The notes under the pieces: model-generated | What the model was told of the DNA's origin: nothing | What the model saw: only the letters and a program-made list of their open reading frames with translations | Database searches by the model: none | Shown here: positions 1 to 64,000 of the stretch, piece after piece | How positions within the stretch are numbered: position 1 is the stretch's first letter | Layout: every line of letters begins with the position of its first letter | DNA from: Aequorivita antarctica | GTDB taxonomy: Bacteria; Bacteroidota; Bacteroidia; Flavobacteriales; Flavobacteriaceae | Reading direction: 5' to 3' | Assembly (NCBI RefSeq): GCF_007997155.1 | Contig: NZ_VORT01000014.1 | Coordinates: 1-64,000, forward strand | DNA: 64,000 bases | Made by a program: the position numbers and the translations under genes

Positions 1-103
1 AAGCATCCCCTCTTTTTAACGGTTCCAAATTCTGCCCATTCCCAACGCTGAACTAAAAAACAAAATCGCTTAAAGCGGCTTATATGGGTTGGGTTTTTAT
101 AAA

Positions 104-598
104 TTATGGGGTTGTGCAACGGTTACCGGTGTTGGCAACTGTTTTTTTATTCATCAATAGTATTATTCCCAATATAACGAATTGTAAAATTGGAAGGAAA
201 GCAAGATATCCTCGTAACATTAAACTTCCTTTATTTGCTTTTGCATAATTTTCAAATTCCGTTGAATACTTTTCCATCAAAAAGTCAGTTCCGAAATAAG
301 AGAATAGAAATTGTAATATCAAAATTCCAAAGAATATAGTTATTATAGATTTCAGAGTTTTTCGTGTGTCTATTTCAATCGGTCTGTTGTATTTTTTTAT
401 TCCCCAAACCACAATTATTGTAAAAAGAAAGAGACTCATTATTTCAGGTAGCCAAATTGTAGTTATGGGTTTTGTTCCGGCAATTATTAAAACGTACTCA
501 AATAAGTATTCAATTAATCCACAAAATTCACTAATTGAAATATAAGCAAAAGCCCCAATTCCTAATTTGTTAATAAAGTCCGTTTGATTTTTTTTCAA
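104..598 (-). CDS. Small multi-pass membrane protein, unknown function (cassette-borne)
   Basis: 164 residues with about four hydrophobic segments (roughly residues 10-40, 47-67, 83-105 and 130-148). I do not recognise the family. The last eleven residues (VANTGNRCTTP) are encoded inside the GTTG..CAAC repeat at 111-139, so the reading frame runs into the cassette boundary before it stops; a shorter ancestral C-terminus is likely. It lies 38 bp downstream of the 637-1146 gene in the same direction and both are enclosed by copies of the same repeat, which suggests that they move or are expressed together. That it is a coding gene is fairly likely; no function can be given. Confidence 0.6.
   Translation of the reverse strand: MKKNQTDFINKLGIGAFAYISISEFCGLIEYLFEYVLIIAGTKPITTIWLPEIMSLFLFTIIVVWGIKKYNRPIEIDTRKTLKSIITIFFGILILQFLFSYFGTDFLMEKYSTEFENYAKANKGSLMLRGYLAFLPILQFVILGIILLMNKKTVANTGNRCTTP
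111..139. repeat. Cassette-boundary dyad repeat, copy 1
   Basis: An imperfect dyad in which GTTGTGCAACGGT faces ACCGGTGTTGGCAAC around a 2-bp centre. Its outer GTTGGCAAC word recurs, in either orientation or as GTTAGCAAC, at 1157-1169, 7761-7770 and 8379-8387, always at the edge of a short minus-strand hypothetical gene. This copy sits at the 3' end of the 104-598 gene. Confidence 0.6.
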
Positions 599-636
599 TT
601 TTTGTTGAGTTTAAATTATTGGTAAAAGTTTTGTTC

Positions 637-1146
637 TTAATCTCCTTGTCCTATTGGAACTATAACAAAAGCCCATTCAGTCTCATCAGGAACTTTATAT
701 TCATCTAAAAATTTTCCACCAAGACCACTAACTTGAGATTGTTTATCCTCAATTTCAAGACCATAAGTTTCTCCAAACATAAATTTCACTCCGTTGTCCA
801 ATTTAAGTGTATCAATGTCTTTTAAGTTAAAAACTCGAAACTCATTCGGTTTTATTTTTAGGTTTTCAATAATTCCGATTTCGTTAGAAGTTTCATTGTA
901 AATAAAGACTTTGTATGTTTTCCCAGTTTTATTGTATTTGGCAGGAATTATAGAAATTTCATTTCCTTTTTCGGTGAAAACGTTTCCATTCGAATCAGTC
1001 CATTTTTCCACTTTTTCAGATTCAGTTTTCTGTTCCGATTCCGCAGACTTTTCATTAACGTTTTCTGGCGTTTTCTTTTCAGTTTCTTTTTGTCCCCAAG
1101 CAGATAATGTCAAAAGGATTATAAAAATTTGAATGTATTTTGTCAT
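637..1146 (-). CDS. Secreted Lys/Glu-rich hypothetical protein (cassette-borne)
   Basis: 169 residues. Residues 1-18 look like a signal peptide (short basic start, hydrophobic core, AWGQ cleavage-like end) without a lipobox Cys. Residues 20-50 are very rich in Lys, Glu and Ser (a linker), and the rest is a probable beta-rich domain. I do not recognise the family. The start ATG at 1146 lies 11 bp from the GTTGCCAAC word at 1157-1165, so the gene fills its repeat-bounded cassette nearly completely. It is followed by the 104-598 membrane gene. Confidence 0.6.
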   Translation of the reverse strand: MTKYIQIFIILLTLSAWGQKETEKKTPENVNEKSAESEQKTESEKVEKWTDSNGNVFTEKGNEISIIPAKYNKTGKTYKVFIYNETSNEIGIIENLKIKPNEFRVFNLKDIDTLKLDNGVKFMFGETYGLEIEDKQSQVSGLGGKFLDEYKVPDETEWAFVIVPIGQGD

Positions 1147-1156
1147 TTCTCAAATT

Positions 1157-1188
1157 GTTGCCAACATGCGGATAAAAGCAACTGTTGC
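1157..1188. repeat. Cassette-boundary repeat, copy 2
   Basis: GTTGCCAACATGC, then AACTGTTGC about 10 bp later. On the minus strand this reads as the 5' border of the 637-1146 gene and matches the outer word of the 111-139 repeat. It is shorter and less symmetrical than the copy at 7639-7770. Confidence 0.45.
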
Positions 1189-1486
1189 ATTTATTCCCAA
1201 TATATCTTTAATAGTTTAATTTCAAATATAACACAAATCCTTTTATTTCCATAGCACCGTCATCAGCGCTTCCACCTTGGCGTGTAGTACTTTGTTTTTC
1301 TTTTAAAGTAGCAAACCACTCCAAACTCTACAATATAATTCCCCCACATCCACTTTTTTCAATTTCTTAAAAAAATCCTAAAAATCTTACTTAATATGAT
1401 AACGGTCATATTCCATATTCCCTGATTGTTTTTATTTTGTTATTAAGATTTTTAAGTCTTAAATAGTTAACTTAAAACCAACCAAT
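1189..1486. other. Non-coding leader before norC
   Basis: No credible gene on either strand. The segment up to about 1380 is AT-rich with no structure that I can see; the part from 1393 holds the norC promoter described separately. Confidence 0.6.
1393..1439 (+). promoter_or_regulatory. Crp/Fnr-type box plus -7 element for the nor operon
   Basis: TGATAACGGTCA at 1397-1408 forms the core of the wider dyad AATATGA-N6-TCATATT (1393-1412). The octamer TTATTTTG at 1432-1439 is centred exactly 33 bp downstream of the box centre and resembles the Bacteroidota -7 element TAnnTTTG. The same spacing is found at seven other boxes in this window. Inference: an anaerobic or NO-responsive Crp/Fnr activator bound near -41.5 drives norCBQDEF; the transcript would start about 40 bp before the norC ATG. 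Confidence 0.75.
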
Positions 1487-1933
1487 ATGCTATCCAAACA
1501 ACAAGCACGGGCGTTTTTCTTAGTAGGAACGTTCGTAACCTTTTTGATTTTTATTGGCCTCACTATTTATTCCTTCAGTGATGGCCAAGATCAAACCAAT
1601 TATGAAAACATTACCGCACAGGTGGTACGTGGCAAACACATTTGGGAAAAAAACAACTGTATGGGCTGCCATACCATTCTAGGCGAAGGTGCCTATTATG
1701 CGCCAGAACTTACAAAAGTTATTGAACGCCGTGGTGAAGGCTACGTAAAAGCGGTGTTGATGTCTCCAGTGCCTTGGGCGCCAAACGACCGTAAAATGGT
1801 TGCCTATGGTTTCTCAGAAGAAGAGGCCTTGGATGTTATTGCCTTCTTTAATTGGATAGGCGAGATAGACCTTAACGGCTTTGAGCGAATTGTATCGCCT
1901 TTGGCAAAAGACAAACAACTAACCAACAACTAA
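1487..1933 (+). CDS. norC: Nitric oxide reductase subunit C (cytochrome c)
   Basis: 148 residues. One N-terminal membrane anchor (about 9-29) is followed by a periplasmic cytochrome c domain with the heme site CMGCH (C58, C61, H62) and a probable distal ligand M104 in RKMVAYG. Length and layout are those of NorC, which takes electrons from periplasmic carriers and passes them to the heme b of NorB for reduction of NO to N2O. First gene of the operon, 93 bp before norB, with a clear activator box upstream. Confidence 0.95.
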   Translation: MLSKQQARAFFLVGTFVTFLIFIGLTIYSFSDGQDQTNYENITAQVVRGKHIWEKNNCMGCHTILGEGAYYAPELTKVIERRGEGYVKAVLMSPVPWAPNDRKMVAYGFSEEEALDVIAFFNWIGEIDLNGFERIVSPLAKDKQLTNN

Positions 1934-1937
1934 GAAA

Positions 1938-2029
1938 TTATGAAATGCCCTTCTGAAGTTTAAACTAACCGAAGAAAATTTAATAGGGCATTCCATCTTC
2001 CTATAACTAACAAAAATTATATACAGATG
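1938..2029 (+). other. Intercistronic hairpin element shared with ccoQ-ccoP gap (copy 1)
   Basis: GAAATGCCC (1941-1949) can pair with GGGCATTCC (1986-1994). The gap between norC and norB closely matches the gap at 26261-26352: both begin TTATGAAATGCC, both carry GGGCATTCCATCTTCC followed by TAAC, AACAAA and ATTATATA, and both end AGATGAAA at the next start codon. The middle parts differ. Probably an mRNA element that sets translation or stability of the following oxidase gene; its role is inferred. Confidence 0.6.
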
Positions 2030-3376
2030 AAATATAAATCTCAAAAAGTAGCCTATTGGTTTTTTGCTTTATCAATGCTGCTACTCGTATTGCAGTTGAC
2101 CTATGGTTTCATTATGGGTTTCGCCCGTATTGGAATGGACGGTCTGCACGAATATATTCCGTTTAACACAGCACGCGCCGTTCACACTAACCTACTTGTG
2201 GTTTGGTTGCTCTCCGGATTTATGGGTGCCGCTTATTACATTATTCCCGAAGAAGCCCAACGCGAACTTGTAAGCGTTAAGTTGGCGTATGTTCAGCTTA
2301 TTACACTTGCTTTAGTAGGCGTTGCCGCTATTATTGGTTTTCATTTTAATATTTGGGAAGGTCGAAAATTTTTGGAAATTCCACGCCCGCTCGATTATTT
2401 AGTAGTTTTAAATGTTCTTTTATTCCTCGCATTGATACTTCTAACGCTTTTTAAAGGAAAACGAAAAACCACAACGGCATTAGTGCTTTCCATGGGGCTT
2501 TTGTTTGCAGCCCTACTTTATCTTCCAGGAATGTTGCCTTTTGACAGCCAAGTAACCGATAGTTTTTTTCGCTGGTGGGTAGTTCACCTTTGGGTTGAAG
2601 GTGTTTGGGAGCTTATTATGGGCGGTATTCTTGCCTTTTTGCTCATCAAACTTACCGGTGTTGACCGCGAGGTTATTGAAAAATGGCTTTATGTAATCGT
2701 TGGACTTACTTTCCTTTCCGGCGTGCTTGGTACTGGTCACCACTATTACTATATAGGTGTAAACAAAATCTGGCTTGTTGTCGGTGGAATTTTCTCAGCT
2801 TTGGAACCATTGGCATTTCTTGCAATGGCACTTTTTGCAGTAAATATGTATCGCAAAGGCGAAAAGAAACACCCAAATAAAATTGCGCTGTTTTGGACGC
2901 TTGGAGCCGCCATTGTCTCCTTTGTTGGCGCTGGACTTTTAGGCTTTGCGCATACGTTGCCCCAAACCAATCTCTATACGCACGGAACCTTGGTTACCGC
3001 AATGCACGCCCACTTAGCTTTCTGGGGTGCTTATGCAATGATTGTTTTGGCGATTATAAGCTACAGTCTTCCTAATATGACCGGACGCAAATTGTATGAC
3101 GGAACTCGTGGTCGCGTGGCTTTCTGGACTGCAAATATTGGAATGATAGGAATGACGATGGCTTTTGGAGTAGCAGGTGTGGCACAGGTTTATTTGGAAC
3201 GAAAGTTCGGAATGGAATTTATGGCCGTACAGAAGGAAATAAGCATCCATTTTATAGTGCTTATTATTTGCGCTAGTTTGTTTACCATCGGAATTTTAAC
3301 CTATATATACGATTTTTACAAACACGGCCTCCCCACAGATGAAGCCATGGAAACCGAAGAGAATAAATTTTTATAA
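2027..3376 (+). CDS. norB: Nitric oxide reductase subunit B (cNOR type)
   Basis: 449 residues, about 12 membrane helices. All metal ligands of cNOR are present: H53 and H329 for low-spin heme b, H327 for heme b3, and H187, H238, H239 with E191 for the non-heme iron; E195 is also kept. The spacing matches Pseudomonas NorB with a constant shift of 20. Catalyses 2 NO + 2 e- + 2 H+ to N2O + H2O in the inner membrane, paired with NorC. No N-terminal quinol-oxidising domain, so it is not a qNOR. Confidence 0.95.
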   Translation: MKYKSQKVAYWFFALSMLLLVLQLTYGFIMGFARIGMDGLHEYIPFNTARAVHTNLLVVWLLSGFMGAAYYIIPEEAQRELVSVKLAYVQLITLALVGVAAIIGFHFNIWEGRKFLEIPRPLDYLVVLNVLLFLALILLTLFKGKRKTTTALVLSMGLLFAALLYLPGMLPFDSQVTDSFFRWWVVHLWVEGVWELIMGGILAFLLIKLTGVDREVIEKWLYVIVGLTFLSGVLGTGHHYYYIGVNKIWLVVGGIFSALEPLAFLAMALFAVNMYRKGEKKHPNKIALFWTLGAAIVSFVGAGLLGFAHTLPQTNLYTHGTLVTAMHAHLAFWGAYAMIVLAIISYSLPNMTGRKLYDGTRGRVAFWTANIGMIGMTMAFGVAGVAQVYLERKFGMEFMAVQKEISIHFIVLIICASLFTIGILTYIYDFYKHGLPTDEAMETEENKFL

Positions 3377-3386
3377 ATACTTTAAA

Positions 3387-3497
3387 AAAAGGCCTGAATT
3401 CGGTTACGTTCTTATACCTGAAAACCCTGGAAAGTTCTACTTCATATAAAAACAATTAAAGTTTTCTTTCCAAAAAGAACCGTTCTTCAGGCCTTTT
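3387..3497 (+). other. Long inverted repeat between norB and norQ
   Basis: AAAAGGCCTGAA (3387-3398) is perfectly complementary to TTCAGGCCTTTT (3486-3497). Further pairing follows inside (CGGTT.. with AACCG, GGAAAG with CTTTCC), giving an extended stem of about 110 nt ending in a short T run. It may act as a partial terminator or as an RNase barrier that sets the norCB to norQDE ratio. Confidence 0.6.
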
Positions 3498-3515
3498 AAT
3501 AGATAGTTTGTTTGG

Positions 3516-3549
3516 TCGAGTCCTTCAGCTTTAGTTTAGAAGGGCTCGA
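3516..3549 (+). other. Stable hairpin just upstream of norQ
   Basis: TCGAGTCCTTC (3516-3526) pairs with GAAGGGCTCGA (3539-3549) with one G-U pair, over a 12-nt loop, 23 bp before the norQ ATG. There is no T run after it, so a processing or stability role fits better than termination. Confidence 0.6.
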
Positions 3550-3572
3550 ACACACAATTAAAATGAAAAATT

Positions 3573-4415
3573 ATGGCGACAACAGAAACTATAAATACAA
3601 AACCAATAATGAAGATTTCTTCGGAAGAAGTTTCGGGGAAAGGAAATATACCTTTCTACAAACCTATCCATCGCGAGATTGAAGTTTTTCAGCACGCTTT
3701 CAAAAACCGATTGCCAATATTGCTGAAAGGTCCCACAGGAACCGGAAAGACACGATTTGTTGATTATATGGCACATCAGTTGGAGCAATCGCTCATAACC
3801 GTTTCATGCCATGAAGAAACCTCTTCCACAGATCTTATTGGACGCTATATTATCAAAGGTGCAGAAACCATTTGGGTGGATGGCCCTTTGACGAAAGCGG
3901 TGAAGGAAGGTGCTATTCTTTATTTAGACGAAATAGCCGAAGCCCGCCCAGATGTGATAGTTTCTATACATTCACTTACAGATCATAGAAAGGAACTTTA
4001 TATTGATAAACTTGGAATTACCGTGAAAGCACACCCAGATTTTATGCTCGTGGCTTCCTTTAATCCTGGTTACCAAAAAGGATTTAAGGAGTTAAAACCT
4101 TCTACCCGCCAACGTTTTGTGGCGCTTTCATTTCAATATCCAACTGCAAAGGATGAAACTGAAATAGTGGAAACCGAAACAGGTTTGGATCGCGATACTT
4201 CAAAAAAACTGGTAAATATTGCCCATAAAATCAGGAATCTTACCGAATTGGGTCTTACTGAAACCGTTTCCACACGTTTATTGGTGGATGCTGCAATGCT
4301 TATAAATAGCGGACTTCCTAAGCGGCTTTCCGTAAAAGTGGCGATTGTAGAGCCTTTGACCGATGACCTTGAAATTACCCAAGCGCTAACAGATTTGTGC
4401 GATTTGATGATTTAA
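3573..4415 (+). CDS. norQ: NorQ, MoxR-family AAA+ ATPase for NOR maturation
   Basis: 280 residues. Walker A GPTGTGKT at about 53-60, Walker B ILYLDEIAEA at about 112-121, then sensor and arginine-finger regions (STRQRF). NorQ is a cytoplasmic AAA+ chaperone that works with the von Willebrand protein NorD to insert the non-heme iron into NorB. It is followed after 9 bp by norD. The 196-bp gap before it, with two strong hairpins, is unusually long for this operon. Confidence 0.92.
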   Translation: MATTETINTKPIMKISSEEVSGKGNIPFYKPIHREIEVFQHAFKNRLPILLKGPTGTGKTRFVDYMAHQLEQSLITVSCHEETSSTDLIGRYIIKGAETIWVDGPLTKAVKEGAILYLDEIAEARPDVIVSIHSLTDHRKELYIDKLGITVKAHPDFMLVASFNPGYQKGFKELKPSTRQRFVALSFQYPTAKDETEIVETETGLDRDTSKKLVNIAHKIRNLTELGLTETVSTRLLVDAAMLINSGLPKRLSVKVAIVEPLTDDLEITQALTDLCDLMI

Positions 4416-4424
4416 GCCAAAGCC

Positions 4425-6194
4425 ATGTTTGAACCCGATGAGTTTATCTTTGCCAAGGTTGCAAAATTTCTAAAACACCGAAAAAAAAGTGCGAAGGAAG
4501 CAATTGCGCACACCGTAAAACTTAGCGAAATTAAACCTCGGCTAACATTGGTAGCTCGCGCCGTTACAGGCCATGCAATTGAAATATTTGAGGCGGAACG
4601 CGAGGGCGGCTACAAAAACAACAGCTTCTTTTTGCCCGAGCGCTTTTCAGGTTTTGACACTTCAGAAAAAAATCTTGCCTTTTACATTTTTAGAACGCTC
4701 TATCTTTCCATCCAGAAAAGCTTTCAGCTAAATTATGAATTGGGTGAAGAGCATACTTTGGAAGAAGCCCAAAAAATTTCCGAAGAGAATTCTGAAAAAG
4801 TGTTAAAGGAAATTTTTAACCAATTCCCGGGAACGGAGCAGGTTTATTCTGAATTACTGTTACTTATTGAGGAAAATACTTCGGAAAAAAATCCACCCGA
4901 TTATTCTTTTATTTATGGGAAATGGATGGAGAATTCCCCCGAAATTCCGAAGAAAAAAGTGCTTCAGAATATTTCAGAAAAAGTAAAATCTGCCATTGAA
5001 GAAGAAATAAATACAATTTTGAAAGCCAATGCGGTGGAAGAAATAAAATCTATTGAAGTTGATAAAAAAGCGCAGGAAGATTATATGCTTACCCACAACT
5101 TTGAAAAGGCGGAAACCGCAGAAGAGTGGGAGGGCGGCTGGCGCGATTTTGATGGCGATGACGAACTTGACGACCACGCCAATGCGCTTGAAGACCTGAA
5201 TATGAAGCAAACCGTACGAGTGGACGATCTTACACATTCCATCTATCAAGCAGAATTTATTGAAAACACCACAATTTCAGAAAGTGCCGAATTGGAAGCA
5301 GCTGGCCATCACATTCTATATGACGAATGGGATTGTTCCAAACGGGTTTATAAACCCGATTTCTGTAAAGTTTTCCCACAAACGCAGACTGAAATTGATC
5401 CTGGATATTACAAAAACACCCTCCGCGAGCACGCTTCTACTTTGATGGGACTGCGCAAAATGCTAACTTCAGTAAACAATAAATTTCAACAACAACGCAG
5501 ACAATTGCAGGGCGAGGAATTTGACCTCGACGCATTGACGGATTTATATGTTGACGTTCACACGGGGCACACGCCTTCGGAAAACATATATCTCTCAAAA
5601 CGGAAAAAAGAAAAAGACCTTTCCATTTTAATGCTTTTGGATAGCAGTCTTTCCAGCGATGGATATGCTGCTGGAAACAGGGTGATAGATGTTGAAAAAC
5701 AGGTTTCAATCCTTTTTGGGGAAATTTTGGATGAATTCAACGTGGATTTTTCTATCGCAGGTTTCTATTCCAAAACCCGAAACCACAGTACTTACTTGAC
5801 TTTAAAGGATTTTGGAGAACCTTGGCAAAAGGCAAAACACAAAATTGGCGCATTGCAGCCCAGTGGTTATACACGAATTGGTACTGCGCTGAGACATTCG
5901 GGAGCCTTGCTGGACAAACGCGACACCAAAAACAAATGGGTTATCCTTATTTCGGACGGAAAGCCCAATGATTATGACAAATACGAAGGCAAATACGGCA
6001 TCAATGATGTAAAGCAAGCACTTCGGGAATTGAACCAGCGGAACATAAATTCGTATGCGTTGGCGATTGAGGCGCAGGCAAAATATTATTTGCCACAGAT
6101 GTTTGGGCAGAACCATTTCCAGATTTTGACCACGCCTGTAGAATTGCTGCAATCGCTAGTAAAACTGTACGAAAAAATAAAACATCAAAGCTGA
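4425..6194 (+). CDS. norD: NorD, von Willebrand factor A protein for NOR activation
   Basis: 589 residues, cytoplasmic. The N-terminal half is helical and acidic; the C-terminal vWA domain starts near residue 395 and carries a MIDAS motif (LLDSSLSSDG, DxSxS type, near residue 405), the later Thr (SGYTRIG) and the Asp in LISDGKPND. It partners with NorQ to assemble the FeB site of NorB. It ends 1 bp before norE, so the two are probably co-translated. Confidence 0.92.
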   Translation: MFEPDEFIFAKVAKFLKHRKKSAKEAIAHTVKLSEIKPRLTLVARAVTGHAIEIFEAEREGGYKNNSFFLPERFSGFDTSEKNLAFYIFRTLYLSIQKSFQLNYELGEEHTLEEAQKISEENSEKVLKEIFNQFPGTEQVYSELLLLIEENTSEKNPPDYSFIYGKWMENSPEIPKKKVLQNISEKVKSAIEEEINTILKANAVEEIKSIEVDKKAQEDYMLTHNFEKAETAEEWEGGWRDFDGDDELDDHANALEDLNMKQTVRVDDLTHSIYQAEFIENTTISESAELEAAGHHILYDEWDCSKRVYKPDFCKVFPQTQTEIDPGYYKNTLREHASTLMGLRKMLTSVNNKFQQQRRQLQGEEFDLDALTDLYVDVHTGHTPSENIYLSKRKKEKDLSILMLLDSSLSSDGYAAGNRVIDVEKQVSILFGEILDEFNVDFSIAGFYSKTRNHSTYLTLKDFGEPWQKAKHKIGALQPSGYTRIGTALRHSGALLDKRDTKNKWVILISDGKPNDYDKYEGKYGINDVKQALRELNQRNINSYALAIEAQAKYYLPQMFGQNHFQILTTPVELLQSLVKLYEKIKHQS

Positions 6195-6195
6195 A

Positions 6196-6780
6196 ATGGC
6201 CGATACTGTAAAAATTGATTACAAAAATATTTTTTACCCGCCCGGCGGAATATTGATGTGGATTGTTATTTACCTCGAACTCGTTACTTTCGGGATTGCC
6301 TTAGTTTTTATGGCATTAAACGCAAGAGCCGAGCCAGAGATGTTTCACGAATCTCGTTTGCTTTTAAATACTGCTTACGGTGCAATAAACACAATTTTCT
6401 TGCTTAGCAGTGGTTGGTGCATGGCGCAATCTGTGTATTTTTTGAAAAAAGGAAATTTTAGTAAAAGCAAATTATTTTTAAATCTAACTATCCTTGGAGG
6501 TTTTCTATTTCTTGCTTTGAAAAGTGTAGAGTATTACGATAAAGTAGAAGTCGGACTTACCATTGGCTACAATGATTTCTTTGGGTATTATTGGATGCTT
6601 ACCCTATTTCATGTGGTTCACGTAATTGTCGGAATCGTGATTTTAGCTCTATCCGCAAGAACTCTCCGTAAAAAACCTGAAACCCTAAAAATTGAAGATT
6701 ATCAATCTGGCGCCACCTTTTGGCATATGTGCGATTTAATTTGGCTGTTGCTTTTCCCAATAATTTATTTACTTTTTTAA
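6196..6780 (+). CDS. norE: NorE, cytochrome c oxidase subunit III-like protein
   Basis: 194 residues with five predicted membrane helices (about 18-40, 54-72, 87-105, 129-150, 172-193) and the CoxIII-like HVVHVIVG segment near residues 137-144. NorE proteins accompany cNOR operons and raise NO-reducing activity without being part of the purified enzyme. It starts immediately after norD and is followed after 3 bp by the subunit IV-like gene. Confidence 0.88.
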   Translation: MADTVKIDYKNIFYPPGGILMWIVIYLELVTFGIALVFMALNARAEPEMFHESRLLLNTAYGAINTIFLLSSGWCMAQSVYFLKKGNFSKSKLFLNLTILGGFLFLALKSVEYYDKVEVGLTIGYNDFFGYYWMLTLFHVVHVIVGIVILALSARTLRKKPETLKIEDYQSGATFWHMCDLIWLLLFPIIYLLF

Positions 6781-6783
6781 AAA

Positions 6784-7017
6784 ATGGAATGGACTTTTAA
6801 CATCACTTGGTTGGTTTTGATTGTGCTCACAATCATTTCCGCGGTTTTTGCGAATTTGGATTTTGCCTATGTTGCAATTATCATTTTGGGATTGTCATTC
6901 CTGAAATTTATAGGCGTGGCATTTTTCTTTATGGAACTTAAAAAGGCGAATGTTTTTTGGAGGGTTTTGTTAGTTGCTTTTTTAGGATTGTTGCTTACTG
7001 TTGTTTGGGCGGTTTAA
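6784..7017 (+). CDS. norF: NorF-like small membrane protein (COX subunit IV family)
   Basis: 77 residues, almost entirely three hydrophobic helices, with the FMELKKANVFWR loop seen in bacterial cytochrome c oxidase subunit IV (prokaryotic type) proteins. Its place directly after norE, where NorF lies in other denitrifiers, supports an accessory role in NOR assembly or stability. Last gene of the operon; no clear terminator follows, only the T-rich stretch near 7036-7043. Confidence 0.8.
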   Translation: MEWTFNITWLVLIVLTIISAVFANLDFAYVAIIILGLSFLKFIGVAFFFMELKKANVFWRVLLVAFLGLLLTVVWAV

Positions 7018-7075
7018 AGCAAAACATAGAAAATAATTTTTTTAAGAACGGGATTAGTGCTTTTTATTGGATACT

Positions 7076-7090
7076 GTGTTAAGTGCTAAC
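7076..7090. repeat. Cassette-boundary repeat, short copy
   Basis: GTGTTAAGTGCTAAC abuts the 3' end of the 7094-7615 gene. GTGCTAAC is a one-base variant of the GTTGCTAAC border word at 8379-8387. A weak copy, accepted because of its position. Confidence 0.35.
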
Positions 7091-7093
7091 ATT

Positions 7094-7615
7094 TTACATC
7101 GAAAATCCCATTTGGGTAATTCGCATTCCACCAGTTCCGACACTCAAATTTCCGCCAAGTGTTACTCCACCAATGTTCATATTTTCATTGTCAATGTTTA
7201 CTTTAAAATCACCAGCATAAAAGTTTCCAGTTATTCTCAAAATAGCATCTACTTGATTTGTTTTAAGTAGTTCTGGAATCGGTCCAGATTTTGGCAGAGT
7301 GGGATTGTCGCTTTCAATTTGCTCAATTTTAATAATTAAGCTTCCATCTGATCTTTTTGCAATTAAATTTTTTTTATCGGATTCAATCTGAATATTTTCG
7401 TCAGCCACCACAGGTTTGCTTTTGAAAAGCTTTACTTCTCTTTTGTTTTCAAAATCTTTAATATCGCAATCCACGGCTAAATAAGAGCCTTCTGACCTTT
7501 CTCGAAAAATTTCTCGGACTTTAAAAAACTCTTTTAACTTCCCATTAATTTCTACTGTAAAAACTCCATTTGTTCCAATGAACATATTCGAGCCTAACAT
7601 AATTGCATATTTCAT
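7094..7615 (-). CDS. Hypothetical protein (cassette-borne)
   Basis: 173 residues from the ATG at 7615, preferred over the in-frame ATG at 7639 because that one lies in the repeat border. No signal peptide or membrane helix is convincing; the sequence alternates charged and beta-strand-like segments and ends with a Gly-rich tail (GGVTLGGNLSVGTGGM). I do not recognise the family. It is enclosed between the repeat words at 7076-7090 and 7639-7770 and is oriented against the nor operon. Confidence 0.55.
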   Translation of the reverse strand: MKYAIMLGSNMFIGTNGVFTVEINGKLKEFFKVREIFRERSEGSYLAVDCDIKDFENKREVKLFKSKPVVADENIQIESDKKNLIAKRSDGSLIIKIEQIESDNPTLPKSGPIPELLKTNQVDAILRITGNFYAGDFKVNIDNENMNIGGVTLGGNLSVGTGGMRITQMGFSM

Positions 7616-7638
7616 ATTTCTTTTTTTTAGGTTGCCCA

Positions 7639-7770
7639 TAACGTTGTTGTGTATGGACCGTTGCGTGTTAAAGCACGAACCATTAAAGATACAAAACTAC
7701 GCTGGAAAATTCCCAAGAATTTTCCAGATGAGCACAGACCCAGCAATGGTTTATACACGGTGTTAGCAAC
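7639..7770. repeat. Long cassette-boundary inverted repeat, copy 3
   Basis: The left arm 7639-7667 (TAACGTTGTTGTGTATGGAC continuing to CGTTGCGTG) faces the right arm 7741-7770 (CAGCAATGGTTTATACACGG then TGTTAGCAAC). GTGTATGGACCGTTGC pairs with GCAATGGTTTATACAC with a few mismatches, across a spacer of about 73 bp. It separates the two minus-strand hypothetical genes 7094-7615 and 7777-8352. Similar long dyads are common between small genes in flavobacterial genomes, to my recollection. Confidence 0.65.
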
Positions 7771-7776
7771 TGGCTT

Positions 7777-8352
7777 TTATTTCATTTCATATTTCCAATA
7801 CAAGTTGCTATATATTAAATAAGTAATTATTAATCTTTGCGTATCACTTTTAAAATCCACTTCATTAACTAATTCAGTTAATATTTCTGAATTCGGATAT
7901 GAATTATATTGGACTTTATCTTTTGTTGTTAAAATGTATTCGTAATGTTCTTGGTTCTTGAATGAACTCATAACACAATCATAAAATAATTCTTCAAAAA
8001 ACAATGAGGTCATCAAATTGTTCTCTATAAAATGATTATCATAATTAAATTCGAAAAACTCTTTCTTGAGAAAATCAGTTTTGTCAATATTTGATATTAG
8101 AGACAAATAATCTTTTTTGTTAATTCCAGAAAGCAATTTTCCGTTTTCCAAATAGTTTTCAAATTTTTTAATCGAATCAAACACATTAACTGATTTTGCA
8201 AATTCCGATTCCGATGTGTTTGGACGGTAAAATATTCCCCTTTCAAACGTTTTGGTGTTAATGCAATTTTGGTATTCCGATTCTGACTCGGTTTTATTGG
8301 TTTTACACGAGAGAAGGAAAAGCGTAATTAATATTGATATTATATATTTCAA
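7777..8352 (-). CDS. Putative lipoprotein, unknown function (cassette-borne)
   Basis: 191 residues. MKYIISILITLFLLSC is a lipoprotein signal with the lipobox ending at C16, so the protein is probably anchored in the outer or inner membrane. The mature part is helical and acidic with many Phe, Tyr and Asn residues. I do not recognise a family. The gene fills the space between the repeat right arm (7741-7770) and the GTTGCTAAC word at 8379-8387. Confidence 0.6.
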   Translation of the reverse strand: MKYIISILITLFLLSCKTNKTESESEYQNCINTKTFERGIFYRPNTSESEFAKSVNVFDSIKKFENYLENGKLLSGINKKDYLSLISNIDKTDFLKKEFFEFNYDNHFIENNLMTSLFFEELFYDCVMSSFKNQEHYEYILTTKDKVQYNSYPNSEILTELVNEVDFKSDTQRLIITYLIYSNLYWKYEMK

Positions 8353-8378
8353 TTTTTGTGCGTGATTTTTTTCAGCTT

Positions 8379-8387
8379 GTTGCTAAC
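8379..8387. repeat. Cassette-boundary repeat, copy 4
   Basis: GTTGCTAAC, the exact complement of the GTTAGCAAC word that ends the 7639-7770 dyad, lies 27 bp before the start codon of the 7777-8352 lipoprotein gene and marks the other edge of its cassette. Confidence 0.45.
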
Positions 8388-8572
8388 TTGTTTATATCCC
8401 CAACTTTTATATGTTTATACCACTAATTCAGTTGGCTATATCCAAGTTTTAAGTTTTTTTACTTGGTGTATTTCCCAAATATACGAATTTACCCCTTCCA
8501 ACCCCTTTTATATATGTTCCAAACCACTACAGCACTGTAGCATACCTTAAAAAAGAATAGTCTGGTTTTTAT

Positions 8573-10630
8573 TTATAGCCCAATCCGCACCCGTGTATCC
8601 ACAGCCATGATTGCCCTTTGCGTGCCAATCAAGGGGTTGATGTCCATTTCCATAATTTCCGGGGCGGCTTCTACCAAAGCGGAAAGCCTTTGAATAATAT
8701 CCACAAATTGGTTTTCGTCCACACCCTCTTGGTCTCTCGCACCCTGAATCAATTTATAACCCCGAAGCGATTGCACCATTTTCTGTGCTTCTACTTTTGA
8801 GATGGGGCTCAATCCTGCAGCCACATCGTTTAGCACTTCTATAAAAATTCCGCCCAAACCACAAAGAATGGTGTGGTTGAAGCCAGGCTCTTTCATAACG
8901 CCCACAAACAGTTCTAGCCCCGCCAATTGTGGTTGCACCATAACCGCCGTAGCGGAATCTATTTTCATCAACAAATCAAAGGTTTCCGAAACTTCTTCTT
9001 TGGAAGATATATTCAGCACCACACCTTTAGCATCACTTTTGTGAAGCGGGCCAACCACTTTCATCACCACGGGAAATTCCATTGAATCCATCGCAGCGAG
9101 CAATTTTTCTTTTGAATTTTCAACAATTTCCATCACCCGTGGAATTCCTGCGGCGTCCAATAACTTTTCAGTTTGCTTAGCATTGAGATAGCCTTCTGGA
9201 ACATTATCAATAACGGAACGTATTTTTTCAACATCTATGTTTGGCAATGAAATTTGTTCCGAAATAGGTTCTGGCGTATTGAAAACCTGCGAAAGTGCTT
9301 TCCCCAAAACCACTTCATCCGGAAAATTAATATGTCCTTTTTTCAAAAACGATTGAATTTCGCGCTGTGCGTTCACCACGGATGGCAGCACGGGGAAAAT
9401 TGGCTTGCTGCAGATTTCCAATTTTACGCTCAAAACATTGTACACATTTTCAACGTCGAAAAGTCCGGGACTACCAAAAACCACGGCCATTGCGTCTATA
9501 TTTTCAAATTTGTGTTCACAGTAATCAATGATAATGCCCAGCTGTTCCGCCGTTCCCGTTGCCAAAAAATCTATGGGATTGCTGACGGACGAACCTGGAT
9601 AGAGGAACGATTTCAGCTTTTCGGCATCGGGCCCCGATATTTCTGGAACTTTCAACCCTCCCTTTGAAAGTTCATCGGCCAGCATTACCGCAGAACCACC
9701 TGCATGGGTAATAATGGCGATGTTTTTCCCAACCAATTTTTTATAGTTGAAAATGGAAGCCACGCTCAACAGTTGCTCGCGGCTGCTGCAATAAACAATT
9801 CCCGCCTTATTGAACAGCGCGCGCACCGTCATATCGCTGCTGGCAATGGCACCCGTATGCGAAGTGGCTGCACGGCTGCCCTCCGCGGTGCTTCCCGCTT
9901 TGATGGCCGCTATCTTTGCACCTTTTTTTATTAAGGAAGAAGCGTGTTTCAACAATTTTTTAGGGTTAGAAATGGTTTCCAGATAAAGCAATTTTATAAA
10001 TGAATCAATTTCTGGATTGAAGTGAATGTCCATATATTCCAGAATATCTTCAACGCCAGTCTGTGCTGCGTTTCCAACCGAAAATACATTTGCAAACGAA
10101 ACGCCCAACGCCATTCCAGCTTCCATAATAAAAACTGCGGTGGCGCCGGAACCTGAAATAAGGTCGCAACCCTTTGGATTAAATGGCGGAACTGGTGCTG
10201 TAAAAACGCCTTTGTAATGTTCGGTAATAACACCGATGCAGTTTGGGCCAATCAAACAACCTCCAACGCTTTCAACTGTTTGTGAGATTTCCTGTTCCCA
10301 CAGTTTTCCTTGTTCGTCACCTTCTCCAAAGCCTGCGGAAATGATAATGAATGCTTTGGTGTTTTTTTCTTCGGCCAGAATTTTTATAGTCTCAGGACAA
10401 AATTTGGCTGGAATAGCAAGTATGGCCAGTTCTGTTTTGGGAATATCCTTTACTTCCGAATAACTTTTTATACCCTGTACCTTTTCTTCTTTTGGGTTAA
10501 CAACGGACAAACTTCCACGGAAATCCCCGGAGATGATGTTTTTCAGCATATTGCCACCAGGTTTTTTAGCATCGTTGGAAGCGCCGATCACTACAATGGA
10601 TTTTGGATTGAGCAGTTGTTTGTTTACCAT
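8573..10630 (-). CDS. ADP-forming acetate (acyl)-CoA ligase, alpha-beta fusion
   Basis: 685 residues. CoA-binding Rossmann domain (about 5-130), succinyl-CoA-ligase-like flavodoxin region (about 150-440) with the phosphohistidine H258 in ATSHTGAIASS, and a C-terminal ATP-grasp domain (about 465-683). Such enzymes convert acyl-CoA + ADP + Pi to acid + ATP + CoA, giving substrate-level ATP when respiration is limited, and can run in reverse. It is divergent from norC2; a TAATTTCG -7-like octamer on its strand lies 33 bp from the shared Crp/Fnr box. Acetate is the likely but unproven substrate. Confidence 0.85.
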   Translation of the reverse strand: MVNKQLLNPKSIVVIGASNDAKKPGGNMLKNIISGDFRGSLSVVNPKEEKVQGIKSYSEVKDIPKTELAILAIPAKFCPETIKILAEEKNTKAFIIISAGFGEGDEQGKLWEQEISQTVESVGGCLIGPNCIGVITEHYKGVFTAPVPPFNPKGCDLISGSGATAVFIMEAGMALGVSFANVFSVGNAAQTGVEDILEYMDIHFNPEIDSFIKLLYLETISNPKKLLKHASSLIKKGAKIAAIKAGSTAEGSRAATSHTGAIASSDMTVRALFNKAGIVYCSSREQLLSVASIFNYKKLVGKNIAIITHAGGSAVMLADELSKGGLKVPEISGPDAEKLKSFLYPGSSVSNPIDFLATGTAEQLGIIIDYCEHKFENIDAMAVVFGSPGLFDVENVYNVLSVKLEICSKPIFPVLPSVVNAQREIQSFLKKGHINFPDEVVLGKALSQVFNTPEPISEQISLPNIDVEKIRSVIDNVPEGYLNAKQTEKLLDAAGIPRVMEIVENSKEKLLAAMDSMEFPVVMKVVGPLHKSDAKGVVLNISSKEEVSETFDLLMKIDSATAVMVQPQLAGLELFVGVMKEPGFNHTILCGLGGIFIEVLNDVAAGLSPISKVEAQKMVQSLRGYKLIQGARDQEGVDENQFVDIIQRLSALVEAAPEIMEMDINPLIGTQRAIMAVDTRVRIGL

Positions 10631-10719
10631 ACTTGAGAAAAAATTAAAACGAAATAGAAACCGAAATCAAAATCGCCTGCTCGCTAGAGGAGGGAAATCG
10701 ACTCAATATCGAAGGTAAG

Positions 10720-10793
10720 CGAAATTAAAAGATACTTCCGTCTTAAAAACTGATAAAAGTCATATTTTCAGCAATTGTGAAAAGGTATTTTTA
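10720..10793. promoter_or_regulatory. Bidirectional Crp/Fnr-type promoter between acyl-CoA ligase and norC2
   Basis: TGATAAAAGTCA at 10751-10762. Towards norC2, TATTTTTA (10786-10793) is centred exactly 33 bp from the box centre; towards the ligase, the complement TAATTTCG (10720-10727) is also centred exactly 33 bp away. Both resemble TAnnTTTG with one mismatch. The geometry suggests that one bound activator serves both genes; this is inferred. Confidence 0.65.
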
Positions 10794-10815
10794 GCATCAA
10801 TTATGGTATTTCGAA

Positions 10816-11247
10816 ATGTACACTAATTCAAGACCTTACATTTTTGTAATTGCAATTTTGCTAACGCTTTTTGGTATTTACAACTATGTTGTTTATAACA
10901 CCAACGGCTATGTGGCTGCTGAAAAATTATCCCCTTTGGCGGTAAAAGGCCAGCAGTTGTTTCAGAATAACCGTTGCTGGTCGTGCCATCAACTGTACGG
11001 TTTGGGCGGGTATTTAGGACCTGACCTCACGAATGTTTATTCAAACGAAAATAAAGGTCCGCTGTACATTAAAGCGTTTTTGAATAGCAGCGTAAAAAGT
11101 ATGCCGCAGTTTAATTTTTTGGAAGAAGAAAAAGATGCTTTGGTACAATATCTGAAACAGGTGGATGAAACAGGAATCTATCCCAACTACGACGCCGAAA
11201 TTGAAGCCACGGGTTGGGTGAAACTAAAGTATCGAAATGAAAAGTAA
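10816..11247 (+). CDS. NorC-like membrane-anchored cytochrome c (second copy)
   Basis: 143 residues. N-terminal anchor (about 7-25) and one cytochrome c domain with CWSCH (C54, C57, H58) and probable distal ligand M96. Same plan as NorC at 1487-1933 but distant in sequence. It overlaps the following NorB-like gene by 11 bp, so the two are surely a pair. Presumed electron donor to that subunit. A Crp/Fnr-type box is centred about 60 bp upstream of the ATG. Confidence 0.85.
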   Translation: MYTNSRPYIFVIAILLTLFGIYNYVVYNTNGYVAAEKLSPLAVKGQQLFQNNRCWSCHQLYGLGGYLGPDLTNVYSNENKGPLYIKAFLNSSVKSMPQFNFLEEEKDALVQYLKQVDETGIYPNYDAEIEATGWVKLKYRNEK

Positions 11248-12565
11248 GGCCCCAATTTATTTTCTGCTTTTCGCCATGGTAGCCCTGTTTATGGGAATGT
11301 TTTTTGGATTGACGGCTTCATTTCAATATTTAATGCCTGAATTTTTAAAAGAACAAATCCCCTTTTCAAAACTGCGCCCTTTTCACGTTACTTCGGTCAT
11401 TTCATGGATTGTGCTTTGCGCCACGGGCAGTATTTATTTTTTTCTCACTTATGTAGAAAAATTCAAACTCTTTTCGCCTTTGATGGCGAAGATTCATTTC
11501 ATCATTTTTCTTTTAACAGGTATTGCCATTTACTTTTCGTTTGCATTTGATTATACCGAAGGAAGAGAGTATTTTGCCTTTGCACCAATTTTGATAATTC
11601 CAATTTTAATAGGTTGGGTTTTCTTCGGAATAAATTACTTCAAAACGCTTTATAAAAACGTAAAAGGCTGGCCGGTACATTACTGGATGTGGGGCACAGG
11701 CATTGTTTTTATGTGCTACCATTTGATGGAGGCGCATTTTTGGCTTTTCAATTTTTTTAGGTTGAATTTTATCAAAGATTTTTCCGTCCAATGGAAATCA
11801 ACGGGTTCTTTCACGGGTTCGTGGAATATGCTGGTTTATGGAATTTCAATTTATTTGATGTCCAAAATAAAGAAGGACAGCAATGTGGCTACAAACAAAA
11901 CCGCTTTTTTCTTCTACTTTTTGGGACTCACCAATTTAATGTTCGGTTGGGCGCATCATACATATTTGTTGCCAACACAACCTTGGATTCGATATGTTGC
12001 TTACGCAATAAGTATGACGGAATGGATTGTTTTGGCCTCGATTATTTACAACTGGAAACGCTCGGTTTTAAAAGTTGAAAAGGATATTAATCCAATGGCC
12101 TATCGGTTTTTACTGGCAACGGATTTTTGGGTTTTTATAAACGTCATACTCGCATTATTGTTTTCCATTCCCGCCATCAATTTCTTTACGCACGGTACGC
12201 ATATTACGGTGGCACATTCTATGGGAACTACTATAGGTATTAACACTACCATACTTTTTTCGGCCTTGTTTTTTATCGTTCACCAGCTGTATCCAGATTT
12301 TAAAACAGATAGAAAATGGGTAAAAAGAGGCTTTGTTTCTTTCAATATTTCACTATTTATATTTTTTGTTTCCCTCATAATTGCCGGAGCTAAAAGAAGC
12401 TATTGGATGTATGTTTCTAAAGACGGATTGTTTTCTGAAATGCAGGATTCGCTCATCCCTTATTACATTTCATTTTTCATTTTTGGAATAGGAATTTTCA
12501 TTTCCCTTTTAATAGTTGCCTTCCCAATTTTCAAAGCTTTTCTTCAAAAAATTAAACCCTCATAA
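11237..12565 (+). CDS. Divergent NorB-like heme-copper oxidase subunit with altered metal sites
   Basis: 442 residues, about 12 helices, aligning along its length with the NorB at 2027-3376. Kept: H50 (TM2, low-spin heme), H240 and H241 (TM7 FeB pair), H319 and H327 (TM10; H327 is the heme b3 ligand). Changed: the TM6 segment WKSTGSFTGSWNM puts Thr, Thr and Asn where NorB has H187, E191 and E195, and TM10 reads AHSMG so M329 replaces the low-spin heme His. Extra His and Glu (H162, E165, H167) sit in the preceding helix. The altered sites make ordinary NO reduction doubtful; a sensor, electron-transfer or new gas-reactive role is possible. It is followed directly by nadA. Confidence 0.8.
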   Translation: MKSKAPIYFLLFAMVALFMGMFFGLTASFQYLMPEFLKEQIPFSKLRPFHVTSVISWIVLCATGSIYFFLTYVEKFKLFSPLMAKIHFIIFLLTGIAIYFSFAFDYTEGREYFAFAPILIIPILIGWVFFGINYFKTLYKNVKGWPVHYWMWGTGIVFMCYHLMEAHFWLFNFFRLNFIKDFSVQWKSTGSFTGSWNMLVYGISIYLMSKIKKDSNVATNKTAFFFYFLGLTNLMFGWAHHTYLLPTQPWIRYVAYAISMTEWIVLASIIYNWKRSVLKVEKDINPMAYRFLLATDFWVFINVILALLFSIPAINFFTHGTHITVAHSMGTTIGINTTILFSALFFIVHQLYPDFKTDRKWVKRGFVSFNISLFIFFVSLIIAGAKRSYWMYVSKDGLFSEMQDSLIPYYISFFIFGIGIFISLLIVAFPIFKAFLQKIKPS

Positions 12566-13492
12566 ATGGATTTACATCAAAAAATAACGGAGTTAAAAAA
12601 GCAGAAAAATGCCGTCATCCTCGCGCATTATTACCAAGTACCCGAAATTCAGGAAGTGGCGGATTATGTTGGCGACAGTTTGGGTCTTTCACAAAAAGCG
12701 GCTGAAACAGATGCAGAAATCATTGTTTTTGCCGGCGTTCATTTTATGGCTGAAACCGCCAAGATATTGAACCCTAACAAAAAAGTCTTGTTGCCGGATT
12801 TGATGGCTGGTTGTTCCCTGGCAGATTCTTGCCCAGCAGATGTGTTTCGGAAATTAGTTGAGGCCCATCCAGGTTATACGGTGATTACCTATGTTAATTG
12901 CTCTGCGGAAGTAAAAGCTTTAAGCGATATTATTTGCACGTCCTCCAATGCAGAGAAAATTGTAAATTCCGTCCCGAAAGACGTCCCAATTATTTTTGCA
13001 CCCGATAAAAATCTGGGAAAATATATACAGAAAAAAACCAGAAGAAAAATGCTGCTCTGGGATGGGGCTTGCATTGTGCACGAAGCATTTTCAATAGATA
13101 AACTTTTGAAATTGTACAAAGAAAATCCCGGTTCAAAAATAATTGCGCATCCTGAAAGTGAAAGCCACATTTTAGAAACAGCGACCTATGTTGGTTCCAC
13201 GGCTGGAATGATAGATTATGTGAAAAAACATCCTTCTGAAAAATTTATAGTTGCCACCGAAGCTGGAATTCTTCATAAAATGCAACAACAAGTACCGCAA
13301 GCTGTGTTGATTCCTGCTCCAGCGGAAGAGGACAATACGTGCGCTTGCAGCGAATGTGCTTTTATGAAGATGAACACTTTGCAAAAATTGTACGACTGTC
13401 TGCTGAACGAATCCCCGCAGATAGAAGTTTCCGAAGAAATACGAAAAAAAGCCATTCTGCCCATTGAACGGATGCTTGAATTATCGAAATAA
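12566..13492 (+). CDS. nadA: Quinolinate synthase NadA
   Basis: 308 residues, starting at the base after the NorB-like stop codon. Three NadA-type [4Fe-4S] Cys candidates are C83 (AGCSLAD), C169 (WDGACIVHE) and a Cys of the TCACSECAF cluster near 257-263; HYYQVPEIQ near 21 and GDSLGLS near 36 are also typical. Condenses iminoaspartate with dihydroxyacetone phosphate to quinolinate for NAD synthesis. The cluster is sensitive to oxygen and NO, which may explain its place behind an NO-related pair. It overlaps nadB by one base. Confidence 0.93.
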
Positions 13493-15063
13493 TGAAGGAG
13501 ACCAATTTTTTAATTATCGGTTCAGGAGCTGCGGGTTTAACGCTTGCAGTGAAACTTGCCGAAAAATTTCCAAAGAAAAAAATAACGATTGTAACCAAAG
13601 CCCACCAATCAGAATCGAACACCAAATATGCCCAAGGTGGCGTGGCGGCGGTCTTTGATTTAAAGGAAGATTCATTTCAAAAACATATTGAAGACACGCT
13701 TATTGCTGGCGACGGACTTTGCGACAAATCCGTTGTTGAAATGGTAATAAAGGAAGGCCCCAAAAGATTGAAGGAGCTGATGGAATGGGGCGCCAATTTT
13801 GATACCGATGCAAATGGCGAATTCACTTTGGGTAGGGAAGGGGGGCATTCCGAATTTAGGGTGATTCATCATAAGGATACCACTGGAAACGAAATTGAAC
13901 GCACGCTTTTGGAACGTACCAATCGTTTGCAAAACATTACCCTGCTTCCACATCATTTCGCAATAGATTTAATTACCGAACATCATTTAAATACTAGTAA
14001 AAATGAAGAGATTTCGTGTTACGGAGCTTATGTTTTGGACCAGATTTCGGGAAGCATTTTTACTATAAAAGCAGATTGCACTACGCTTGCTTCTGGCGGA
14101 ATGGGGCAAGTTTATGGTCACACTACTAATCCCACAGTTGCCACAGGTGATGGTATTGCAATGGCATATCGTGCAAAGGCTCGCATACAAAACATGGAGT
14201 TTATCCAGTTTCACCCAACGGCATTTTACGATGGAAATAACGGGGCTTCCTTTTTGATTTCTGAGGCTGTTCGTGGGTTTGGAGCTTTTCTTCGAAATAA
14301 AAATGGCGAACGGTTTATGTTGAATTATGACGGACGAGGCGAATTGGCTTCCCGTGATATCGTTTCGCGCGCTATAGATTCCGAAATGAAAAAATCGGGT
14401 GATGATTGCGTTTATTTGGACTGTACCCATCTTGATTTTGAAGAATTCAAAAAGCATTTTCCAAATATTTTTGAAACCTGTTTTCAAAGAAACATTGACG
14501 TTTCAAAAGATTGGATTCCGGTAGTGCCGGCATCACATTACTTATGTGGCGGAGTTGTTGTCGACATGGACGGAAAAACTTCGTTGAAAAATCTTTTTGC
14601 CTGTGGAGAGTGTTCATACACAGGTTTGCATGGGGCCAATCGATTGGCATCCAACTCATTGCTTGAAGCCTTAGTTTATGCCGACTGTATTTTTAATTAT
14701 CTCTGTAATCATATGCCTTTACAGGCGACCAAAGCCATCCCTGAATGGAACGATGAGGGTACAATTTTGTTAAACGCTTCAGAAACCCTTCAACGAAAAA
14801 CTGAGGAATTGCAGCAGTTGATGCGAAGGTTTGCAGGTGTTGTGCGCAACAATGATGATTTGAAAACGGCTTCCCTCCAATTGGAGAAATTATATTTTGA
14901 AACCGAATTCCTTTATCAAAAGCACAAGCTCAACACGGCACTTTCCCAACTTAGGAATATGGTAAATGTGGCACATTTGATTATTCAGCAATCCTTAAAA
15001 AGAAAAGAAAACTGCGGTGGATTTTACAACGAAGATTACGAAAAAATAAAAGAAATAATATGA
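13492..15063 (+). CDS. nadB: L-aspartate oxidase NadB
   Basis: 523 residues. N-terminal FAD-binding GSGAAGLTLAVKLAE (about 9-23), the substrate and flavin segments common to fumarate reductase-type flavoproteins, and HGANRLASNSLLEA near residues 380-393. Oxidises L-aspartate to iminoaspartate with oxygen, or fumarate when oxygen is absent, and hands it to NadA. Overlaps nadA by one base and the next gene by four, so the three are translationally coupled. Confidence 0.94.
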   Translation: MKETNFLIIGSGAAGLTLAVKLAEKFPKKKITIVTKAHQSESNTKYAQGGVAAVFDLKEDSFQKHIEDTLIAGDGLCDKSVVEMVIKEGPKRLKELMEWGANFDTDANGEFTLGREGGHSEFRVIHHKDTTGNEIERTLLERTNRLQNITLLPHHFAIDLITEHHLNTSKNEEISCYGAYVLDQISGSIFTIKADCTTLASGGMGQVYGHTTNPTVATGDGIAMAYRAKARIQNMEFIQFHPTAFYDGNNGASFLISEAVRGFGAFLRNKNGERFMLNYDGRGELASRDIVSRAIDSEMKKSGDDCVYLDCTHLDFEEFKKHFPNIFETCFQRNIDVSKDWIPVVPASHYLCGGVVVDMDGKTSLKNLFACGECSYTGLHGANRLASNSLLEALVYADCIFNYLCNHMPLQATKAIPEWNDEGTILLNASETLQRKTEELQQLMRRFAGVVRNNDDLKTASLQLEKLYFETEFLYQKHKLNTALSQLRNMVNVAHLIIQQSLKRKENCGGFYNEDYEKIKEII

Positions 15064-15665
15064 AGACTTTAATAGAAAACGCAGTAATAAAAGCAATGGA
15101 TTATTCCGGTTACAACTTGCTTTTCAAACAATTGGTGGAAGAGGGCAGAACTACTGGAGAGCAAACCCCGGAAAAAATAAACTATACAAAATTGAATTTT
15201 AGCAGAACAAAACGTCTGGACAAAACCGCTGAAATTCCGGAAGAGAGTATTGATGCTTTCAAAAGTATTTCTGAAAAACAAACTTGGCTGGTGATCAGCG
15301 AGCCTTGGTGCGGCGATGCCGCGCAAACGCTTCCTTTTTTGAACAAGATTTCGCAACTTACCGAAAACATCGAATTAAAAATTGTACTTCGCGATGAAAA
15401 TCCTGAATTTATGGATAAATTTCTTACCAATGGCTCGCAGTCCATTCCGGTGGTTATTATGCTTGATGAAGATTTTAACGTGTTTCAAACTTTTGGTCCA
15501 CGTTCCACAAATGCTACAAAGTTGGTGAATGATTACAAAGCACAACATGGAAAAATTGATGATACTTTTAAGGAAATGCTACAGGTTTGGTACAATACTG
15601 ATAAAGGGGTTTCTATTGTAAATGATATTTTGGAAACGATTCTTACTACAAAAGATACTTTCTGA
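15060..15665 (+). CDS. Thioredoxin-fold protein with single-Cys WCGD motif
   Basis: 201 residues, cytoplasmic. A thioredoxin-like domain (about 73-175) carries PWCGD (W82-D86 region, Cys at 84) in place of the usual CxxC, and a cis-Pro segment SIPVVIML. It belongs with the Thioredoxin_9-type proteins, whose role is unclear. ATGA overlap with nadB puts it in the norC2-norB2-nadAB operon. Its TGA stop codon forms the first half of the next Crp/Fnr-type box. Confidence 0.8.
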   Translation: MKTLIENAVIKAMDYSGYNLLFKQLVEEGRTTGEQTPEKINYTKLNFSRTKRLDKTAEIPEESIDAFKSISEKQTWLVISEPWCGDAAQTLPFLNKISQLTENIELKIVLRDENPEFMDKFLTNGSQSIPVVIMLDEDFNVFQTFGPRSTNATKLVNDYKAQHGKIDDTFKEMLQVWYNTDKGVSIVNDILETILTTKDTF

Positions 15666-15705
15666 CAATTATCATTTTTATGAAATTATAATTATCCCAC
15701 CTTTG
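15663..15705 (+). promoter_or_regulatory. Crp/Fnr-type box plus -7 element for the acetyl-CoA hydrolase
   Basis: TGACAATTATCA at 15663-15674, whose TGA is the stop codon of the preceding gene. CACCTTTG at 15698-15705 is centred exactly 33 bp from the box centre and matches TAnnTTTG except for the first base. Confidence 0.65.
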
Positions 15706-15751
15706 TATCATCATTCTCCAAAGCCTTGGTGACGGAGTAAAAAATTAAATT

Positions 15752-17017
15752 ATGCAAATCGTTTCTGCCGAAGAGGCTGTATCTATAGTAAGTTCAAATA
15801 ATCGTGTGTTTTTTCAAGGAGCGGCAATGACGCCCAATTTATTGATAGACACTTTGTGCGAAAGATATCGCGAACTGAAAAATGTTGAAATAATACAAAT
15901 TCATACGCACGGCGAAGCCAAGTACACTATGGAACCCTTTACCGATGCCTTCCATCTTTCCAGTTGTTTTGTGGGAGAGAACGTTCGAAAAGGTGTAAAC
16001 ACTTCATTTGGGGACTATATTCCTATTTTTTTGAGTGAGATCCATTGGCTTTTCAAAAGAAATATTTTGCCTTTGGATGTAGCTTTTATTCAGGTTTCGT
16101 CTCCAGATAGGCACGGGTATTGTTCCCTTGGTGTTTCTGTAGATGTTACCTTGTCAGCCATCCAGACTGCTAAAAAAGTTATCGCCCAAATAAATCCACA
16201 AGTTCCGAGAACACACGGGGATGGCATTATACATATAAAAAATATAGACTTCGCTGTAGAAATTGATACCCCAATTCACGCTTCTGCGCTAGGTATTCCT
16301 ACAGAGGTAGAGGCCATCATCGGCAGGCATGTTGCCAGTTTGGTTGAAGATGGTGCTACCCTTCAAATGGGCATTGGTAATATTCCCAACGCGGTGCTTC
16401 ACAACCTTCGCAATCACAAACGTCTGGGGATCCATACAGAAATGTTTAGCGACGGAATTCTTCCCTTAATTGAAAAAGGAATTATCACAGGCGAGGAAAA
16501 AGTGATTAAGCCTGGAAAAATAGTTACCTGTTTCGCAATGGGTACCCAAAAATTATACGATTTTATCGATGATAACCCAATTGTCCATTTTAAGGAGGCG
16601 TCTTATACCAACGATACCGCTATCATTAGGCGAAACCCAAAAGTAACAGCCATCAATAGTGCAATAGAAATTGATCTTACAGGCCAAGTTTGTGCGGACA
16701 GCATCGGGATGTACCAATATTCTGGAGTTGGGGGGCAAATGGATTTTATTCGCGGCGCATCGCTTTCGGAAGGAGGGAGGCCCATTATTGCAATGCCTTC
16801 AATTACTAATAAAGGTGTTTCTAAAATCACTCCATTTTTAAAAGAAGGCGCTAGTGTAACTACTACGCGGGCTCACGTTCATTATGTGGTTACTGAATAC
16901 GGAGTAGTGAATCTTTTTGGAAAAGGACTGGAGCAGCGTGCGAAAGCACTTATTTCCATAGCGCATCCAGAGCATCGGGAAGCATTGGAGAGGGCAGTAA
17001 AATTGCGGTTTCACTAA
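15752..17017 (+). CDS. Acetyl-CoA hydrolase/transferase family protein
   Basis: 421 residues, class I CoA-transferase fold in two halves (about 1-180 and 185-415). The GIHTEMFSDG segment near residue 228-237 carries the Glu expected to form the CoA thioester, and the MGIGNIPNAVL and YSGVGGQMDFIRGA segments are typical of 4-hydroxybutyrate/acetate CoA-transferases. It probably moves CoA between acetyl-CoA and another acid, next to the acyl-CoA ligase in carbon flow to acetate. Single-gene unit with its own TGAY-N4-RTCA box; weak hairpin terminator at 17058-17085. Confidence 0.82.
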   Translation: MQIVSAEEAVSIVSSNNRVFFQGAAMTPNLLIDTLCERYRELKNVEIIQIHTHGEAKYTMEPFTDAFHLSSCFVGENVRKGVNTSFGDYIPIFLSEIHWLFKRNILPLDVAFIQVSSPDRHGYCSLGVSVDVTLSAIQTAKKVIAQINPQVPRTHGDGIIHIKNIDFAVEIDTPIHASALGIPTEVEAIIGRHVASLVEDGATLQMGIGNIPNAVLHNLRNHKRLGIHTEMFSDGILPLIEKGIITGEEKVIKPGKIVTCFAMGTQKLYDFIDDNPIVHFKEASYTNDTAIIRRNPKVTAINSAIEIDLTGQVCADSIGMYQYSGVGGQMDFIRGASLSEGGRPIIAMPSITNKGVSKITPFLKEGASVTTTRAHVHYVVTEYGVVNLFGKGLEQRAKALISIAHPEHREALERAVKLRFH

Positions 17018-17057
17018 CCTTTTTTTTAAATAAAATGTTCTTGTAAAGTTGAAAATC

Positions 17058-17085
17058 CACCTCCTCAGACTTTAAGGTGTTTTTA
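17058..17085 (+). terminator. Weak terminator after the CoA-transferase gene
   Basis: CACCT (17058-17062) pairs with AGGTG (17075-17079), 12-nt loop, followed by a T-rich tail. The stem has only five base pairs. Confidence 0.3.
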
Positions 17086-17109
17086 TACTTTTTAATTGCT
17101 GGAAATTTT

Positions 17110-17117
17110 TAAATTTG
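17110..17117 (+). promoter_or_regulatory. -7 promoter element for the first Rrf2 gene
   Basis: TAAATTTG is a perfect TAnnTTTG match, 16 bp before the start codon. No Crp/Fnr-type box lies 33 bp upstream, unlike the neighbouring promoters, so this gene is probably expressed independently of that regulator. Confidence 0.5.
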
Positions 17118-17133
17118 AACAAAACAAAACAAT

Positions 17134-17562
17134 ATGTTCTCAAAAGCGTGCGAATACGGAATAAGATCGGTTCTCTTTATAGCGGAACAATCCCAACTAG
17201 ATAAGCGACCGAATATTGTCGAAATTGCCAAGGCTGTTGATTCTCCAGAACCATTTACAGCTAAAATCTGTCAACAACTAGCACGCTCAGGGATTATTCT
17301 TTCAAGGAAAGGTCCCAATGGCGGTTTCTATTTAGAAAAAGATTCCAAACTCACGCTTGCTGAAATAGTTGCTTGTATTGATGGAGATTCTATTTTTAAA
17401 GGCTGTAGTTTAGGTTTGCCTCAATGTTCCGCTGCGCATCCTTGTCCGGTTCACGATCAGTTTAATGATGTTAGGGAGGGCTTGAAAAAAATGTGTGAAA
17501 ACACTACAGTAACGCAACTTTCTGAAAAACTTCGTAAAGGAGAAACCTTTTTGAAAATATAA
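17134..17562 (+). CDS. Rrf2-family regulator (first of tandem pair), iron-sulfur type
   Basis: 142 residues. Winged-helix DNA-binding domain (about 1-85), then a Cys cluster C-x6-C-x5-C (GCSLGLPQCSAAHPC, about 91-105) suited to hold an iron-sulfur cluster. In this context an NsrR-like NO sensor or an IscR-like sensor is likely. It is paralogous to the next gene (same MFSKAC start and same Cys spacing). IscR, NsrR or RsrR identity cannot be settled by eye. Confidence 0.85.
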   Translation: MFSKACEYGIRSVLFIAEQSQLDKRPNIVEIAKAVDSPEPFTAKICQQLARSGIILSRKGPNGGFYLEKDSKLTLAEIVACIDGDSIFKGCSLGLPQCSAAHPCPVHDQFNDVREGLKKMCENTTVTQLSEKLRKGETFLKI

Positions 17563-17601
17563 TTTTCTTAAAACCGACTCTAAAAAATTAGCATTAATAA
17601 T

Positions 17602-17647
17602 TTATTTCTGATAATTTTATCAGAAATAAGATTTTTTCATACCTTTG
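17602..17647 (+). promoter_or_regulatory. Rrf2 operator palindrome over the promoter of the second Rrf2 gene
   Basis: TTATTTCTGATA (17602-17613) and TATCAGAAATAA (17618-17629) form a perfect 12-bp inverted repeat with a 4-bp centre. A perfect -7 element TACCTTTG is at 17640-17647. The palindrome centre is 28 bp, not 33 bp, from the -7 centre, so it covers the -33 region. This fits a repressor operator and autoregulation by one of the adjacent Rrf2 proteins. Confidence 0.7.
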
Positions 17648-17669
17648 TGTGTAGAATTAAAAAAGAAAT

Positions 17670-18104
17670 ATGTTTTCAAAAGCGTGCCAGTACGGGATAA
17701 AAGCTTCGGTGTATATTGCATCGCAGTCTGCTTTGGACAATCGCGTTAGCTTGAAGGACATTGCATTTAGTATCAATTCGCCAGAAGCTTTTACTGCAAA
17801 AATCCTACATCAATTAGCCAAGAGCGATATTCTTGATTCTTTGAAAGGCCCCACGGGTGGTTTTGTAATACCTAAGGGTAGGGCAGAGACCATTAAGTTG
17901 AGTGATATTGTTTTGGCTATAGACGGAGATTCTATATATATGGGCTGTGCCCTCGGGTTTGGTTCCTGCGATGCACGCCAACCTTGCCCCATGCATAACA
18001 AGTTTGCGGAAATACGGGACGACCTAAAAAGAATGCTTCACAATACCAGTCTTTACGAATTGGCCCACGGGCTTGATGGTGGAATTTCTTTTTTGAAACG
18101 ATAA
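17670..18104 (+). CDS. Rrf2-family regulator (second of tandem pair), NsrR-like
   Basis: 144 residues, winged-helix domain then C-x6-C-x5-C (GCALGFGSCDARQPC, about 92-106), the same plan as the preceding gene. Preceded by a perfect palindrome over its own promoter and followed after 3 bp by a hemerythrin gene, with ric next. This context points to an NO-responsive repressor of NO-damage functions. Which of the two paralogues binds the palindrome cannot be told. Confidence 0.86.
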   Translation: MFSKACQYGIKASVYIASQSALDNRVSLKDIAFSINSPEAFTAKILHQLAKSDILDSLKGPTGGFVIPKGRAETIKLSDIVLAIDGDSIYMGCALGFGSCDARQPCPMHNKFAEIRDDLKRMLHNTSLYELAHGLDGGISFLKR

Positions 18105-18107
18105 ACT

Positions 18108-18572
18108 ATGGAAAAGAAAAAACCTATTAAACGTCATAAAGCATTGCAACCATTGAGCAGGCAACATCATTTTGGATTATTGTTCAGTTGGAAACTGCGT
18201 AAAGGTTTTAGTAAAAATATTGCCACGGAACGGCTTCAGGAATATGCAAAATGGTTTTATGAACACGAAATAAAGCCCCATTTTAGAGAGGAAGAAAAAT
18301 ATATTTTTCCGATACTTGAAAAAGACAATGAATTAATTGAACGTGCCTTAAAAGAACACAGACGAATAAAACGACTGTTTAATGACATAAAAAATCCCGA
18401 AAAGTCACTGAATTGTTTGGAAGAGGAACTTGAAGCGCACATTCGATTTGAGGAACGCGTGCTTTTTAACGAAATTCAAAAAGTGGCTACGGAAACCCAG
18501 CTGGAAAAAATTGAAGAAATTCACAGCGACATAGAAAAATATTCCGATTATCACGATCCCTTTTGGGAATAA
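18108..18572 (+). CDS. Hemerythrin-domain protein
   Basis: 154 residues. A four-helix hemerythrin-like fold with candidate di-iron ligands in RQHHFG (about 19-24), HEIKPHFREEEKYIF (about 48-62), EHRRIK (about 84-89) and EAHIRFEERVLF (about 108-119). Probably binds O2 or NO at a diiron site in the cytoplasm. In an operon with the Rrf2 gene, 3 bp apart, so it is likely under the same palindrome. Confidence 0.85.
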   Translation: MEKKKPIKRHKALQPLSRQHHFGLLFSWKLRKGFSKNIATERLQEYAKWFYEHEIKPHFREEEKYIFPILEKDNELIERALKEHRRIKRLFNDIKNPEKSLNCLEEELEAHIRFEERVLFNEIQKVATETQLEKIEEIHSDIEKYSDYHDPFWE

Positions 18573-18630
18573 CATCTATTTATTAAACCATTATATTTAT
18601 TAATTACTAATGAGTTATCCGCTAAAATTA

Positions 18631-18697
18631 ATTTCTGATAAAAATGTCATTATATGATTTAGGTCATACTTTGCTCCTTTTTTTCTATTGAAATTTG
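18631..18697 (+). promoter_or_regulatory. Composite ric promoter: Rrf2 half-site, Crp/Fnr-type box and -7 element
   Basis: ATTTCTGATAA (18631-18641) equals half of the palindrome at 17602-17629. TGATTTAGGTCA (18655-18666, within ATATGAT..GTCATAC) is a Crp/Fnr-type box, and GAAATTTG (18690-18697) is centred exactly 33 bp downstream of it. Suggests joint control by an activator and by an Rrf2 protein. Confidence 0.65.
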
Positions 18698-18730
18698 TAC
18701 CATTATTATTCATTAAAACTTTTAAAAAAC

Positions 18731-19456
18731 ATGACAACACTTCAAGAACGCACCGTAGCCGATGTGGTTACCGAAAACATAAAAGCAGCACATATTTTTA
18801 AAAAGCACGGCATAGACTTTTGCTGTGGCGGGGGCATCAGCATTAAAAGAGCATGTGAAAAGGCTAAAATAGATCCATCTCTTTTAGAAGCGGAACTTCT
18901 AAACCTAGATAATTTACAAGACCGTGCCCACGATTATAACAGTTGGAAGCTCGACTTCTTGGTAGATCACATCATAAATGTGCACCATCACTATGTGGAA
19001 GAAAGTAGCCCACTTTTATTGCAATATTCCAAACGTGTAAATCACGTACACGGCCACCACTATACCGAACTTGCTGAAATAGAAGCTTTGGTAACTAAAG
19101 TTGTTCAGGAACTGGCTGCTCATATGAAAAAGGAAGAATTGATTCTTTTCCCTTTCATTAAAAAACTTGTAACTGCCGAACGCGATGACAGCCAAGTACC
19201 CGCAATCCATTTTGGAACTGTTGAAAACCCTATAAAAATGATGGAAGCCGAGCACGAAGAAGCTGGCGAGCTATTGCGAAAAATTTCAGTGCTTAGCAAC
19301 AACTTTACACCACCTGAAGGGGCTTGCAACACCTATCGTGCATTTTACGCCAAACTAGATGAATTTGAGCAGGATCTGCATCAGCACGTGCACTTGGAAA
19401 ACAACATTCTTTTCCCAAAAGCTTTGAATTTGGAAAAGAAACTAAAGAAAAACTAA
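18731..19456 (+). CDS. ric: Iron-sulfur cluster repair di-iron protein (RIC/ScdA/DnrN)
   Basis: 241 residues from the ATG at 18731; the longer frame from 18695 would start right at the -7 element, so it is rejected. N-terminal ScdA domain with C31-C32 in DFCCGGG, then a hemerythrin-like domain with conserved His and Glu (HHHYVEES, HMKKEELILFPF, EHEEAGELLR, HVHLENNILFP). Repairs iron-sulfur clusters damaged by NO or peroxide in the cytoplasm. Placed after the Rrf2-hemerythrin pair with its own promoter. Confidence 0.92.
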   Translation: MTTLQERTVADVVTENIKAAHIFKKHGIDFCCGGGISIKRACEKAKIDPSLLEAELLNLDNLQDRAHDYNSWKLDFLVDHIINVHHHYVEESSPLLLQYSKRVNHVHGHHYTELAEIEALVTKVVQELAAHMKKEELILFPFIKKLVTAERDDSQVPAIHFGTVENPIKMMEAEHEEAGELLRKISVLSNNFTPPEGACNTYRAFYAKLDEFEQDLHQHVHLENNILFPKALNLEKKLKKN

Positions 19457-19513
19457 CCCTATAGAACAGTATCCCCAGCCCCAAATCTGGATTTTTATTT
19501 GATTGGTTTTTTC

Positions 19514-19572
19514 AACAGTTCGGTAAATTGGCAACTTTGAATGTTTGCTGCCAAAATCCGAACTGTTTTTTT
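19514..19572 (+). terminator. Strong hairpin with T run, after ric and abutting the next gene
   Basis: AACAGTTCGG (19514-19523) pairs perfectly with CCGAACTGTT (19558-19567); inside it TTGGCA (19528-19533) pairs with TGCCAA (19549-19554), and seven or more T follow. It is a textbook intrinsic terminator for ric, but the next gene's start codon is only 11 bp beyond it, so it could also act as an attenuator. Confidence 0.8.
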
Positions 19573-19583
19573 AATTTTACGAC

Positions 19584-20801
19584 TTGATAAATTTAAAGAA
19601 ACATATAGGTATTGCCTTGGCGTATTTTTTGGCTGTAGCATTAATGGGTGTTTTGTTGCGATTCTATGTTGTTACATCTCTTCCTTTCAATTACAAATAC
19701 CTCCTTCATGCACATTCACACACCGCCTTGTTAGGTTGGATATATTTGGGAATAACAACCTTGATTTATAAGATTTTTCTTTCTTCTGCAGAAAAACCAA
19801 AACTTTATAAACGTATTTTCCTATTTACGAATGTTAGCATTATGGGAATGTTGATAACCTTCCCCATTCAAGGATATGCCTTGTTTTCCATTATTTTTTC
19901 AACACTTTTTTTGTTCGCTTCCTATTGGTTTACTTGGTTTGCGATGAAGTACGTTCCGCAGCATTTCAAAAATCGATTTTCGTGGAAACTCATAAAGACA
20001 TCGCTTTGGTATCTGGTTATTTCCAGTATCGGTCCGTGGACCATTGGTGGTGTGATGGCAACCCTGGGTCCAGAGTCTATTTGGTATAAAACGTCAATTT
20101 ATTTCTACCTTCATTTTCAGTATAACGGTTGGTTTATCTTGGCACTTTTAGGGATATTGTTTTATATTTTTGAAGAAAAGGGAATTCAGTTCAAGCCTGA
20201 AAAACTGAAATCATTTTTCCTTCTTTTGAATTTTGGCGTGCTTTTTACATTATTCCTTTCGGTACTTTGGTTTGGTCCGCCCATTGTTTTTTATGTACTC
20301 GGATTAGTTGGGGCAGTAGCGCAAGGACTTGCCTTTTACGAATTTTATATGCTGCTGAAAGACCATTTCCCGCTCATGAAAAAATCGTTTGCTCCGCGCG
20401 CCTTTTTTCTTCTAAAAATAGCCGGAGGTTTACTTGTCGCAAAATTGTTGATGCAACTCTTTTCGGCAATCCCTTATGTTGCAAATTTGGCCTTTCAGCT
20501 TAAAGATTTTGTAATAGGTTATCTTCATTTGGTTTTCTTGGGAATTGTAATAACAACATTACTTGCTTTTTTAAAATATTTTAAATTAATAAAGCTTCCC
20601 AAAAGTTTTATTTGGACCTTCATTTTTGCTTTTACAACAACCGAATTTTTAATCTTTTATAAAGCATTCGCTCTTTGGTTAAAACTTCCGTTTATTTCAA
20701 ACTATTATATGCTATTGGCAATTTTGAGTCTAAGCTTTCCTATAGCAGTGTCAATTCTTTTTTTTAAAAATATCTTTCTTAAATATTCCAAAAACATGTA
20801 A
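19584..20801 (+). CDS. Heme-copper-oxidase-like 12-helix membrane protein, degenerate
   Basis: 405 residues from a TTG start; the first in-frame ATG (19644) would cut TM1. About 12 helices. Oxidase-like landmarks: HAHSHTALLGW in TM2 (H42, H44, H46), LHFQYNGW in TM6 (H177, with N181 in the place of the NorB Glu), and a single His in TM10 (GYLHLVF, H315). The TM7 His pair is absent (LSVLWFGPP). So it may bind heme but not a complete binuclear site. It follows ric, as NnrS-like NO-tolerance genes do elsewhere; a distant relation to NnrS or to cbb3 subunit I is possible. Function unknown. Confidence 0.7.
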   Translation: MINLKKHIGIALAYFLAVALMGVLLRFYVVTSLPFNYKYLLHAHSHTALLGWIYLGITTLIYKIFLSSAEKPKLYKRIFLFTNVSIMGMLITFPIQGYALFSIIFSTLFLFASYWFTWFAMKYVPQHFKNRFSWKLIKTSLWYLVISSIGPWTIGGVMATLGPESIWYKTSIYFYLHFQYNGWFILALLGILFYIFEEKGIQFKPEKLKSFFLLLNFGVLFTLFLSVLWFGPPIVFYVLGLVGAVAQGLAFYEFYMLLKDHFPLMKKSFAPRAFFLLKIAGGLLVAKLLMQLFSAIPYVANLAFQLKDFVIGYLHLVFLGIVITTLLAFLKYFKLIKLPKSFIWTFIFAFTTTEFLIFYKAFALWLKLPFISNYYMLLAILSLSFPIAVSILFFKNIFLKYSKNM

Positions 20802-20870
20802 AGTTGTTTATATTTAATTGTTTTAATTGCCACATTTACTGATTTTTATAAACCAATTAAATTTCGAGAT

Positions 20871-21080
20871 ATGAAAAAAAACATGGGCGGCTTTGACCGT
20901 ATACTTAGACTTCTTATAGCTGCAATTGTGGTGGCCTTGTATTATTTTGAAATTATTGATGGAACATTGGCTATTGTATTGCTAGTGTTCTCTGCTATTT
21001 TTGTTTTAACCAGTTTCGTTAGCTTTTGCCCACTTTATATACTTTTTGGCATAAACACTTGTAATATCAAGAAAAGTTAA
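20871..21080 (+). CDS. DUF2892 (YgaP-type) small inner membrane protein
   Basis: 69 residues. MKKNMGGFDRILRLLIA at the start and two hydrophobic helices with SFCPLYILFGINTC near the end are the marks of the DUF2892 family. Members often sit beside sulfur- or redox-related genes; no biochemical role is firmly known. Between the oxidase-like gene and ccoI, 69 bp after the former. Confidence 0.85.
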   Translation: MKKNMGGFDRILRLLIAAIVVALYYFEIIDGTLAIVLLVFSAIFVLTSFVSFCPLYILFGINTCNIKKS

Positions 21081-21102
21081 AATATCAGGATGAGTGGTTT
21101 TG

Positions 21103-21145
21103 TGATATTTATCATTTTTTAAAATGTGTATATTACTAAACTTTG
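21103..21145 (+). promoter_or_regulatory. Crp/Fnr-type box plus -7 element for ccoI
   Basis: TGATATTTATCA at 21103-21114 is the most Fnr-like box in the window (ATCA half-site). AAACTTTG at 21138-21145 is centred exactly 33 bp from its centre and matches TAnnTTTG except for the first base. Confidence 0.7.
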
Positions 21146-21175
21146 CAAAAGGTATAACGAGCAAATTTAAGATTG

Positions 21176-23587
21176 ATGGTAAACTGTTTCCATTGCGGCG
21201 ATCCGTGTTTGGACGTTGAAATTAAGCATGAGGAGAAATCCTTCTGCTGCTATGGTTGCAAAACGGTTTTTGATATTCTGCACGACAACGATTTAAGTTA
21301 TTATTACGATCTTGAAAAAACACCAGGCATTTCCCCAAAAGAAATAGCCGGAAAGTATGACTTTCTCGACAATGAAACCATTGTTGAGAAACTACTTGAA
21401 TTTAACGACGACATTACACAGATTGTTTCCTTTTTAATACCTTCAATCCATTGTAGCAGTTGTATTTGGATACTTGAAAATTTAAACAAACTCAATCCTT
21501 CTGTAAAATCATCACAAGTAAACTTTCCGGAAAAAACAGTACGTATAACTTTTACGGCGAAAGAGAATTCGCTAAAGAATTTGGTAATTCTTTTAAGCCG
21601 AATAGGTTACGAACCCTATATCTCATTAGAAGATTCTGAAAGAAAGGAAAAACACATCAACCGCAGTCTAATCTATAAACTGGGAATTGCTGGCTTTGCC
21701 TTTGGAAATGTGATGTTTCTGTCTTTTCCCGAATATTTTGAACATTCAGAATTTTGGTTGGATCAATTCAAACCCTTTTTCCGTTGGTTGATGTTTGCGT
21801 TTTCATTACCCGTTGTTTTTTATAGTGGTAGCGGTTATTTCACTTCGGCCTACAAAGGACTTCGCTCTAAAATTTTAAATATTGATATTCCCATTGCTCT
21901 GGGTATCGCGGTTCTTTTTATACGAAGCACTTTGGATATTGCGATGAATTGGGGCTCCGGTTTTTTCGACAGTTTGACCGGTCTTGTTTTCTTTTTATTG
22001 ATCGGGAAATTTTTTCAACAGAAAACATACAGTTATTTATCTTTTGAGCGCGATTACAAATCCTATTTCCCCATCGCCGTTACCAAACTTTTCAAAAATT
22101 CCGAAGGAAAAACCGTCGAGGAACAAGCTGAGGTTTACACCGTAAAAAAAGGCGATAGATTGTTGATTCGCAATAACGAAATTCTTCCGGTTGATGCCAT
22201 TTTAATAAAAGGAAATGCCCTCATAGATTACAGTTTTGTTACCGGCGAAGCCGAGCCAATTTCAAAACAAAGTGGCGATAAACTTTTCGCCGGCGGAAAA
22301 CAACAGGCTGGAATTTTGGAAGTAGAAGTTTTAAAACCCGTGGCACAAAGTTATTTGACCCAACTTTGGAGCAACGACGTTTTTAGCAAGGACAAAACGG
22401 GAATTTTTGAATCGCTCACAGACAGTATCAGCAAACGATTTACAGTTGCTATTCTTTCCGTGGCTTTTATTTCTTCCCTTTTTTGGTTGGTAGTTGATCC
22501 TTCAAAGGCTTTTAATGTTTTCACTTCAGTATTGATTGTTGCCTGTCCATGCGCTATTGCATTGGCGGCGCCATTCACTTTGGGGAACGTGTTGCGAATC
22601 TTCGGAAGGGAAAAACTGTATTTAAAGGAAACTTCGGTAATTGAACAAATGGCAAAAGTAGACACTGTTGTTTTCGACAAAACGGGCACCCTCACCACCA
22701 ATCAAAAAAACCTGATTACATACGAAGGCGTTGCGCTTTCAAGTGAGGAAAAACAATTGCTTACCAACACCCTGCGAGCTTCCAGCCATCCGCTTAGCCG
22801 CTCACTCTACAATATTTTGGATAAGAACAATATTCAAACCCTGGATGATTTTGAAGAAGAAGTGGGGAAGGGGATTTCAGCAACCTTCAATGACAATTCC
22901 ATCAAAGTTGGTTCCTATGAATTTGTAGGTTTTTATGATGAAATTACCTCAGAATTAAAGAACAGAACAACCGTTCATATCAGCGCCAATCACGTTTATA
23001 AAGGATGCTACATTTTCAATAGCGAATACCGAAAAGGCGTTTCTGAAATTTTTGAACAATTGGGAACAGATAAAGATGTAATTGTTCTTTCCGGCGATAA
23101 CGAAGGCGAGCGCGAACGATTGGAAACGCTACTGCCCAAAGGCACAAAACTCTACTTTAACCAAAAACCAGACGACAAACTCAACTTTATAAAAACACTT
23201 CAGCAAAACGGAAAACAAGTATTGATGATAGGCGACGGTCTAAACGATGCCGGAGCTTTGAAGCAGAGTAATGTTGGCTTTGTTGTTTCTGAAAATACAA
23301 ACGTTTTTTCACCAGCCTGTGATGGAATTCTTGATGCTTCCCAATTCAAAAAAATTGGAGATTATTTAGACTTTTCAAAGAGTAGTGTGAAAATTATAAA
23401 ATGGGCATTTCTGCTTTCATTGCTTTACAATTTAATAGGACTTTCTTTTGCTGTAACGGGACATTTACGTCCGGTAGTTGCTGCTATTTTAATGCCGTTG
23501 AGTTCCATAAGCATTGTGGTTTTTACAACAATAGCAACCCAATATATTGGGAAGAAATTAAGAATGGATATAAATAAGCGAAGTTGA
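21176..23587 (+). CDS. ccoI: Copper-transporting P-type ATPase for cbb3 assembly (CcoI)
   Basis: 803 residues from the ATG at 21176 (a TTG precedes it in frame). N-terminal metal-binding region with CFHCGDPC and CCYGC, an HMA-like domain with CSSC near residue 95, about eight helices, the transport motif CPC (VACPCAIALAAP, about 455-465), the phosphorylated Asp in FDKTGTLT (about 499-506) and GDGLNDAG in the P domain. Exports Cu+ for the CuB centre of cbb3 oxidase. Its stop codon TGA is the first half of the ccoS box. Confidence 0.92.
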   Translation: MVNCFHCGDPCLDVEIKHEEKSFCCYGCKTVFDILHDNDLSYYYDLEKTPGISPKEIAGKYDFLDNETIVEKLLEFNDDITQIVSFLIPSIHCSSCIWILENLNKLNPSVKSSQVNFPEKTVRITFTAKENSLKNLVILLSRIGYEPYISLEDSERKEKHINRSLIYKLGIAGFAFGNVMFLSFPEYFEHSEFWLDQFKPFFRWLMFAFSLPVVFYSGSGYFTSAYKGLRSKILNIDIPIALGIAVLFIRSTLDIAMNWGSGFFDSLTGLVFFLLIGKFFQQKTYSYLSFERDYKSYFPIAVTKLFKNSEGKTVEEQAEVYTVKKGDRLLIRNNEILPVDAILIKGNALIDYSFVTGEAEPISKQSGDKLFAGGKQQAGILEVEVLKPVAQSYLTQLWSNDVFSKDKTGIFESLTDSISKRFTVAILSVAFISSLFWLVVDPSKAFNVFTSVLIVACPCAIALAAPFTLGNVLRIFGREKLYLKETSVIEQMAKVDTVVFDKTGTLTTNQKNLITYEGVALSSEEKQLLTNTLRASSHPLSRSLYNILDKNNIQTLDDFEEEVGKGISATFNDNSIKVGSYEFVGFYDEITSELKNRTTVHISANHVYKGCYIFNSEYRKGVSEIFEQLGTDKDVIVLSGDNEGERERLETLLPKGTKLYFNQKPDDKLNFIKTLQQNGKQVLMIGDGLNDAGALKQSNVGFVVSENTNVFSPACDGILDASQFKKIGDYLDFSKSSVKIIKWAFLLSLLYNLIGLSFAVTGHLRPVVAAILMPLSSISIVVFTTIATQYIGKKLRMDINKRS

Positions 23588-23627
23588 CGGATGTCATATT
23601 TTAAAGGGACGCACAATAATATTTTTG
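23585..23627 (+). promoter_or_regulatory. Crp/Fnr-type box plus -7 element for the cco operon
   Basis: TGACGGATGTCA at 23585-23596, beginning with the ccoI stop codon. TATTTTTG at 23620-23627 is a perfect TAnnTTTG, centred exactly 33 bp from the box centre. The best complete example of the shared promoter design. Confidence 0.78.
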
Positions 23628-23644
23628 AATTATAAATTTCAGGT

Positions 23645-23851
23645 ATGAACATTATTTATATGCTATTGGCAATCAGTGTTTTTGTAGCGCTCATTTTTTT
23701 TGCTCTGTTTATTTATTCGGTTAAAAGAGGGCAATATGATGATACTTACACACCTTCCGTAAGAATGCTTTTTGAAGATGAACTTGTAAAGGAAGGTACT
23801 TCGCCCAAAAGTGAAACTTCAAAAGAAAAAATAACCAATCCAAAAAAATAA
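23645..23851 (+). CDS. ccoS: cbb3 oxidase maturation protein CcoS
   Basis: 68 residues: one N-terminal helix (about 2-24) then the conserved short polar stretch (SVKRGQYDDTYTPSVRMLF). CcoS is needed for insertion of cofactors into CcoN. 13 bp before ccoNO. Confidence 0.92.
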   Translation: MNIIYMLLAISVFVALIFFALFIYSVKRGQYDDTYTPSVRMLFEDELVKEGTSPKSETSKEKITNPKK

Positions 23852-23864
23852 TTCCATTAATACT

Positions 23865-26066
23865 ATGCAAACAGAACAGTTTTACTACGACAACCAGATT
23901 GTCAAAAAATTCATCAATGCGACCATATTTTGGGGACTCATTGGTATGAGTGTCGGCTTATTGCTGGCTTTTATGTTTTTGTTCCCTAACATGACGGAAG
24001 GTATTTCGTGGCTTAGTTTTGGCCGTTTGCGACCTTTGCACACCAACGCCGTTATTTTCGCCTTTGTTGGGAACGCAATTTTTGCTGGAGTTTATTATTC
24101 TTCCCAGCGCCTGCTTAAAGCGCGTATGTGGAATGACTTTCTTAGTAACCTAAATTTTTGGGGTTGGCAGGCTATTATTGTTGGCGCTGCAATCACACTT
24201 CCTTTAGGTTACACAACTTCAAAGGAATATGCTGAGCTTGAGTGGCCTTTTGATATTGCCATCGCAGTAATTTGGGTTGCATTTGGAGTAAACTTAATAA
24301 TGACAATGGTGAAAAGACGCCAGCGTCACTTGTATGTGGCACTCTGGTTCTATTTGGCAACTTGGGTAACCGTTGCCGTGCTTCATATTGTTAACAGCAT
24401 GGAAATACCTGTTTCGGCTTTGAAGAGTTATTCTATGTATGCAGGAGTACAGGATGCGTTGGTGCAGTGGTGGTACGGGCATAATGCTGTGGCATTTTTC
24501 CTTACCACACCTTTCCTTGGATTAATGTATTATTTTGTACCCAAAGCGGCGAACAGACCGGTATATTCCTACCGTCTTTCCATAGTTCACTTTTGGTCTT
24601 TGATCTTCATCTATATTTGGGCAGGGCCACACCACCTTTTATATTCCGCACTTCCAGAATGGGCGCAGAACTTGGGGGTTGCTTTTTCAGTAATGCTTTT
24701 AGCTCCGTCTTGGGGTGGTATGATTAACGGTCTTTTGACGCTTCGTGGGGCTTGGGACAAAGTACGTGTTGATCCAGTTTTAAAATTTATGGTTGTGGCA
24801 ATTACCGGGTATGGTATGGCAACTTTTGAGGGGCCAATGCTTTCTCTTAAAAACGTAAACGCGATAGCTCACTTTAGCGACTGGATTATAGCGCACGTTC
24901 ACGTTGGCGCACTTGCATGGAATGGTTTCTTAACCTTTGGTATGATTTATTGGTTGGTGCCGCGTCTTTTCAAAACAAAATTGTATTCTATTAAATTGGC
25001 AAACGCGCATTTTTGGATAGGTACTTTGGGTATTATTATGTATACGTTGCCAATGTATGTTGCAGGATTTATGCAGGCTTCCATGTGGAATCAGTTCAAT
25101 CCTGATGGAACATTAACCTATGGAAATTTTCTAGAAACAGTTACTCAAATTATGCCAATGTACACTATGCGTGCCATTGGTGGAACGCTATACATTACAG
25201 GAGCTTTCATTTTATTATACAATATTGTAATGACAGCTAGAAGAGGTAGTAAGGTTACTGATGAACTTGCCGAAGCCGCACCCTTAGCACCCGTAACTAA
25301 ACTACAAACTTCTGGTGAAGGTTACCATACTTGGTTGGAACGTCGTCCTGTTAAATTGACAATTTATGCAACCATCGCTATTTTGATTGGTGGGATGGTA
25401 CAGATTATCCCGTCTTTAATGGTAGATGATTATGTGCCGGTAATTTCCAGCGTAAAACCTTATACACCACTAGAGCTGGAAGGCCGAGACATATATATTC
25501 GGGAAGGATGCGTTGGCTGCCACTCTCAGATGATCCGACCTTTCAGGAGTGAAGTGGCACGTTATGGTGAATATTCCAAATCTGGTGAATATGTTTACGA
25601 CCATCCATTTCTTTGGGGAAGTAAACGTACAGGCCCCGACCTGCACCGCATAGGTGGAAAGTATTCAGACAACTGGCATTTGAACCATATGTATGATCCA
25701 CAAAGTACGTCTTCAGGTTCTATTATGCCCCGCTACACTTGGTTGATAAATTCAGAATTGGATAAATCAGATACAGAGGCAAAAATGCGAACTATGGTTA
25801 TGTTGGGAGTTCCCTATACGGAAGAGGAAATAACCAACGCCCAAAAGTGGATGGACGAACAAGGAACCAAAATAGAGAAGAACCTTTACAGCGACCCTGA
25901 TTTCGTTAGTTCTTATGAAGCCAGTAAAAAATATGCACAGGATAACGGCGAGGATTTCATAGAGATGAAAAATCGTGAAATAGTAGCGGTGATTGCTTAT
26001 CTGCAACGCCTGGGAACTGATATTAAAGTAAATAACGCTGAAGATACTTCAGCCAAAACAGAATAG
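23865..26066 (+). CDS. ccoNO: cbb3 cytochrome c oxidase, fused subunits I and II (CcoNO)
   Basis: 733 residues. CcoN part (about 1-470): low-spin heme ligands H59 and H346, heme b3 ligand H344, CuB ligands H206, H256, H257, and Y250 in TM7 as the candidate cross-linked Tyr. CcoO part (about 495-733): one helix then the heme site CVGCH (C549, C552, H553). High-affinity oxygen reduction in the inner membrane. The in-frame fusion is usual in Bacteroidota and is not an assembly error. Confidence 0.95.
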   Translation: MQTEQFYYDNQIVKKFINATIFWGLIGMSVGLLLAFMFLFPNMTEGISWLSFGRLRPLHTNAVIFAFVGNAIFAGVYYSSQRLLKARMWNDFLSNLNFWGWQAIIVGAAITLPLGYTTSKEYAELEWPFDIAIAVIWVAFGVNLIMTMVKRRQRHLYVALWFYLATWVTVAVLHIVNSMEIPVSALKSYSMYAGVQDALVQWWYGHNAVAFFLTTPFLGLMYYFVPKAANRPVYSYRLSIVHFWSLIFIYIWAGPHHLLYSALPEWAQNLGVAFSVMLLAPSWGGMINGLLTLRGAWDKVRVDPVLKFMVVAITGYGMATFEGPMLSLKNVNAIAHFSDWIIAHVHVGALAWNGFLTFGMIYWLVPRLFKTKLYSIKLANAHFWIGTLGIIMYTLPMYVAGFMQASMWNQFNPDGTLTYGNFLETVTQIMPMYTMRAIGGTLYITGAFILLYNIVMTARRGSKVTDELAEAAPLAPVTKLQTSGEGYHTWLERRPVKLTIYATIAILIGGMVQIIPSLMVDDYVPVISSVKPYTPLELEGRDIYIREGCVGCHSQMIRPFRSEVARYGEYSKSGEYVYDHPFLWGSKRTGPDLHRIGGKYSDNWHLNHMYDPQSTSSGSIMPRYTWLINSELDKSDTEAKMRTMVMLGVPYTEEEITNAQKWMDEQGTKIEKNLYSDPDFVSSYEASKKYAQDNGEDFIEMKNREIVAVIAYLQRLGTDIKVNNAEDTSAKTE

Positions 26067-26068
26067 TT

Positions 26069-26266
26069 ATGTTGAGATTTATAAAAGGAAACCTCGAAAA
26101 CATTGATAATGTTCAAATATATCCAATGATTTCACTTTTAATATTCTTCGTCTTTTTTGTGGTGCTTTTTTATTGGGTAATCACAGCAAAAAAAGAGCAC
26201 ATTTCCGAAGTGAGCAATATCCCATTGGAAGATGATACTAATGAACAAAACGACAACTCGTTATGA
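26069..26266 (+). CDS. ccoQ: CcoQ-like small subunit of cbb3 oxidase
   Basis: 65 residues: single helix (about 20-40) followed by an acidic tail. Position two bases after ccoNO and before ccoP is that of CcoQ, which stabilises the complex; sequence identity to characterised CcoQ is too low to see, so the call rests on position and shape. Confidence 0.75.
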   Translation: MLRFIKGNLENIDNVQIYPMISLLIFFVFFVVLFYWVITAKKEHISEVSNIPLEDDTNEQNDNSL

Positions 26267-26352
26267 AATGCCTATTCACATATCTAAAATTTTTGAAGAT
26301 GTCTCATTTGGGCATTCCATCTTCCACTAACCAAACAAATATTATATAAAGA
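26261..26352 (+). other. Intercistronic hairpin element shared with norC-norB gap (copy 2)
   Basis: GAAATGCC (26265-26272) can pair with the GGGCATT at 26310-26316. The borders match the 1938-2029 element almost base for base while the centre differs, and the last bases include the ccoP start region. It begins inside the last codons of ccoQ. Confidence 0.6.
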
Positions 26353-27329
26353 TGAAAACAGCTTCATACATAAGGGTCATTGGATTTATGATCCTCGCCT
26401 TTTTTCTATTGGAACTAACAGTAGATTCCGGTGAAGATTGGGCAATTGTGAAATATCCAATTATTTGGGCCGTGTTGGGAATGGTGTTTTTCTTCGCCAT
26501 TGCTTTGGAAATTATTGCAGCAGCATTGCAGCGCATTCTATTTGGTAGCCTTAGCGAAGAAGCCAAAGCAAACTACCTAGCTGCTGAAACTTTGCGGGAA
26601 CAAAACCGTTTTGGTTGGTTCAAAAGAAAGTATAAAGATATGCTCGGCGCTAAACCAATTACAAGCGAGCAGGAAATCGTTTTGGACCATAATTATGACG
26701 GTATCCGCGAATTGGATAATAAACTTCCACCATGGTGGGTATATATGTTTTATGCTTCTATAATTTTTGCAGCTATTTACTTAGTACGCTTTCAAGTTTT
26801 TAATGGCCCCAACCAAGTTGATGAATACGAAACTGAAGTAGCGCAAGCAAAATTGGATGTTGCAGAATTCAAAAAAAACAACAAAGATTTAATTGATGTA
26901 AATACTGTCGAACTTTTAACCGAATCAGCTGATCTTGCTGCCGGTGAAGCCGTTTTTACAGCCAATTGCGTGGCCTGTCACAAAGTAGGGGGTGGCGGTG
27001 GAATTGGTCCAAACCTAACGGATGATTATTGGATTTTAGGCGGTGGAATCAAGAATGTATTCCATACAATCAGCGAAGGTGGCCGTGCCGGAAAGGGAAT
27101 GATTTCCTGGAAAACAGATCTTAAACCTAGCGAAATGGCACAAGTGGCCAGTTATGTTTTGAGTCTTCACGGTACCAACCCAGTAGATCCAAAAGATCCG
27201 GAGGGTGATATTTGGGTTGATGAAAATGCTCCGGTTGACAATGTACAGGTAAAACAAGTTGATTCTACTGAAATAGAAGTGAAAATGACAAACGATCCTG
27301 TTATTGATAGTATACAACCGGGGAAATAA
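26352..27329 (+). CDS. ccoP: cbb3 oxidase cytochrome c subunit CcoP, one-heme form
   Basis: 325 residues. Two N-terminal helices (about 8-24 and 34-60), an amphipathic stretch, a third helix (about 130-147), then one cytochrome c domain with CVACH (C206, C209, H210). Proteobacterial CcoP has two heme c sites; only one is present here, as in other Bacteroidota. Delivers electrons to CcoNO from periplasmic donors. Asp/Glu-rich C-terminus. Confidence 0.93.
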   Translation: MKTASYIRVIGFMILAFFLLELTVDSGEDWAIVKYPIIWAVLGMVFFFAIALEIIAAALQRILFGSLSEEAKANYLAAETLREQNRFGWFKRKYKDMLGAKPITSEQEIVLDHNYDGIRELDNKLPPWWVYMFYASIIFAAIYLVRFQVFNGPNQVDEYETEVAQAKLDVAEFKKNNKDLIDVNTVELLTESADLAAGEAVFTANCVACHKVGGGGGIGPNLTDDYWILGGGIKNVFHTISEGGRAGKGMISWKTDLKPSEMAQVASYVLSLHGTNPVDPKDPEGDIWVDENAPVDNVQVKQVDSTEIEVKMTNDPVIDSIQPGK

Positions 27330-27448
27330 ATTTTTTAAAATTAACGATTGCTGATTAACGATTGTTGAATGCTGAAGGAAAAAATACCTTACGCTAAACA
27401 TCCAAAATTCTGCAATCATATATCTAAAATCATAAATCTAAAATCTAA
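27330..27448 (+). repeat. Word-like AT-rich spacer before ccoG
   Basis: Built of near-repeated words: TTAACGATTG twice (27341-27364 region) and AATCTAAAATCATAAATCTA-type words near 27420-27448. No gene fits. Similar phrase-like spacers occur at 50161-50298 and 59245-59343. Confidence 0.4.
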
Positions 27449-28870
27449 TTGGATACTCCAGAAAACGAAAGGTTTCGCGACAGTATAGGAACGGTAACGG
27501 AAGAAGGTAAAAGGGCATGGGTTTATCCTAAAAAACCTTCGGGCAAATTGTACCAATACCGAAAATATGTAAGTTATTTTCTGCTAGCATTTTTGTTCGC
27601 TGCGCCTTTTGTGAAAATTAACGGCAATCAATTTTTGCTGTTCAACGTGTTGGAGAGACGTTTCAATATTTTTGGATTTCCGTTTTGGCCACAGGATTTT
27701 TACCTGTTCGTAATTATGATGATTATCGGCGTGGTTTTCATTATCTTTTTTACCGCCGCCTTTGGAAGGATTTTCTGTGGATGGATCTGCCCGCAGACTA
27801 TTTTTATGGAAATGGTTTTCCGAAGAATAGAATACTGGATTGATGGCGATCGCGGCGCTCAGATCCGTTTGGCAAAACAAAAATGGAATGCGGAAAAGAT
27901 TAGAAAACGTGTTTTAAAATGGATTGTATTCTTTATCATTTCATTTTTGATTGCGAATATATTCCTGGCTTATTTTATAGGTAGCGACCGACTATTACAA
28001 TACGTTTTTGAAGGACCTTTAGACCACATCAGCACCCTTATTTCGCTGTTTGTTTTTACTGCGGTCTTCTATTTCATTTTTGCTTGGTTCCGTGAGCAGG
28101 TCTGTATTATAGCTTGCCCTTATGGTAGATTGCAAGGTGTTTTGCTCGATAACAAATCCATTATTGTGGCATACGACCACAAACGTGGCGAAAAGGAAGT
28201 GGGACGCGCTAAATTCAAGAAAAATGAGGACCGCGAAGCATCCGGAAAAGGAGATTGTATAGACTGTTTTCAATGTGTGAATGTTTGTCCAACAGGTATT
28301 GATATTCGAAACGGTACGCAGTTAGAGTGTGTTAATTGCACAGCCTGCATTGATGAATGCGACAGTATTATGGAAGCGGTAAACCTTCCGAAGGGATTAA
28401 TTCGCTATGCCAGTGAAGAAAATATTGAAAAGAAAGCACCATTTAAGTTCACGCCACGATTGAAAGGTTATGTAGCGGTTCTGGTGATTTTGATTGGTGT
28501 GCTTACTGGTATGCTGTTTTTGAGAAGCGATGTAGAAGCTAATATTTTGCGTCTTCCAGGTCAGTTATACGAACACAAGGCAGACAACATTATTAGCAAT
28601 GTTTTTACCTATAAATTACTGAATAAAACCACGAAGAATATTGAAAATATTCACTTTAAACTGAAATCTCCAAAAGGAACAATCCACGCTGTAAAACAGG
28701 GGGAAATTATAGTTCCCGCGCAGAATTTGGCAGAAGGAACGCTCTTTATTGAAATAAACAATTCAGTTTTAAGCGGGGATAAAAATCGTGCGGTAATTGA
28801 AGTTTACAGTGGCAAAGATTTAATTGAAACTACGAGCGTTACGTTTTTGGGACCAAGAAGTTATAAATAA
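27449..28870 (+). CDS. ccoG: CcoG, ferredoxin-type copper reductase for cbb3 assembly
   Basis: 473 residues from a TTG start; no ATG is available near the conserved N-terminus. About five helices, CGWICPQ near 110-116, and two [4Fe-4S] motifs (CIDCFQCVNVCP about 271-282, CVNCTACIDEC about 293-303). The C-terminal Ig-like domain is periplasmic. Reduces Cu2+ to Cu+ for oxidase assembly. In the cco operon after ccoP. Confidence 0.92.
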   Translation: MDTPENERFRDSIGTVTEEGKRAWVYPKKPSGKLYQYRKYVSYFLLAFLFAAPFVKINGNQFLLFNVLERRFNIFGFPFWPQDFYLFVIMMIIGVVFIIFFTAAFGRIFCGWICPQTIFMEMVFRRIEYWIDGDRGAQIRLAKQKWNAEKIRKRVLKWIVFFIISFLIANIFLAYFIGSDRLLQYVFEGPLDHISTLISLFVFTAVFYFIFAWFREQVCIIACPYGRLQGVLLDNKSIIVAYDHKRGEKEVGRAKFKKNEDREASGKGDCIDCFQCVNVCPTGIDIRNGTQLECVNCTACIDECDSIMEAVNLPKGLIRYASEENIEKKAPFKFTPRLKGYVAVLVILIGVLTGMLFLRSDVEANILRLPGQLYEHKADNIISNVFTYKLLNKTTKNIENIHFKLKSPKGTIHAVKQGEIIVPAQNLAEGTLFIEINNSVLSGDKNRAVIEVYSGKDLIETTSVTFLGPRSYK

Positions 28871-28891
28871 TTCAACTATAAATAGAAAGTT

Positions 28892-29338
28892 ATGAAAATA
28901 AATTGGGGCACAGGATTAGTAATTGTATTGGTGCTTTTTATAGCTTTCATCATGTATTTCGTTATAAAGATAAGCACAGACAAAAAGTATGATTATGATT
29001 TGGTGACCGAAGAATATTATAAAAAAGAAATGGTCTATCAAAAAGAAATTGATGCCGAGGAAAACTCTAATTTATTGGAAGGAAGTATCTCGGGAACAAA
29101 AACTCCAGAAGGATGGATGCTTACTTTTCCCAAAAATATTGATTATTCAAAAATAGAAGGTACGGTATTACTTTATAGACCGTCAAACAAAGAATTGGAT
29201 TTTCAAATTCCACTGAAGCTTTCAGGTCCAAATTTACTCATACCTGAAGCAAGTTTGGTTGCCGGTCGATGGAATACAATAGTTCGATGGACCTATGAAG
29301 GAAAGGACTATCTGTATAAAAACGAAATTGTTTATTGA
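28892..29338 (+). CDS. ccoH: FixH/CcoH family protein
   Basis: 148 residues: one N-terminal helix (about 5-26) and a periplasmic beta-rich domain (GWMLTFPKNIDYSKIEG and following). Assembly factor of cbb3 oxidase, possibly forming a complex with CcoI. 21 bp after ccoG. Confidence 0.87.
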   Translation: MKINWGTGLVIVLVLFIAFIMYFVIKISTDKKYDYDLVTEEYYKKEMVYQKEIDAEENSNLLEGSISGTKTPEGWMLTFPKNIDYSKIEGTVLLYRPSNKELDFQIPLKLSGPNLLIPEASLVAGRWNTIVRWTYEGKDYLYKNEIVY

Positions 29339-29399
29339 GTAAATGAATTTAGATTTTCAACGATCAACAACCACCAAGCGTTAATCAATAATTATTAAA

Positions 29400-30137
29400 A
29401 TGCTAGCAACGGCTCTTATATTCGGATTATTGGGAAGCTTCCACTGTGTGGGGATGTGCGGGCCTATCGCTTTTTTGTTGCCGGTGAATCGGACTAATAA
29501 TGTAAAGAAAGTTGGGCAGATTTTTCTGTATCATTTTGGAAGGATATTGGCTTACAGTATTATAGGATTGATTTTTGGTTTGTTAGGAAAAAGTTTAAAT
29601 TTATTCGGTTTTCAGCAGCAGCTCTCAATATTAATTGGTGTTTTGATGCTTGCCGTTATCTTCATTCCTCAGAAAACATTTAATAAGTACAATTTTTCAA
29701 AACCTGTTTATAGAGTCATTTCCAAAGTGAAATCTGCCCTAGGAAAGGAGCTCAAAAAGAAAACCCCAGATACTTTTTTGACCATCGGATTTTTAAATGG
29801 ATTTTTACCGTGCGGTTTGGTCTATATGGCTGTTTTTGGAGCAATTGCTTCGGGAAATGCCTTGCAGGGAAGTTTATATATGGCAGTGTTTGGGCTGGGA
29901 ACAATTCCTTTGATGACTTCGGCCATTTATCTTGGAAATTTTTTAAACGCGCAAGTGCGCCAAAAAATCCGAAAGGCCATTCCAGTTTTTGTAGTTATAA
30001 TTGGCTGTCTTTTTATCGTTCGCGGTTTAGGTTTGGGAATTCCTTATATATCGCCAAAACCGATTACAGAAACCGTGGATTCAAATTACAACTGTGACAG
30101 TACAACTATAGAAAGCAAAACATTCAATATCCATTAA
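29400..30137 (+). CDS. Sulfite exporter TauE/UreH-like membrane protein of cbb3 clusters
   Basis: 245 residues, six or more helices, with the metal-type motifs FHCVGMCGP at 15-23 and GFLPCGLVY at about 134-142. This branch is regularly found after ccoGH in Bacteroidota and is thought to help copper handling; direct proof for this protein is lacking. Ends 12 bp before a 45-codon gene. Confidence 0.82.
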   Translation: MLATALIFGLLGSFHCVGMCGPIAFLLPVNRTNNVKKVGQIFLYHFGRILAYSIIGLIFGLLGKSLNLFGFQQQLSILIGVLMLAVIFIPQKTFNKYNFSKPVYRVISKVKSALGKELKKKTPDTFLTIGFLNGFLPCGLVYMAVFGAIASGNALQGSLYMAVFGLGTIPLMTSAIYLGNFLNAQVRQKIRKAIPVFVVIIGCLFIVRGLGLGIPYISPKPITETVDSNYNCDSTTIESKTFNIH

Positions 30138-30149
30138 AATATTTAAACT

Positions 30150-30287
30150 ATGACAAATTCAATCTTACCACTTGCCAATTGGGGTATGGGAACCGCAATC
30201 ATTATTTTCTTTGCAGTATTGTGTGTTGTTCTTACCGCCATTGTGCTCAACTTTGTGTTTAGCGGGAAAAAGAAAGACGATGAGTAA
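30150..30287 (+). CDS. 45-residue single-helix membrane protein
   Basis: ATG at 30150, stop TAA at 30285. The product has a short polar start (MTNSILPLANWG), one strong helix (about 13-37) and a positively then negatively charged tail (GKKKDDE). 12 bp after the TauE-like gene with no terminator between, so it probably ends the cco operon. Size and tail resemble small oxidase-associated proteins; family not recognised. Confidence 0.65.
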   Translation: MTNSILPLANWGMGTAIIIFFAVLCVVLTAIVLNFVFSGKKKDDE

Positions 30288-30317
30288 TTACTTCTCATCT
30301 CCTTTCATATAAAAAAT

Positions 30318-30938
30318 CTATTTCGCCAAGTCAATAATGGCTTTTACCGTTTCTTTGTTGTCTACACCAAGACCTTCTTGTTGATGAACCATTTCACCAT
30401 TTTGGTCAAAAACACTGATGATGTTTGAATGCGAAAAGTCCATTGGTGAAATTTGTTTGTAATTAACGGCAAGAACTGCGGCAAATTCGCGTGTGTCTCC
30501 TTCGGTGCCGCGCAAAAACAGCCATTTTTCATCTTCCATCTCGTTTTCTTTAGCGAAGGCCTTTAGTCTTTCGGGAGTATCTGTTTCTGGGTCTATGCTC
30601 ACGAAAACATATTGAACATCGTCCTTTTTTTCATCGGGTATTTGTTTTTCAATATTGCGCATATCGGCCACCAAACGTGGGCAAGCAGCTTTACAAGTGG
30701 TGTAGATCATAACCATAACCACCACTTTTCCTTGCAGGTCTTTTAGTTCAATTTTTTCATCATTTTGGGAAGTCCAATGGGAGGGAAGATTGTAAATGGA
30801 CATTTCGGGAATTTCATCACCTTCCACTTTTTTTTCTTTTTTAATTTCAGCAGTGCTTGTGTTTTTTTCTGAAGTGTTTTTGCACGAAAAAATGGTTAAC
30901 AAAGCTATTGCCATTGCTACATATCTATAATTTTTCAT
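30318..30938 (-). CDS. sco1: Sco1/SenC copper chaperone lipoprotein
   Basis: 206 residues. Lipoprotein signal with lipobox Cys C19 (FSCKN), thioredoxin fold with the copper site C82, C86 (YTTCKAACP) and H170 (DFSHSNI). Delivers or reduces copper for periplasmic cuproenzymes; here NirK and the cbb3 oxidase are the obvious clients. Last gene of the porin-nirK operon, 13 bp after the FGE-like gene, and convergent with the cco operon. Confidence 0.93.
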   Translation of the reverse strand: MKNYRYVAMAIALLTIFSCKNTSEKNTSTAEIKKEKKVEGDEIPEMSIYNLPSHWTSQNDEKIELKDLQGKVVVMVMIYTTCKAACPRLVADMRNIEKQIPDEKKDDVQYVFVSIDPETDTPERLKAFAKENEMEDEKWLFLRGTEGDTREFAAVLAVNYKQISPMDFSHSNIISVFDQNGEMVHQQEGLGVDNKETVKAIIDLAK

Positions 30939-30951
30939 CTTTTGTTATTTA

Positions 30952-31725
30952 TTAGTTTTCAACATCTTTCGCACAGCGAAAACCCAAGTTTTGTGAAGAA
31001 TAGCGGGCTTTCATACTTCCTCGGAATGCGTAACGCATAAAAGCAGCATAATTCATTAAGTCTGAAGCTCCGATTGCAGCGCTACCGCAGAAGAGGTTGG
31101 AATCTTTATCTACATCTTTTCGAGATTCTCCAGATATCAATACGGAATTGAAATCTAAAGTCCATTCCCAAACTAAACCGTGAAGGTCGTATATTCCCCA
31201 ATAATTCTTGAAAGTTTCTCCAACAGGATTACTGAAGGTTTTTGGAGTTTCATACCAACTAAGAATGTATTGATTATAAGTTTCTATTTTTCTTGCATCA
31301 GGAACATTCTCATTTGCCATAGCCGCAAATTCCCATTCGTCCATTTTTGGTAAACGTTTGCCTTGACATTCGCAGTATTTTTTTGCGGCAAACCACGAAA
31401 CATTGGTTACTGGGGCATTTGGCAGGCCGCTATAAATATCATCTGTTTTCCATTTTGTCAAATAGCTTTTGTCGGCGAACAAACCTTTGATATTGTTTTT
31501 TTTCCATTGTGGATATTCTTCCACAAACTTTAAATAATCGGCATTTGTTACTGGATATATATCCATCAAAAACGGATCAACCTTGATAGTTTTATTTTCG
31601 GCACCATATAGCGGTAAATAAACACCGCCTTTTACTAAAACCATTTTATCATTTTGCGCTGTTAACTCACAAAAAAATGAAAGGATTAAGAAAAGGGCGG
31701 TGCTATAAAATTTCAATTTAAACAA
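30952..31725 (-). CDS. FGE/SUMF1-fold protein next to nirK
   Basis: 257 residues. Signal peptide (about 1-23) and a formylglycine-generating-enzyme-like (C-type lectin) domain: GGVYLPLYG, the central WFAAKKYCECQGKRLPKMDEWEFAA and the terminal NLGFRCAKD. Only the GFRC Cys of the catalytic pair is seen; the partner Cys normally a few residues earlier is absent, so oxidase activity is unlikely. Such proteins accompany nirK in Bacteroidota; a role in maturation or electron transfer is inferred. 5 bp from nirK. Confidence 0.8.
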   Translation of the reverse strand: MFKLKFYSTALFLILSFFCELTAQNDKMVLVKGGVYLPLYGAENKTIKVDPFLMDIYPVTNADYLKFVEEYPQWKKNNIKGLFADKSYLTKWKTDDIYSGLPNAPVTNVSWFAAKKYCECQGKRLPKMDEWEFAAMANENVPDARKIETYNQYILSWYETPKTFSNPVGETFKNYWGIYDLHGLVWEWTLDFNSVLISGESRKDVDKDSNLFCGSAAIGASDLMNYAAFMRYAFRGSMKARYSSQNLGFRCAKDVEN

Positions 31726-31730
31726 TATTT

Positions 31731-33197
31731 TTATTTATTTCTAACGGCTTCAACCATTGCGGGTGTAACTTCTTTTTTGGAGTTTCCCCAACTGTTATAA
31801 ACGTAAGTTAGTACGTTTGATACTTCTTCATCACTAAGCGCCTGGGCGGTCATTACACTGTTGTATTTTTTGCCGTTTACAGTTATTTCACCAGTTTTTC
31901 CGTGTAATACAATATCAATAGCACGGTCAACATCTGCATTTAAATAGTCTGATTTTGCCAAGGGCGGGAAAGCCCCTTCAATTCCTTGACCGGTTGCTTG
32001 GTGACAGGCAACACAAGTAGCCATATATTTGTCTTTTCCGAATTTCATTTTTTCTTCAAAACTCAATGCTTTAACTTCTTCTTTTGGAGTTTTCTTTGTA
32101 CCGTTAGGCATAGACTGAATTGCACCACCTTCAGGAAGGTAGATACCATCGCGAATTTCGCCAGAATAAATTCGCTTATCCTTTTCACCCTCTACTTTTA
32201 ACATCGCCAAAGCACCTTTATTGAAAGCCCTAAAAATTGAGTGGTCTACCAAAATAAAAGTTCCAGGAACATCCACTCTGAATTCTACTATTGCGGCACC
32301 TCCAGCAGGTATCAGTGTAGTTTGCACATTTTCATTGATCAAACTTCCACCTTCTACATGAACCTTGTCGAATATCTCTCCAATAACGTGAAATGAAGAA
32401 ACCAAGTTAGGCCCACCATTTCCTACAAAGAGGCGTATTTTTTCTCCAACTTTTGCGGTAATAGCATTGTCGCCAGTCATCGCTCCAACGCTTCCGTTAA
32501 AGACCACATAATCTGCATTTTCGTCTATGGCTTTCTGCATATCGAACGCTTGTAAGCCACGCTCGCCATATTTACCTTCGGTATAAAAATCACCTTGCAT
32601 AATGTAGTATTCTTTGTCAACGGGTGATAAACCACCTTCTGGCTCAACCAAAATTAGACCATACATTCCGTTAGCAATATGCATCCCTACTGGTGCTGTA
32701 GCACAATGGTAAACATACAATCCTGGATTAAGCACTTTGAAAGAAAATACTTTTTCGTGACCGGGAGCTACAAAAGAAGATTCTGCTCCACCGCCGGGAC
32801 CGTTCACTGCGTGAAGGTCAATGTTGTGTGGAAGTTTGTTGTCTGGGTGGTTTTTAAGGTGGAACTCAACCTCGTCACCCACACGAGTGCGGATAAAACT
32901 TCCGGGAACGGTTCCGCCAAAAGTCCAATAAACATATTTTACACCACTGGTCATTTCGCCCTCACGTTCTTGAATTTCAAGATCAACGATCAGTTTTTTT
33001 GCCATACGTTTTCCAACGGGAGTTGGAACGTTAGGTGGAGAAGTAAGCTCTGCAATCATTTCTTGGTTCACGGGAATATCTACCGTGTCATTGTATTTTT
33101 TGTCTGACTGGTCATTAATACAGCCAGAAAGAAACGCTACTGTGCCCAAGCCCAGCAGCAATTTGATTCCAAAAATTCTTTTTACATTTAATGTCAT
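31731..33197 (-). CDS. nirK: Copper nitrite reductase NirK with C-terminal cytochrome c, lipoprotein
   Basis: 488 residues. Lipobox ending at C26 (AFLSGC). Two cupredoxin domains (about 65-190 and 195-335): type 1 Cu ligands H124, C165, H173, M178; type 2 Cu ligands H129, H164, H319; catalytic D127 and H270. The Cys-His loop is one residue shorter than in class I enzymes. A C-terminal cytochrome c domain (about 380-480) has CVACH (C395, C398, H399). Reduces nitrite to NO in the periplasm; the fused heme domain probably feeds the type 1 copper. Confidence 0.95.
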
Positions 33198-33226
33198 TGG
33201 TTGGTTTTTTTATAAGTTGACTTTAT

Positions 33227-34510
33227 TTATTGGTTAATTTTTTCAAGGTCTTGTTTTTGCCAAGTGAAAAGAACTGGATCAATGGTCAGCATGACCCAAG
33301 CCCAGTTGTTGGCATTTCCGTCAAAATTGTTTTTTATGATTTCAATCCCTTCTCGTGCAAAAAATTGCGAATACCCTGCTTGGACATTCACATATTCACT
33401 CAATGTATGCGAAGTTACTAAATCCAATTCAAACCCCAAGTTTTTCGATGTTTCGTCAGCTATTTTTGCCGCGGAAAAAAATTGATGAAGGGCCAAATTA
33501 ATGTTCGATTTTTTGTTGAAGGAATATTTTACGTTTCCGTAAAAATCAACCAAACCAACATTGTTAATATGATTGCCAACATAGAAATAGTCCATAAACC
33601 CATTGAACTTATGGTTGGTGCCATAAAGCGGGTTGAAAGCTTTATTTTTTTTATTATCTGGTGCTCCATAATCATTTCCGCTTTGCAATTCACCACCTAA
33701 ACCAAGGTTGAGGTTTTCCATTACAGAATAATTGGCTTCCAAAGAAAGCAGGTAGGCACTTAAATCATTATTGGAAACATCTTTTCCAAGTTGATAATAA
33801 AGGTTTGATGAAAAATTGAATTTATTCACTTTTGTTTTTAAATGTACTCCAGCGGTTTGACTGTAACGAGTATCATTATTGGCTTCGTCCGTTTCATCAA
33901 TGTATTGCAGGCCATTGTTTAAAAACAAAAAACTTGCCGATAGTTTTTCCCAATCCTTTTGAAGCCAAACATATTGAAGGCTTTTATAGGTATTGGTTTT
34001 AAGAATGTTTCCTGTTAAGGCTTCTTTATCTTGATTGTATGCTGCACCAAAGTGCAACTTCATATAATTGGGTTCAAATTTAAAGATGGCTGCATCATGG
34101 CTCCTAGCTTGTTGTGCCCAGCCTACATTTCCGAAGAAACGCTGGTCATCATAAATAATTTCCTGACGGCCTATTTTTAAGAATAACTCTGGAACTAATA
34201 AAATTTCTGCCCAAGCCTGGTGTAATGAAAATCCATTTTCATCTGCTACATTTAGTTGTGGCACATCGCCCCAAACTCTTATATCTTGTGAGCTTAAATA
34301 GAAATGAAGTTTTTCCGTTTTATATCCAAAATTTAGCCTTGTACGTTGCGAAACAAAAGTTGCGGGATCTACATTGTCTGGATAAAGTGTTTTATAGCCA
34401 TGACGAAACTCAAAACGAGGGCGTAACTCTGCATCTATTGTAAATTGTGAATAGGCATTTGTTATTCCAAAAAATAGTGCTACTAATAGAATACTTTTAA
34501 TAAAACTCAT
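33227..34510 (-). CDS. Outer-membrane porin of the alginate-export type, nirK operon
   Basis: 427 residues from the ATG at 34510. The longer GTG start at 34537 is rejected because it would overlap the -7 element. Signal peptide (about 1-20, ending NAYS), then alternating aromatic beta strands throughout, with FELRPRFEFRHGYK-type opening (Arg-rich) and a C-terminal strand; consistent with a 16-18-stranded barrel of the alginate-export family. First gene of the nirK operon, so nitrite uptake through the outer membrane is a reasonable guess; alginate is not implied. Confidence 0.75.
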   Translation of the reverse strand: MSFIKSILLVALFFGITNAYSQFTIDAELRPRFEFRHGYKTLYPDNVDPATFVSQRTRLNFGYKTEKLHFYLSSQDIRVWGDVPQLNVADENGFSLHQAWAEILLVPELFLKIGRQEIIYDDQRFFGNVGWAQQARSHDAAIFKFEPNYMKLHFGAAYNQDKEALTGNILKTNTYKSLQYVWLQKDWEKLSASFLFLNNGLQYIDETDEANNDTRYSQTAGVHLKTKVNKFNFSSNLYYQLGKDVSNNDLSAYLLSLEANYSVMENLNLGLGGELQSGNDYGAPDNKKNKAFNPLYGTNHKFNGFMDYFYVGNHINNVGLVDFYGNVKYSFNKKSNINLALHQFFSAAKIADETSKNLGFELDLVTSHTLSEYVNVQAGYSQFFAREGIEIIKNNFDGNANNWAWVMLTIDPVLFTWQKQDLEKINQ

Positions 34511-34536
34511 AACAGCTGTTGACTTTAATTCTGACA

Positions 34537-34579
34537 CAAATGTCCGATTTGTATTTAAAGCAAAATATGACGGTTGTCA
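34537..34579 (-). promoter_or_regulatory. Crp/Fnr-type box plus -7 element for porin-nirK operon
   Basis: TGACGGTTGTCA at 34568-34579, a perfect dyad in its half-sites and nearly identical to the ccoS box. On the minus strand GACATTTG (34537-34544) is centred exactly 33 bp away. The position of the -7 element decides in favour of the 34510 start codon. Confidence 0.72.
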
Positions 34580-34614
34580 ATATTTAAAAATTAGTAGATT
34601 TTTAAATCAATTAG

Positions 34615-35979
34615 CTAAACTGTCATCGAGAAAAGTTGGGTGTTTGGCTGGTTGCGTTTTAAAAGGACATCAAAGGCCATGCAAATATTGCGAACGAAGG
34701 GGCGTCCTTTTTCTGTAATTTGAAGTTTTGTAGCGCCAATTTTAACTAAACCGTCATCTTCCATTTCTTTCAGTTTAAGAAGCGCATCGGGCAATTCTTT
34801 AAATTGAAGCGATTGGTCTTCCCAAGAAGTTTCCAAACGGCACATCATATTTAAAATGTGTTTGCGAATAATTAGATCTTCCTCATTGAGCATATGACCG
34901 CGATAAACGGGAAGAATACCCTGTTCTACCAAATCTTGGTATTCTTCAACATTTTTTACGTTCTGGCCAAAGCTGTACCAACTGTCACCAATGGCAGAAA
35001 CGCCAAGACCCAGCATCAATTGGGTTTTGCTTTCGGTATAACCCATAAAATTGCGATGCAGCTTTTTGTCTTCCACAGCTTTAAACAGACTATCGGTTTT
35101 AAGGGCGAAATGATCCATCCCGATTTCTATATAACCGGCTTCTTCCAACATCCGTTTTCCGGTTTCGTACATTTCGCGTTTTTCCGCAGCACTGGGTAAA
35201 TCTTCATCTTTAAAACCGCGTTGGCCATTTCCTTTTATCCACGGCACGTGTGCGTAGCTATAAAATGCGATTCGGTCCGGCATCAATTCCTTCGTTTTTT
35301 CAATGGAATAAATTACGTGTTCCTTTTTCTGAAATGGTAATCCAAAAATAATATCGTGGCCTACGGAAGTGTAGCCAATTTCACGTGCGGTTTCCGTTAC
35401 GCGTTTCACGTTCACAAACGGCTGAAGCCTATGGATTGCAATCTGAACCGTTGGGTTGTAGTCCTGAACGCCGTAGCTTACTCGCGTAAAACCACAATCA
35501 AAAAGTGTTTGTAGATGCTCACCCTTAGTGTTGTTTGGATGCCCTTCAAAGCTGAAAGAAGGATTTTCGGCCATCTTGGCATCGTGAAAAATTCCTTTTA
35601 ACAGCAATCGTAAGTTTTCAGCTGAAAAAAAAGTGGGTGTGCCTCCGCCGAGGTGCAATTCTTTTATAATGGGTCGCTCCGGCAATATTTCTGTATAAAG
35701 CCGCCACTCTTTTAAAACAGATTCCAAATAGGGTGTTTCAAAGCTATGATTTTTGGTTATACGTTTGTTACAACCACAAAAAGTGCAGAGACTTTCGCAA
35801 AACGGAAGGTGAATGTAAAGGCTTATTCCTTCACTGGAATTGCTTTCCGAAAAACTTTGGACGATGTTTTTCTTCCATTCGCTCAACGAAAAATCTGCAT
35901 TGTTCCAATAAGGAACTGTGGGATAACTAGTATATCGTGGACCAGGAACGTTGTATTTTGAAACTAGACTATTTTGCAT
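34615..35979 (-). CDS. hemN: Oxygen-independent coproporphyrinogen III oxidase HemN
   Basis: 454 residues. Radical SAM Cys pattern C61-x3-C65-x2-C68-x-C70 (CESLCTFCGC), GGGTPTFF near 112-119 and the HemN C-terminal domain to the end. Converts coproporphyrinogen III to protoporphyrinogen IX without oxygen, supplying heme for NOR, cbb3 and cytochromes. Own promoter with a Crp/Fnr-type box, same direction as nirK. Confidence 0.93.
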   Translation of the reverse strand: MQNSLVSKYNVPGPRYTSYPTVPYWNNADFSLSEWKKNIVQSFSESNSSEGISLYIHLPFCESLCTFCGCNKRITKNHSFETPYLESVLKEWRLYTEILPERPIIKELHLGGGTPTFFSAENLRLLLKGIFHDAKMAENPSFSFEGHPNNTKGEHLQTLFDCGFTRVSYGVQDYNPTVQIAIHRLQPFVNVKRVTETAREIGYTSVGHDIIFGLPFQKKEHVIYSIEKTKELMPDRIAFYSYAHVPWIKGNGQRGFKDEDLPSAAEKREMYETGKRMLEEAGYIEIGMDHFALKTDSLFKAVEDKKLHRNFMGYTESKTQLMLGLGVSAIGDSWYSFGQNVKNVEEYQDLVEQGILPVYRGHMLNEEDLIIRKHILNMMCRLETSWEDQSLQFKELPDALLKLKEMEDDGLVKIGATKLQITEKGRPFVRNICMAFDVLLKRNQPNTQLFSMTV

Positions 35980-35998
35980 GGCTTTTTGAATTCTGGTT

Positions 35999-36041
35999 CA
36001 AAATTACTTTTGCTAATGAAACTATGAAATGATAAATGTCA
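35999..36041 (-). promoter_or_regulatory. Crp/Fnr-type box plus -7 element for hemN
   Basis: TGATAAATGTCA at 36030-36041. On the minus strand TAATTTTG (35999-36006) is a perfect TAnnTTTG, centred exactly 33 bp from the box centre and 20 bp before the hemN ATG. Confidence 0.75.
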
Positions 36042-36225
36042 GTTGAACTACCGGCAATTTTTTTAGTGAGTAGTACGAAGTAACAGTTACAACCAGTAAT
36101 TAAATATAGAATCCTTTATTTGTAAATGGGGTGAGGGGTAGCCTTTGGAGTAGCAGACCAATCGTTTAGAGATATTCTCGAATGCTAATTTTTGAAAATT
36201 TTGACGCTGGATTATAAGTATTGTG

Positions 36226-38250
36226 CTATTGTGGATAAATGACCATTTTACTTAAATTGGGAAAATGTCTTTCCAACTTAGCTGGAAGGCGGTCCAAATA
36301 TCCAAAATGGGAGACATACCCTCTTCGCGCGGAGATCATTACTATAAAATCCGTATCGTTAATCTGATTGGAAAGAATGAAAAAATCTTCCCAATCCTTA
36401 AACTGCTGAAATTGCAAATTCAAGGTTACTTTATTTTCTTCGGCAAATTTCAAAATGGCTGTATGGGTCGCATCGACACAATGGAGACTAATAGGAATGG
36501 ATAATTCCAGGGATAACCTGGATATCTTGTTCAACCAAATGGCAAAACCTTCCTCAAATTCAGCATTGGGCGGGACAATCATAAATAACCTTTTGTGGTT
36601 TACCAAAGGCATTTCAAAATCGCATATTAAAAGAGTTCTATCAGTACTTTCCAGGATACTTTCCATTTTATCACCGATTAGTTTATCTAAAAATCCGGTC
36701 TTTTGAGGCCATCCCAATAAAATAAGATCAGCCATTATTTCCTTAGCGGTTCGCGATATACCAGTGGCGGCGTTATGATCAATAGTGGCTAAAATATTTG
36801 CTTGTGTATCTGAAGCTGCTGTTTCATTTATAAATCTTTCCAAACCCTGGTTTGCCTTGAGGATTGTTTTTTCTGCTTCATCCGTATTGGGAACCACAGT
36901 TAAGATGGACAGTGGGTTTTTGGACTTCCTTTCTTTAACCAAAACTGCAAATTCCAATATCTTTTCAATATTTATCATATTTGCAATAGGGATTAGAATT
37001 TGCTCTTTATTTACAGTAGAATTTAAGAGAACTTGCTCTTCCCCATCAGATTCTTGTATAATCATTTTGGCAGCACTTTCCGTTGCAAAGGAAGCGACAA
37101 TACAAGTAACCAAGATGAGAACTACTGTTCCATTTAATATATTACTATCGAGAATCCCCGCTTTATATCCCACTAAAATTACTGCTAAAGTAGCTGCAGC
37201 ATGCGCACTGCTTAAACCAAAAATCAATTTTCGTTGTCCTTTTGAGAATCCAAAGAACAATTGCGTAAAGAAAGCGGCAGTCCATTTTCCAAAAATGGCA
37301 ACAACCGTTAGCGTTCCAGCAATTATAAGTGCCATTGGTCCGCTCAAAATAACACTAATGTCAACGATCATTCCCACGCTTATTAAGAAAAAAGGAATAA
37401 ATAAGGAATTGCCAATATATTCAATTCGGTTCATCAGGGCAGAGGAGTGGGGAATAAGCTTGTTGAGTGCTAATCCAGACACAAACGCTCCAATTATGGG
37501 TTCTAAGCCCGCAATCTCTGCTAAAAACGCTGAAAAGAAAACCACGGAAAGCACAAAAATATAGTGTGAATACTTTTCACTTTCCAATGTTCTGAAAAAC
37601 CACTTTGCAATTCTGGGAATAACAAGAAACATAAAAGCTGAAAATAATATAAGTGAGATCACTAAACGTATCCAAAACTCTTGGGTAAGCCCATTATTAT
37701 GAGACCCCAGAATCACTGCCAACAGAATAAGTACTGCTGTATCTGTTAAAATTGTACCTCCAACAGTGACAGCAACAGCAATATTTTTTGACACTCCCAG
37801 CTTGCTCACTATTGGATAGGTTACCAATGTGTGGGTTGCAAACATACTTGAGGTAAGGAAACTCGCATTAAAATCAAAATCTAAGAGATAGTAGCAGACA
37901 GGAAAGCCAATCGAGAGGGGAATGGAAAATGTGAGAAGTCCGAAAATTAAACTTTTGTTTTTGGTAGCTTTAAACTCGTTCAAATCCAATTCCAGTCCTG
38001 CAATAAACATGATGTATAAAAGTCCTATAGTCGAAAAAACATCCACAAAAAGACTTTTTTCCAAAATGTTCAGACCCGCGGGACCAATAATAATTCCCGA
38101 TACAATTAACCCTATAATTCCAGGAATTCTAATTCTGTTCAATAATATGGGAGCCAATAAAATGATGAACAATACCAGTGAGAAAATTAATACTGGATTA
38201 TGTAGGGGTAACTGAAACTGTTCTCCGAGTTTACTGAGCATGACTTCCAT
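36226..38250 (-). CDS. CPA2-family cation/proton antiporter with C-terminal UspA-like domain
   Basis: 674 residues. About 12 helices (20-400) of the Na+/H+ exchanger fold, including GLELDLNEF near 86-94 and the central Asp region VGGTILTDTAVLI near 164-176. The C-terminal third (about 415-674) is soluble and resembles tandem universal-stress-protein domains. Exchanges Na+ or K+ for protons at the inner membrane. Single gene; the upstream 507-bp gap holds no clear promoter of the TGAY type. Confidence 0.88.
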   Translation of the reverse strand: MEVMLSKLGEQFQLPLHNPVLIFSLVLFIILLAPILLNRIRIPGIIGLIVSGIIIGPAGLNILEKSLFVDVFSTIGLLYIMFIAGLELDLNEFKATKNKSLIFGLLTFSIPLSIGFPVCYYLLDFDFNASFLTSSMFATHTLVTYPIVSKLGVSKNIAVAVTVGGTILTDTAVLILLAVILGSHNNGLTQEFWIRLVISLILFSAFMFLVIPRIAKWFFRTLESEKYSHYIFVLSVVFFSAFLAEIAGLEPIIGAFVSGLALNKLIPHSSALMNRIEYIGNSLFIPFFLISVGMIVDISVILSGPMALIIAGTLTVVAIFGKWTAAFFTQLFFGFSKGQRKLIFGLSSAHAAATLAVILVGYKAGILDSNILNGTVVLILVTCIVASFATESAAKMIIQESDGEEQVLLNSTVNKEQILIPIANMINIEKILEFAVLVKERKSKNPLSILTVVPNTDEAEKTILKANQGLERFINETAASDTQANILATIDHNAATGISRTAKEIMADLILLGWPQKTGFLDKLIGDKMESILESTDRTLLICDFEMPLVNHKRLFMIVPPNAEFEEGFAIWLNKISRLSLELSIPISLHCVDATHTAILKFAEENKVTLNLQFQQFKDWEDFFILSNQINDTDFIVMISARRGYVSHFGYLDRLPAKLERHFPNLSKMVIYPQ

Positions 38251-38757
38251 TGCTTACAAGTGTGAAAGGAATAAACAAAAACATTTTTTTTGTAAACTTC
38301 AGCTTCTTTCAAAACAGAATTTATCAACCACGAATATACATCTGTTATTGCATATAAAAGTTAATGTTAACAATTGTCATAACTAAAAAATCATTGCATT
38401 CTGACTTCTTCACCAAATTTTGTTTTAGGATTGGTATTCAATGCCAATTTCTAAAATGCTATGCGCAGTTTGTATTGGTATTAATAGCCCATTTATCTCA
38501 GTCTCTTTAATAAAAAACTTAAATTTGCTCTTTCAATTGTCACCTAAAAATCTTCTGAAAAGTAGCGGTAACCAATTGGGGGGGATTATTAAAAACAATT
38601 GGTTTCTCTTATCATTATTGCGCTTACCTGGGATAGTTCATTTATCCTATCTTGTGGGTAATTTATTTGATTTGTGAAAAGAGGAAAGACATCAAACCAA
38701 TTCCAAGATAATTATAGCTTGAATTGAGATAGAAATAGTAAAGATTTTTTAAAGCTT
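38251..38757. other. 507-bp gap between antiporter and mscS, no gene seen
   Basis: Stop codons interrupt every frame except a 78-codon plus-strand frame (38441-38677) of poor composition, which I do not accept as a gene. The only structure seen is the inverted repeat AACCAATTG (38570-38578) with CAATTGGTT (38596-38604). Confidence 0.5.
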
Positions 38758-39897
38758 ATGATAGAAATTTTCGAGACATATAAATCAGATATTATTTATG
38801 CGTTAATAGTTGTTTGCTCCGTATTTGCATTGCAATTTCTTACCAATTTGCTCCACAAATGGTTGCTGAAACAAGAGAAAAAAAAATACCCCAATGAAAA
38901 TCCAAAAGCCGTAAATTGGGTAAAGCGAATCCTTAATGCACTTTGGCTCGTTTTAGGCTTGATACTACTAAGTTTTCTTTTTGTAAATGAAGAAAAATAC
39001 GCCGCGCTCCAACACAACTTTAAATTGATTCTCTATTTGGGAATTGTGGCCATTGCAACCATAGTTGGTGCTGCTTCCACAAATATTTGGTTCCGAATGA
39101 GTATTATTAGAAAAATTCAAAATCTGGAAGATCCCACAAGCTTTAAATTTTTACGGTACGTGGCTATCATTGGAATATATATTACAGGTATTCTTTTTGC
39201 GCTTTTGGCGTTTCCCTCTTTAAAAGGGGTAGCACAGACCGCCCTTGGCGGGGCTGGGGTCATTGCGCTTATTGCTGGGGTGGCCTCACAGGAAGCATTG
39301 GCAAACTTAGTGGGCGGGGTGTTTATCATTTCCTTCAAGCCTTTCAGGATTGGCGATATAATAAGAATAACAGACTCAATGGTTGGCACCGTTGTAGATA
39401 TTACCCTTCGTCACACCGTAATCCGCAATTATGATAATAAAATGATCATCATTCCCAACGCTATTATCAACAAGGAGAAACTGATCAATTACGACCTGGG
39501 CGAAATGAAAATCTGTGAACGTATAGAAATAGGAATTTCTTATGACAGTAATATTGATTTGGCAAAAAAAATAATGCAAGAGGAATGTGAAAAACATCCT
39601 TACATTATGGACAACCGCTCGGCCACCGATATTTTAGATGCAAAGCCAGTGGTTCGGACAGCGCTTATTTCTTTAAATGAATCCTCGATAACTATTCGTG
39701 CATGGGCTTGGGCCCGCAATTATACCGAATCCTTCGATATGCGCTGCGACCTTCTGGAAAGCATCAAAAAACGCTTTGACAATGAAGGAATTGAGATTCC
39801 CTTTCCATACCGCACTATCGTGATGAAAAAGGAAAAAGAAAGCGAGGAGAGACAAAATGATGAAAAGGAAACCATAAAAAAAGAAACTAATAAATGA
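38758..39897 (+). CDS. MscS-family mechanosensitive ion channel
   Basis: 379 residues. Two or three N-terminal helices then the MscS pore helix and beta domain (GGAGVIALIAGVASQEALAN, FKPFRIGDIIRI near 194-205) and a C-terminal alpha-beta domain with a Lys/Glu-rich end. Opens under membrane tension to release solutes. Its stop overlaps the start of the next gene (ATGA). Confidence 0.9.
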   Translation: MIEIFETYKSDIIYALIVVCSVFALQFLTNLLHKWLLKQEKKKYPNENPKAVNWVKRILNALWLVLGLILLSFLFVNEEKYAALQHNFKLILYLGIVAIATIVGAASTNIWFRMSIIRKIQNLEDPTSFKFLRYVAIIGIYITGILFALLAFPSLKGVAQTALGGAGVIALIAGVASQEALANLVGGVFIISFKPFRIGDIIRITDSMVGTVVDITLRHTVIRNYDNKMIIIPNAIINKEKLINYDLGEMKICERIEIGISYDSNIDLAKKIMQEECEKHPYIMDNRSATDILDAKPVVRTALISLNESSITIRAWAWARNYTESFDMRCDLLESIKKRFDNEGIEIPFPYRTIVMKKEKESEERQNDEKETIKKETNK

Positions 39898-40838
39898 AGA
39901 AGGAGCTTGCCAACAAAAATGAAACACTAGTAAAAGTACTGTTCATAATTTGTATGGTACTTTGCATTTTGGGCTATGTTAGTAGCCCTGTGGCTTTGGT
40001 TGGCGGATTTCTTTTTACATATTTTTTAGGACATCCATTCCTAACGCTTAACAGTAAAGCGGTAAATTGGCTTTTGAAAATAGCAGTAGTCGGGTTGGGT
40101 TTTGGTATGAATTTAAAAGAAACTTTGGCAGCGGGAAAAGATGGATTTATCTTGACTATATTTTCAATTTCTGCAACCTTGATTCTCGGTTATTTTTTGG
40201 GGAAACTTTTAAAGATGGATCGCAAGGGTAGCCACCTTATCAGTTCTGGAACGGCTATTTGTGGTGGAAGTGCCATTGCAGCCGTAGCGCCAGTTATAAA
40301 TGCTTCGGAAAAAGACATATCAATCTCTTTGGGTGTAATATTTCTGTTGAATTCCATCGCCCTTATCGTTTTTCCGCCTTTGGGTCATCTTTTTGGGTTG
40401 AGCCAACACGAGTTTGGGCTTTGGTGTGCAATCGCTATTCACGACACTAGTTCAGTGGTTGGTGCCGCCTATACTTTTGGGGAAGAAGCTTTAAAAGTTG
40501 CAACTACGGTCAAGTTGGCGAGAGCACTTTGGATAATTCCGCTATCAATATTATCGGTATTTCTTTTTAAAGGAAAAGGGAAAAGCGTTAAAATACCTTA
40601 TTTCATCTTCCTTTTTATTTTGGCAATTATTATGAACAGCTATCTTGCCATTCCTGCCGTTATTACTGGAAGCATCACCAATATTTCAAAATCATTATTG
40701 GTGCTTACCTTATTTTTGATTGGCGCTGGACTTTCTATCGATAAAATAAAGTCAGCAGGCTGGAAACCAATGATTCTTGGGGTTTCCCTTTGGGTTTTTA
40801 TTTCTATAAGCTCAATTTTGGTTATAATTTCGCTGTAA
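39894..40838 (+). CDS. YeiH/UPF0324 family putative sulfate exporter
   Basis: 314 residues, about ten helices, with the family segments AVVGLGFGMNL near 62-73, GTAICGGSAIAAVAP near 118-132 and AIHDTSSVVGAAY near 182-194. Transport substrate is uncertain; the sulfate-export label is by family only. Four-base overlap with mscS points to co-translation. Followed by a hairpin with a T run on either strand. Confidence 0.87.
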   Translation: MKKELANKNETLVKVLFIICMVLCILGYVSSPVALVGGFLFTYFLGHPFLTLNSKAVNWLLKIAVVGLGFGMNLKETLAAGKDGFILTIFSISATLILGYFLGKLLKMDRKGSHLISSGTAICGGSAIAAVAPVINASEKDISISLGVIFLLNSIALIVFPPLGHLFGLSQHEFGLWCAIAIHDTSSVVGAAYTFGEEALKVATTVKLARALWIIPLSILSVFLFKGKGKSVKIPYFIFLFILAIIMNSYLAIPAVITGSITNISKSLLVLTLFLIGAGLSIDKIKSAGWKPMILGVSLWVFISISSILVIISL

Positions 40839-40856
40839 AAAATGTCATTATTATTA

Positions 40857-40888
40857 TAAAAAAAGACACCAGAATTGATGTCTTTTAT
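40857..40888. terminator. Bidirectional hairpin terminator after yeiH-like gene and beside tRNA fragment
   Basis: AAAAGACA pairs with TGTCTTTT around a 10-nt loop, with A-rich and T-rich flanks. It is a near copy of the terminator at 40971-41006, with which it was duplicated. Confidence 0.65.
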
Positions 40889-40891
40889 AAG

Positions 40892-40916
40892 TCGGGATGA
40901 CAAGATTTGAACTTGC
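40892..40916 (-). pseudogene. 3' fragment of a second tRNA-Pro copy
   Basis: 25 bp identical to the 3' end of the intact tRNA-Pro (41015-41039), and preceded like it by a GACACC..GGTGTC-type terminator hairpin. The rest of the tRNA copy is replaced by the dyad-rich sequence up to about 40970. Confidence 0.75.
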
Positions 40917-40918
40917 TT

Positions 40919-40971
40919 AGGGTTCGCCATACGCCATTGCACTTATGGCTACGCCAAAGAACAATACCGCC
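40919..40971. repeat. REP-like dyad element inside the broken tRNA copy
   Basis: GGTTCGCCATACGCCATTGC continuing to ACTTATGGCTACGCC contains GCCATA facing TATGGC. Looks like a dispersed palindromic element that replaced the 5' part of the tRNA copy; genome-wide copies cannot be checked here. Confidence 0.4.
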
Positions 40972-41006
40972 CAAAAAAAAGAAGACACCGAGAAAGATGT
41001 CTTCTT
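40971..41006 (-). terminator. Terminator of tRNA-Pro
   Basis: AAGAAGACA (40979-40987) pairs with TGTCTTCTT (40998-41006); on the minus strand the stem is followed by eight T. It lies 9 bp after the tRNA 3' end. Confidence 0.8.
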
Positions 41007-41014
41007 TAAAAAAG

Positions 41015-41088
41015 TCGGGATGACAAGATTTGAACTTGCGACCCCACGCCCCCCAGACGTGTACGCTACCAGGCTGCGCTACATCCCG
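41015..41088 (-). tRNA. tRNA-Pro (anticodon GGG)
   Basis: 74 nt on the minus strand. Acceptor stem CGGGATG with CATCCCG and discriminator A, D-loop with AGCGCAGCCTGGTAGCG, anticodon stem CACGT/GCGTG with loop CTGGGGG giving anticodon GGG, T-arm with GTTCAAATC. The CCA end is not encoded. Broken copies lie on both sides. Confidence 0.93.
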
Positions 41089-41166
41089 AATGATGCTTTA
41101 AATTAACACTTTTAAATTAAGTGCAATTACCTGTTTATTATCAGAATCTTCGTGTGGTGCAGTTTA

Positions 41167-41185
41167 CACTGAGCCTGTCGAAGTG
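41167..41185. repeat. Dispersed repeat word beside a tRNA-Pro 5' fragment
   Basis: CACTGAGCCTGTCGAAGTG is a word I recall as widely dispersed in Bacteroidota genomes. It runs directly into GCTACATCCCGAA (41185-41197), identical to the 5' end and flank of tRNA-Pro (41078-41090), so it appears to have replaced the rest of a third tRNA copy. Confidence 0.5.
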
Positions 41186-41363
41186 CTACATCCCGAATTC
41201 TGAAAATGGAAAGGCAAAAATAACCAAATTATAAAGTTAGGCAAGTTGCTTTTGTAATAAATACTCAATTATTTTGTGAGGTTTTCAATTCAAAAAAGTA
41301 TTAATACTTCTTTAAGGGCAAAGCTTTATTTGATTGTTTAATTTTGAGTAAACTTCAAAAGTA

Positions 41364-42887
41364 ATGGCAATAAATAAACCCTTCGAAAAAGAATATGATT
41401 TAATCTGTGTTGGCGGTGGAATTATGAGCGCCACCTTGGCATTGATGCTGAAACTAATAGATAAGAACCTCAAAATTCTCATTCTCGAAAGGCTAGATAG
41501 GGTGGCTTTGGAAAGCTCTGCAGCTTGGAACAATGCCGGCACTGGACATTCCGCTTTTTGTGAATTGAATTATACGCATGAAAATGAAAATGGCTCTATT
41601 GACGTTTCAAAAGCAATTCAAGTTTGTTCACAGTTTGAAAAATCGAAACAGTTTTGGTCTTTTTTAGTAAATAATAACTTTATAGAAAACCCTAAAAATT
41701 TTATACACCCCGTGCCGCATCATAGTTGGGTTGAAGGCGAAAATAACATAGCGTTTCTGAAGAAACGAGTTACCGAAATGCGGAAATATGCACTATTTGA
41801 AGAAATACAATTTTCAGAAGATTTCAACGAAATGGAAAAGTGGTTTCCGATAATGATGACAGGAAGAAACAGCTCCGAAAAAATTGCCGCAACACGTATG
41901 GAGTTGGGAACGGAAGTGAATTACGGTGAGCTTACGCGTACTTTTTTCAGAATTTTGGAAGATCAATTCAATACTCCTGTTTATACTTCACACGAAGTTG
42001 AAGATGTAGATCCTACAAAAGGGAAAGACTGGTTGATAAAAATAAAAAACCTTCAAACTAATAAAAAAATACATTGTGATGCCGAACACGTTTTTATTGG
42101 CGCCGGTGGCGGCGCATTGCCTTTGCTCCAAAAAGTTGAAATTGAAGAAAAAGAGGGTTACGGTGGTTTTCCAGTAAGTGGGGAATGGCTTATCTGTAAC
42201 AACCCAATCGTAATTAAAAAACATCACGCCAAAGTTTACGGCAAAGCCGAAGTGGGAGCTCCACCAATGTCGATGCCGCATTTGGATACGCGCTATATTG
42301 ATGGAAAACAAGAGCTGTTATTTGGGCCTTTTGCTGGATTTAGCACTAAATTTTTAAAGGAGGGATCATTTTTTGATCTTTTCAAAAGCATCAAATGGGA
42401 TAACATTCCGTCTATTTGGGGTGTTTTTTGGCATAATATTCCACTCACAAAATATCTTCTAGAACAAGTGAGCATGGATCATGAGGACAGGATGGAGGAA
42501 CTTCGGAAGTTTGTGAAGGATGCAAAGAGTTCTGAATGGGACTTAAAGATAGCAGGACAACGTGTACAAATTATAAAACGCGATGAAGAGGAAGGTGGTA
42601 CACTTGAATTTGGAACCGAAGTAGTGCACAGTAAAGACGGTAGGATTACCGCGCTTTTGGGAGCTTCACCTGGCGCTTCAGTGGCTGTTGACATTATGAT
42701 TAATCTACTGCATTTTGCCTATCCAGAAAAAGCAAAGTCCCAAGAATGGCAACAAAAGCTTTCTGAAATGATACCCTTTTGGAACAAAACGATTCAAAAT
42801 AATGAAGAAGAATTCAAAAACCTTCGCTATGAATGTTCGGAAACGCTCCAAATATACCTTCCGAAGAAAAGTGATAAGGGCGTCTAA
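41364..42887 (+). CDS. mqo: Malate:quinone oxidoreductase
   Basis: 507 residues. N-terminal FAD-binding motif VGGGIMSATLALML (about 12-25), the WNNAGTGHSAFCELNYT segment near 54-70 and the GTEVVHSKDGRITALLGASPGAS segment near the C-terminus, all typical of Mqo. Membrane-associated flavoenzyme oxidising malate to oxaloacetate and reducing the quinone pool. Single-gene unit. Confidence 0.94.
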   Translation: MAINKPFEKEYDLICVGGGIMSATLALMLKLIDKNLKILILERLDRVALESSAAWNNAGTGHSAFCELNYTHENENGSIDVSKAIQVCSQFEKSKQFWSFLVNNNFIENPKNFIHPVPHHSWVEGENNIAFLKKRVTEMRKYALFEEIQFSEDFNEMEKWFPIMMTGRNSSEKIAATRMELGTEVNYGELTRTFFRILEDQFNTPVYTSHEVEDVDPTKGKDWLIKIKNLQTNKKIHCDAEHVFIGAGGGALPLLQKVEIEEKEGYGGFPVSGEWLICNNPIVIKKHHAKVYGKAEVGAPPMSMPHLDTRYIDGKQELLFGPFAGFSTKFLKEGSFFDLFKSIKWDNIPSIWGVFWHNIPLTKYLLEQVSMDHEDRMEELRKFVKDAKSSEWDLKIAGQRVQIIKRDEEEGGTLEFGTEVVHSKDGRITALLGASPGASVAVDIMINLLHFAYPEKAKSQEWQQKLSEMIPFWNKTIQNNEEEFKNLRYECSETLQIYLPKKSDKGV

Positions 42888-42980
42888 TGGCTATATAACA
42901 ATTCTTCATAACTTTTAGCGGCACATTCCTTCTAAAGTTGTTATTTTTACCATTCGAAAAAAATATTGAAGCAATACATC

Positions 42981-43943
42981 ATGAGCGAAACTATTGAAAG
43001 AATAAAATGCCTTATCATTGGCTCTGGGCCAGCAGGATATACTGCAGCCATTTACGCGGCACGTGCCGATTTAAAGCCTGTTATGTACACAGGAATGGAA
43101 CCTGGCGGACAGTTAACAACGACGACTGAGGTTGATAACTTTCCCGGGTATCCCGAAGGAATTGACGGCCCAACAATGATGATTCAACTGCAGCAACAAG
43201 CTGAACGTTTTGGAACCCAAGTTAGAATTGGAATGGTAACTAATGTTGAATTCAGTAATCAAGTTGGCGGAATCCATAAAATTACCGTAGACAATTCAAC
43301 TCAAATTGAAGCCGAAACCGTTATTATTTCAACTGGGGCTACTGCAAAGTATTTAGGCTTGCCAAGTGAGCAGAAATTGCGTGGGGGTGGAGTTTCTGCC
43401 TGTGCGGTTTGCGATGGATTTTTCTATAAAAATCAAGATGTAGCAATCGTTGGGGCTGGGGATACTGCTGCTGAAGAAGCTACTTATTTGGCTAACATTT
43501 GCAGAAAAGTAACAATGCTTGTGCGTAAAGACTTTATGAAAGCGTCAAAAGCGATGCAACACCGAGTGAACAATACCAAAAATTTAGAAGTTCGCTACAA
43601 TACTGAAGTCGATGAGGTTTTAGGTGATACAGTTGTGGAAGGTTTACGAATGATCAATAATGAAACTGGCGAAAAAGAAGAGATAGAAATTACAGGTCTT
43701 TTCATCGCAATCGGCCACAAGCCGAATACTGACATCTTTAAAGGTCAGTTGGAGATGGACGACACTGGTTATTTGATTACCAAAGGAAAATCTACCAAAA
43801 CCAATAAACCTGGCGTATTTGCCAGTGGCGATGTGCAGGACAAAGAATACCGCCAAGCGGTGACTGCAGCTGGAACTGGTTGTATGGCAGCTTTGGATGC
43901 GGAGCGTTACCTAGCTACTATTGAAACAGAAGTTACTGCGTAA
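42981..43943 (+). CDS. trxB: Thioredoxin reductase
   Basis: 320 residues from the ATG at 42981; a TTG five codons earlier is less likely. FAD motif GSGPAGYTAA (about 14-23), redox pair C141-C144 (CAVC), NADPH motif GAGDTAAEEA, and the terminal GDVQDKEYRQAVTAAG. Reduces thioredoxin with NADPH in the cytoplasm. Followed by a bidirectional terminator. Confidence 0.96.
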   Translation: MSETIERIKCLIIGSGPAGYTAAIYAARADLKPVMYTGMEPGGQLTTTTEVDNFPGYPEGIDGPTMMIQLQQQAERFGTQVRIGMVTNVEFSNQVGGIHKITVDNSTQIEAETVIISTGATAKYLGLPSEQKLRGGGVSACAVCDGFFYKNQDVAIVGAGDTAAEEATYLANICRKVTMLVRKDFMKASKAMQHRVNNTKNLEVRYNTEVDEVLGDTVVEGLRMINNETGEKEEIEITGLFIAIGHKPNTDIFKGQLEMDDTGYLITKGKSTKTNKPGVFASGDVQDKEYRQAVTAAGTGCMAALDAERYLATIETEVTA

Positions 43944-43966
43944 ATAACCCTCTCTAAATATGAAAT

Positions 43967-44000
43967 AAAAAGCCGCTTTTGAAGCGGCTTTTTATTTTTC
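43967..44000. terminator. Bidirectional terminator between trxB and lipocalin-like gene
   Basis: AAAAAGCCGCTT pairs with AAGCGGCTTTTT over a 2- to 4-nt loop, with T runs on both strands; serves the convergent genes on each side. Confidence 0.85.
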
Positions 44001-44014
44001 TAGAAATTATCGAT

Positions 44015-44446
44015 TTACAATTTCGTAAATGTCAAGAGTTTAACATCGCCATTTCCGCCACTTACATCTGAGAGTTCGATTTTGGAATTGCTCACGGAAA
44101 CAATATCCCAGTCGTCATTAATTTCATCAAAAGGAGTTGTCTCACTAAATAGCAGCACCAATTTTTCAGCGCTATTGGAAGAATTGTCATATGCCCAGGT
44201 TCCACTTTCGGTAAAAAGATCATTTGTTGCTGCGACAGTTCCATCTTCACTAAAATTAAAAATAAAACTTTCAAAATCTGTAGTATGGTCTGATTGACCA
44301 TCAATTAATTTACTAACCATCCATTCACCTTGTGGCAGGGTGGTTTTAATTGGTTCAAATTCGTTTGTATTTACATTGCCAGAGTCATCATTAGAACTGC
44401 AGGATGCAAATACAATTATTGCTAATAATATCAGTATTCTTTTCAT
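44015..44446 (-). CDS. Lipocalin-like lipoprotein
   Basis: 143 residues from the ATG at 44446 (MKRILILL), with lipobox ending at Cys 16 (VFASC) and a Ser/Asp/Asn-rich linker, then a beta-rich domain with GEWMVSKLIDG and SGTWAYDN, as in the small lipocalin-like proteins of flavobacteria. An upstream ATG at 44467 is possible but puts charged residues ahead of the signal. Function unknown. Confidence 0.75.
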   Translation of the reverse strand: MKRILILLAIIVFASCSSNDDSGNVNTNEFEPIKTTLPQGEWMVSKLIDGQSDHTTDFESFIFNFSEDGTVAATNDLFTESGTWAYDNSSNSAEKLVLLFSETTPFDEINDDWDIVSVSNSKIELSDVSGGNGDVKLLTFTKL

Positions 44447-44515
44447 AATTTCTTTTGTTTTTCTCAAAGATGTAGTATTAACGAAGAAATCCTCTTAAAA
44501 TTATTATAAATGAAC

Positions 44516-44555
44516 AAAGGCCTAACAGAGTTTTATGAAACTGTTAAGCCTTTTT
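44516..44555 (-). terminator. Hairpin terminator after the GIN-domain gene
   Basis: AAAGGCCTAACAG (44516-44528) pairs with CTGTTAAGCCTTT (44541-44553) with one G-U pair. T run is better on the plus strand, but the only gene ending nearby is on the minus strand. Confidence 0.55.
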
Positions 44556-44595
44556 GGCAATTCGGGATTTATAAAATAAAGTATTGTCGATAGCT

Positions 44596-45315
44596 TTACA
44601 TTTTGTTCACATTGCCCGAATGGCTTTCATTGCTGTTTACCGAAATAGGATTTCCGTAATAATTTATATTACCACCACTGCTAACGTGAGTTTCTAGTTT
44701 CTCTTGTACGTTTATGGTTACTTCTGCGCCGCTGGAAGCTTCAGCATTGCAATTGATTACTAAAAGTTCTTTTGCATCCAATTCACTTCCGCTGGAGGAA
44801 TCTGCATTTAAAGAAGAAGCTTTTCCTGAAATTTTTAAATCTGCACCACTACTAGTTTTTGCTATTAATTCCTGTGCAAAAACTTCCACATCCAAATCTG
44901 CACCGCTACTGCTTTTAAGGGTCAAATTTTGGCTTTTTATTACAGAATTCCCAGTTACATCAGCCCCACTGCTAGCTTCAATAGTATTGATCTCTTTAAA
45001 AGTAACATATACTTTTTTTGCTTTGGAATGCCCAATATTTTCGGAAGTTGTAATGTGGAGTTTTCCATCTTCAATATCAGTTTCAATGTATTGAAGCAAG
45101 TTTTCATCAGCTTCTACTACAATTTTATTTTCGTCACCTTGAGTTAGATAAACATCTAGTCCGGCACTGCCACGCACTTCGGTAAAATCTGCGTTTACCT
45201 CGCGTTCTTCAGTCACTACTTTTCCGTTTCCGTTTTCACCAGTATTAATATTAAGGTTGCAAGCGCTTAGAACAAGGGCCGCGCCTAAAGCGATAATAAA
45301 GCTTGTTGTTTTCAT
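44596..45315 (-). CDS. Head GIN-domain (DUF2807) lipoprotein
   Basis: 239 residues. Lipobox ending at Cys 19 (LSACN), then a beta-helix of repeated SSGADL/SSGSEL turns (about 110-215), typical of DUF2807 auto-transporter-like adhesin domains. Located in the cell envelope. Last gene of the DUF4870-PadR-PspC operon, 18 bp after the PspC gene. Confidence 0.87.
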   Translation of the reverse strand: MKTTSFIIALGAALVLSACNLNINTGENGNGKVVTEEREVNADFTEVRGSAGLDVYLTQGDENKIVVEADENLLQYIETDIEDGKLHITTSENIGHSKAKKVYVTFKEINTIEASSGADVTGNSVIKSQNLTLKSSSGADLDVEVFAQELIAKTSSGADLKISGKASSLNADSSSGSELDAKELLVINCNAEASSGAEVTINVQEKLETHVSSGGNINYYGNPISVNSNESHSGNVNKM

Positions 45316-45333
45316 ATCTTTTGGTTTTGGTTA

Positions 45334-47097
45334 TTAATCTATTGTAATTGTTATCGTTTCACTGTTGTTAGTTGAAGCGGTATTTTTATTTTTGAAATCA
45401 TCTTTCACTTCTTCCTCCCAGTTTTTATTTTTAATGGTTTTCACGCTGTCTATAATTATTTCGGAATTGATAATTTCTGTAGTATCTCCTTCTTCAATTA
45501 TCTCTTCTTTTTCTTTACAGTCAAGGCATTCTGCTTGGTTTTTCAGAATTCTGAAATAATGTGCTTCGTTGTCCCAGTCGCTCAATTCAGCAAAATCTGA
45601 ATTAAAGCTGTAATAGGAAGTTGTGTTTTCTTCGGAATAAACAACCGTTCCTTCAGGCACATATACCGTTATTTCAATTTGCTGATCACGGTATTTGTTT
45701 TTGGTATCCGTTATGAAGAAACCATCGAGCATCAAGCTGTTATTTTCAAAAGTAAATTTGTATTCTATTGCTTCGGCGCGTTTCTTTGCATCAAGATGAT
45801 TATTTCCTTCAGCAGTTTTTTCAATGACTATTTTGCCGATAGAATCTTTTGTGGATTCAATGTTCAGAATAATATCACTTGAATAGATTACTCTTTTGTC
45901 ATCTTCAGTATATTTTAATTTCAAACCATTTTCACGACTCACTTCATAACTGAATTGTTTATCGGCGCGCATCGCGATTCGTAATGTATCTCCAGTGCGC
46001 ACCCCAATGGCTTGCTCCTCAATATAATTTCCATCATAAGCTTGTTCAGTGGCTTGTTTTATTCCCAAAACAGCCAAACCAATAACAGATAATGCCCAAA
46101 CCACAATGAGCAATATTTTTACTGTAGAGCTCATCGATTTTAGATTGCTGATTAAAAGTTTTAATCCTAAAATAAACAATACAAAAAATGGAATTCCTAT
46201 AGCAAACAGAGACAATAAAGCTATTAACCACAATGGGACATTGGTTGTATCAACCAAAGCTATGTATTCAGTTATTTCAGAATTACCCCAAACATCTATG
46301 GAGCCAAAGGTGAAAAAACCTACTACGAGTCCAATAATTGTGGAAAGCGCAACGATAATGATAAGTACCCCGATGAATTTTGCGAATACTTTGAATAGTG
46401 TGACAATTAAGCTTCCCAAGCTGTCAAAAAAGCCAGAAGCGCCACTCTTTATTTTGTTGCCGTATTTGTCATAATCTACATTTTTTACACGGTCGGCAAC
46501 ATTGTCAAAACTCTCTTTAAATTTACGTTCAATGTTTGAAATATTTACTGGCTCGCCAGTCATTTTCAATTTGTCAGAAGTTGTCAATGCTGGTGGAACC
46601 AGTATCCATAGTAATATATAGATTACTATTGGTGATCCCATTCCGGCTACAACCAGAAGCACCCATAAAAGACGGATCCAAATGGCATCAACGCCTATAT
46701 AGTGTCCAATTCCAGAGGAAACCCCAGAAATATACTTGTTGTCAACATCACGGAAAAGCTGTTTGTGGGAAGCATTTGTACGTGATTTTGTGTATGTTTT
46801 TGAAGTTGGTGGAACATCCTCGAATATTTCGTCATCAACCTCATAATCTTCGGGCTGGCCCATAACTGCAATTACTTCGTCAAGTGTTTTCAGTGTTACA
46901 ACTTGGGTTGGACTTTCAATCTTTTCAGAAAAAAGTTCGCCTATACGGGCTTCTATGTCCTGCATTATTTCTTCACTTCCGTCAGCACCTTTTAGCGATT
47001 TACGGATGGCGTCTAGGTAGCGCGAAAGTTTCCCAAAGGCATCTTCGTCTATATGAAAGGAAGTGCCTGCCAAATTTATGTTTACTGTCTTGTTCAT
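45334..47097 (-). CDS. PspC-domain membrane protein
   Basis: 587 residues. An N-terminal soluble part (about 1-100) with a short DUF1700-like segment, PspC domain (about 107-170, KQLFRDVDNKYISGVSSGIG), several helices to about residue 345 and a C-terminal beta-rich extracytoplasmic domain. Envelope-stress protein of the PspC type as found in Bacteroidota with PadR. Four-base overlap with padR. Confidence 0.85.
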   Translation of the reverse strand: MNKTVNINLAGTSFHIDEDAFGKLSRYLDAIRKSLKGADGSEEIMQDIEARIGELFSEKIESPTQVVTLKTLDEVIAVMGQPEDYEVDDEIFEDVPPTSKTYTKSRTNASHKQLFRDVDNKYISGVSSGIGHYIGVDAIWIRLLWVLLVVAGMGSPIVIYILLWILVPPALTTSDKLKMTGEPVNISNIERKFKESFDNVADRVKNVDYDKYGNKIKSGASGFFDSLGSLIVTLFKVFAKFIGVLIIIVALSTIIGLVVGFFTFGSIDVWGNSEITEYIALVDTTNVPLWLIALLSLFAIGIPFFVLFILGLKLLISNLKSMSSTVKILLIVVWALSVIGLAVLGIKQATEQAYDGNYIEEQAIGVRTGDTLRIAMRADKQFSYEVSRENGLKLKYTEDDKRVIYSSDIILNIESTKDSIGKIVIEKTAEGNNHLDAKKRAEAIEYKFTFENNSLMLDGFFITDTKNKYRDQQIEITVYVPEGTVVYSEENTTSYYSFNSDFAELSDWDNEAHYFRILKNQAECLDCKEKEEIIEEGDTTEIINSEIIIDSVKTIKNKNWEEEVKDDFKNKNTASTNNSETITITID

Positions 47098-47432
47098 TTT
47101 GTGTTTTTTTCGCTGGTTACTTTGTTCACGGCCTGTTGCAGTTCGCTCCAGGTTCCGTTCAATTCGGTTAAAAATAGTTTACCGGTTTCGGTAAGTTCAT
47201 AATACTTGCGTGGCGGTCCACCGGTGGATTCTTCCCAACGGTATGAAAGCAATCCCGCGTTTTTAAGCCTTGTGAGCAGCGGATAGATTGTGCCTTCCAC
47301 GACAAGCATTTTTGCGTCCTTTAGGGTTTCAAGAATGTCTGAAGTGTATGCCTCGCCGTCTTTTAGAACGGAAAGGATGCAGAACTCCAAAACCCCTTTC
47401 CGCATCTGCGCTTTTGTGTTTTCGATTTTCAT
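47094..47432 (-). CDS. PadR-family transcriptional regulator
   Basis: 112 residues: winged helix with GVLEFCILSVLKDGEAYTSD at the start and TIYPLLTRLKNAGLL near 53-67, followed by the PRKYYELTETGK wing. Probably represses its own operon with the PspC and GIN genes. Overlaps genes on both sides by four bases. Confidence 0.9.
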   Translation of the reverse strand: MKIENTKAQMRKGVLEFCILSVLKDGEAYTSDILETLKDAKMLVVEGTIYPLLTRLKNAGLLSYRWEESTGGPPRKYYELTETGKLFLTELNGTWSELQQAVNKVTSEKNTK

Positions 47433-47614
47433 AATTCCTTTTTACTTGTTTTTAATTCCTGTTCGTAATTGATGATGAATGAATAAGGAAGCGTGCTTGT
47501 GGTTTCTTCGCATTGTTGATGAGTCAATACGCTAACAGTTTCCTGTTCCTTCGGCATGCTTACGCCTATAAACTGCAAAATGGCAGCCAATAGGTAACTA
47601 ACTAATGTGCTCAT
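47429..47614 (-). CDS. 61-residue hypothetical protein in the PadR operon
   Basis: One short hydrophobic N-terminus (about 3-20) and a polar C-terminal half with a CEETTST segment. Overlaps the DUF4870 gene by 17 bp at its 5' end and padR by 4 bp, so translational coupling keeps it in the operon. Family not recognised; the overlaps are the main evidence that it is real. Confidence 0.5.
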   Translation of the reverse strand: MSTLVSYLLAAILQFIGVSMPKEQETVSVLTHQQCEETTSTLPYSFIINYEQELKTSKKEL

Positions 47615-48095
47615 TTTGAATAGGGTTTAGATTGGTTTTTATAAATGGTATGCTAAGCGGATATTTATATAATAGACCTCTTGAAGCGTGAATGGAAGCA
47701 TTTATCACTGCGTAAAGCTCAAAAACGAACAATCCCAACAATAATAGAATAGCCAAACCAAACAGCAGTATATACCCCGAAAGATTCTGAATGTTGTTTA
47801 CAGAAAACGCTCCTGAATTGTGATCAATGGTTTCAATCAATGAAATAAAATCCGTGGCGAAAATGATAAAGAAGGGAAGACAGATTAAACCTATTAATAC
47901 AGTATATACCAAAACGCTCAACTGAAAATTGATAGCTTGTTTTCCATGCTCGTCCACAAATGTTTTCTCTTTATTAAATGTCCAAATCAATAACGGAGCA
48001 ATAAAATTTGCAAATGGGAAAAAGTATTTTAAAAAGGTTGACAAGTGAATGAAAGCACTTGTGTTTTTTTGATTCTCAGAGATTGTAGTTTCCAT
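47598..48095 (-). CDS. DUF4870 membrane protein
   Basis: 165 residues with about four helices; the FFPFANFIAPLLIWTFNK opening and VDEHGKQAINFQLS segment are the marks of DUF4870. First gene of the PadR-PspC-GIN operon. Role unknown, associated with envelope stress clusters. Confidence 0.86.
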   Translation of the reverse strand: METTISENQKNTSAFIHLSTFLKYFFPFANFIAPLLIWTFNKEKTFVDEHGKQAINFQLSVLVYTVLIGLICLPFFIIFATDFISLIETIDHNSGAFSVNNIQNLSGYILLFGLAILLLLGLFVFELYAVINASIHASRGLLYKYPLSIPFIKTNLNPIQNEHIS

Positions 48096-48229
48096 AGCTT
48101 GTTATTTTCTTATGCAAATATATGTCTAAAAGACAGTAGTATGTTACGCATAGTACTATAATTAACATATATTTAACAAATAGGAAGTCATTAATTTATT
48201 GAATATCTTCGTAGAATATTTTAAAGAAA

Positions 48230-48685
48230 ATGAAACTTAGCCCTAGTAAAATCAATACTTTCTTATTGTTTAATTTGCCTTCCGCATACCTTACAGGCGT
48301 ACGTGTGAAATCTATTTCAGAAAACACCTGCTCAACTACTGTAAAACATAGATGGATCAATCAAAATCCATTTAAATCTATATTTTGGGCTGTACAGGGA
48401 ATGGCTGCGGAACTTAGCACTGGAGCAATGGTGATGGTAGCTATTAAAGAAAGCAATAAAAATATATCTATGCTTGTAGCAAACAATAAAGCTACATTTT
48501 CCAAAAAGGCTAGGGGAAGAATAATCTTTAAGTGTAATGATGGCCAACTTATAAAAACCGCGATCCAAACAGCCATAAGTTCCGGAGAAGGACAAACTTG
48601 TTGGATGAAATCTGAAGGAAGAGATTCTAGTGGAGACTTAGTCTCTACTTTTGAATTTGAATGGACTGTAAAAATTAAAAGATAG
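48230..48685 (+). CDS. DUF4442 hot-dog-fold protein
   Basis: 151 residues, single domain with KHRWINQNPFKSIFWAVQG near 43-61 and EFEWTVKIKR at the end, as in DUF4442 proteins (thioesterase-like hot-dog fold). Substrate unknown; an acyl-CoA thioesterase is possible. Single gene, divergent from the DUF4870 operon. Confidence 0.8.
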   Translation: MKLSPSKINTFLLFNLPSAYLTGVRVKSISENTCSTTVKHRWINQNPFKSIFWAVQGMAAELSTGAMVMVAIKESNKNISMLVANNKATFSKKARGRIIFKCNDGQLIKTAIQTAISSGEGQTCWMKSEGRDSSGDLVSTFEFEWTVKIKR

Positions 48686-48867
48686 ATGTCAATGTTTTCG
48701 ATAGCTATAAAAGGACATTCGGCTCGTTAACAAATTTTTAACAGTTTTAAATCTAACACAAAGAGAATTTTATTGGCATTTATTTGTTATATTTAAATCA
48801 GATTAATTTAAAAACCCTTTGCCTATTATAAAAAGCTACTTAATTTTTTACTAAACCTCAATTAGCT

Positions 48868-49065
48868 ATGGCAAGAGCGATGTTTGATTACACCAAAGCT
48901 GTACTCTCAAAAGTAAGTTTTGACGTAAATTTGTTTTGCAAGGAATTGAAAAAAGCGTTAACCAGATTGCTTCCCTACGAAGTAGAGGAGCTTAAGCTCT
49001 GGGTTGATTCGCTTATCAAGCAGAACCCCCAATTAAATCAATGTCTAATCTATCTAAACCCATAA
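48868..49065 (+). CDS. Small helical protein with its own terminator
   Basis: 65 residues, amphipathic and helical, with FDYTKAVLSKVSFD and LLPYEVEELKLW. No signal peptide or membrane helix. Conserved-looking small proteins of this kind occur in flavobacteria but I cannot name a family. The well-formed terminator 6 bp after the stop supports a real, separately expressed gene. Confidence 0.65.
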   Translation: MARAMFDYTKAVLSKVSFDVNLFCKELKKALTRLLPYEVEELKLWVDSLIKQNPQLNQCLIYLNP

Positions 49066-49071
49066 AAGAAG

Positions 49072-49100
49072 CCCCTCTGAGAAATCAGGGGGATTTTTTT
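49072..49100 (+). terminator. Intrinsic terminator of the small helical gene
   Basis: CCCCTCTGA pairs with TCAGGGGG over GAAA, followed by a run of seven T. Confidence 0.85.
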
Positions 49101-49167
49101 GTTTTCGAATCCTTTGGTAGTTAGGTCATTGAGTTATTAAGTCAGCAGTTTTTTAACTTACCACTGT

Positions 49168-50106
49168 CTACTTTTTCGTTGGACTGATAATTTTCACATC
49201 CTGAAAAGCGATGGCACCACGTATTACACCAGAAATAATATCCTGCAATGCATTAATAATTTGCATTTTCAGTTCACTTTTACTGTAAATTAAACTTACC
49301 TCACGTGCTGGTGATGGCTCCTTAAAATACTTTAAATTTTTAGCTTGTTTGGGGAGAATATCTAAGGTATGCAGATAGGGCAGGAGCGTCATTCCCAAAC
49401 CTTCGTCTGAAAGTTTTACCAATGTCTCAAAACTGCCACTTTCCAATTGAAACTTATCTTTGTTGTTGTTCTTAGAGACTTTGCAAAGATTAATTATTCC
49501 GTCGCGGAAGCAATGCCCATCTTCTAGCAATAATATGTCTTCAATATCGAGATCATTAATTTCCAGCTTTTCTCTTGAAGCCAGACGATGGTTTTCTGGA
49601 ATGTAACCCACAAAAGGTTCGTAATACAATGGCTTTTCTTTTATTTTCTCCTGTCCCAGAGGTGTGGCGGCAATAGCGGCATCCAGGTAACCGTCATTAA
49701 TTTTTGTAATGATTTCATCTGTATTCAGCTCTTCAATTTTCAACTGTACTTTTGGGTAGCGGTTTGAAAAATTTTTCAGAAACATAGGCAACAATGTTGG
49801 CATTATGGTAGGGATTATACCGAGTTTAAATGTACCGCCTATAAATCCTTTTTCTTGATCTACCACATCCTGCATCCTTTCAGATTCATTGACGATATTC
49901 CGGGCTTGTTGCACAATTTTTTTACCAACACTGGTAAGTTCAATGGGTTTTTTACTTCTGTCAAATATTAAAATTTCGAGTTCATCTTCTAATTTTTGAA
50001 TTTGCATACTTAACGTGGGCTGCGTAACAAACGTTTTTTCAGCAGCTTTTGTGAAATTTTGTTGTTCGGCTACAGCCAAAACATATTTAAGTTGGGTGAT
50101 TGTCAT
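49168..50106 (-). CDS. oxyR: Hydrogen peroxide-responsive regulator OxyR
   Basis: 312 residues. LysR-type helix-turn-helix (about 1-60) and substrate-binding domain with the redox pair C199 and C208 (GHCFRDGIINLC), the same spacing and numbering as in Escherichia coli OxyR. Peroxide makes a disulfide that turns on antioxidant genes. No katG, ahp or dps is adjacent here, so its targets lie elsewhere. Confidence 0.92.
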   Translation of the reverse strand: MTITQLKYVLAVAEQQNFTKAAEKTFVTQPTLSMQIQKLEDELEILIFDRSKKPIELTSVGKKIVQQARNIVNESERMQDVVDQEKGFIGGTFKLGIIPTIMPTLLPMFLKNFSNRYPKVQLKIEELNTDEIITKINDGYLDAAIAATPLGQEKIKEKPLYYEPFVGYIPENHRLASREKLEINDLDIEDILLLEDGHCFRDGIINLCKVSKNNNKDKFQLESGSFETLVKLSDEGLGMTLLPYLHTLDILPKQAKNLKYFKEPSPAREVSLIYSKSELKMQIINALQDIISGVIRGAIAFQDVKIISPTKK

Positions 50107-50160
50107 TGTAAATTTTGTTTATGCAAAGATAATATTTCTATCAATATAATTTATTGGTAA

Positions 50161-50298
50161 AATTTGAATCAAGACTAAAAGGAATCAAGAACCACGACTA
50201 AAAAAAACACCAGATCACGACTGAATCGAAACAGGATAACTTATGAAACGAATTTAACGTGGCACTTCAAAAATCAACAATCGTCAATCAACAATCGT
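50161..50298. repeat. Phrase-like spacer repeats between DUF58 and oxyR
   Basis: Contains GAATCAAGACTAAAAGGAAT-type words repeated (GAATCAAG, CACGACT twice) and a CAACAATCGTCAATCAACAA word repeated near 50269-50296. No gene is visible. Confidence 0.4.
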
Positions 50299-50301
50299 TG
50301 A

Positions 50302-51636
50302 TCAAAGCAGTCCTCTCGCCTTTATTTCCAAATACTTGTTTATGGTGTTTACAGTGAGATTTTCCGGCGCGGTAAGTATAGATTGAATGCCGAATTTGTG
50401 AAGCTCGTTTACAATCAGTTTCTTTTCATAAATGAATTTCTCTGCAATCGTTTTTTCAAAAACTTGGTGGGTTGTGTTTGCCTTTTTGTTCATAAATGAT
50501 TTCAGCTCAGTATTTTCAAAAAAGATTACCACCAGCAGATGTGTTTTATTGATTGCTTGTAAATACGGCAACTGACGGTGCAAAGCATCCATAGTTTCAA
50601 AATTGGTATATAGCAACAACAAGCTTCTTTGTTTAATATGACGCTTCACATCTACATACAAACGCGAAAAATCACTTTCCGCAAAATCGGTTTCCACATT
50701 GTAAAGTGTTTCCAAAATAAGGTGCATTTGTGCGCTTCTTCGCTGCGCAATCACACGGTCGTCAACTTTTCGGGAAAAAGTAAACATTCCCGCTTTGTCA
50801 TGTTTTTTCAATACAATGTTTGAAATAACGAGCGTAGCATTAATTGCGTAATCCAGCAAACTGAGATTATTGAAAGGCATTTTCATCACCCTTCCTTTGT
50901 CTATCACAGAATAAACAGGCTGTGACTTTTCATCTTGAAATTGGTTCACCATTAAGCTGCTTCGTTTTGCAGTAGCTTTCCAGTTTATATTCCGAACATC
51001 GTCGCCTGAAGTGTAATCCTTAATTTGCTCAAACTCCATTGTATGGCCAATTCTTCGAATTTTTTTAAGTCCGAAAAGTTTTAGCCTATTTGTAAAAGCA
51101 ATAAAATCATACTTTTTAAGCTGAAGAAAAGACGGATAATTTGGAACCATCGCTTCCGCTGAAAATTGTTGTTTCCTAGCAACCAATCCTAAAATTGAGG
51201 AAGAGAAAACATTTAGGTTTCCAAAGTGATATTCGCCCCGCTCCGTTGGTCGTACTTGATAAGTAAATTTCTTTTCTTCGGAAGCATTTAAGACCGCTTC
51301 AATTTTAAAATCCCGAATCTGCCATTGAATGGGCAATTCATCAATAATTTTCACGGAAGTCTTAAATTGAAATCTATTTACAATTTTAATTTCTATAGAG
51401 TTTTCATCGCCATTTGATAGTTTTTCAGGTAAAATTCGTTGTGCCTGAATTCCTGTTTTATTTCGATAAAGAAGCAAAACATCAAAAACAAAAGCCACTA
51501 AAAGCAAATAAAATAAAAGCCTAGCGACCCCGAACAATTCCTGAAAGAAGTACGAAACCACAAACAAGACTGCAAGCGAAAACAAAACGATAAAAAATCG
51601 TTTTTTTAGGTATAAGCTTTTAAGGAATTTCTTCAC
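50302..51636 (-). CDS. DUF58 membrane protein
   Basis: 444 residues. Two N-terminal helices (about 14-55), then a long soluble part with the DUF58 core (EFEQIKDYTSGDDVRNINWK near 200-220) and a vWA-like C-terminus. DUF58 proteins act with MoxR ATPases in envelope or stress functions of uncertain detail. 59 bp after moxR. Confidence 0.9.
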   Translation of the reverse strand: MKKFLKSLYLKKRFFIVLFSLAVLFVVSYFFQELFGVARLLFYLLLVAFVFDVLLLYRNKTGIQAQRILPEKLSNGDENSIEIKIVNRFQFKTSVKIIDELPIQWQIRDFKIEAVLNASEEKKFTYQVRPTERGEYHFGNLNVFSSSILGLVARKQQFSAEAMVPNYPSFLQLKKYDFIAFTNRLKLFGLKKIRRIGHTMEFEQIKDYTSGDDVRNINWKATAKRSSLMVNQFQDEKSQPVYSVIDKGRVMKMPFNNLSLLDYAINATLVISNIVLKKHDKAGMFTFSRKVDDRVIAQRRSAQMHLILETLYNVETDFAESDFSRLYVDVKRHIKQRSLLLLYTNFETMDALHRQLPYLQAINKTHLLVVIFFENTELKSFMNKKANTTHQVFEKTIAEKFIYEKKLIVNELHKFGIQSILTAPENLTVNTINKYLEIKARGLL

Positions 51637-51695
51637 TTTTAGTTATTTCAATTTAAAACCCTTCGACTTTGGTTTAATTTTTTACTAATTACCCA

Positions 51696-52688
51696 TTATC
51701 TCGGAATTTCAATGGTTTCAATAATTTGTTGCACCACTTTATCAGCCGTTATTCCTTCCATTTCGCGTTCTGGCGTAAGCATAATTCTATGTCTTAAAAC
51801 TGAAGGAGCTATTTTTTTAATATCGTCTGGTGTTACAAAATCGCGACCGTTCATTGCAGCCAAAGCTTTGGAAGCATTCATAATTGCCAGTGATGCGCGT
51901 GGCGAGGCGCCAAGAAAAAGATTGGCGTTTGTTCGCGTATTGTCAACAATTGCCGCGATGTATTTCAACAGATTGCTTTCAATAATTATTTGTTTTATAG
52001 TGTGTTGATATTCTGCAATTTGCTTTGCATCTAGCACTTGAACTACACTATCCAAAACAAAAGCGTCTTTCCGATTGTGCTCGTTTTCAAGAATATGAAT
52101 TTCTTCCTCTAAACTTGGATAAGGCACATTTATTTTGAAAAGAAAACGGTCCAATTGTGCTTCCGGCAAGGCGTAAGTTCCTTCCTGTTCCACAGGGTTT
52201 TGGGTGGCGAAAACCAAAAATGGTGGCTGCATTTTATATTCGGTACCATCCATTGTTACTTGGCGTTCTTCCATTATTTCGAAAAGTGCCGCCTGTGTTT
52301 TTGCGGGTGCTCGGTTTATTTCGTCAATCAGAACAATGTTTGAAAAAATAGGTCCTTTTTTGAATTCGAACTCGCTATTTTTCACATTGAAAATTGACGT
52401 TCCCAAAATATCACTTGGCATCAAATCTGGTGTAAACTGAATTCTGCTGAAATCTACTGCCAGCGTTTTTGCCAATAACTTTGCGGTCAATGTTTTCGCA
52501 ACGCCCGGCACGCCTTCAATCAAGGAATGTCCATTTGTTAAAATTGAAATGATGAGCATTTCCAACATATCATGCTGCCCAACGATTACTTTGCCAAGTT
52601 CGGCTTTGATTCTTTCGGTCGCTTCCTGTAGATTTTTTAAATCGATTCGCGAATTGAATTCTAACGGATTTTCCTGTGTTTCTTCCAT
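51696..52688 (-). CDS. MoxR-family AAA+ ATPase
   Basis: 330 residues. Walker A GVPGVAKT near 59-66, Walker B LIDEINRAPAKTQAAL near 121-136, sensor and lid with the terminal GITADKVVQQI. Chaperone-like partner of the DUF58 and other genes in this block; different from NorQ at 3573-4415 in sequence and context. Confidence 0.93.
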   Translation of the reverse strand: MEETQENPLEFNSRIDLKNLQEATERIKAELGKVIVGQHDMLEMLIISILTNGHSLIEGVPGVAKTLTAKLLAKTLAVDFSRIQFTPDLMPSDILGTSIFNVKNSEFEFKKGPIFSNIVLIDEINRAPAKTQAALFEIMEERQVTMDGTEYKMQPPFLVFATQNPVEQEGTYALPEAQLDRFLFKINVPYPSLEEEIHILENEHNRKDAFVLDSVVQVLDAKQIAEYQHTIKQIIIESNLLKYIAAIVDNTRTNANLFLGASPRASLAIMNASKALAAMNGRDFVTPDDIKKIAPSVLRHRIMLTPEREMEGITADKVVQQIIETIEIPR

Positions 52689-52692
52689 AACC

Positions 52693-53880
52693 TTATAGTC
52701 TAAATGCTTCTATTTGCTTGTTCAGTTCCAGTAAATCGGCTTCGCTGTGAACAGATTTTTCTTTTAAATGTTTTATTAAATGCATCAATTTTTGGGTCTT
52801 TTCAAAAGTGTTTCCACTTTTCAACGCCAGTTTTTTAATGAAATCTTCTGTTATATCATTCGTGTTCAAAAAGTATTTTGAACGAAGGGTTTCCATAAAA
52901 TAGGTAATTTTCTTCGCAATAATATTGCTGTAATCTTTATGCTGAAAATATAAATCGCCAATGGTCTTGGTGAATTCCACCGAAGTATTTTCCAACGGTT
53001 CCATAACTTCCACAATGCGCTGCTCGCGTTTTCCTTTGAAAAGTACAAAAATCAACAATCCTCCTAGCAAAACATAATACGCCCAAGTGAGCGGAGCTTG
53101 ATCCAAAATAAACCGCATTGGTGAAGTGACTACTTTTCGACCGGATTTTAAATATTCATCCCAGTAAATTTTGTCCGCATCAATATAGGAAAATACGTTG
53201 GCTGCGTATTGTTCGTTGCCTTTCAGTAAATAATAATTTGAAAATGTTTCGGGTAAATAATGAAGTAGAAATTTTCCTTTTCCGTAATTAACTTTTATAT
53301 AATTAATTTCTTCCAGTTTTGGGCTTTCGGATTCGTAATAGCCCAATGCAGTAGTTTTTAATGTGTCAATTTCAATGAAAGAAGCTTTAAAAACACCTTT
53401 TTTAAAGGATGGAAGTGAGTCCTGTTTTAATGAAGGTGAAAAGAATTTTGGATGAATTTCTTCTTCGAGAATATTGTAAACTGTAGCTCCATAAATCTGA
53501 AGTGAATCGGCTAAGATACTTCCAAAACTACGCGATGAAACAAATACAGTATTTCCATTTTCAACATATTTTAAAATTTCATCAGCTTGTCTTTCATCAA
53601 ATAAAATTTCGTCATTGATGAAAATATATGCGGAATTTTGTGCGTAAGTGCTGTCTACCAAAAATTCATAAGGGTCTTTTATAACTTTTTCGATTTCAGC
53701 ATTTTTGAATAGCGTAGGGGCCTCTTCAAATAACACAAAATTGCCCAAAGGAATTTTGTCTGAAGAAATATAACTGGCGCGCCAATCGATGGGTTTTGGA
53801 CGCACGAGTTCTGTAATCAAGATGCCCAGCAGCGCAATTCCGAAAACCCAAAGTACCCTTTTTGAACGTTTATCCAGCAT
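52693..53880 (-). CDS. DUF4350 membrane protein
   Basis: 395 residues. One N-terminal helix (about 8-25), an extracytoplasmic alpha-beta domain (about 30-255) and a second helix (about 265-282) before a cytoplasmic helical tail. Typical member of MoxR-DUF58 gene blocks. Four bp before moxR and 11-bp overlap with the preceding DUF4129 gene. Confidence 0.85.
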   Translation of the reverse strand: MLDKRSKRVLWVFGIALLGILITELVRPKPIDWRASYISSDKIPLGNFVLFEEAPTLFKNAEIEKVIKDPYEFLVDSTYAQNSAYIFINDEILFDERQADEILKYVENGNTVFVSSRSFGSILADSLQIYGATVYNILEEEIHPKFFSPSLKQDSLPSFKKGVFKASFIEIDTLKTTALGYYESESPKLEEINYIKVNYGKGKFLLHYLPETFSNYYLLKGNEQYAANVFSYIDADKIYWDEYLKSGRKVVTSPMRFILDQAPLTWAYYVLLGGLLIFVLFKGKREQRIVEVMEPLENTSVEFTKTIGDLYFQHKDYSNIIAKKITYFMETLRSKYFLNTNDITEDFIKKLALKSGNTFEKTQKLMHLIKHLKEKSVHSEADLLELNKQIEAFRL

Positions 53881-54622
53881 TTTTCAAGTTTTGGTTTAAG
53901 CGTTCAAAATCTTTTTCGGCATTCTCAAAACCCGCTTTGTCCAGCGCAAACTCACCATACCAAATGTTGTCGTATAGATAGGAGGCCTGTTTGAAACTTT
54001 CCTTCAAACTTTCACTTTCAATTTCGCGGTAATAATCGCTGTTGGTTTTTTCAAAATGCCAACTGATTATATTATTCAGCGACAGCAATTTCAGAGATTT
54101 CAAATACATATACCGAATAGCCAATCTGTAATTTTCTTCCTTTAAAGCATTTTTTATGTAGCTGTCCAAATCCACATTTTCAATATGTTCCTCTTGAATG
54201 TTTAAGGGAGCGACCATTTTGCTTTGTTTGCTAAAAAAAGAGGAGGCATTATCGCCAACGAGCAATTTCACCAAAATATAAAGTGCAAAAACAATGAGCA
54301 TTCCGTAAATAATGAATTTTATAATTTGGTACATTACTGGCGAAATATCTATACCAAAAACTTCTCCAAGTTTTTTGAAAAACCAATTAATTGCACGCTC
54401 CAAAAAATTTTCCGCCTCGCCTTCCACAGAGTCGTAATCAAAATCACTCCCTGAATATTTTTCGGATAAATTTCCAGAAAAATGTTTTTGCACAACTTTG
54501 CTGCTATCCACAGTAACGGTAAGGCTATCCTTTCCCGACGCGGTGGCGGCGAGGGTATTCAAAAGAAAAAATAATATGAAGGTGAATCTATTCACCAGCG
54601 CCAATGTTATCAATACGTTCAC
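53870..54622 (-). CDS. DUF4129-type membrane protein
   Basis: 250 residues with a signal-like N-terminus, a central helix (about 100-124) and a C-terminal soluble domain (YLKSLKLLSLNNIISWHFEKTN). The ATG at 54622 makes a 35-bp overlap with the preceding gene; a GTG at 54595 is a possible alternative start that keeps most of the signal peptide. Part of the same envelope block. Confidence 0.78.
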   Translation of the reverse strand: MNVLITLALVNRFTFILFFLLNTLAATASGKDSLTVTVDSSKVVQKHFSGNLSEKYSGSDFDYDSVEGEAENFLERAINWFFKKLGEVFGIDISPVMYQIIKFIIYGMLIVFALYILVKLLVGDNASSFFSKQSKMVAPLNIQEEHIENVDLDSYIKNALKEENYRLAIRYMYLKSLKLLSLNNIISWHFEKTNSDYYREIESESLKESFKQASYLYDNIWYGEFALDKAGFENAEKDFERLNQNLKNAG

Positions 54623-55514
54623 GCGTGGCTTCGTTGTAAGTCTCTTCGTGAAGGGAATAATATAGTATTCCGTTTACAAATTGCGAAAGTGATTGGTTAA
54701 TTGTATAAAGAATCAAAAGTAGCGAAACGGCAAGCGTCCAAACAATATTAGCCATTGGTGAATTAGCGAGATCTACGCCTGTGTCTAAAGAATGGAAGGC
54801 GTAAATGCCTATCAAAATTCCTGGAATCATCAAAACAACCATCATCAAAATTCCGAGAAGCAATCCAATAACAAGGTTTGAAAGCACACTTTTCCAAAAG
54901 AATTTTTTCATTAGTTTCCAACCTTCACCGAAAGCGTCGGTTACTTCTTTGTTATCGTTTATCATCGCCATAAACGAAAGCCCCATCCAACTCATATATG
55001 CTAAAATCATTATATAATACGCAATGCTACCTAAAAGAGGAATGAAGGAGATAATTACGCCAACCACCATTAGTGCGATGTACATAAACACCGCCAAAAT
55101 GACGAAGAGGATTATTTTCCCAAGGTTTTGTTTTACCATTTCCCAAACCTTTCTTTTTTCCACAGTTTCGCCTTTATTCTGCTCGTATTGAATCATATAA
55201 ACCGCCGCAAGACTGTAGTTTAGGAGCGCGGTGATAAGAAATAGAATTAGAAAACCCACGGCTCCTGCTATAAAATAAACTTGATAATTTGAAGTATTGG
55301 CGCCTATTCCATAAACGGGAGTGTTCACAAAAGTGCCAACAAAACCAGTAACCAAAAGATAACTCACCCCCAAAAAACCGAGAATAAAAATTCCGTTGTA
55401 ACTGATGAAAATATTTAAAAATGGCTTGAAATTCTGTTTAAGAAACTCGAAGTAGGTGGTTATCATTTCGCCTACATCGCGTTGCTGTTTAAGCGGTATA
55501 TGTTTGTGTTGCAT
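54588..55514 (-). CDS. Multi-pass membrane protein of the SpoIIM-RDD block
   Basis: 308 residues, about six helices and long hydrophobic stretches, resembling the membrane part of glycerophosphodiester phosphodiesterase-type proteins (GMIT or DUF975-like). Conserved place between SpoIIM and DUF4129 in flavobacteria. Function unknown. Overlaps the SpoIIM gene by 26 bp. Confidence 0.8.
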   Translation of the reverse strand: MQHKHIPLKQQRDVGEMITTYFEFLKQNFKPFLNIFISYNGIFILGFLGVSYLLVTGFVGTFVNTPVYGIGANTSNYQVYFIAGAVGFLILFLITALLNYSLAAVYMIQYEQNKGETVEKRKVWEMVKQNLGKIILFVILAVFMYIALMVVGVIISFIPLLGSIAYYIMILAYMSWMGLSFMAMINDNKEVTDAFGEGWKLMKKFFWKSVLSNLVIGLLLGILMMVVLMIPGILIGIYAFHSLDTGVDLANSPMANIVWTLAVSLLLILYTINQSLSQFVNGILYYSLHEETYNEATRERIDNIGAGE

Positions 55515-56463
55515 GCTTTTTGTTGAGGATGATTGGATAAATAACGTAATAAAAAATAATAAGTGCCAAGGAACTAAAAATAATGGTCATTGCCAACCAA
55601 ACTGGCATATTGCTGTAGCGGGTTATAAACCCTTCAATAAAACCCGCAATAATGAAAAAAGGAATCGTGCTCACCACAATTTTGAGGCCGTCCTTTGCGC
55701 CTTTCAGAAATGAAACTTTCCGTGAATATGTTTTGGGGAAAAGTATGCTATTGCCCATCACCATTCCCGCGCAGCCAGCAATAACGATAACCGAAATTTC
55801 AATAGTCCCGTGAAGCCAAATACTTTTTGAAGCTTCAAAAAGTAAATCGCGGTTGTAAAAAAAGGTGAAAAATGCTCCGAGCATTACGCCATTGCTGAAC
55901 AGTAAATAAGCCGTTCCCAAAGAAGTAATCACTCCAAAAGCATATGCTAAAAATGCTACGCGAATGTTGTTGATGGTTATTCCCAAAAATGTACCGATTT
56001 CACTGCCGCTTTTGTAAATAGCGGTTGGGTCGCCTTTGTCAATGTTGTTCAACGTTTCGTTTACGTAATTATCACCCAAAATCAATCGAACAAAAGAATC
56101 GTCATTCAATGCCGAAATTGCACCAATAGCGGTTGCTATTGCAAATATTAAAAAAGAAAAAAGCAACATTCGCTGATGCTGTCTGAAAAACAGCGGGAAC
56201 TCATATTTCCAAAAACTAACGATACGGTTTTTGGTTTCTTTTTTGTTTTTATAAATTTTTTGGTGTGCTTGTGAAGCAAGCGAATTTAAATACAGAAGCG
56301 CCTTGCTATCAGGGTAATATGTTTGCGCATAGGCAAGGTCGTTGGTTAGTTGGATGTAATGGTCGGCAAGCTGATCCGGACTTATTTTTGAATTAAGTGT
56401 GATTGCCTTTTCAAATGCAATCCATTTTTCCTTATTTTGCTTGACGAATGCTGCTTCGCGCAT
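55489..56463 (-). CDS. SpoIIM-family (DUF95) membrane protein
   Basis: 324 residues. N-terminal helical cytoplasmic part (about 1-85), then five or six helices with SIWLHGTIEISVIVIAG near 220-236, the family signature. Despite the name it has no link with sporulation here. First gene of the minus-strand envelope block, divergent from the RDD gene 40 bp away. Confidence 0.85.
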   Translation of the reverse strand: MREAAFVKQNKEKWIAFEKAITLNSKISPDQLADHYIQLTNDLAYAQTYYPDSKALLYLNSLASQAHQKIYKNKKETKNRIVSFWKYEFPLFFRQHQRMLLFSFLIFAIATAIGAISALNDDSFVRLILGDNYVNETLNNIDKGDPTAIYKSGSEIGTFLGITINNIRVAFLAYAFGVITSLGTAYLLFSNGVMLGAFFTFFYNRDLLFEASKSIWLHGTIEISVIVIAGCAGMVMGNSILFPKTYSRKVSFLKGAKDGLKIVVSTIPFFIIAGFIEGFITRYSNMPVWLAMTIIFSSLALIIFYYVIYPIILNKKHATQTYTA

Positions 56464-56502
56464 CTTCTGAAATTTTCGATAAATATAACCACTTGCTTTT
56501 AC

Positions 56503-57228
56503 ATGGCAAACTTAGAAATCAATACTACACAAAACGTAAACCTAGACTACAAAATAGTAAGTGTAGGGGAGCGAATTCTTGCGTTTTTAATAGACCTCTT
56601 CCTGTTTTTTGTGTATTTCTATTTGGTTGAATTGGCCACGGAAGCTATGAATATGGCCTTTAGTGACAATTGGACCGTTTTTGGGCTGCAACAACTACTA
56701 CTTTTGCCAATAATGTTCTATTCACTTTATATGCATATACTTTTCAATGGAAGAACAGTGGGAAAGATGGCAATGAAAATCCGAGTTGTAAAAGTGGACG
56801 GGAGTCCTGCTCGTTGGAGCGATTATATGATTCTGTGGCTACTTCGTTTGGTAGATATTTGGATATTTTTGGGCTCTATCGGATTGCTCTCTATTATTTT
56901 TTCAGATAAACGGCAACGGGTTGGCGACCACGCTGCGGGAACGGTTGTAATAAGTACTAAGAATAAAGTAAAAATAAGTCATACCATTTTAGAAGAAATA
57001 GCTGAAGATTACCAACCGAAATTTTTAAACGTAACCAAACTGACTGATAAAGATGCGCGACTCATTAAAGAAACTTATCTTATCGCAATAAAATCAAACG
57101 ATTTCAAAACATTGAATGCACTTAGGAAAAAAGTGGAAACCGTATTAGAAACCGCATCTGATTTATATGATAAACAATATATAGATACTGTTTTACGCGA
57201 TTATAACCATTTTACACAGAACATGTGA
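56503..57228 (+). CDS. RDD-family membrane protein
   Basis: 241 residues from the ATG at 56503; an earlier frame start at 56437 lies in the opposite gene. RDD domain (about 19-150) with RILAFLIDLFLFF, GRTVGKMAMKIRVV and DKRQRVGDHAAGTVV; C-terminal helical cytoplasmic part. Role uncertain, possibly transport. GTGA overlap with the next gene. Confidence 0.85.
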   Translation: MANLEINTTQNVNLDYKIVSVGERILAFLIDLFLFFVYFYLVELATEAMNMAFSDNWTVFGLQQLLLLPIMFYSLYMHILFNGRTVGKMAMKIRVVKVDGSPARWSDYMILWLLRLVDIWIFLGSIGLLSIIFSDKRQRVGDHAAGTVVISTKNKVKISHTILEEIAEDYQPKFLNVTKLTDKDARLIKETYLIAIKSNDFKTLNALRKKVETVLETASDLYDKQYIDTVLRDYNHFTQNM

Positions 57229-57845
57229 AACTGATACTTATAATAGATATTTTAGGAACCATCGCGTTCGCTATCTCTGGAGTGCTTACTGCGCTGAACA
57301 AGCGTTTGGACCCATTTGGGATTTTGATAATCGCTTTTGTAACTGCAGTTGGCGGTGGAACATTGCGCGATATTCTTATCGACGCTCCCGTTGCCTGGAT
57401 GCGTGATTTGACTTATGTTTATGTAATTTTTTTAGCAACGGTGTTGGCGGTTATTTTCAGAAAAAGATTAAACCATATTCGCCGTTCCCTGTTTTTATTT
57501 GATACCATTGGGATTGCACTTTACACCATCGTTGGGGTAGAGAAGGGGATCGCAGCAGGTTTTCACCCTATAATTTGTGTTGCTTTAGGAACAATGACGG
57601 CCTGTTTTGGAGGTGTTATCCGTGATATTCTTTGTAATGAAATCCCGATTATTTTTAGAAAGGAAATTTATGCCACCGCCTGTATTTTAGGTGCGACTGC
57701 TTATTTCCTGCTGCACGCTACCCCAATATCAGAAAATTTTATTGTTGTTATTTCAGGATCAATAATATTTATTGTTCGGTTGCTAGCTGTTTATTTTAAG
57801 CTTTCCTTGCCTAGTATTTATAGGAAGGATGAAATACAGGATTGA
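57225..57845 (+). CDS. Trimeric intracellular cation channel family protein (UPF0126)
   Basis: 206 residues, seven helices in two similar halves, each with a Gly-rich GGGTLRDIL or GGVIRDIL motif. TRIC-type K+ permeable channel fold. GTG start that overlaps the RDD stop; no in-frame ATG near the conserved start. Confidence 0.87.
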   Translation: MKLILIIDILGTIAFAISGVLTALNKRLDPFGILIIAFVTAVGGGTLRDILIDAPVAWMRDLTYVYVIFLATVLAVIFRKRLNHIRRSLFLFDTIGIALYTIVGVEKGIAAGFHPIICVALGTMTACFGGVIRDILCNEIPIIFRKEIYATACILGATAYFLLHATPISENFIVVISGSIIFIVRLLAVYFKLSLPSIYRKDEIQD

Positions 57846-57846
57846 T

Positions 57847-58575
57847 TTACTCAACTACCTTCGCAGTAATATAAATATTCTGCAAAGGCCAATCCCCATC
57901 ATCCGCTTTCACTTTTGAAATTTCTTCCACTACGTCCATTCCTTTGGTTACCCTTCCGAAGATGGTATATTTTCCATTTAAATGGGTTGTAGAGGATTTT
58001 GGTCCGAGGAAGATGAAAAACTCGTAAGGAGCAGTTCTGTTGTCTGGATTTTCACGATATTCCTTGGCTCCGGAAACCGATCCATATTCGTGAATGCGAC
58101 CGGGAATAATTTCTGCCGGAAGTAAATATTTATTTCCCAAAGCGACACGTTTTCTTGGGGTTGAAACAATATCGCTGTTTCCGGCTTGGATAATAAAATT
58201 AGGAACAACACGATGGAAAAAAGTTTCATCAAAATATTTTTGCTTTACCAAATAAATCATATTGGCTCGATGCAGCGGGGTGTCTTTGTAGAGTTCAATT
58301 TCAATATCGCCAAAACGGCTTGATATTAGAACTTTAGTTTCGGGATTATTTTTTCCGTATTCGGTTAAAAAAGAAACTACATTATTGTTCGTGATTTCAG
58401 GATATGCTATAGAATCTTTCTTTTCGGTGTTATTTTTTTGATTACTGATCGAAGTAGAAGTATCGATTTCAACTTCGTTTTCTATTTCGTTTTCATTTTG
58501 GGAAGCCTTTTTCTTATCTTCACAACTTCCGAAGAACAGAACAATTCCCAGGCAATAAATAAACAACTTCATCAT
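57847..58575 (-). CDS. Cyclophilin-type peptidyl-prolyl isomerase lipoprotein
   Basis: About 242 residues from the paired ATG at 58575/58572. Lipobox (FFGSC), acidic linker, then a cyclophilin domain (GDIEIELYKDTPLHRANM, FHRVVPNFIIQAGN, HLNGKYTIFGRVTKGMDVV). Folds extracytoplasmic proteins. Divergent from the Nudix gene with only 2 bp between start codons. Confidence 0.9.
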   Translation of the reverse strand: MMKLFIYCLGIVLFFGSCEDKKKASQNENEIENEVEIDTSTSISNQKNNTEKKDSIAYPEITNNNVVSFLTEYGKNNPETKVLISSRFGDIEIELYKDTPLHRANMIYLVKQKYFDETFFHRVVPNFIIQAGNSDIVSTPRKRVALGNKYLLPAEIIPGRIHEYGSVSGAKEYRENPDNRTAPYEFFIFLGPKSSTTHLNGKYTIFGRVTKGMDVVEEISKVKADDGDWPLQNIYITAKVVE

Positions 58576-58577
58576 AA

Positions 58578-59219
58578 ATGGATTTTCGCGATTTTGAAAA
58601 ACGGATTGTAAAAGTAACAAAAATGGAACTTCCGGGCGAAGCGATCCAATTTAAAATGGCACCCATAGAACGTTTGCAAGAATTGAAAAGAGTGGCCCGA
58701 GAAAAGAACACTGCAAAGCAGGCTGGCGTAATGTCGCTTTTTTACCCTTCTGAAGATTATGAAACACGGCTGATTTTGATTCTCCGGAAAACATACAAGG
58801 GAGTCCATTCCGCCCAAGTTGGTTTTCCCGGCGGTAAGATGGAAGCGCAAGATGGAACCATTCAGGATGCAGCACTACGTGAAACCGAGGAAGAGGTTGG
58901 GGTTTCGCGCAACACTATTTCAGTATTAAAAAAACTTACTGAAATTTACATTCCACCGAGCAATTTTTTTGTGCAACCTTTCTTGGGAATAACTTCAGAA
59001 TTACCAAAGTTTGTTCCACAGGAAGAAGAGGTAGAAGCACTTATAGAAGTAACTTTACTGGATTTTATGAATGATGCAAACATTATCACCCAAACGCTTT
59101 CCACATCATACGCCACTAGCATTGAAGTGCCCGCCTTTAAACTAAACGGACATATAGTTTGGGGAGCTACAGCAATGATGCTCAACGAAGTGCGTGAATT
59201 GCTGAAAATGGTATTGTAA
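58578..59219 (+). CDS. CoA pyrophosphatase (Nudix hydrolase)
   Basis: 213 residues. Nudix box GGKMEAQDGTIQDAALRETEE (from about residue 83) in the GX5EX7REUXEEXGU form, preceded by the CoAse-type LILILRKTYKGVHSAQVGFPG. Cleaves CoA or its derivatives to phosphopantetheine. Starts back-to-back with the cyclophilin gene. Confidence 0.85.
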   Translation: MDFRDFEKRIVKVTKMELPGEAIQFKMAPIERLQELKRVAREKNTAKQAGVMSLFYPSEDYETRLILILRKTYKGVHSAQVGFPGGKMEAQDGTIQDAALRETEEEVGVSRNTISVLKKLTEIYIPPSNFFVQPFLGITSELPKFVPQEEEVEALIEVTLLDFMNDANIITQTLSTSYATSIEVPAFKLNGHIVWGATAMMLNEVRELLKMVL

Positions 59220-59244
59220 AAGCATAATTTAGTATATTTGTGAG

Positions 59245-59343
59245 ATTGAAATACGAAATACAAAACAGGAAGTACGAAATGGTAAAAACCTAACTTTGAA
59301 ACTGGTTACTGCGTACTGAATACGGATTACTGAATACTGAAAA
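59245..59343 (+). repeat. Phrase-like spacer before the acyltransferase
   Basis: Near-repeated words GAAATACGAAATACAA and TACTGCGTACTGAATACGG then TTACTGAATACTGA. No gene or clear promoter. Confidence 0.35.
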
Positions 59344-60147
59344 ATGAGTCTCTTCAAAAAAAACCCATTCGGGCATATACTTTTTTTAAAACTCTGGTTA
59401 ATACGGATTGCTGGTCTTTTGACCCATAGGCGATTTAAGGGTTTTAACGACTTACAAATTCACGGAAGTGAGATTTTAAGAACACTTCCCGAGAAAAACG
59501 TACTCTTTGTGAGTAACCACCAAACATATTTTGCAGATGTTGCTGCAATGCTTCACGTTTTTAACGCCAGTTTAAGCGGAAGAGATGACAGTATAAAAAA
59601 TGTGGGCTATTTGTGGCGACCAAAACTCAATATTTATTTTGTTGCTGCAAAAGAGACTATGAAAGCAGGTTTACTACCAAAAATCTTAGCATATACGGGT
59701 TCTGTTAGTATTGAGCGCACTTGGCGTGAAAAAGGGAAAGATATAAATAAACAGGTTAAAATGAGTGATGTGAGCAATATAACCAAAGCGTTGAACGATG
59801 GCTGGGTTATCACATTTCCACAAGGAACAACCAAACCTTGGAGACCCATTCGCAGAGGAACTGCGCATATCATCAAAAAGAATAAACCCGTGGTTGTACC
59901 GATCGTTATTGATGGTTTTAGAAGATCTTTTGACAAAAAAGGCATTCGAATAAAAAAGCGCGGCATTCTTCAGTCAATGGAAATAAAACCTCCGCTGGAT
60001 ATTGATTATGAAAATGATACCATGGATGAAATTGTTGAAAAATTAGAGTACGCAATTGAACAACATCCTTCTTTTCTAAAAGTAATTCCAACTACTGCAA
60101 TTCAAAGTGAAGAAGAGCTCAATAAAGAGCGGGAGTGGAGGTATTAA
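59344..60147 (+). CDS. 1-acyl-glycerol-3-phosphate acyltransferase family protein
   Basis: 267 residues. Catalytic NHQTYFAD (HX4D, about 58-65) and FPQGTTKPWRP near 159-169, with PVVVPIVIDG following. Phospholipid acyltransferase (PlsC) fold at the inner membrane. The FPQGT replaces the common FPEGT; the substrate cannot be told. Confidence 0.87.
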   Translation: MSLFKKNPFGHILFLKLWLIRIAGLLTHRRFKGFNDLQIHGSEILRTLPEKNVLFVSNHQTYFADVAAMLHVFNASLSGRDDSIKNVGYLWRPKLNIYFVAAKETMKAGLLPKILAYTGSVSIERTWREKGKDINKQVKMSDVSNITKALNDGWVITFPQGTTKPWRPIRRGTAHIIKKNKPVVVPIVIDGFRRSFDKKGIRIKKRGILQSMEIKPPLDIDYENDTMDEIVEKLEYAIEQHPSFLKVIPTTAIQSEEELNKEREWRY

Positions 60148-60231
60148 AATATATGTTCAGTATTCCGAATCATTTGGCAGTTTTGCACCGCAGATAAACG
60201 GAATACTTATCACTTTAAACTACTACTTTCT

Positions 60232-60876
60232 TCAGACCTCTATCTTCTTCAGCTCTTTATAGTTTTTGTGAAGTCTTCGCAACAAAATTCCATAAACAAT
60301 TCTGTAAAACAACAGAACGAAACCAATCATTACAATTCCAAAAAGGATTTGAATAACAAAGAACATTTTCATGAACCTTTCCTGTGAAATGTTTGTTATG
60401 CCGTAATCTTCAGTCATAAACCTAAAAACAATATCTTGGTTTACGTAGTAATAAAAATTGATACCGATTATTAGTAAAACCGAAGCCGTAACGTTGTAAA
60501 TCACAAAATACTTGACAGTTTTACGGGTGCGCAAAATATTTTTCATCAAGTCTTTTATAGAATCTGTAGTTGAAATTTTGCGATAGTTTCTGTAAAAAAG
60601 GAATATAAAAAAACCAAAAACAGAATAGTTCAGTACATTAACCCCTATCAAGATGTTATGCAACCCAATGTCATCACTGAACTTGGTGCTAGATTCTGGT
60701 ACAAGAAAGGAAAGTAACGTCCAAAAAAGAATCTCGGCAATACTTATGTAGAATATCCACTTCACTATGGAAGAGGATTTTTTCAAAAGCATTTTATAGA
60801 TGTCGTTATAGGACAAATGCGGCAGCACCTGCTCTTGGCTCTGCCATTGTTTTTTTAATATTTCTAATTCATCCAT
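60232..60876 (-). CDS. Membrane protein downstream of an ECF sigma factor
   Basis: 214 residues, four helices in two pairs (about 38-60, 75-96, 118-142, 170-195). Six bases after the sigma gene. The position suggests an anti-sigma-like partner, but no zinc-finger or known anti-sigma domain is seen. Family not recognised. Confidence 0.7.
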   Translation of the reverse strand: MDELEILKKQWQSQEQVLPHLSYNDIYKMLLKKSSSIVKWIFYISIAEILFWTLLSFLVPESSTKFSDDIGLHNILIGVNVLNYSVFGFFIFLFYRNYRKISTTDSIKDLMKNILRTRKTVKYFVIYNVTASVLLIIGINFYYYVNQDIVFRFMTEDYGITNISQERFMKMFFVIQILFGIVMIGFVLLFYRIVYGILLRRLHKNYKELKKIEV

Positions 60877-60882
60877 AGTGGG

Positions 60883-61377
60883 TTACGGATTTATAATAGT
60901 TCGTAATTTTTCCTTTATCCTGTTCATTTTTACTCTCGCGTTAACTTCGGTTATACCAAGTGTTTCTGAAATTTCTCTATAATTTTTGTCTTCCAAATAG
61001 AGAAACACAAGGGCTTTGTCTATATCGTTTAAATCTTTTACGGCACTATACATTAATTTTAACTGCTGTTCTGCAGTATCATCATAAGGCTCTGCGGAAA
61101 TCTTAAAACTAACCCCTTCAAAATCTTGTGTTTTTATGCTGCGCTTTGATTTTCTATAAAGTGTAATTGCTGTATTTAAAGCCACTCGGTACATCCACGT
61201 ACTGAACTTAGAATCACCCCGAAATTTCGGGTAAGCACGCCAAAGCTGAATGGTTATTTCCTGAAACAGGTCGTTGTGGGCGTCGCTGTCGTTGGTGTAT
61301 AACCTACAGATTTTGTGTACGATGTTTTGGTTTTCCTCCAGTTGGGAAACAAAACCATGTTCAAGTTCTTGGTTCAA
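60883..61377 (-). CDS. ECF-type RNA polymerase sigma factor
   Basis: 164 residues. Sigma region 2 (DLFQEITIQLWRAYPKFRG and STWMYRVALNTAI, about 36-74) and region 4 (YLEDKNYREISETLGITEVN, about 127-146). Directs transcription of a stress or envelope regulon. In an operon with the membrane protein above; divergent from ndh. Confidence 0.9.
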   Translation of the reverse strand: MNQELEHGFVSQLEENQNIVHKICRLYTNDSDAHNDLFQEITIQLWRAYPKFRGDSKFSTWMYRVALNTAITLYRKSKRSIKTQDFEGVSFKISAEPYDDTAEQQLKLMYSAVKDLNDIDKALVFLYLEDKNYREISETLGITEVNARVKMNRIKEKLRTIINP

Positions 61378-61491
61378 TGGTTTTTTGTTGGCTTTTTTAT
61401 TAGTGTTCTTCTGAATTGCTTTGTTACAAAAATCTTAAAAAATAAGCGAATTCACGGAACAAATCGTACTTTTATGCATTATAAAAAAACG

Positions 61492-62766
61492 ATGAATATT
61501 CCTGAAACTGGCACTCCCCGAATTGTAGTTATAGGTGGTGGATTTGCTGGGATTTCTTTCATAAAAAAGCTGAAAAAAGAAAAGGTACAGATTGTACTTT
61601 TTGACAGACATAACTACCACACTTTTCAACCTTTATTGTATCAAGTTTCAACTGCCGGTCTTGAACCTGATTCCATAGCGTATCCGCTTCGGAAAGTTTT
61701 CAGAAAAAGCATGGATTTTCACTTTAGGATGGCTGAGGTTGAAAAAATTGATACCGAAACTTCTACCATTTTTTCTTCCGTTGGGAGCCTAAGATACGAT
61801 TACTTGGTAGTCGCAACAGGTACTCGGACCAATTTCTTTGGAAATGAAAGTATTGCTCATAACAGCATGCCAATGAAAACGGTGCCTCAAGCGCTGAACA
61901 TTCGCAGTTTGATACTTCAAAATATTGAACAGGCCGATATTACAGTTGATGAAGTGGAACGAAAACGACTACTGAATTTTGTAATCGCTGGCGCAGGACC
62001 AACCGGAGTTGAGCTTGCTGGAGCTTTGGCTGAATTCCGAAAAGGAATTTTAGAAAATGATTACCCCGAACTCGATGAAGAGGAAATGAACGTTCACCTT
62101 ATAGAAGGACAGAACCGGGTTTTGCCGCCTATGAGCGAAACCGTTTCAAAAAAAGCGCAAAAATTCCTTGAAAAGCTTGGGGTGCAAATTCACTTGGAAA
62201 CATTTATCAGTGGTTATGATGGAAAAACGGTAACCACAAAAGATGGTAAAAAGTTTGAAACTGCTACATTTATTTGGGCTGCTGGAGTAACAGGAGCACT
62301 CATTAAAGGGATAAATGGTGAATCGTTGGTTGAAAGAGTAAACCGTTATAAAGTCGATGAATTTAATAAGGTAAATGGATTTGATAATATTTTCGCGTTA
62401 GGAGATATTGCTTTGATGGACTCCAAAGAATATCCTAAAGGGCATCCGCAAGTTGCACAACCCGCTATACAACAGGGTAAGAATCTTGGGAAAAACTTTA
62501 GAAAAATGCTTCATGGTGATAAAATGGAACCTTTTAAATATTTCGATAAAGGAACCATGGCCACCGTAGGAAGAAACAAAGCCGTAGTTGACATTGGCAG
62601 AATGCACTTTGGTGGTGCCATTGCCTGGTTTTTATGGATGTTTGTTCACCTTTGGTTTTTGGTGGGCTTCAGAAATAGAGTAGTTACCTTTTTCAATTGG
62701 ACATATAGTTACATTAACTATGATCGGGCGGCACGATTAATTATTCGTCCTTTTAAAAAAAGTTAA
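61492..62766 (+). CDS. ndh: Type II NADH dehydrogenase-like flavoprotein
   Basis: 424 residues from the ATG at 61492; a frame from 61315 overlaps the sigma gene and lacks homology-like content. FAD motif VVIGGGFAGIS, NADH motif VIAGAGPTGVELAGAL near 163-178, DIALMDSKEYPKGHPQVAQPA near 306-326 and hydrophobic C-terminal helices for the membrane. Transfers electrons from NADH to quinone without proton pumping. Confidence 0.9.
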   Translation: MNIPETGTPRIVVIGGGFAGISFIKKLKKEKVQIVLFDRHNYHTFQPLLYQVSTAGLEPDSIAYPLRKVFRKSMDFHFRMAEVEKIDTETSTIFSSVGSLRYDYLVVATGTRTNFFGNESIAHNSMPMKTVPQALNIRSLILQNIEQADITVDEVERKRLLNFVIAGAGPTGVELAGALAEFRKGILENDYPELDEEEMNVHLIEGQNRVLPPMSETVSKKAQKFLEKLGVQIHLETFISGYDGKTVTTKDGKKFETATFIWAAGVTGALIKGINGESLVERVNRYKVDEFNKVNGFDNIFALGDIALMDSKEYPKGHPQVAQPAIQQGKNLGKNFRKMLHGDKMEPFKYFDKGTMATVGRNKAVVDIGRMHFGGAIAWFLWMFVHLWFLVGFRNRVVTFFNWTYSYINYDRAARLIIRPFKKS

Positions 62767-62815
62767 GGATTACAAGTTGCACGTTAAAAGATATTAATCA
62801 GGTGAAACCTGAAAT

Positions 62816-63145
62816 TTACTGAACTTTTACTGGAATTGGTCCACCATTAGATACCCAGCCGCCACCAATTTCGTCAAGATTAACATCCAGCTCGTCCGTG
62901 GTTTCAATCTTTTTTATATTAACCTTAACTTCGTCATAGGTGTCAACGCTTTTTAGGTTTACGTTCAGTTCATCGTAAGTGTTGATATCCACCAAACGTA
63001 CGTCCATTACTTCGTTTACGGTTTTTGTTTCAATATTTTCAGAAGCGTAGGCCGAAGGAAAAATTTCAAAATCCTTTATCACATTGATCGTTAAACAAAT
63101 GGCAATGATGGTCAGGATTGTTTTTGTATACTTGTCTGTTTTCAT
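62816..63145 (-). CDS. Secreted repeat protein, unknown
   Basis: 109 residues. N-terminal signal or anchor (about 8-24), then about three 13-residue units such as TYDELNVNLKSVD and TYDEVKVNIKKIE followed by TTDELDVNL, and a Gly/Pro-rich end. A similar organisation of exported beta-repeat proteins is common in flavobacteria but no family name can be assigned. Confidence 0.6.
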   Translation of the reverse strand: MKTDKYTKTILTIIAICLTINVIKDFEIFPSAYASENIETKTVNEVMDVRLVDINTYDELNVNLKSVDTYDEVKVNIKKIETTDELDVNLDEIGGGWVSNGGPIPVKVQ

Positions 63146-63190
63146 AATTTGAGTTTTAAAATTCAGTATTTTTTAATTCCTAAATACTTA

Positions 63191-63787
63191 TTAGCAGTTT
63201 TTGTATTTATCGTGAAGGCCTACACCTTGCTTTATCATTCCGGAACACTTTTCAAGGCGGTTTTGTTGGGTTGCTTCGCGTTTCGCTTCTCCAATATATT
63301 CGGCATATTCACGCTGTTTGCCAGACGTTAAATTGTTATAGCTTTCTTTTAAAATTTTGTCCTTCGCCATTGCATTTCTGAAAATATCGGGAATGGAAAC
63401 CTCTTTTTTCTTGACTGGTTTCATTTCCTTTCCAGCTTTGGCATTGACGATTGCTTCTTCAATATATTGTAAAATGAGTTCGGAATCAATTTCATCTTCT
63501 TCCTCAAATCGCCACTGTCTAAGGGCTTTTGTTATACCTTCCTGGGCATTGATTAGTTTATTGTGTTTGTCTTTTAAAAACACCCCTTGATGGAACCAAA
63601 GCGCCATATGGTTTTTAAAATCTGCCATTGCAGCAACCATCTTTCCATCCAAGGTATATGTGGGTTTCCCCCATTTCACTTCTTCTTTCAGTTCTGTTTT
63701 TTGAAAAACTTCGCGAAGTTGCTGCAGTTTTTCTTTCCACTTAGTTTGATTTGCTAAAAAAGCATCTACTTTTTGAGAATCGGTCAT
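63191..63787 (-). CDS. YdeI/DUF1801 family protein
   Basis: 198 residues. DUF1801 domain in the N-terminal two-thirds (LREVFQKTELKEEVKWGKPTYTL and FKNHMALWFHQGVF), then a YdeI-type C-terminus with ADP-like Lys-rich segment (SGKQREYAEYIGEAKREAT). Cytoplasmic, role unknown; members are often called OmpD-associated. Confidence 0.87.
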   Translation of the reverse strand: MTDSQKVDAFLANQTKWKEKLQQLREVFQKTELKEEVKWGKPTYTLDGKMVAAMADFKNHMALWFHQGVFLKDKHNKLINAQEGITKALRQWRFEEEDEIDSELILQYIEEAIVNAKAGKEMKPVKKKEVSIPDIFRNAMAKDKILKESYNNLTSGKQREYAEYIGEAKREATQQNRLEKCSGMIKQGVGLHDKYKNC

Positions 63788-64000
63788 TTTGCTTTGTTTT
63801 CTTCCGAAGATACAATTTTTCCATTTTTTGTTTCAGAAAAAAATAGAATTGAATTTTGGTGAAAAGTCACTAAAATTAAATGTTCAAGAACTTTTCAATT
63901 CCGAAAATTATATTTCAAAATATTTTATTTGTTGATAAATAAAACAAATTTATTGTTTATAAATAAATATTTATCTAATTTCGCAATGTAAATCTAAATC
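63788..64000. other. AT-rich end of window, no gene seen
   Basis: Very AT-rich with TTATTTAT/ATAAATAA words that can pair with each other (about 63930-63975). May contain the promoter of a gene beyond the window. No coding frame of note. Confidence 0.4.

Follow-up and report, generated by a model that had tools for sequence, protein, structure and literature searches.

The window analysed here, the whole of a 64,000-nucleotide stretch from Aequorivita antarctica, carries on its plus strand two overlapping genes whose products resemble the two subunits of cNOR. The downstream gene (11237..12565) encodes a NorB-like membrane subunit of 442 residues, which we call nLB; the first-pass annotation had its reading frame, length and coordinates right, and its assignment draws on the list of open reading frames, a Pfam match to COX1 (E 4.7e-32), alignments and a predicted structure with the heme-copper subunit I fold. 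The 3' end of the upstream gene (10816..11247) overlaps the start of nLB and encodes, by Pfam and alignments, a NorC-like, membrane-anchored cytochrome c of 143 residues with the heme site CWSCH, called nLC; the pair is referred to as nLC-nLB, or nLCB. Four PF00115 proteins are encoded in the genome.

A canonical norC-norB-norQ-norD-norE set spans 1487-6780 of the same window and strand, under names that are in part our own assumption. It consists of a gene that we take from its position to be norC (1487..1933), a norB with a complete FeB motif by alignment (2027..3376), a MoxR-type ATPase that is presumably norQ-like and a VWA-type protein that is presumably the norD-like FeB-insertion partner, both named by position (3573..4415 and 4425..6194), and a norE-like COX3 protein identified by Pfam and NCBIfam search (6196..6780). 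On its other side nLB adjoins what we assume to be nadA (12566-13492), followed by a presumed nadB (13492-15063), both on the plus strand, and a match to NirK lies on the minus strand at 32157-33044.

Further out, the pair is flanked by an acyl-CoA-synthetase-like gene (8573-10630) and a CoA-transferase (15752-17017); the former type of gene is also found near the pair in the related loci L045, L048, L049, L051 and L066 and, by eye, in L141. A tandem pair of Rrf2-like regulators with a C-x6-C-x5-C cluster (17134-17562 and 17670-18104), which we take to be NsrR-like, stands beside hemerythrin-like and ScdA-like genes, and these together likely form an NO-responsive set. At 19584-20801 lies a polytopic protein of 405 residues with the motif HAHSHTALLGW, for which Pfam and NCBIfam gave no match at 1e-3; it has relatives in 7 of the 79 related loci, with ScdA-like genes adjacent in all seven, and is perhaps another degenerate oxidase-like protein.

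Ligand positions of nLB against canonical NorB

Among solved proteins, the closest to nLB by sequence are the NorB subunits of cNOR (4xyd_A, 3.6e-13; 3o0r_B, 1.8e-8). Counted along the alignment, H50, H240, H241, H327 and M329 of nLB fall opposite residues 60, 258, 259, 347 and 349 of 3o0r_B, and T193, N197 and E262 opposite 211, 215 and 280; residues 60, 207, 258, 259, 347 and 349 of 3o0r_B we take to be the heme and FeB ligands. Conservation was read from an alignment of 80 rows, made up of the window and 79 related loci. As the first-pass annotation had noted, four histidines are kept, namely H50 in TM2 at the position of the low-spin heme b ligand (codon 11384..11386, 80/80 rows), the TM7 pair H240-H241 (11954..11959, 80/80) and H327 at the position of the proximal heme b3 ligand (12215..12217, 79/80), all encoded on the plus strand. 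The second low-spin heme His is replaced by M329 (12221..12223, plus strand), again as had been proposed and in 79 of the 80 rows; for both H327 and M329 the one exception is the broken row L026. These positions lead us to infer heme loading and ligation by Met, and the low-spin heme b of nLB is thus predicted to be coordinated by H50 and M329 instead of being bis-His. Compared with bis-His ligation, His/Met ligation should make a heme b more oxidising.

The remaining losses lie in TM6, where residues Q185-N197, QWKSTGSFTGSWN (11789..11827, plus strand), stand in place of the NorB segment WWVVHLWVEGVWE with its FeB His and two Glu, the residues given earlier as H187, E191 and E195. The position of the FeB His falls on G190 in the HMMER alignment or T189 in the MAFFT alignment, neither of them a His, and position 189 is Tyr in 63 rows, Thr in 15 and Val in two. 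At the position of the FeB Glu, residue 193 is Val in 40 rows, Thr in 37, Phe in two and Ile in one, while the second Glu is replaced by N197 in every row. Across the columns of residues 178-212 not one of the 80 rows has a His; a replacement His in register with TM6, which would have undone the earlier claim, is therefore absent, and a register error hiding the TM6 His is ruled out. E211 of NorB is described as an FeB ligand in PMC6713497, where E280 is described as well.

Other cNOR features are retained alongside the TM2, heme b3 and TM7 histidines. PMC4816578 names NorB E135 together with NorC G71 and Y73 as ligands of a Ca2+ between the two b hemes of cNOR, and NorB H339 and N335 as propionate residues; opposite these stand, in nLB, E111 (80/80 rows) and H319/N315, and in nLC, counted by eye, G64 and Y66 (79/79 and 76/79 rows). 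The histidine sextet that PMC3413370 describes as the signature of the heme-copper superfamily is reduced to four in nLB (H50, H240, H241 and H327), so that the full signature is absent, and the FeB site of cNOR, built from three His and a Glu, is incomplete by alignment. Both the alignments and the conservation across 80 rows thus agree with the first-pass view that the FeB site is broken and that nLB would not be an ordinary NO reductase.

The predicted structure shows the subunit I fold, with TM scores of 0.86-0.88 against chains of the cbb3 oxidase structure 3mk7, and is weak at residues 231-250 (pLDDT 59-70). An alternative metal site made of H162, E165 and H167, also suggested in the first pass, was rejected as a set because both histidines vary: H162 is present in 58 of 80 rows, with Thr in the other 22, and H167 in 71, with Tyr or Asn in nine; more distant rows, G042 and L137-L139, have Tyr at position 167. 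Only E165, at the end of TM5 (11729..11731, plus strand), is invariant, and it is specific to the family.

The best PDB match of nLC is NorC of the P. aeruginosa cNOR (3o0r_C, 7e-8), and its heme c site C54, C57, H58 (CXXCH) is kept in 79/79 rows. In 78 of the 79 related loci nLC precedes nLB on the same strand, at spacings of -217 to +96 bases, the sole locus without it being L080, where the contig begins at nLB.

Family extent, selection and gene neighbourhood

Scanning the genome collection with sequence patterns gave 102 candidate stretches, 91 of which encode a relative, and the best 80 were kept, representing 79 distinct loci; since the scan was seeded by exact short patterns only, the number of relatives is a lower bound. 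In these 79 loci beyond the window nLB is 43-93% identical to the query. They sit on Bacteroidota-type or Proteobacteria contigs, 62 being non-proteobacterial and 17 proteobacterial according to the naming in the sequence records. Invariant in all 80 rows are H50, E111, E165, Q185, W186, K187, G190, N197, H240, H241 and E262, and the TM7 HH, HGTHxxxAHxMG, QWK and the TM5 Glu recur in more distant members from G042, G331, G422 and G653. nLB is hence not a single odd sequence, but a well-conserved second look-alike beside the ordinary NO reductase in this marine bacterium. The pair is nonetheless rare, with carriers making up 11 of 249 Flavobacteriaceae genomes and 8 of 395 genomes in a phylum-level set, and G271 alone in a 274-genome sample from its class. 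Among plasmids, 230 records matched nLB at E 1e-3, at best identities of about 25%, and none covered 80% of the query.

The loss of residues that serve as ligands in cNOR could indicate a decaying pseudogene copy of NorB, a reading that we can practically discount. Over seven pairs of nLB genes dN/dS is 0.029-0.068 (at dS of 0.85-2.05 and hence partly saturated), and the gene is under purifying selection. The frames are open in the 79 loci except for L026, which is broken within its contig, and L063 and L080, which are cut by contig ends; moreover, the replacement residues are fixed in members of several families, drawn from two bacterial groups.

In a tree, 16 nLB rows form one clade with 100/100 support, outside seven NorB rows and one qNOR row and apart from two eNOR-like rows and from the CcoN clade, although the program issued a long-branch warning. 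This supports the earlier proposal that nLB would represent a distinct branch of the heme-copper superfamily with a NorC-like partner, and places that branch beside cNOR and qNOR. At the level of titles and abstracts we found no publication on an nLB-type protein; a large survey of NOR families (PNAS 2024) lay outside this coverage, and an earlier notice there is possible.

The surroundings of the loci were compared by BLAST with the proteins of the window over up to 6 kb on each side, some flanks being shortened by contig ends. Among the 62 non-proteobacterial loci, nor genes appear in the flanks of 21, Rrf2-like genes in 31, ScdA-like genes in 12 and hemerythrin-like genes in 10, the roles of these gene types being as we presume them, whereas the corresponding proteins of the window matched none of the 17 proteobacterial flanks. 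The pairing with nadAB, to which the first-pass annotation had drawn attention, is real in the window and yet lineage-bound, as nadA matches occur in 37 of the 62 non-proteobacterial flanks and in none of the 17 proteobacterial ones. In ten non-proteobacterial loci nLCB comes directly after a run of nor genes that share its strand, with small gaps in the order norD-COX3-nLC-nLB (L021, L027, L028, L030, L031) or norD-nLC-nLB (L023, L025, L035), while L022 and L038 show the same order with about 1 kb extra between norD and COX3. The wider setting of nLCB is thus mostly one of NO metabolism, both denitrification and NO stress, to which the first-pass annotation had given little weight. In the proteobacterial loci no NO-related neighbour pattern was evident, except in L071, where a gammaproteobacterial contig carries at 7451-9655, a few genes from nLB, a cupredoxin-type gene and a 571-residue eNOR-like protein (GHSSQQ).

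Denitrification genes in carrier genomes

The genomes of 36 of the 79 loci, hand-picked for spread (37 were chosen and L078 left out), were searched for genes of the denitrification pathway. Canonical NorB, recognised by score and length, occurs in six of them (G249, G254, G255, G256, G260 and G263); the same six have a strong NorD match, one more, G279, has a weak match (112.6 bits), and in 30 of the 36 canonical NorB and a strong NorD match are both absent, absences that are soft because most carriers are MAGs and possibly incomplete. According to PMC9976466, the FeB of cNOR is inserted by NorQ and NorD, cNOR produced in the absence of norQDEF has its hemes but lacks FeB and is inactive, and qNOR has no need of NorQD. 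Putative NorD docking acids, DRE in 7/7 NorB rows, are not kept in nLB. This, together with the missing NorD, fits the lost FeB ligands, and from the sequences we infer that the normal FeB is very likely not made in nLB. The absence of NorD is here a support and not a proof, as qNOR too does without NorQD and the carrier genomes may be incomplete.

A match to NirK above the curated cut-off was found in nine of the 36 carriers and a NirS-type match above 360 bits in 12, NirK matches below that cut-off and PF02239 matches below 360 bits being left out of the counts; for the proteobacterial carriers these figures stand without a background rate for those groups. NosZ was found in 15 carriers, 15 of the 20 non-proteobacterial and none of the 16 proteobacterial ones, but its model had no positive control among 14 named genomes, so that other NosZ types may be missed. 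At least one of the three is present in 28 of 36 carriers, whereas G262, G265, G266, G267, G269, G276, G280 and G282 gave no NirK, NirS-type or NosZ match. NirS-type domains in G271, G272, G274, G275, G278, G279 and G284 lie in frames of 720-752 residues, presumably longer than expected for NirS, and are possibly fused cytochromes. Partial denitrification including NorBC has been described for Woeseiaceae (PMC12175321).

Within Flavobacteriaceae (249 genomes), canonical NorB occurs in 9 of 11 carriers vs 26 of 238 others (a count of 35 that leaves out 8 of 43 matches, all qNOR-like at 110-118 bits and about 750 residues or more, none in carriers), NosZ in 11/11 vs 107/238, and NirK in 5/11 vs 43/238, the last a weak enrichment (p 0.04); as the genomes are related, all Fisher p values are optimistic. 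One could speculate from canonical NorB in 9 of the 11 carriers, and from the ten loci with nor genes ahead of the pair on its strand, that nLC-nLB has no catalysis of its own and serves canonical NorBC as a partner, sensor or assembly factor. With 30 of 36 carriers lacking both canonical NorB and a strong NorD match, and with a cytochrome c subunit of its own in 78/79 loci, we regard this as improbable.

Another reading makes nLB a genuine NO reductase that would form N2O from 2 NO at a rebuilt non-heme metal site, in which H240/H241 would be joined by a ligand from elsewhere, such as E165, N197, E262 or water. All five residues are invariant, 16 of the 30 carriers without canonical NorB have a NirK or NirS-type match, and in four genomes with NirK and NosZ and without canonical NorB (G250, G251, G253 and G270), where size and score sort the three PF00115 proteins into an aa3-type, a cbb3-type and nLB, the latter stands as if filling the NOR step. 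NOR families with altered key-site residues are described in PMC8756737, but so are nitrite reducers without a nor gene. The third ligand, however, could not be placed, the model being weak where H240/H241 lie, and the proteobacterial carriers G271 and G274 also encode an eNOR-like protein of 570 residues in which Gln occupies the Tyr site (sites matched by eye), the eNOR criterion in PMC8756737, so that nLB is not always the only NOR candidate. We consider a rebuilt-site reductase rather unlikely.

Proposed function and related systems

Established at the level of sequence are the architecture of the pair, its residue losses, purifying selection, a clade of its own, occurrence without a strong NorD match in most of the carriers searched, and a denitrification context. 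On this basis we consider it about evenly balanced whether nLC-nLB is a cytochrome-c-fed, NorQD-independent complex that would handle NO at heme b3 without a normal FeB, on a branch of its own beside cNOR and qNOR. Electrons would pass from periplasmic cytochrome c to heme c of nLC, on to the His/Met low-spin heme b (H50/M329) and finally to a five-coordinate heme b3 (H327). In the distal pocket H240/H241 and E262 are kept and the TM6 His and Glu are gone, which would leave either no non-heme metal, or a metal held only by the His pair and another ligand. NO would bind heme b3 under the H240/H241 pair, with turnover, by reduction or one-electron detoxification, as the most likely outcome, and the pair would serve alongside or in place of cNOR. 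A look-alike that has lost part of the metal site probably handles NO in a chemically different way from an ordinary NO reductase. Candidate reactions are N2O formation at a rebuilt site, formation of nitrate from O2 and NO, or another NO detoxification; we rank an NO-related function first. Against this stand the inactivity of FeB-less cNOR described in PMC9976466, the 17 proteobacterial flanks in which BLAST gave no match to nor, Rrf2-like, ScdA-like or hemerythrin-like genes, the 16 proteobacterial carriers without a NosZ match, the weak enrichment of NirK in Flavobacteriaceae and the eight carriers without NirK, NirS-type or NosZ. More tentatively, the branch may do without the three-His binuclear metal altogether. 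One heme b3 beneath a distal His pair, receiving its electrons through the His/Met heme b, would then turn NO over in marine bacteria that denitrify and are in part aerobic, and in some genomes with NirK and NosZ the branch would provide the missing NO-removing step.

The formation of nitrate would correspond to a one-electron NO dioxygenase or oxidase, in which O2 on heme b3 reacts with NO, the paired His stabilise O2 as in globins and the His/Met heme chain re-reduces the site. One-electron chemistry requires no binuclear metal, and in six carriers (G264, G265, G266, G267, G268 and G276) just one PF00115 protein was found besides nLB, which to judge from size and score is aa3-like and suggests aerobic use. 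These six genomes may be incomplete, though, the pair sits behind nor genes in ten non-proteobacterial loci, and we know of no precedent for an NO dioxygenase in the superfamily, which makes this quite unlikely.

Well-studied heme-copper superfamily members use a heme and a second metal. A conserved branch in which the heme sites stay while a metal-site His, the Glu and one heme His are gone would be a test of how far NO chemistry depends on the metal site. Genome surveys that rely on loose homology may score nLB genes as norB and so list false sources of N2O, or surveys may overlook these genes as NO sinks where a genome seems to have no NOR.

With cNOR, nLC-nLB shares the two subunits, their order (C then B), the fold, the heme c site, the TM2, heme b3 and TM7 histidines, the Ca2+-site residues and E262 opposite E280; it differs in lacking the TM6 FeB His, in having mostly Val/Thr for E211, Asn for E215 and Met for the low-spin His, and in being found without a strong NorD match, at about 20-22% identity and in a separate clade. 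NOD is likewise a NOR relative that lost one coordinating His and a catalytic Glu; PMC3413370 describes it as qNOR-like and without heme c, Asn standing for the His and Gln for the Glu while all other His are kept. nLB, by contrast, is paired with a separate heme c protein, and of the six signature His two are gone. The families eNOR, sNOR, gNOR, bNOR and nNOR resemble nLB as non-canonical, partly only proposed NO reductases with an altered key residue. By their descriptions they are set apart from nLB, which stands beside cNOR with a cytochrome c partner in 78/79 loci: sNOR, gNOR and eNOR have a cupredoxin subunit (PMC8756737), and while cNOR and qNOR are placed with the C-family, other NORs are placed with the B-family (PMC11388526). 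A B-family-related NOR is unsupported for nLB, given its cytochrome c partner and its place apart from the two eNOR-like rows. CcoN of cbb3 has the same fold as nLB and QW at the start of TM6, whereas nLB forms a separate clade, lacks the TM6 CuB His and has Met for the second TM10 His.

In the proteobacterial carriers L118, L119, L120 and L130 we also observed PF00115-type proteins of 455-523 residues with a GGGHxxQF-like motif (GAGH in L118), AHYHG and no evident HH pair, which are a further non-canonical heme-copper type.
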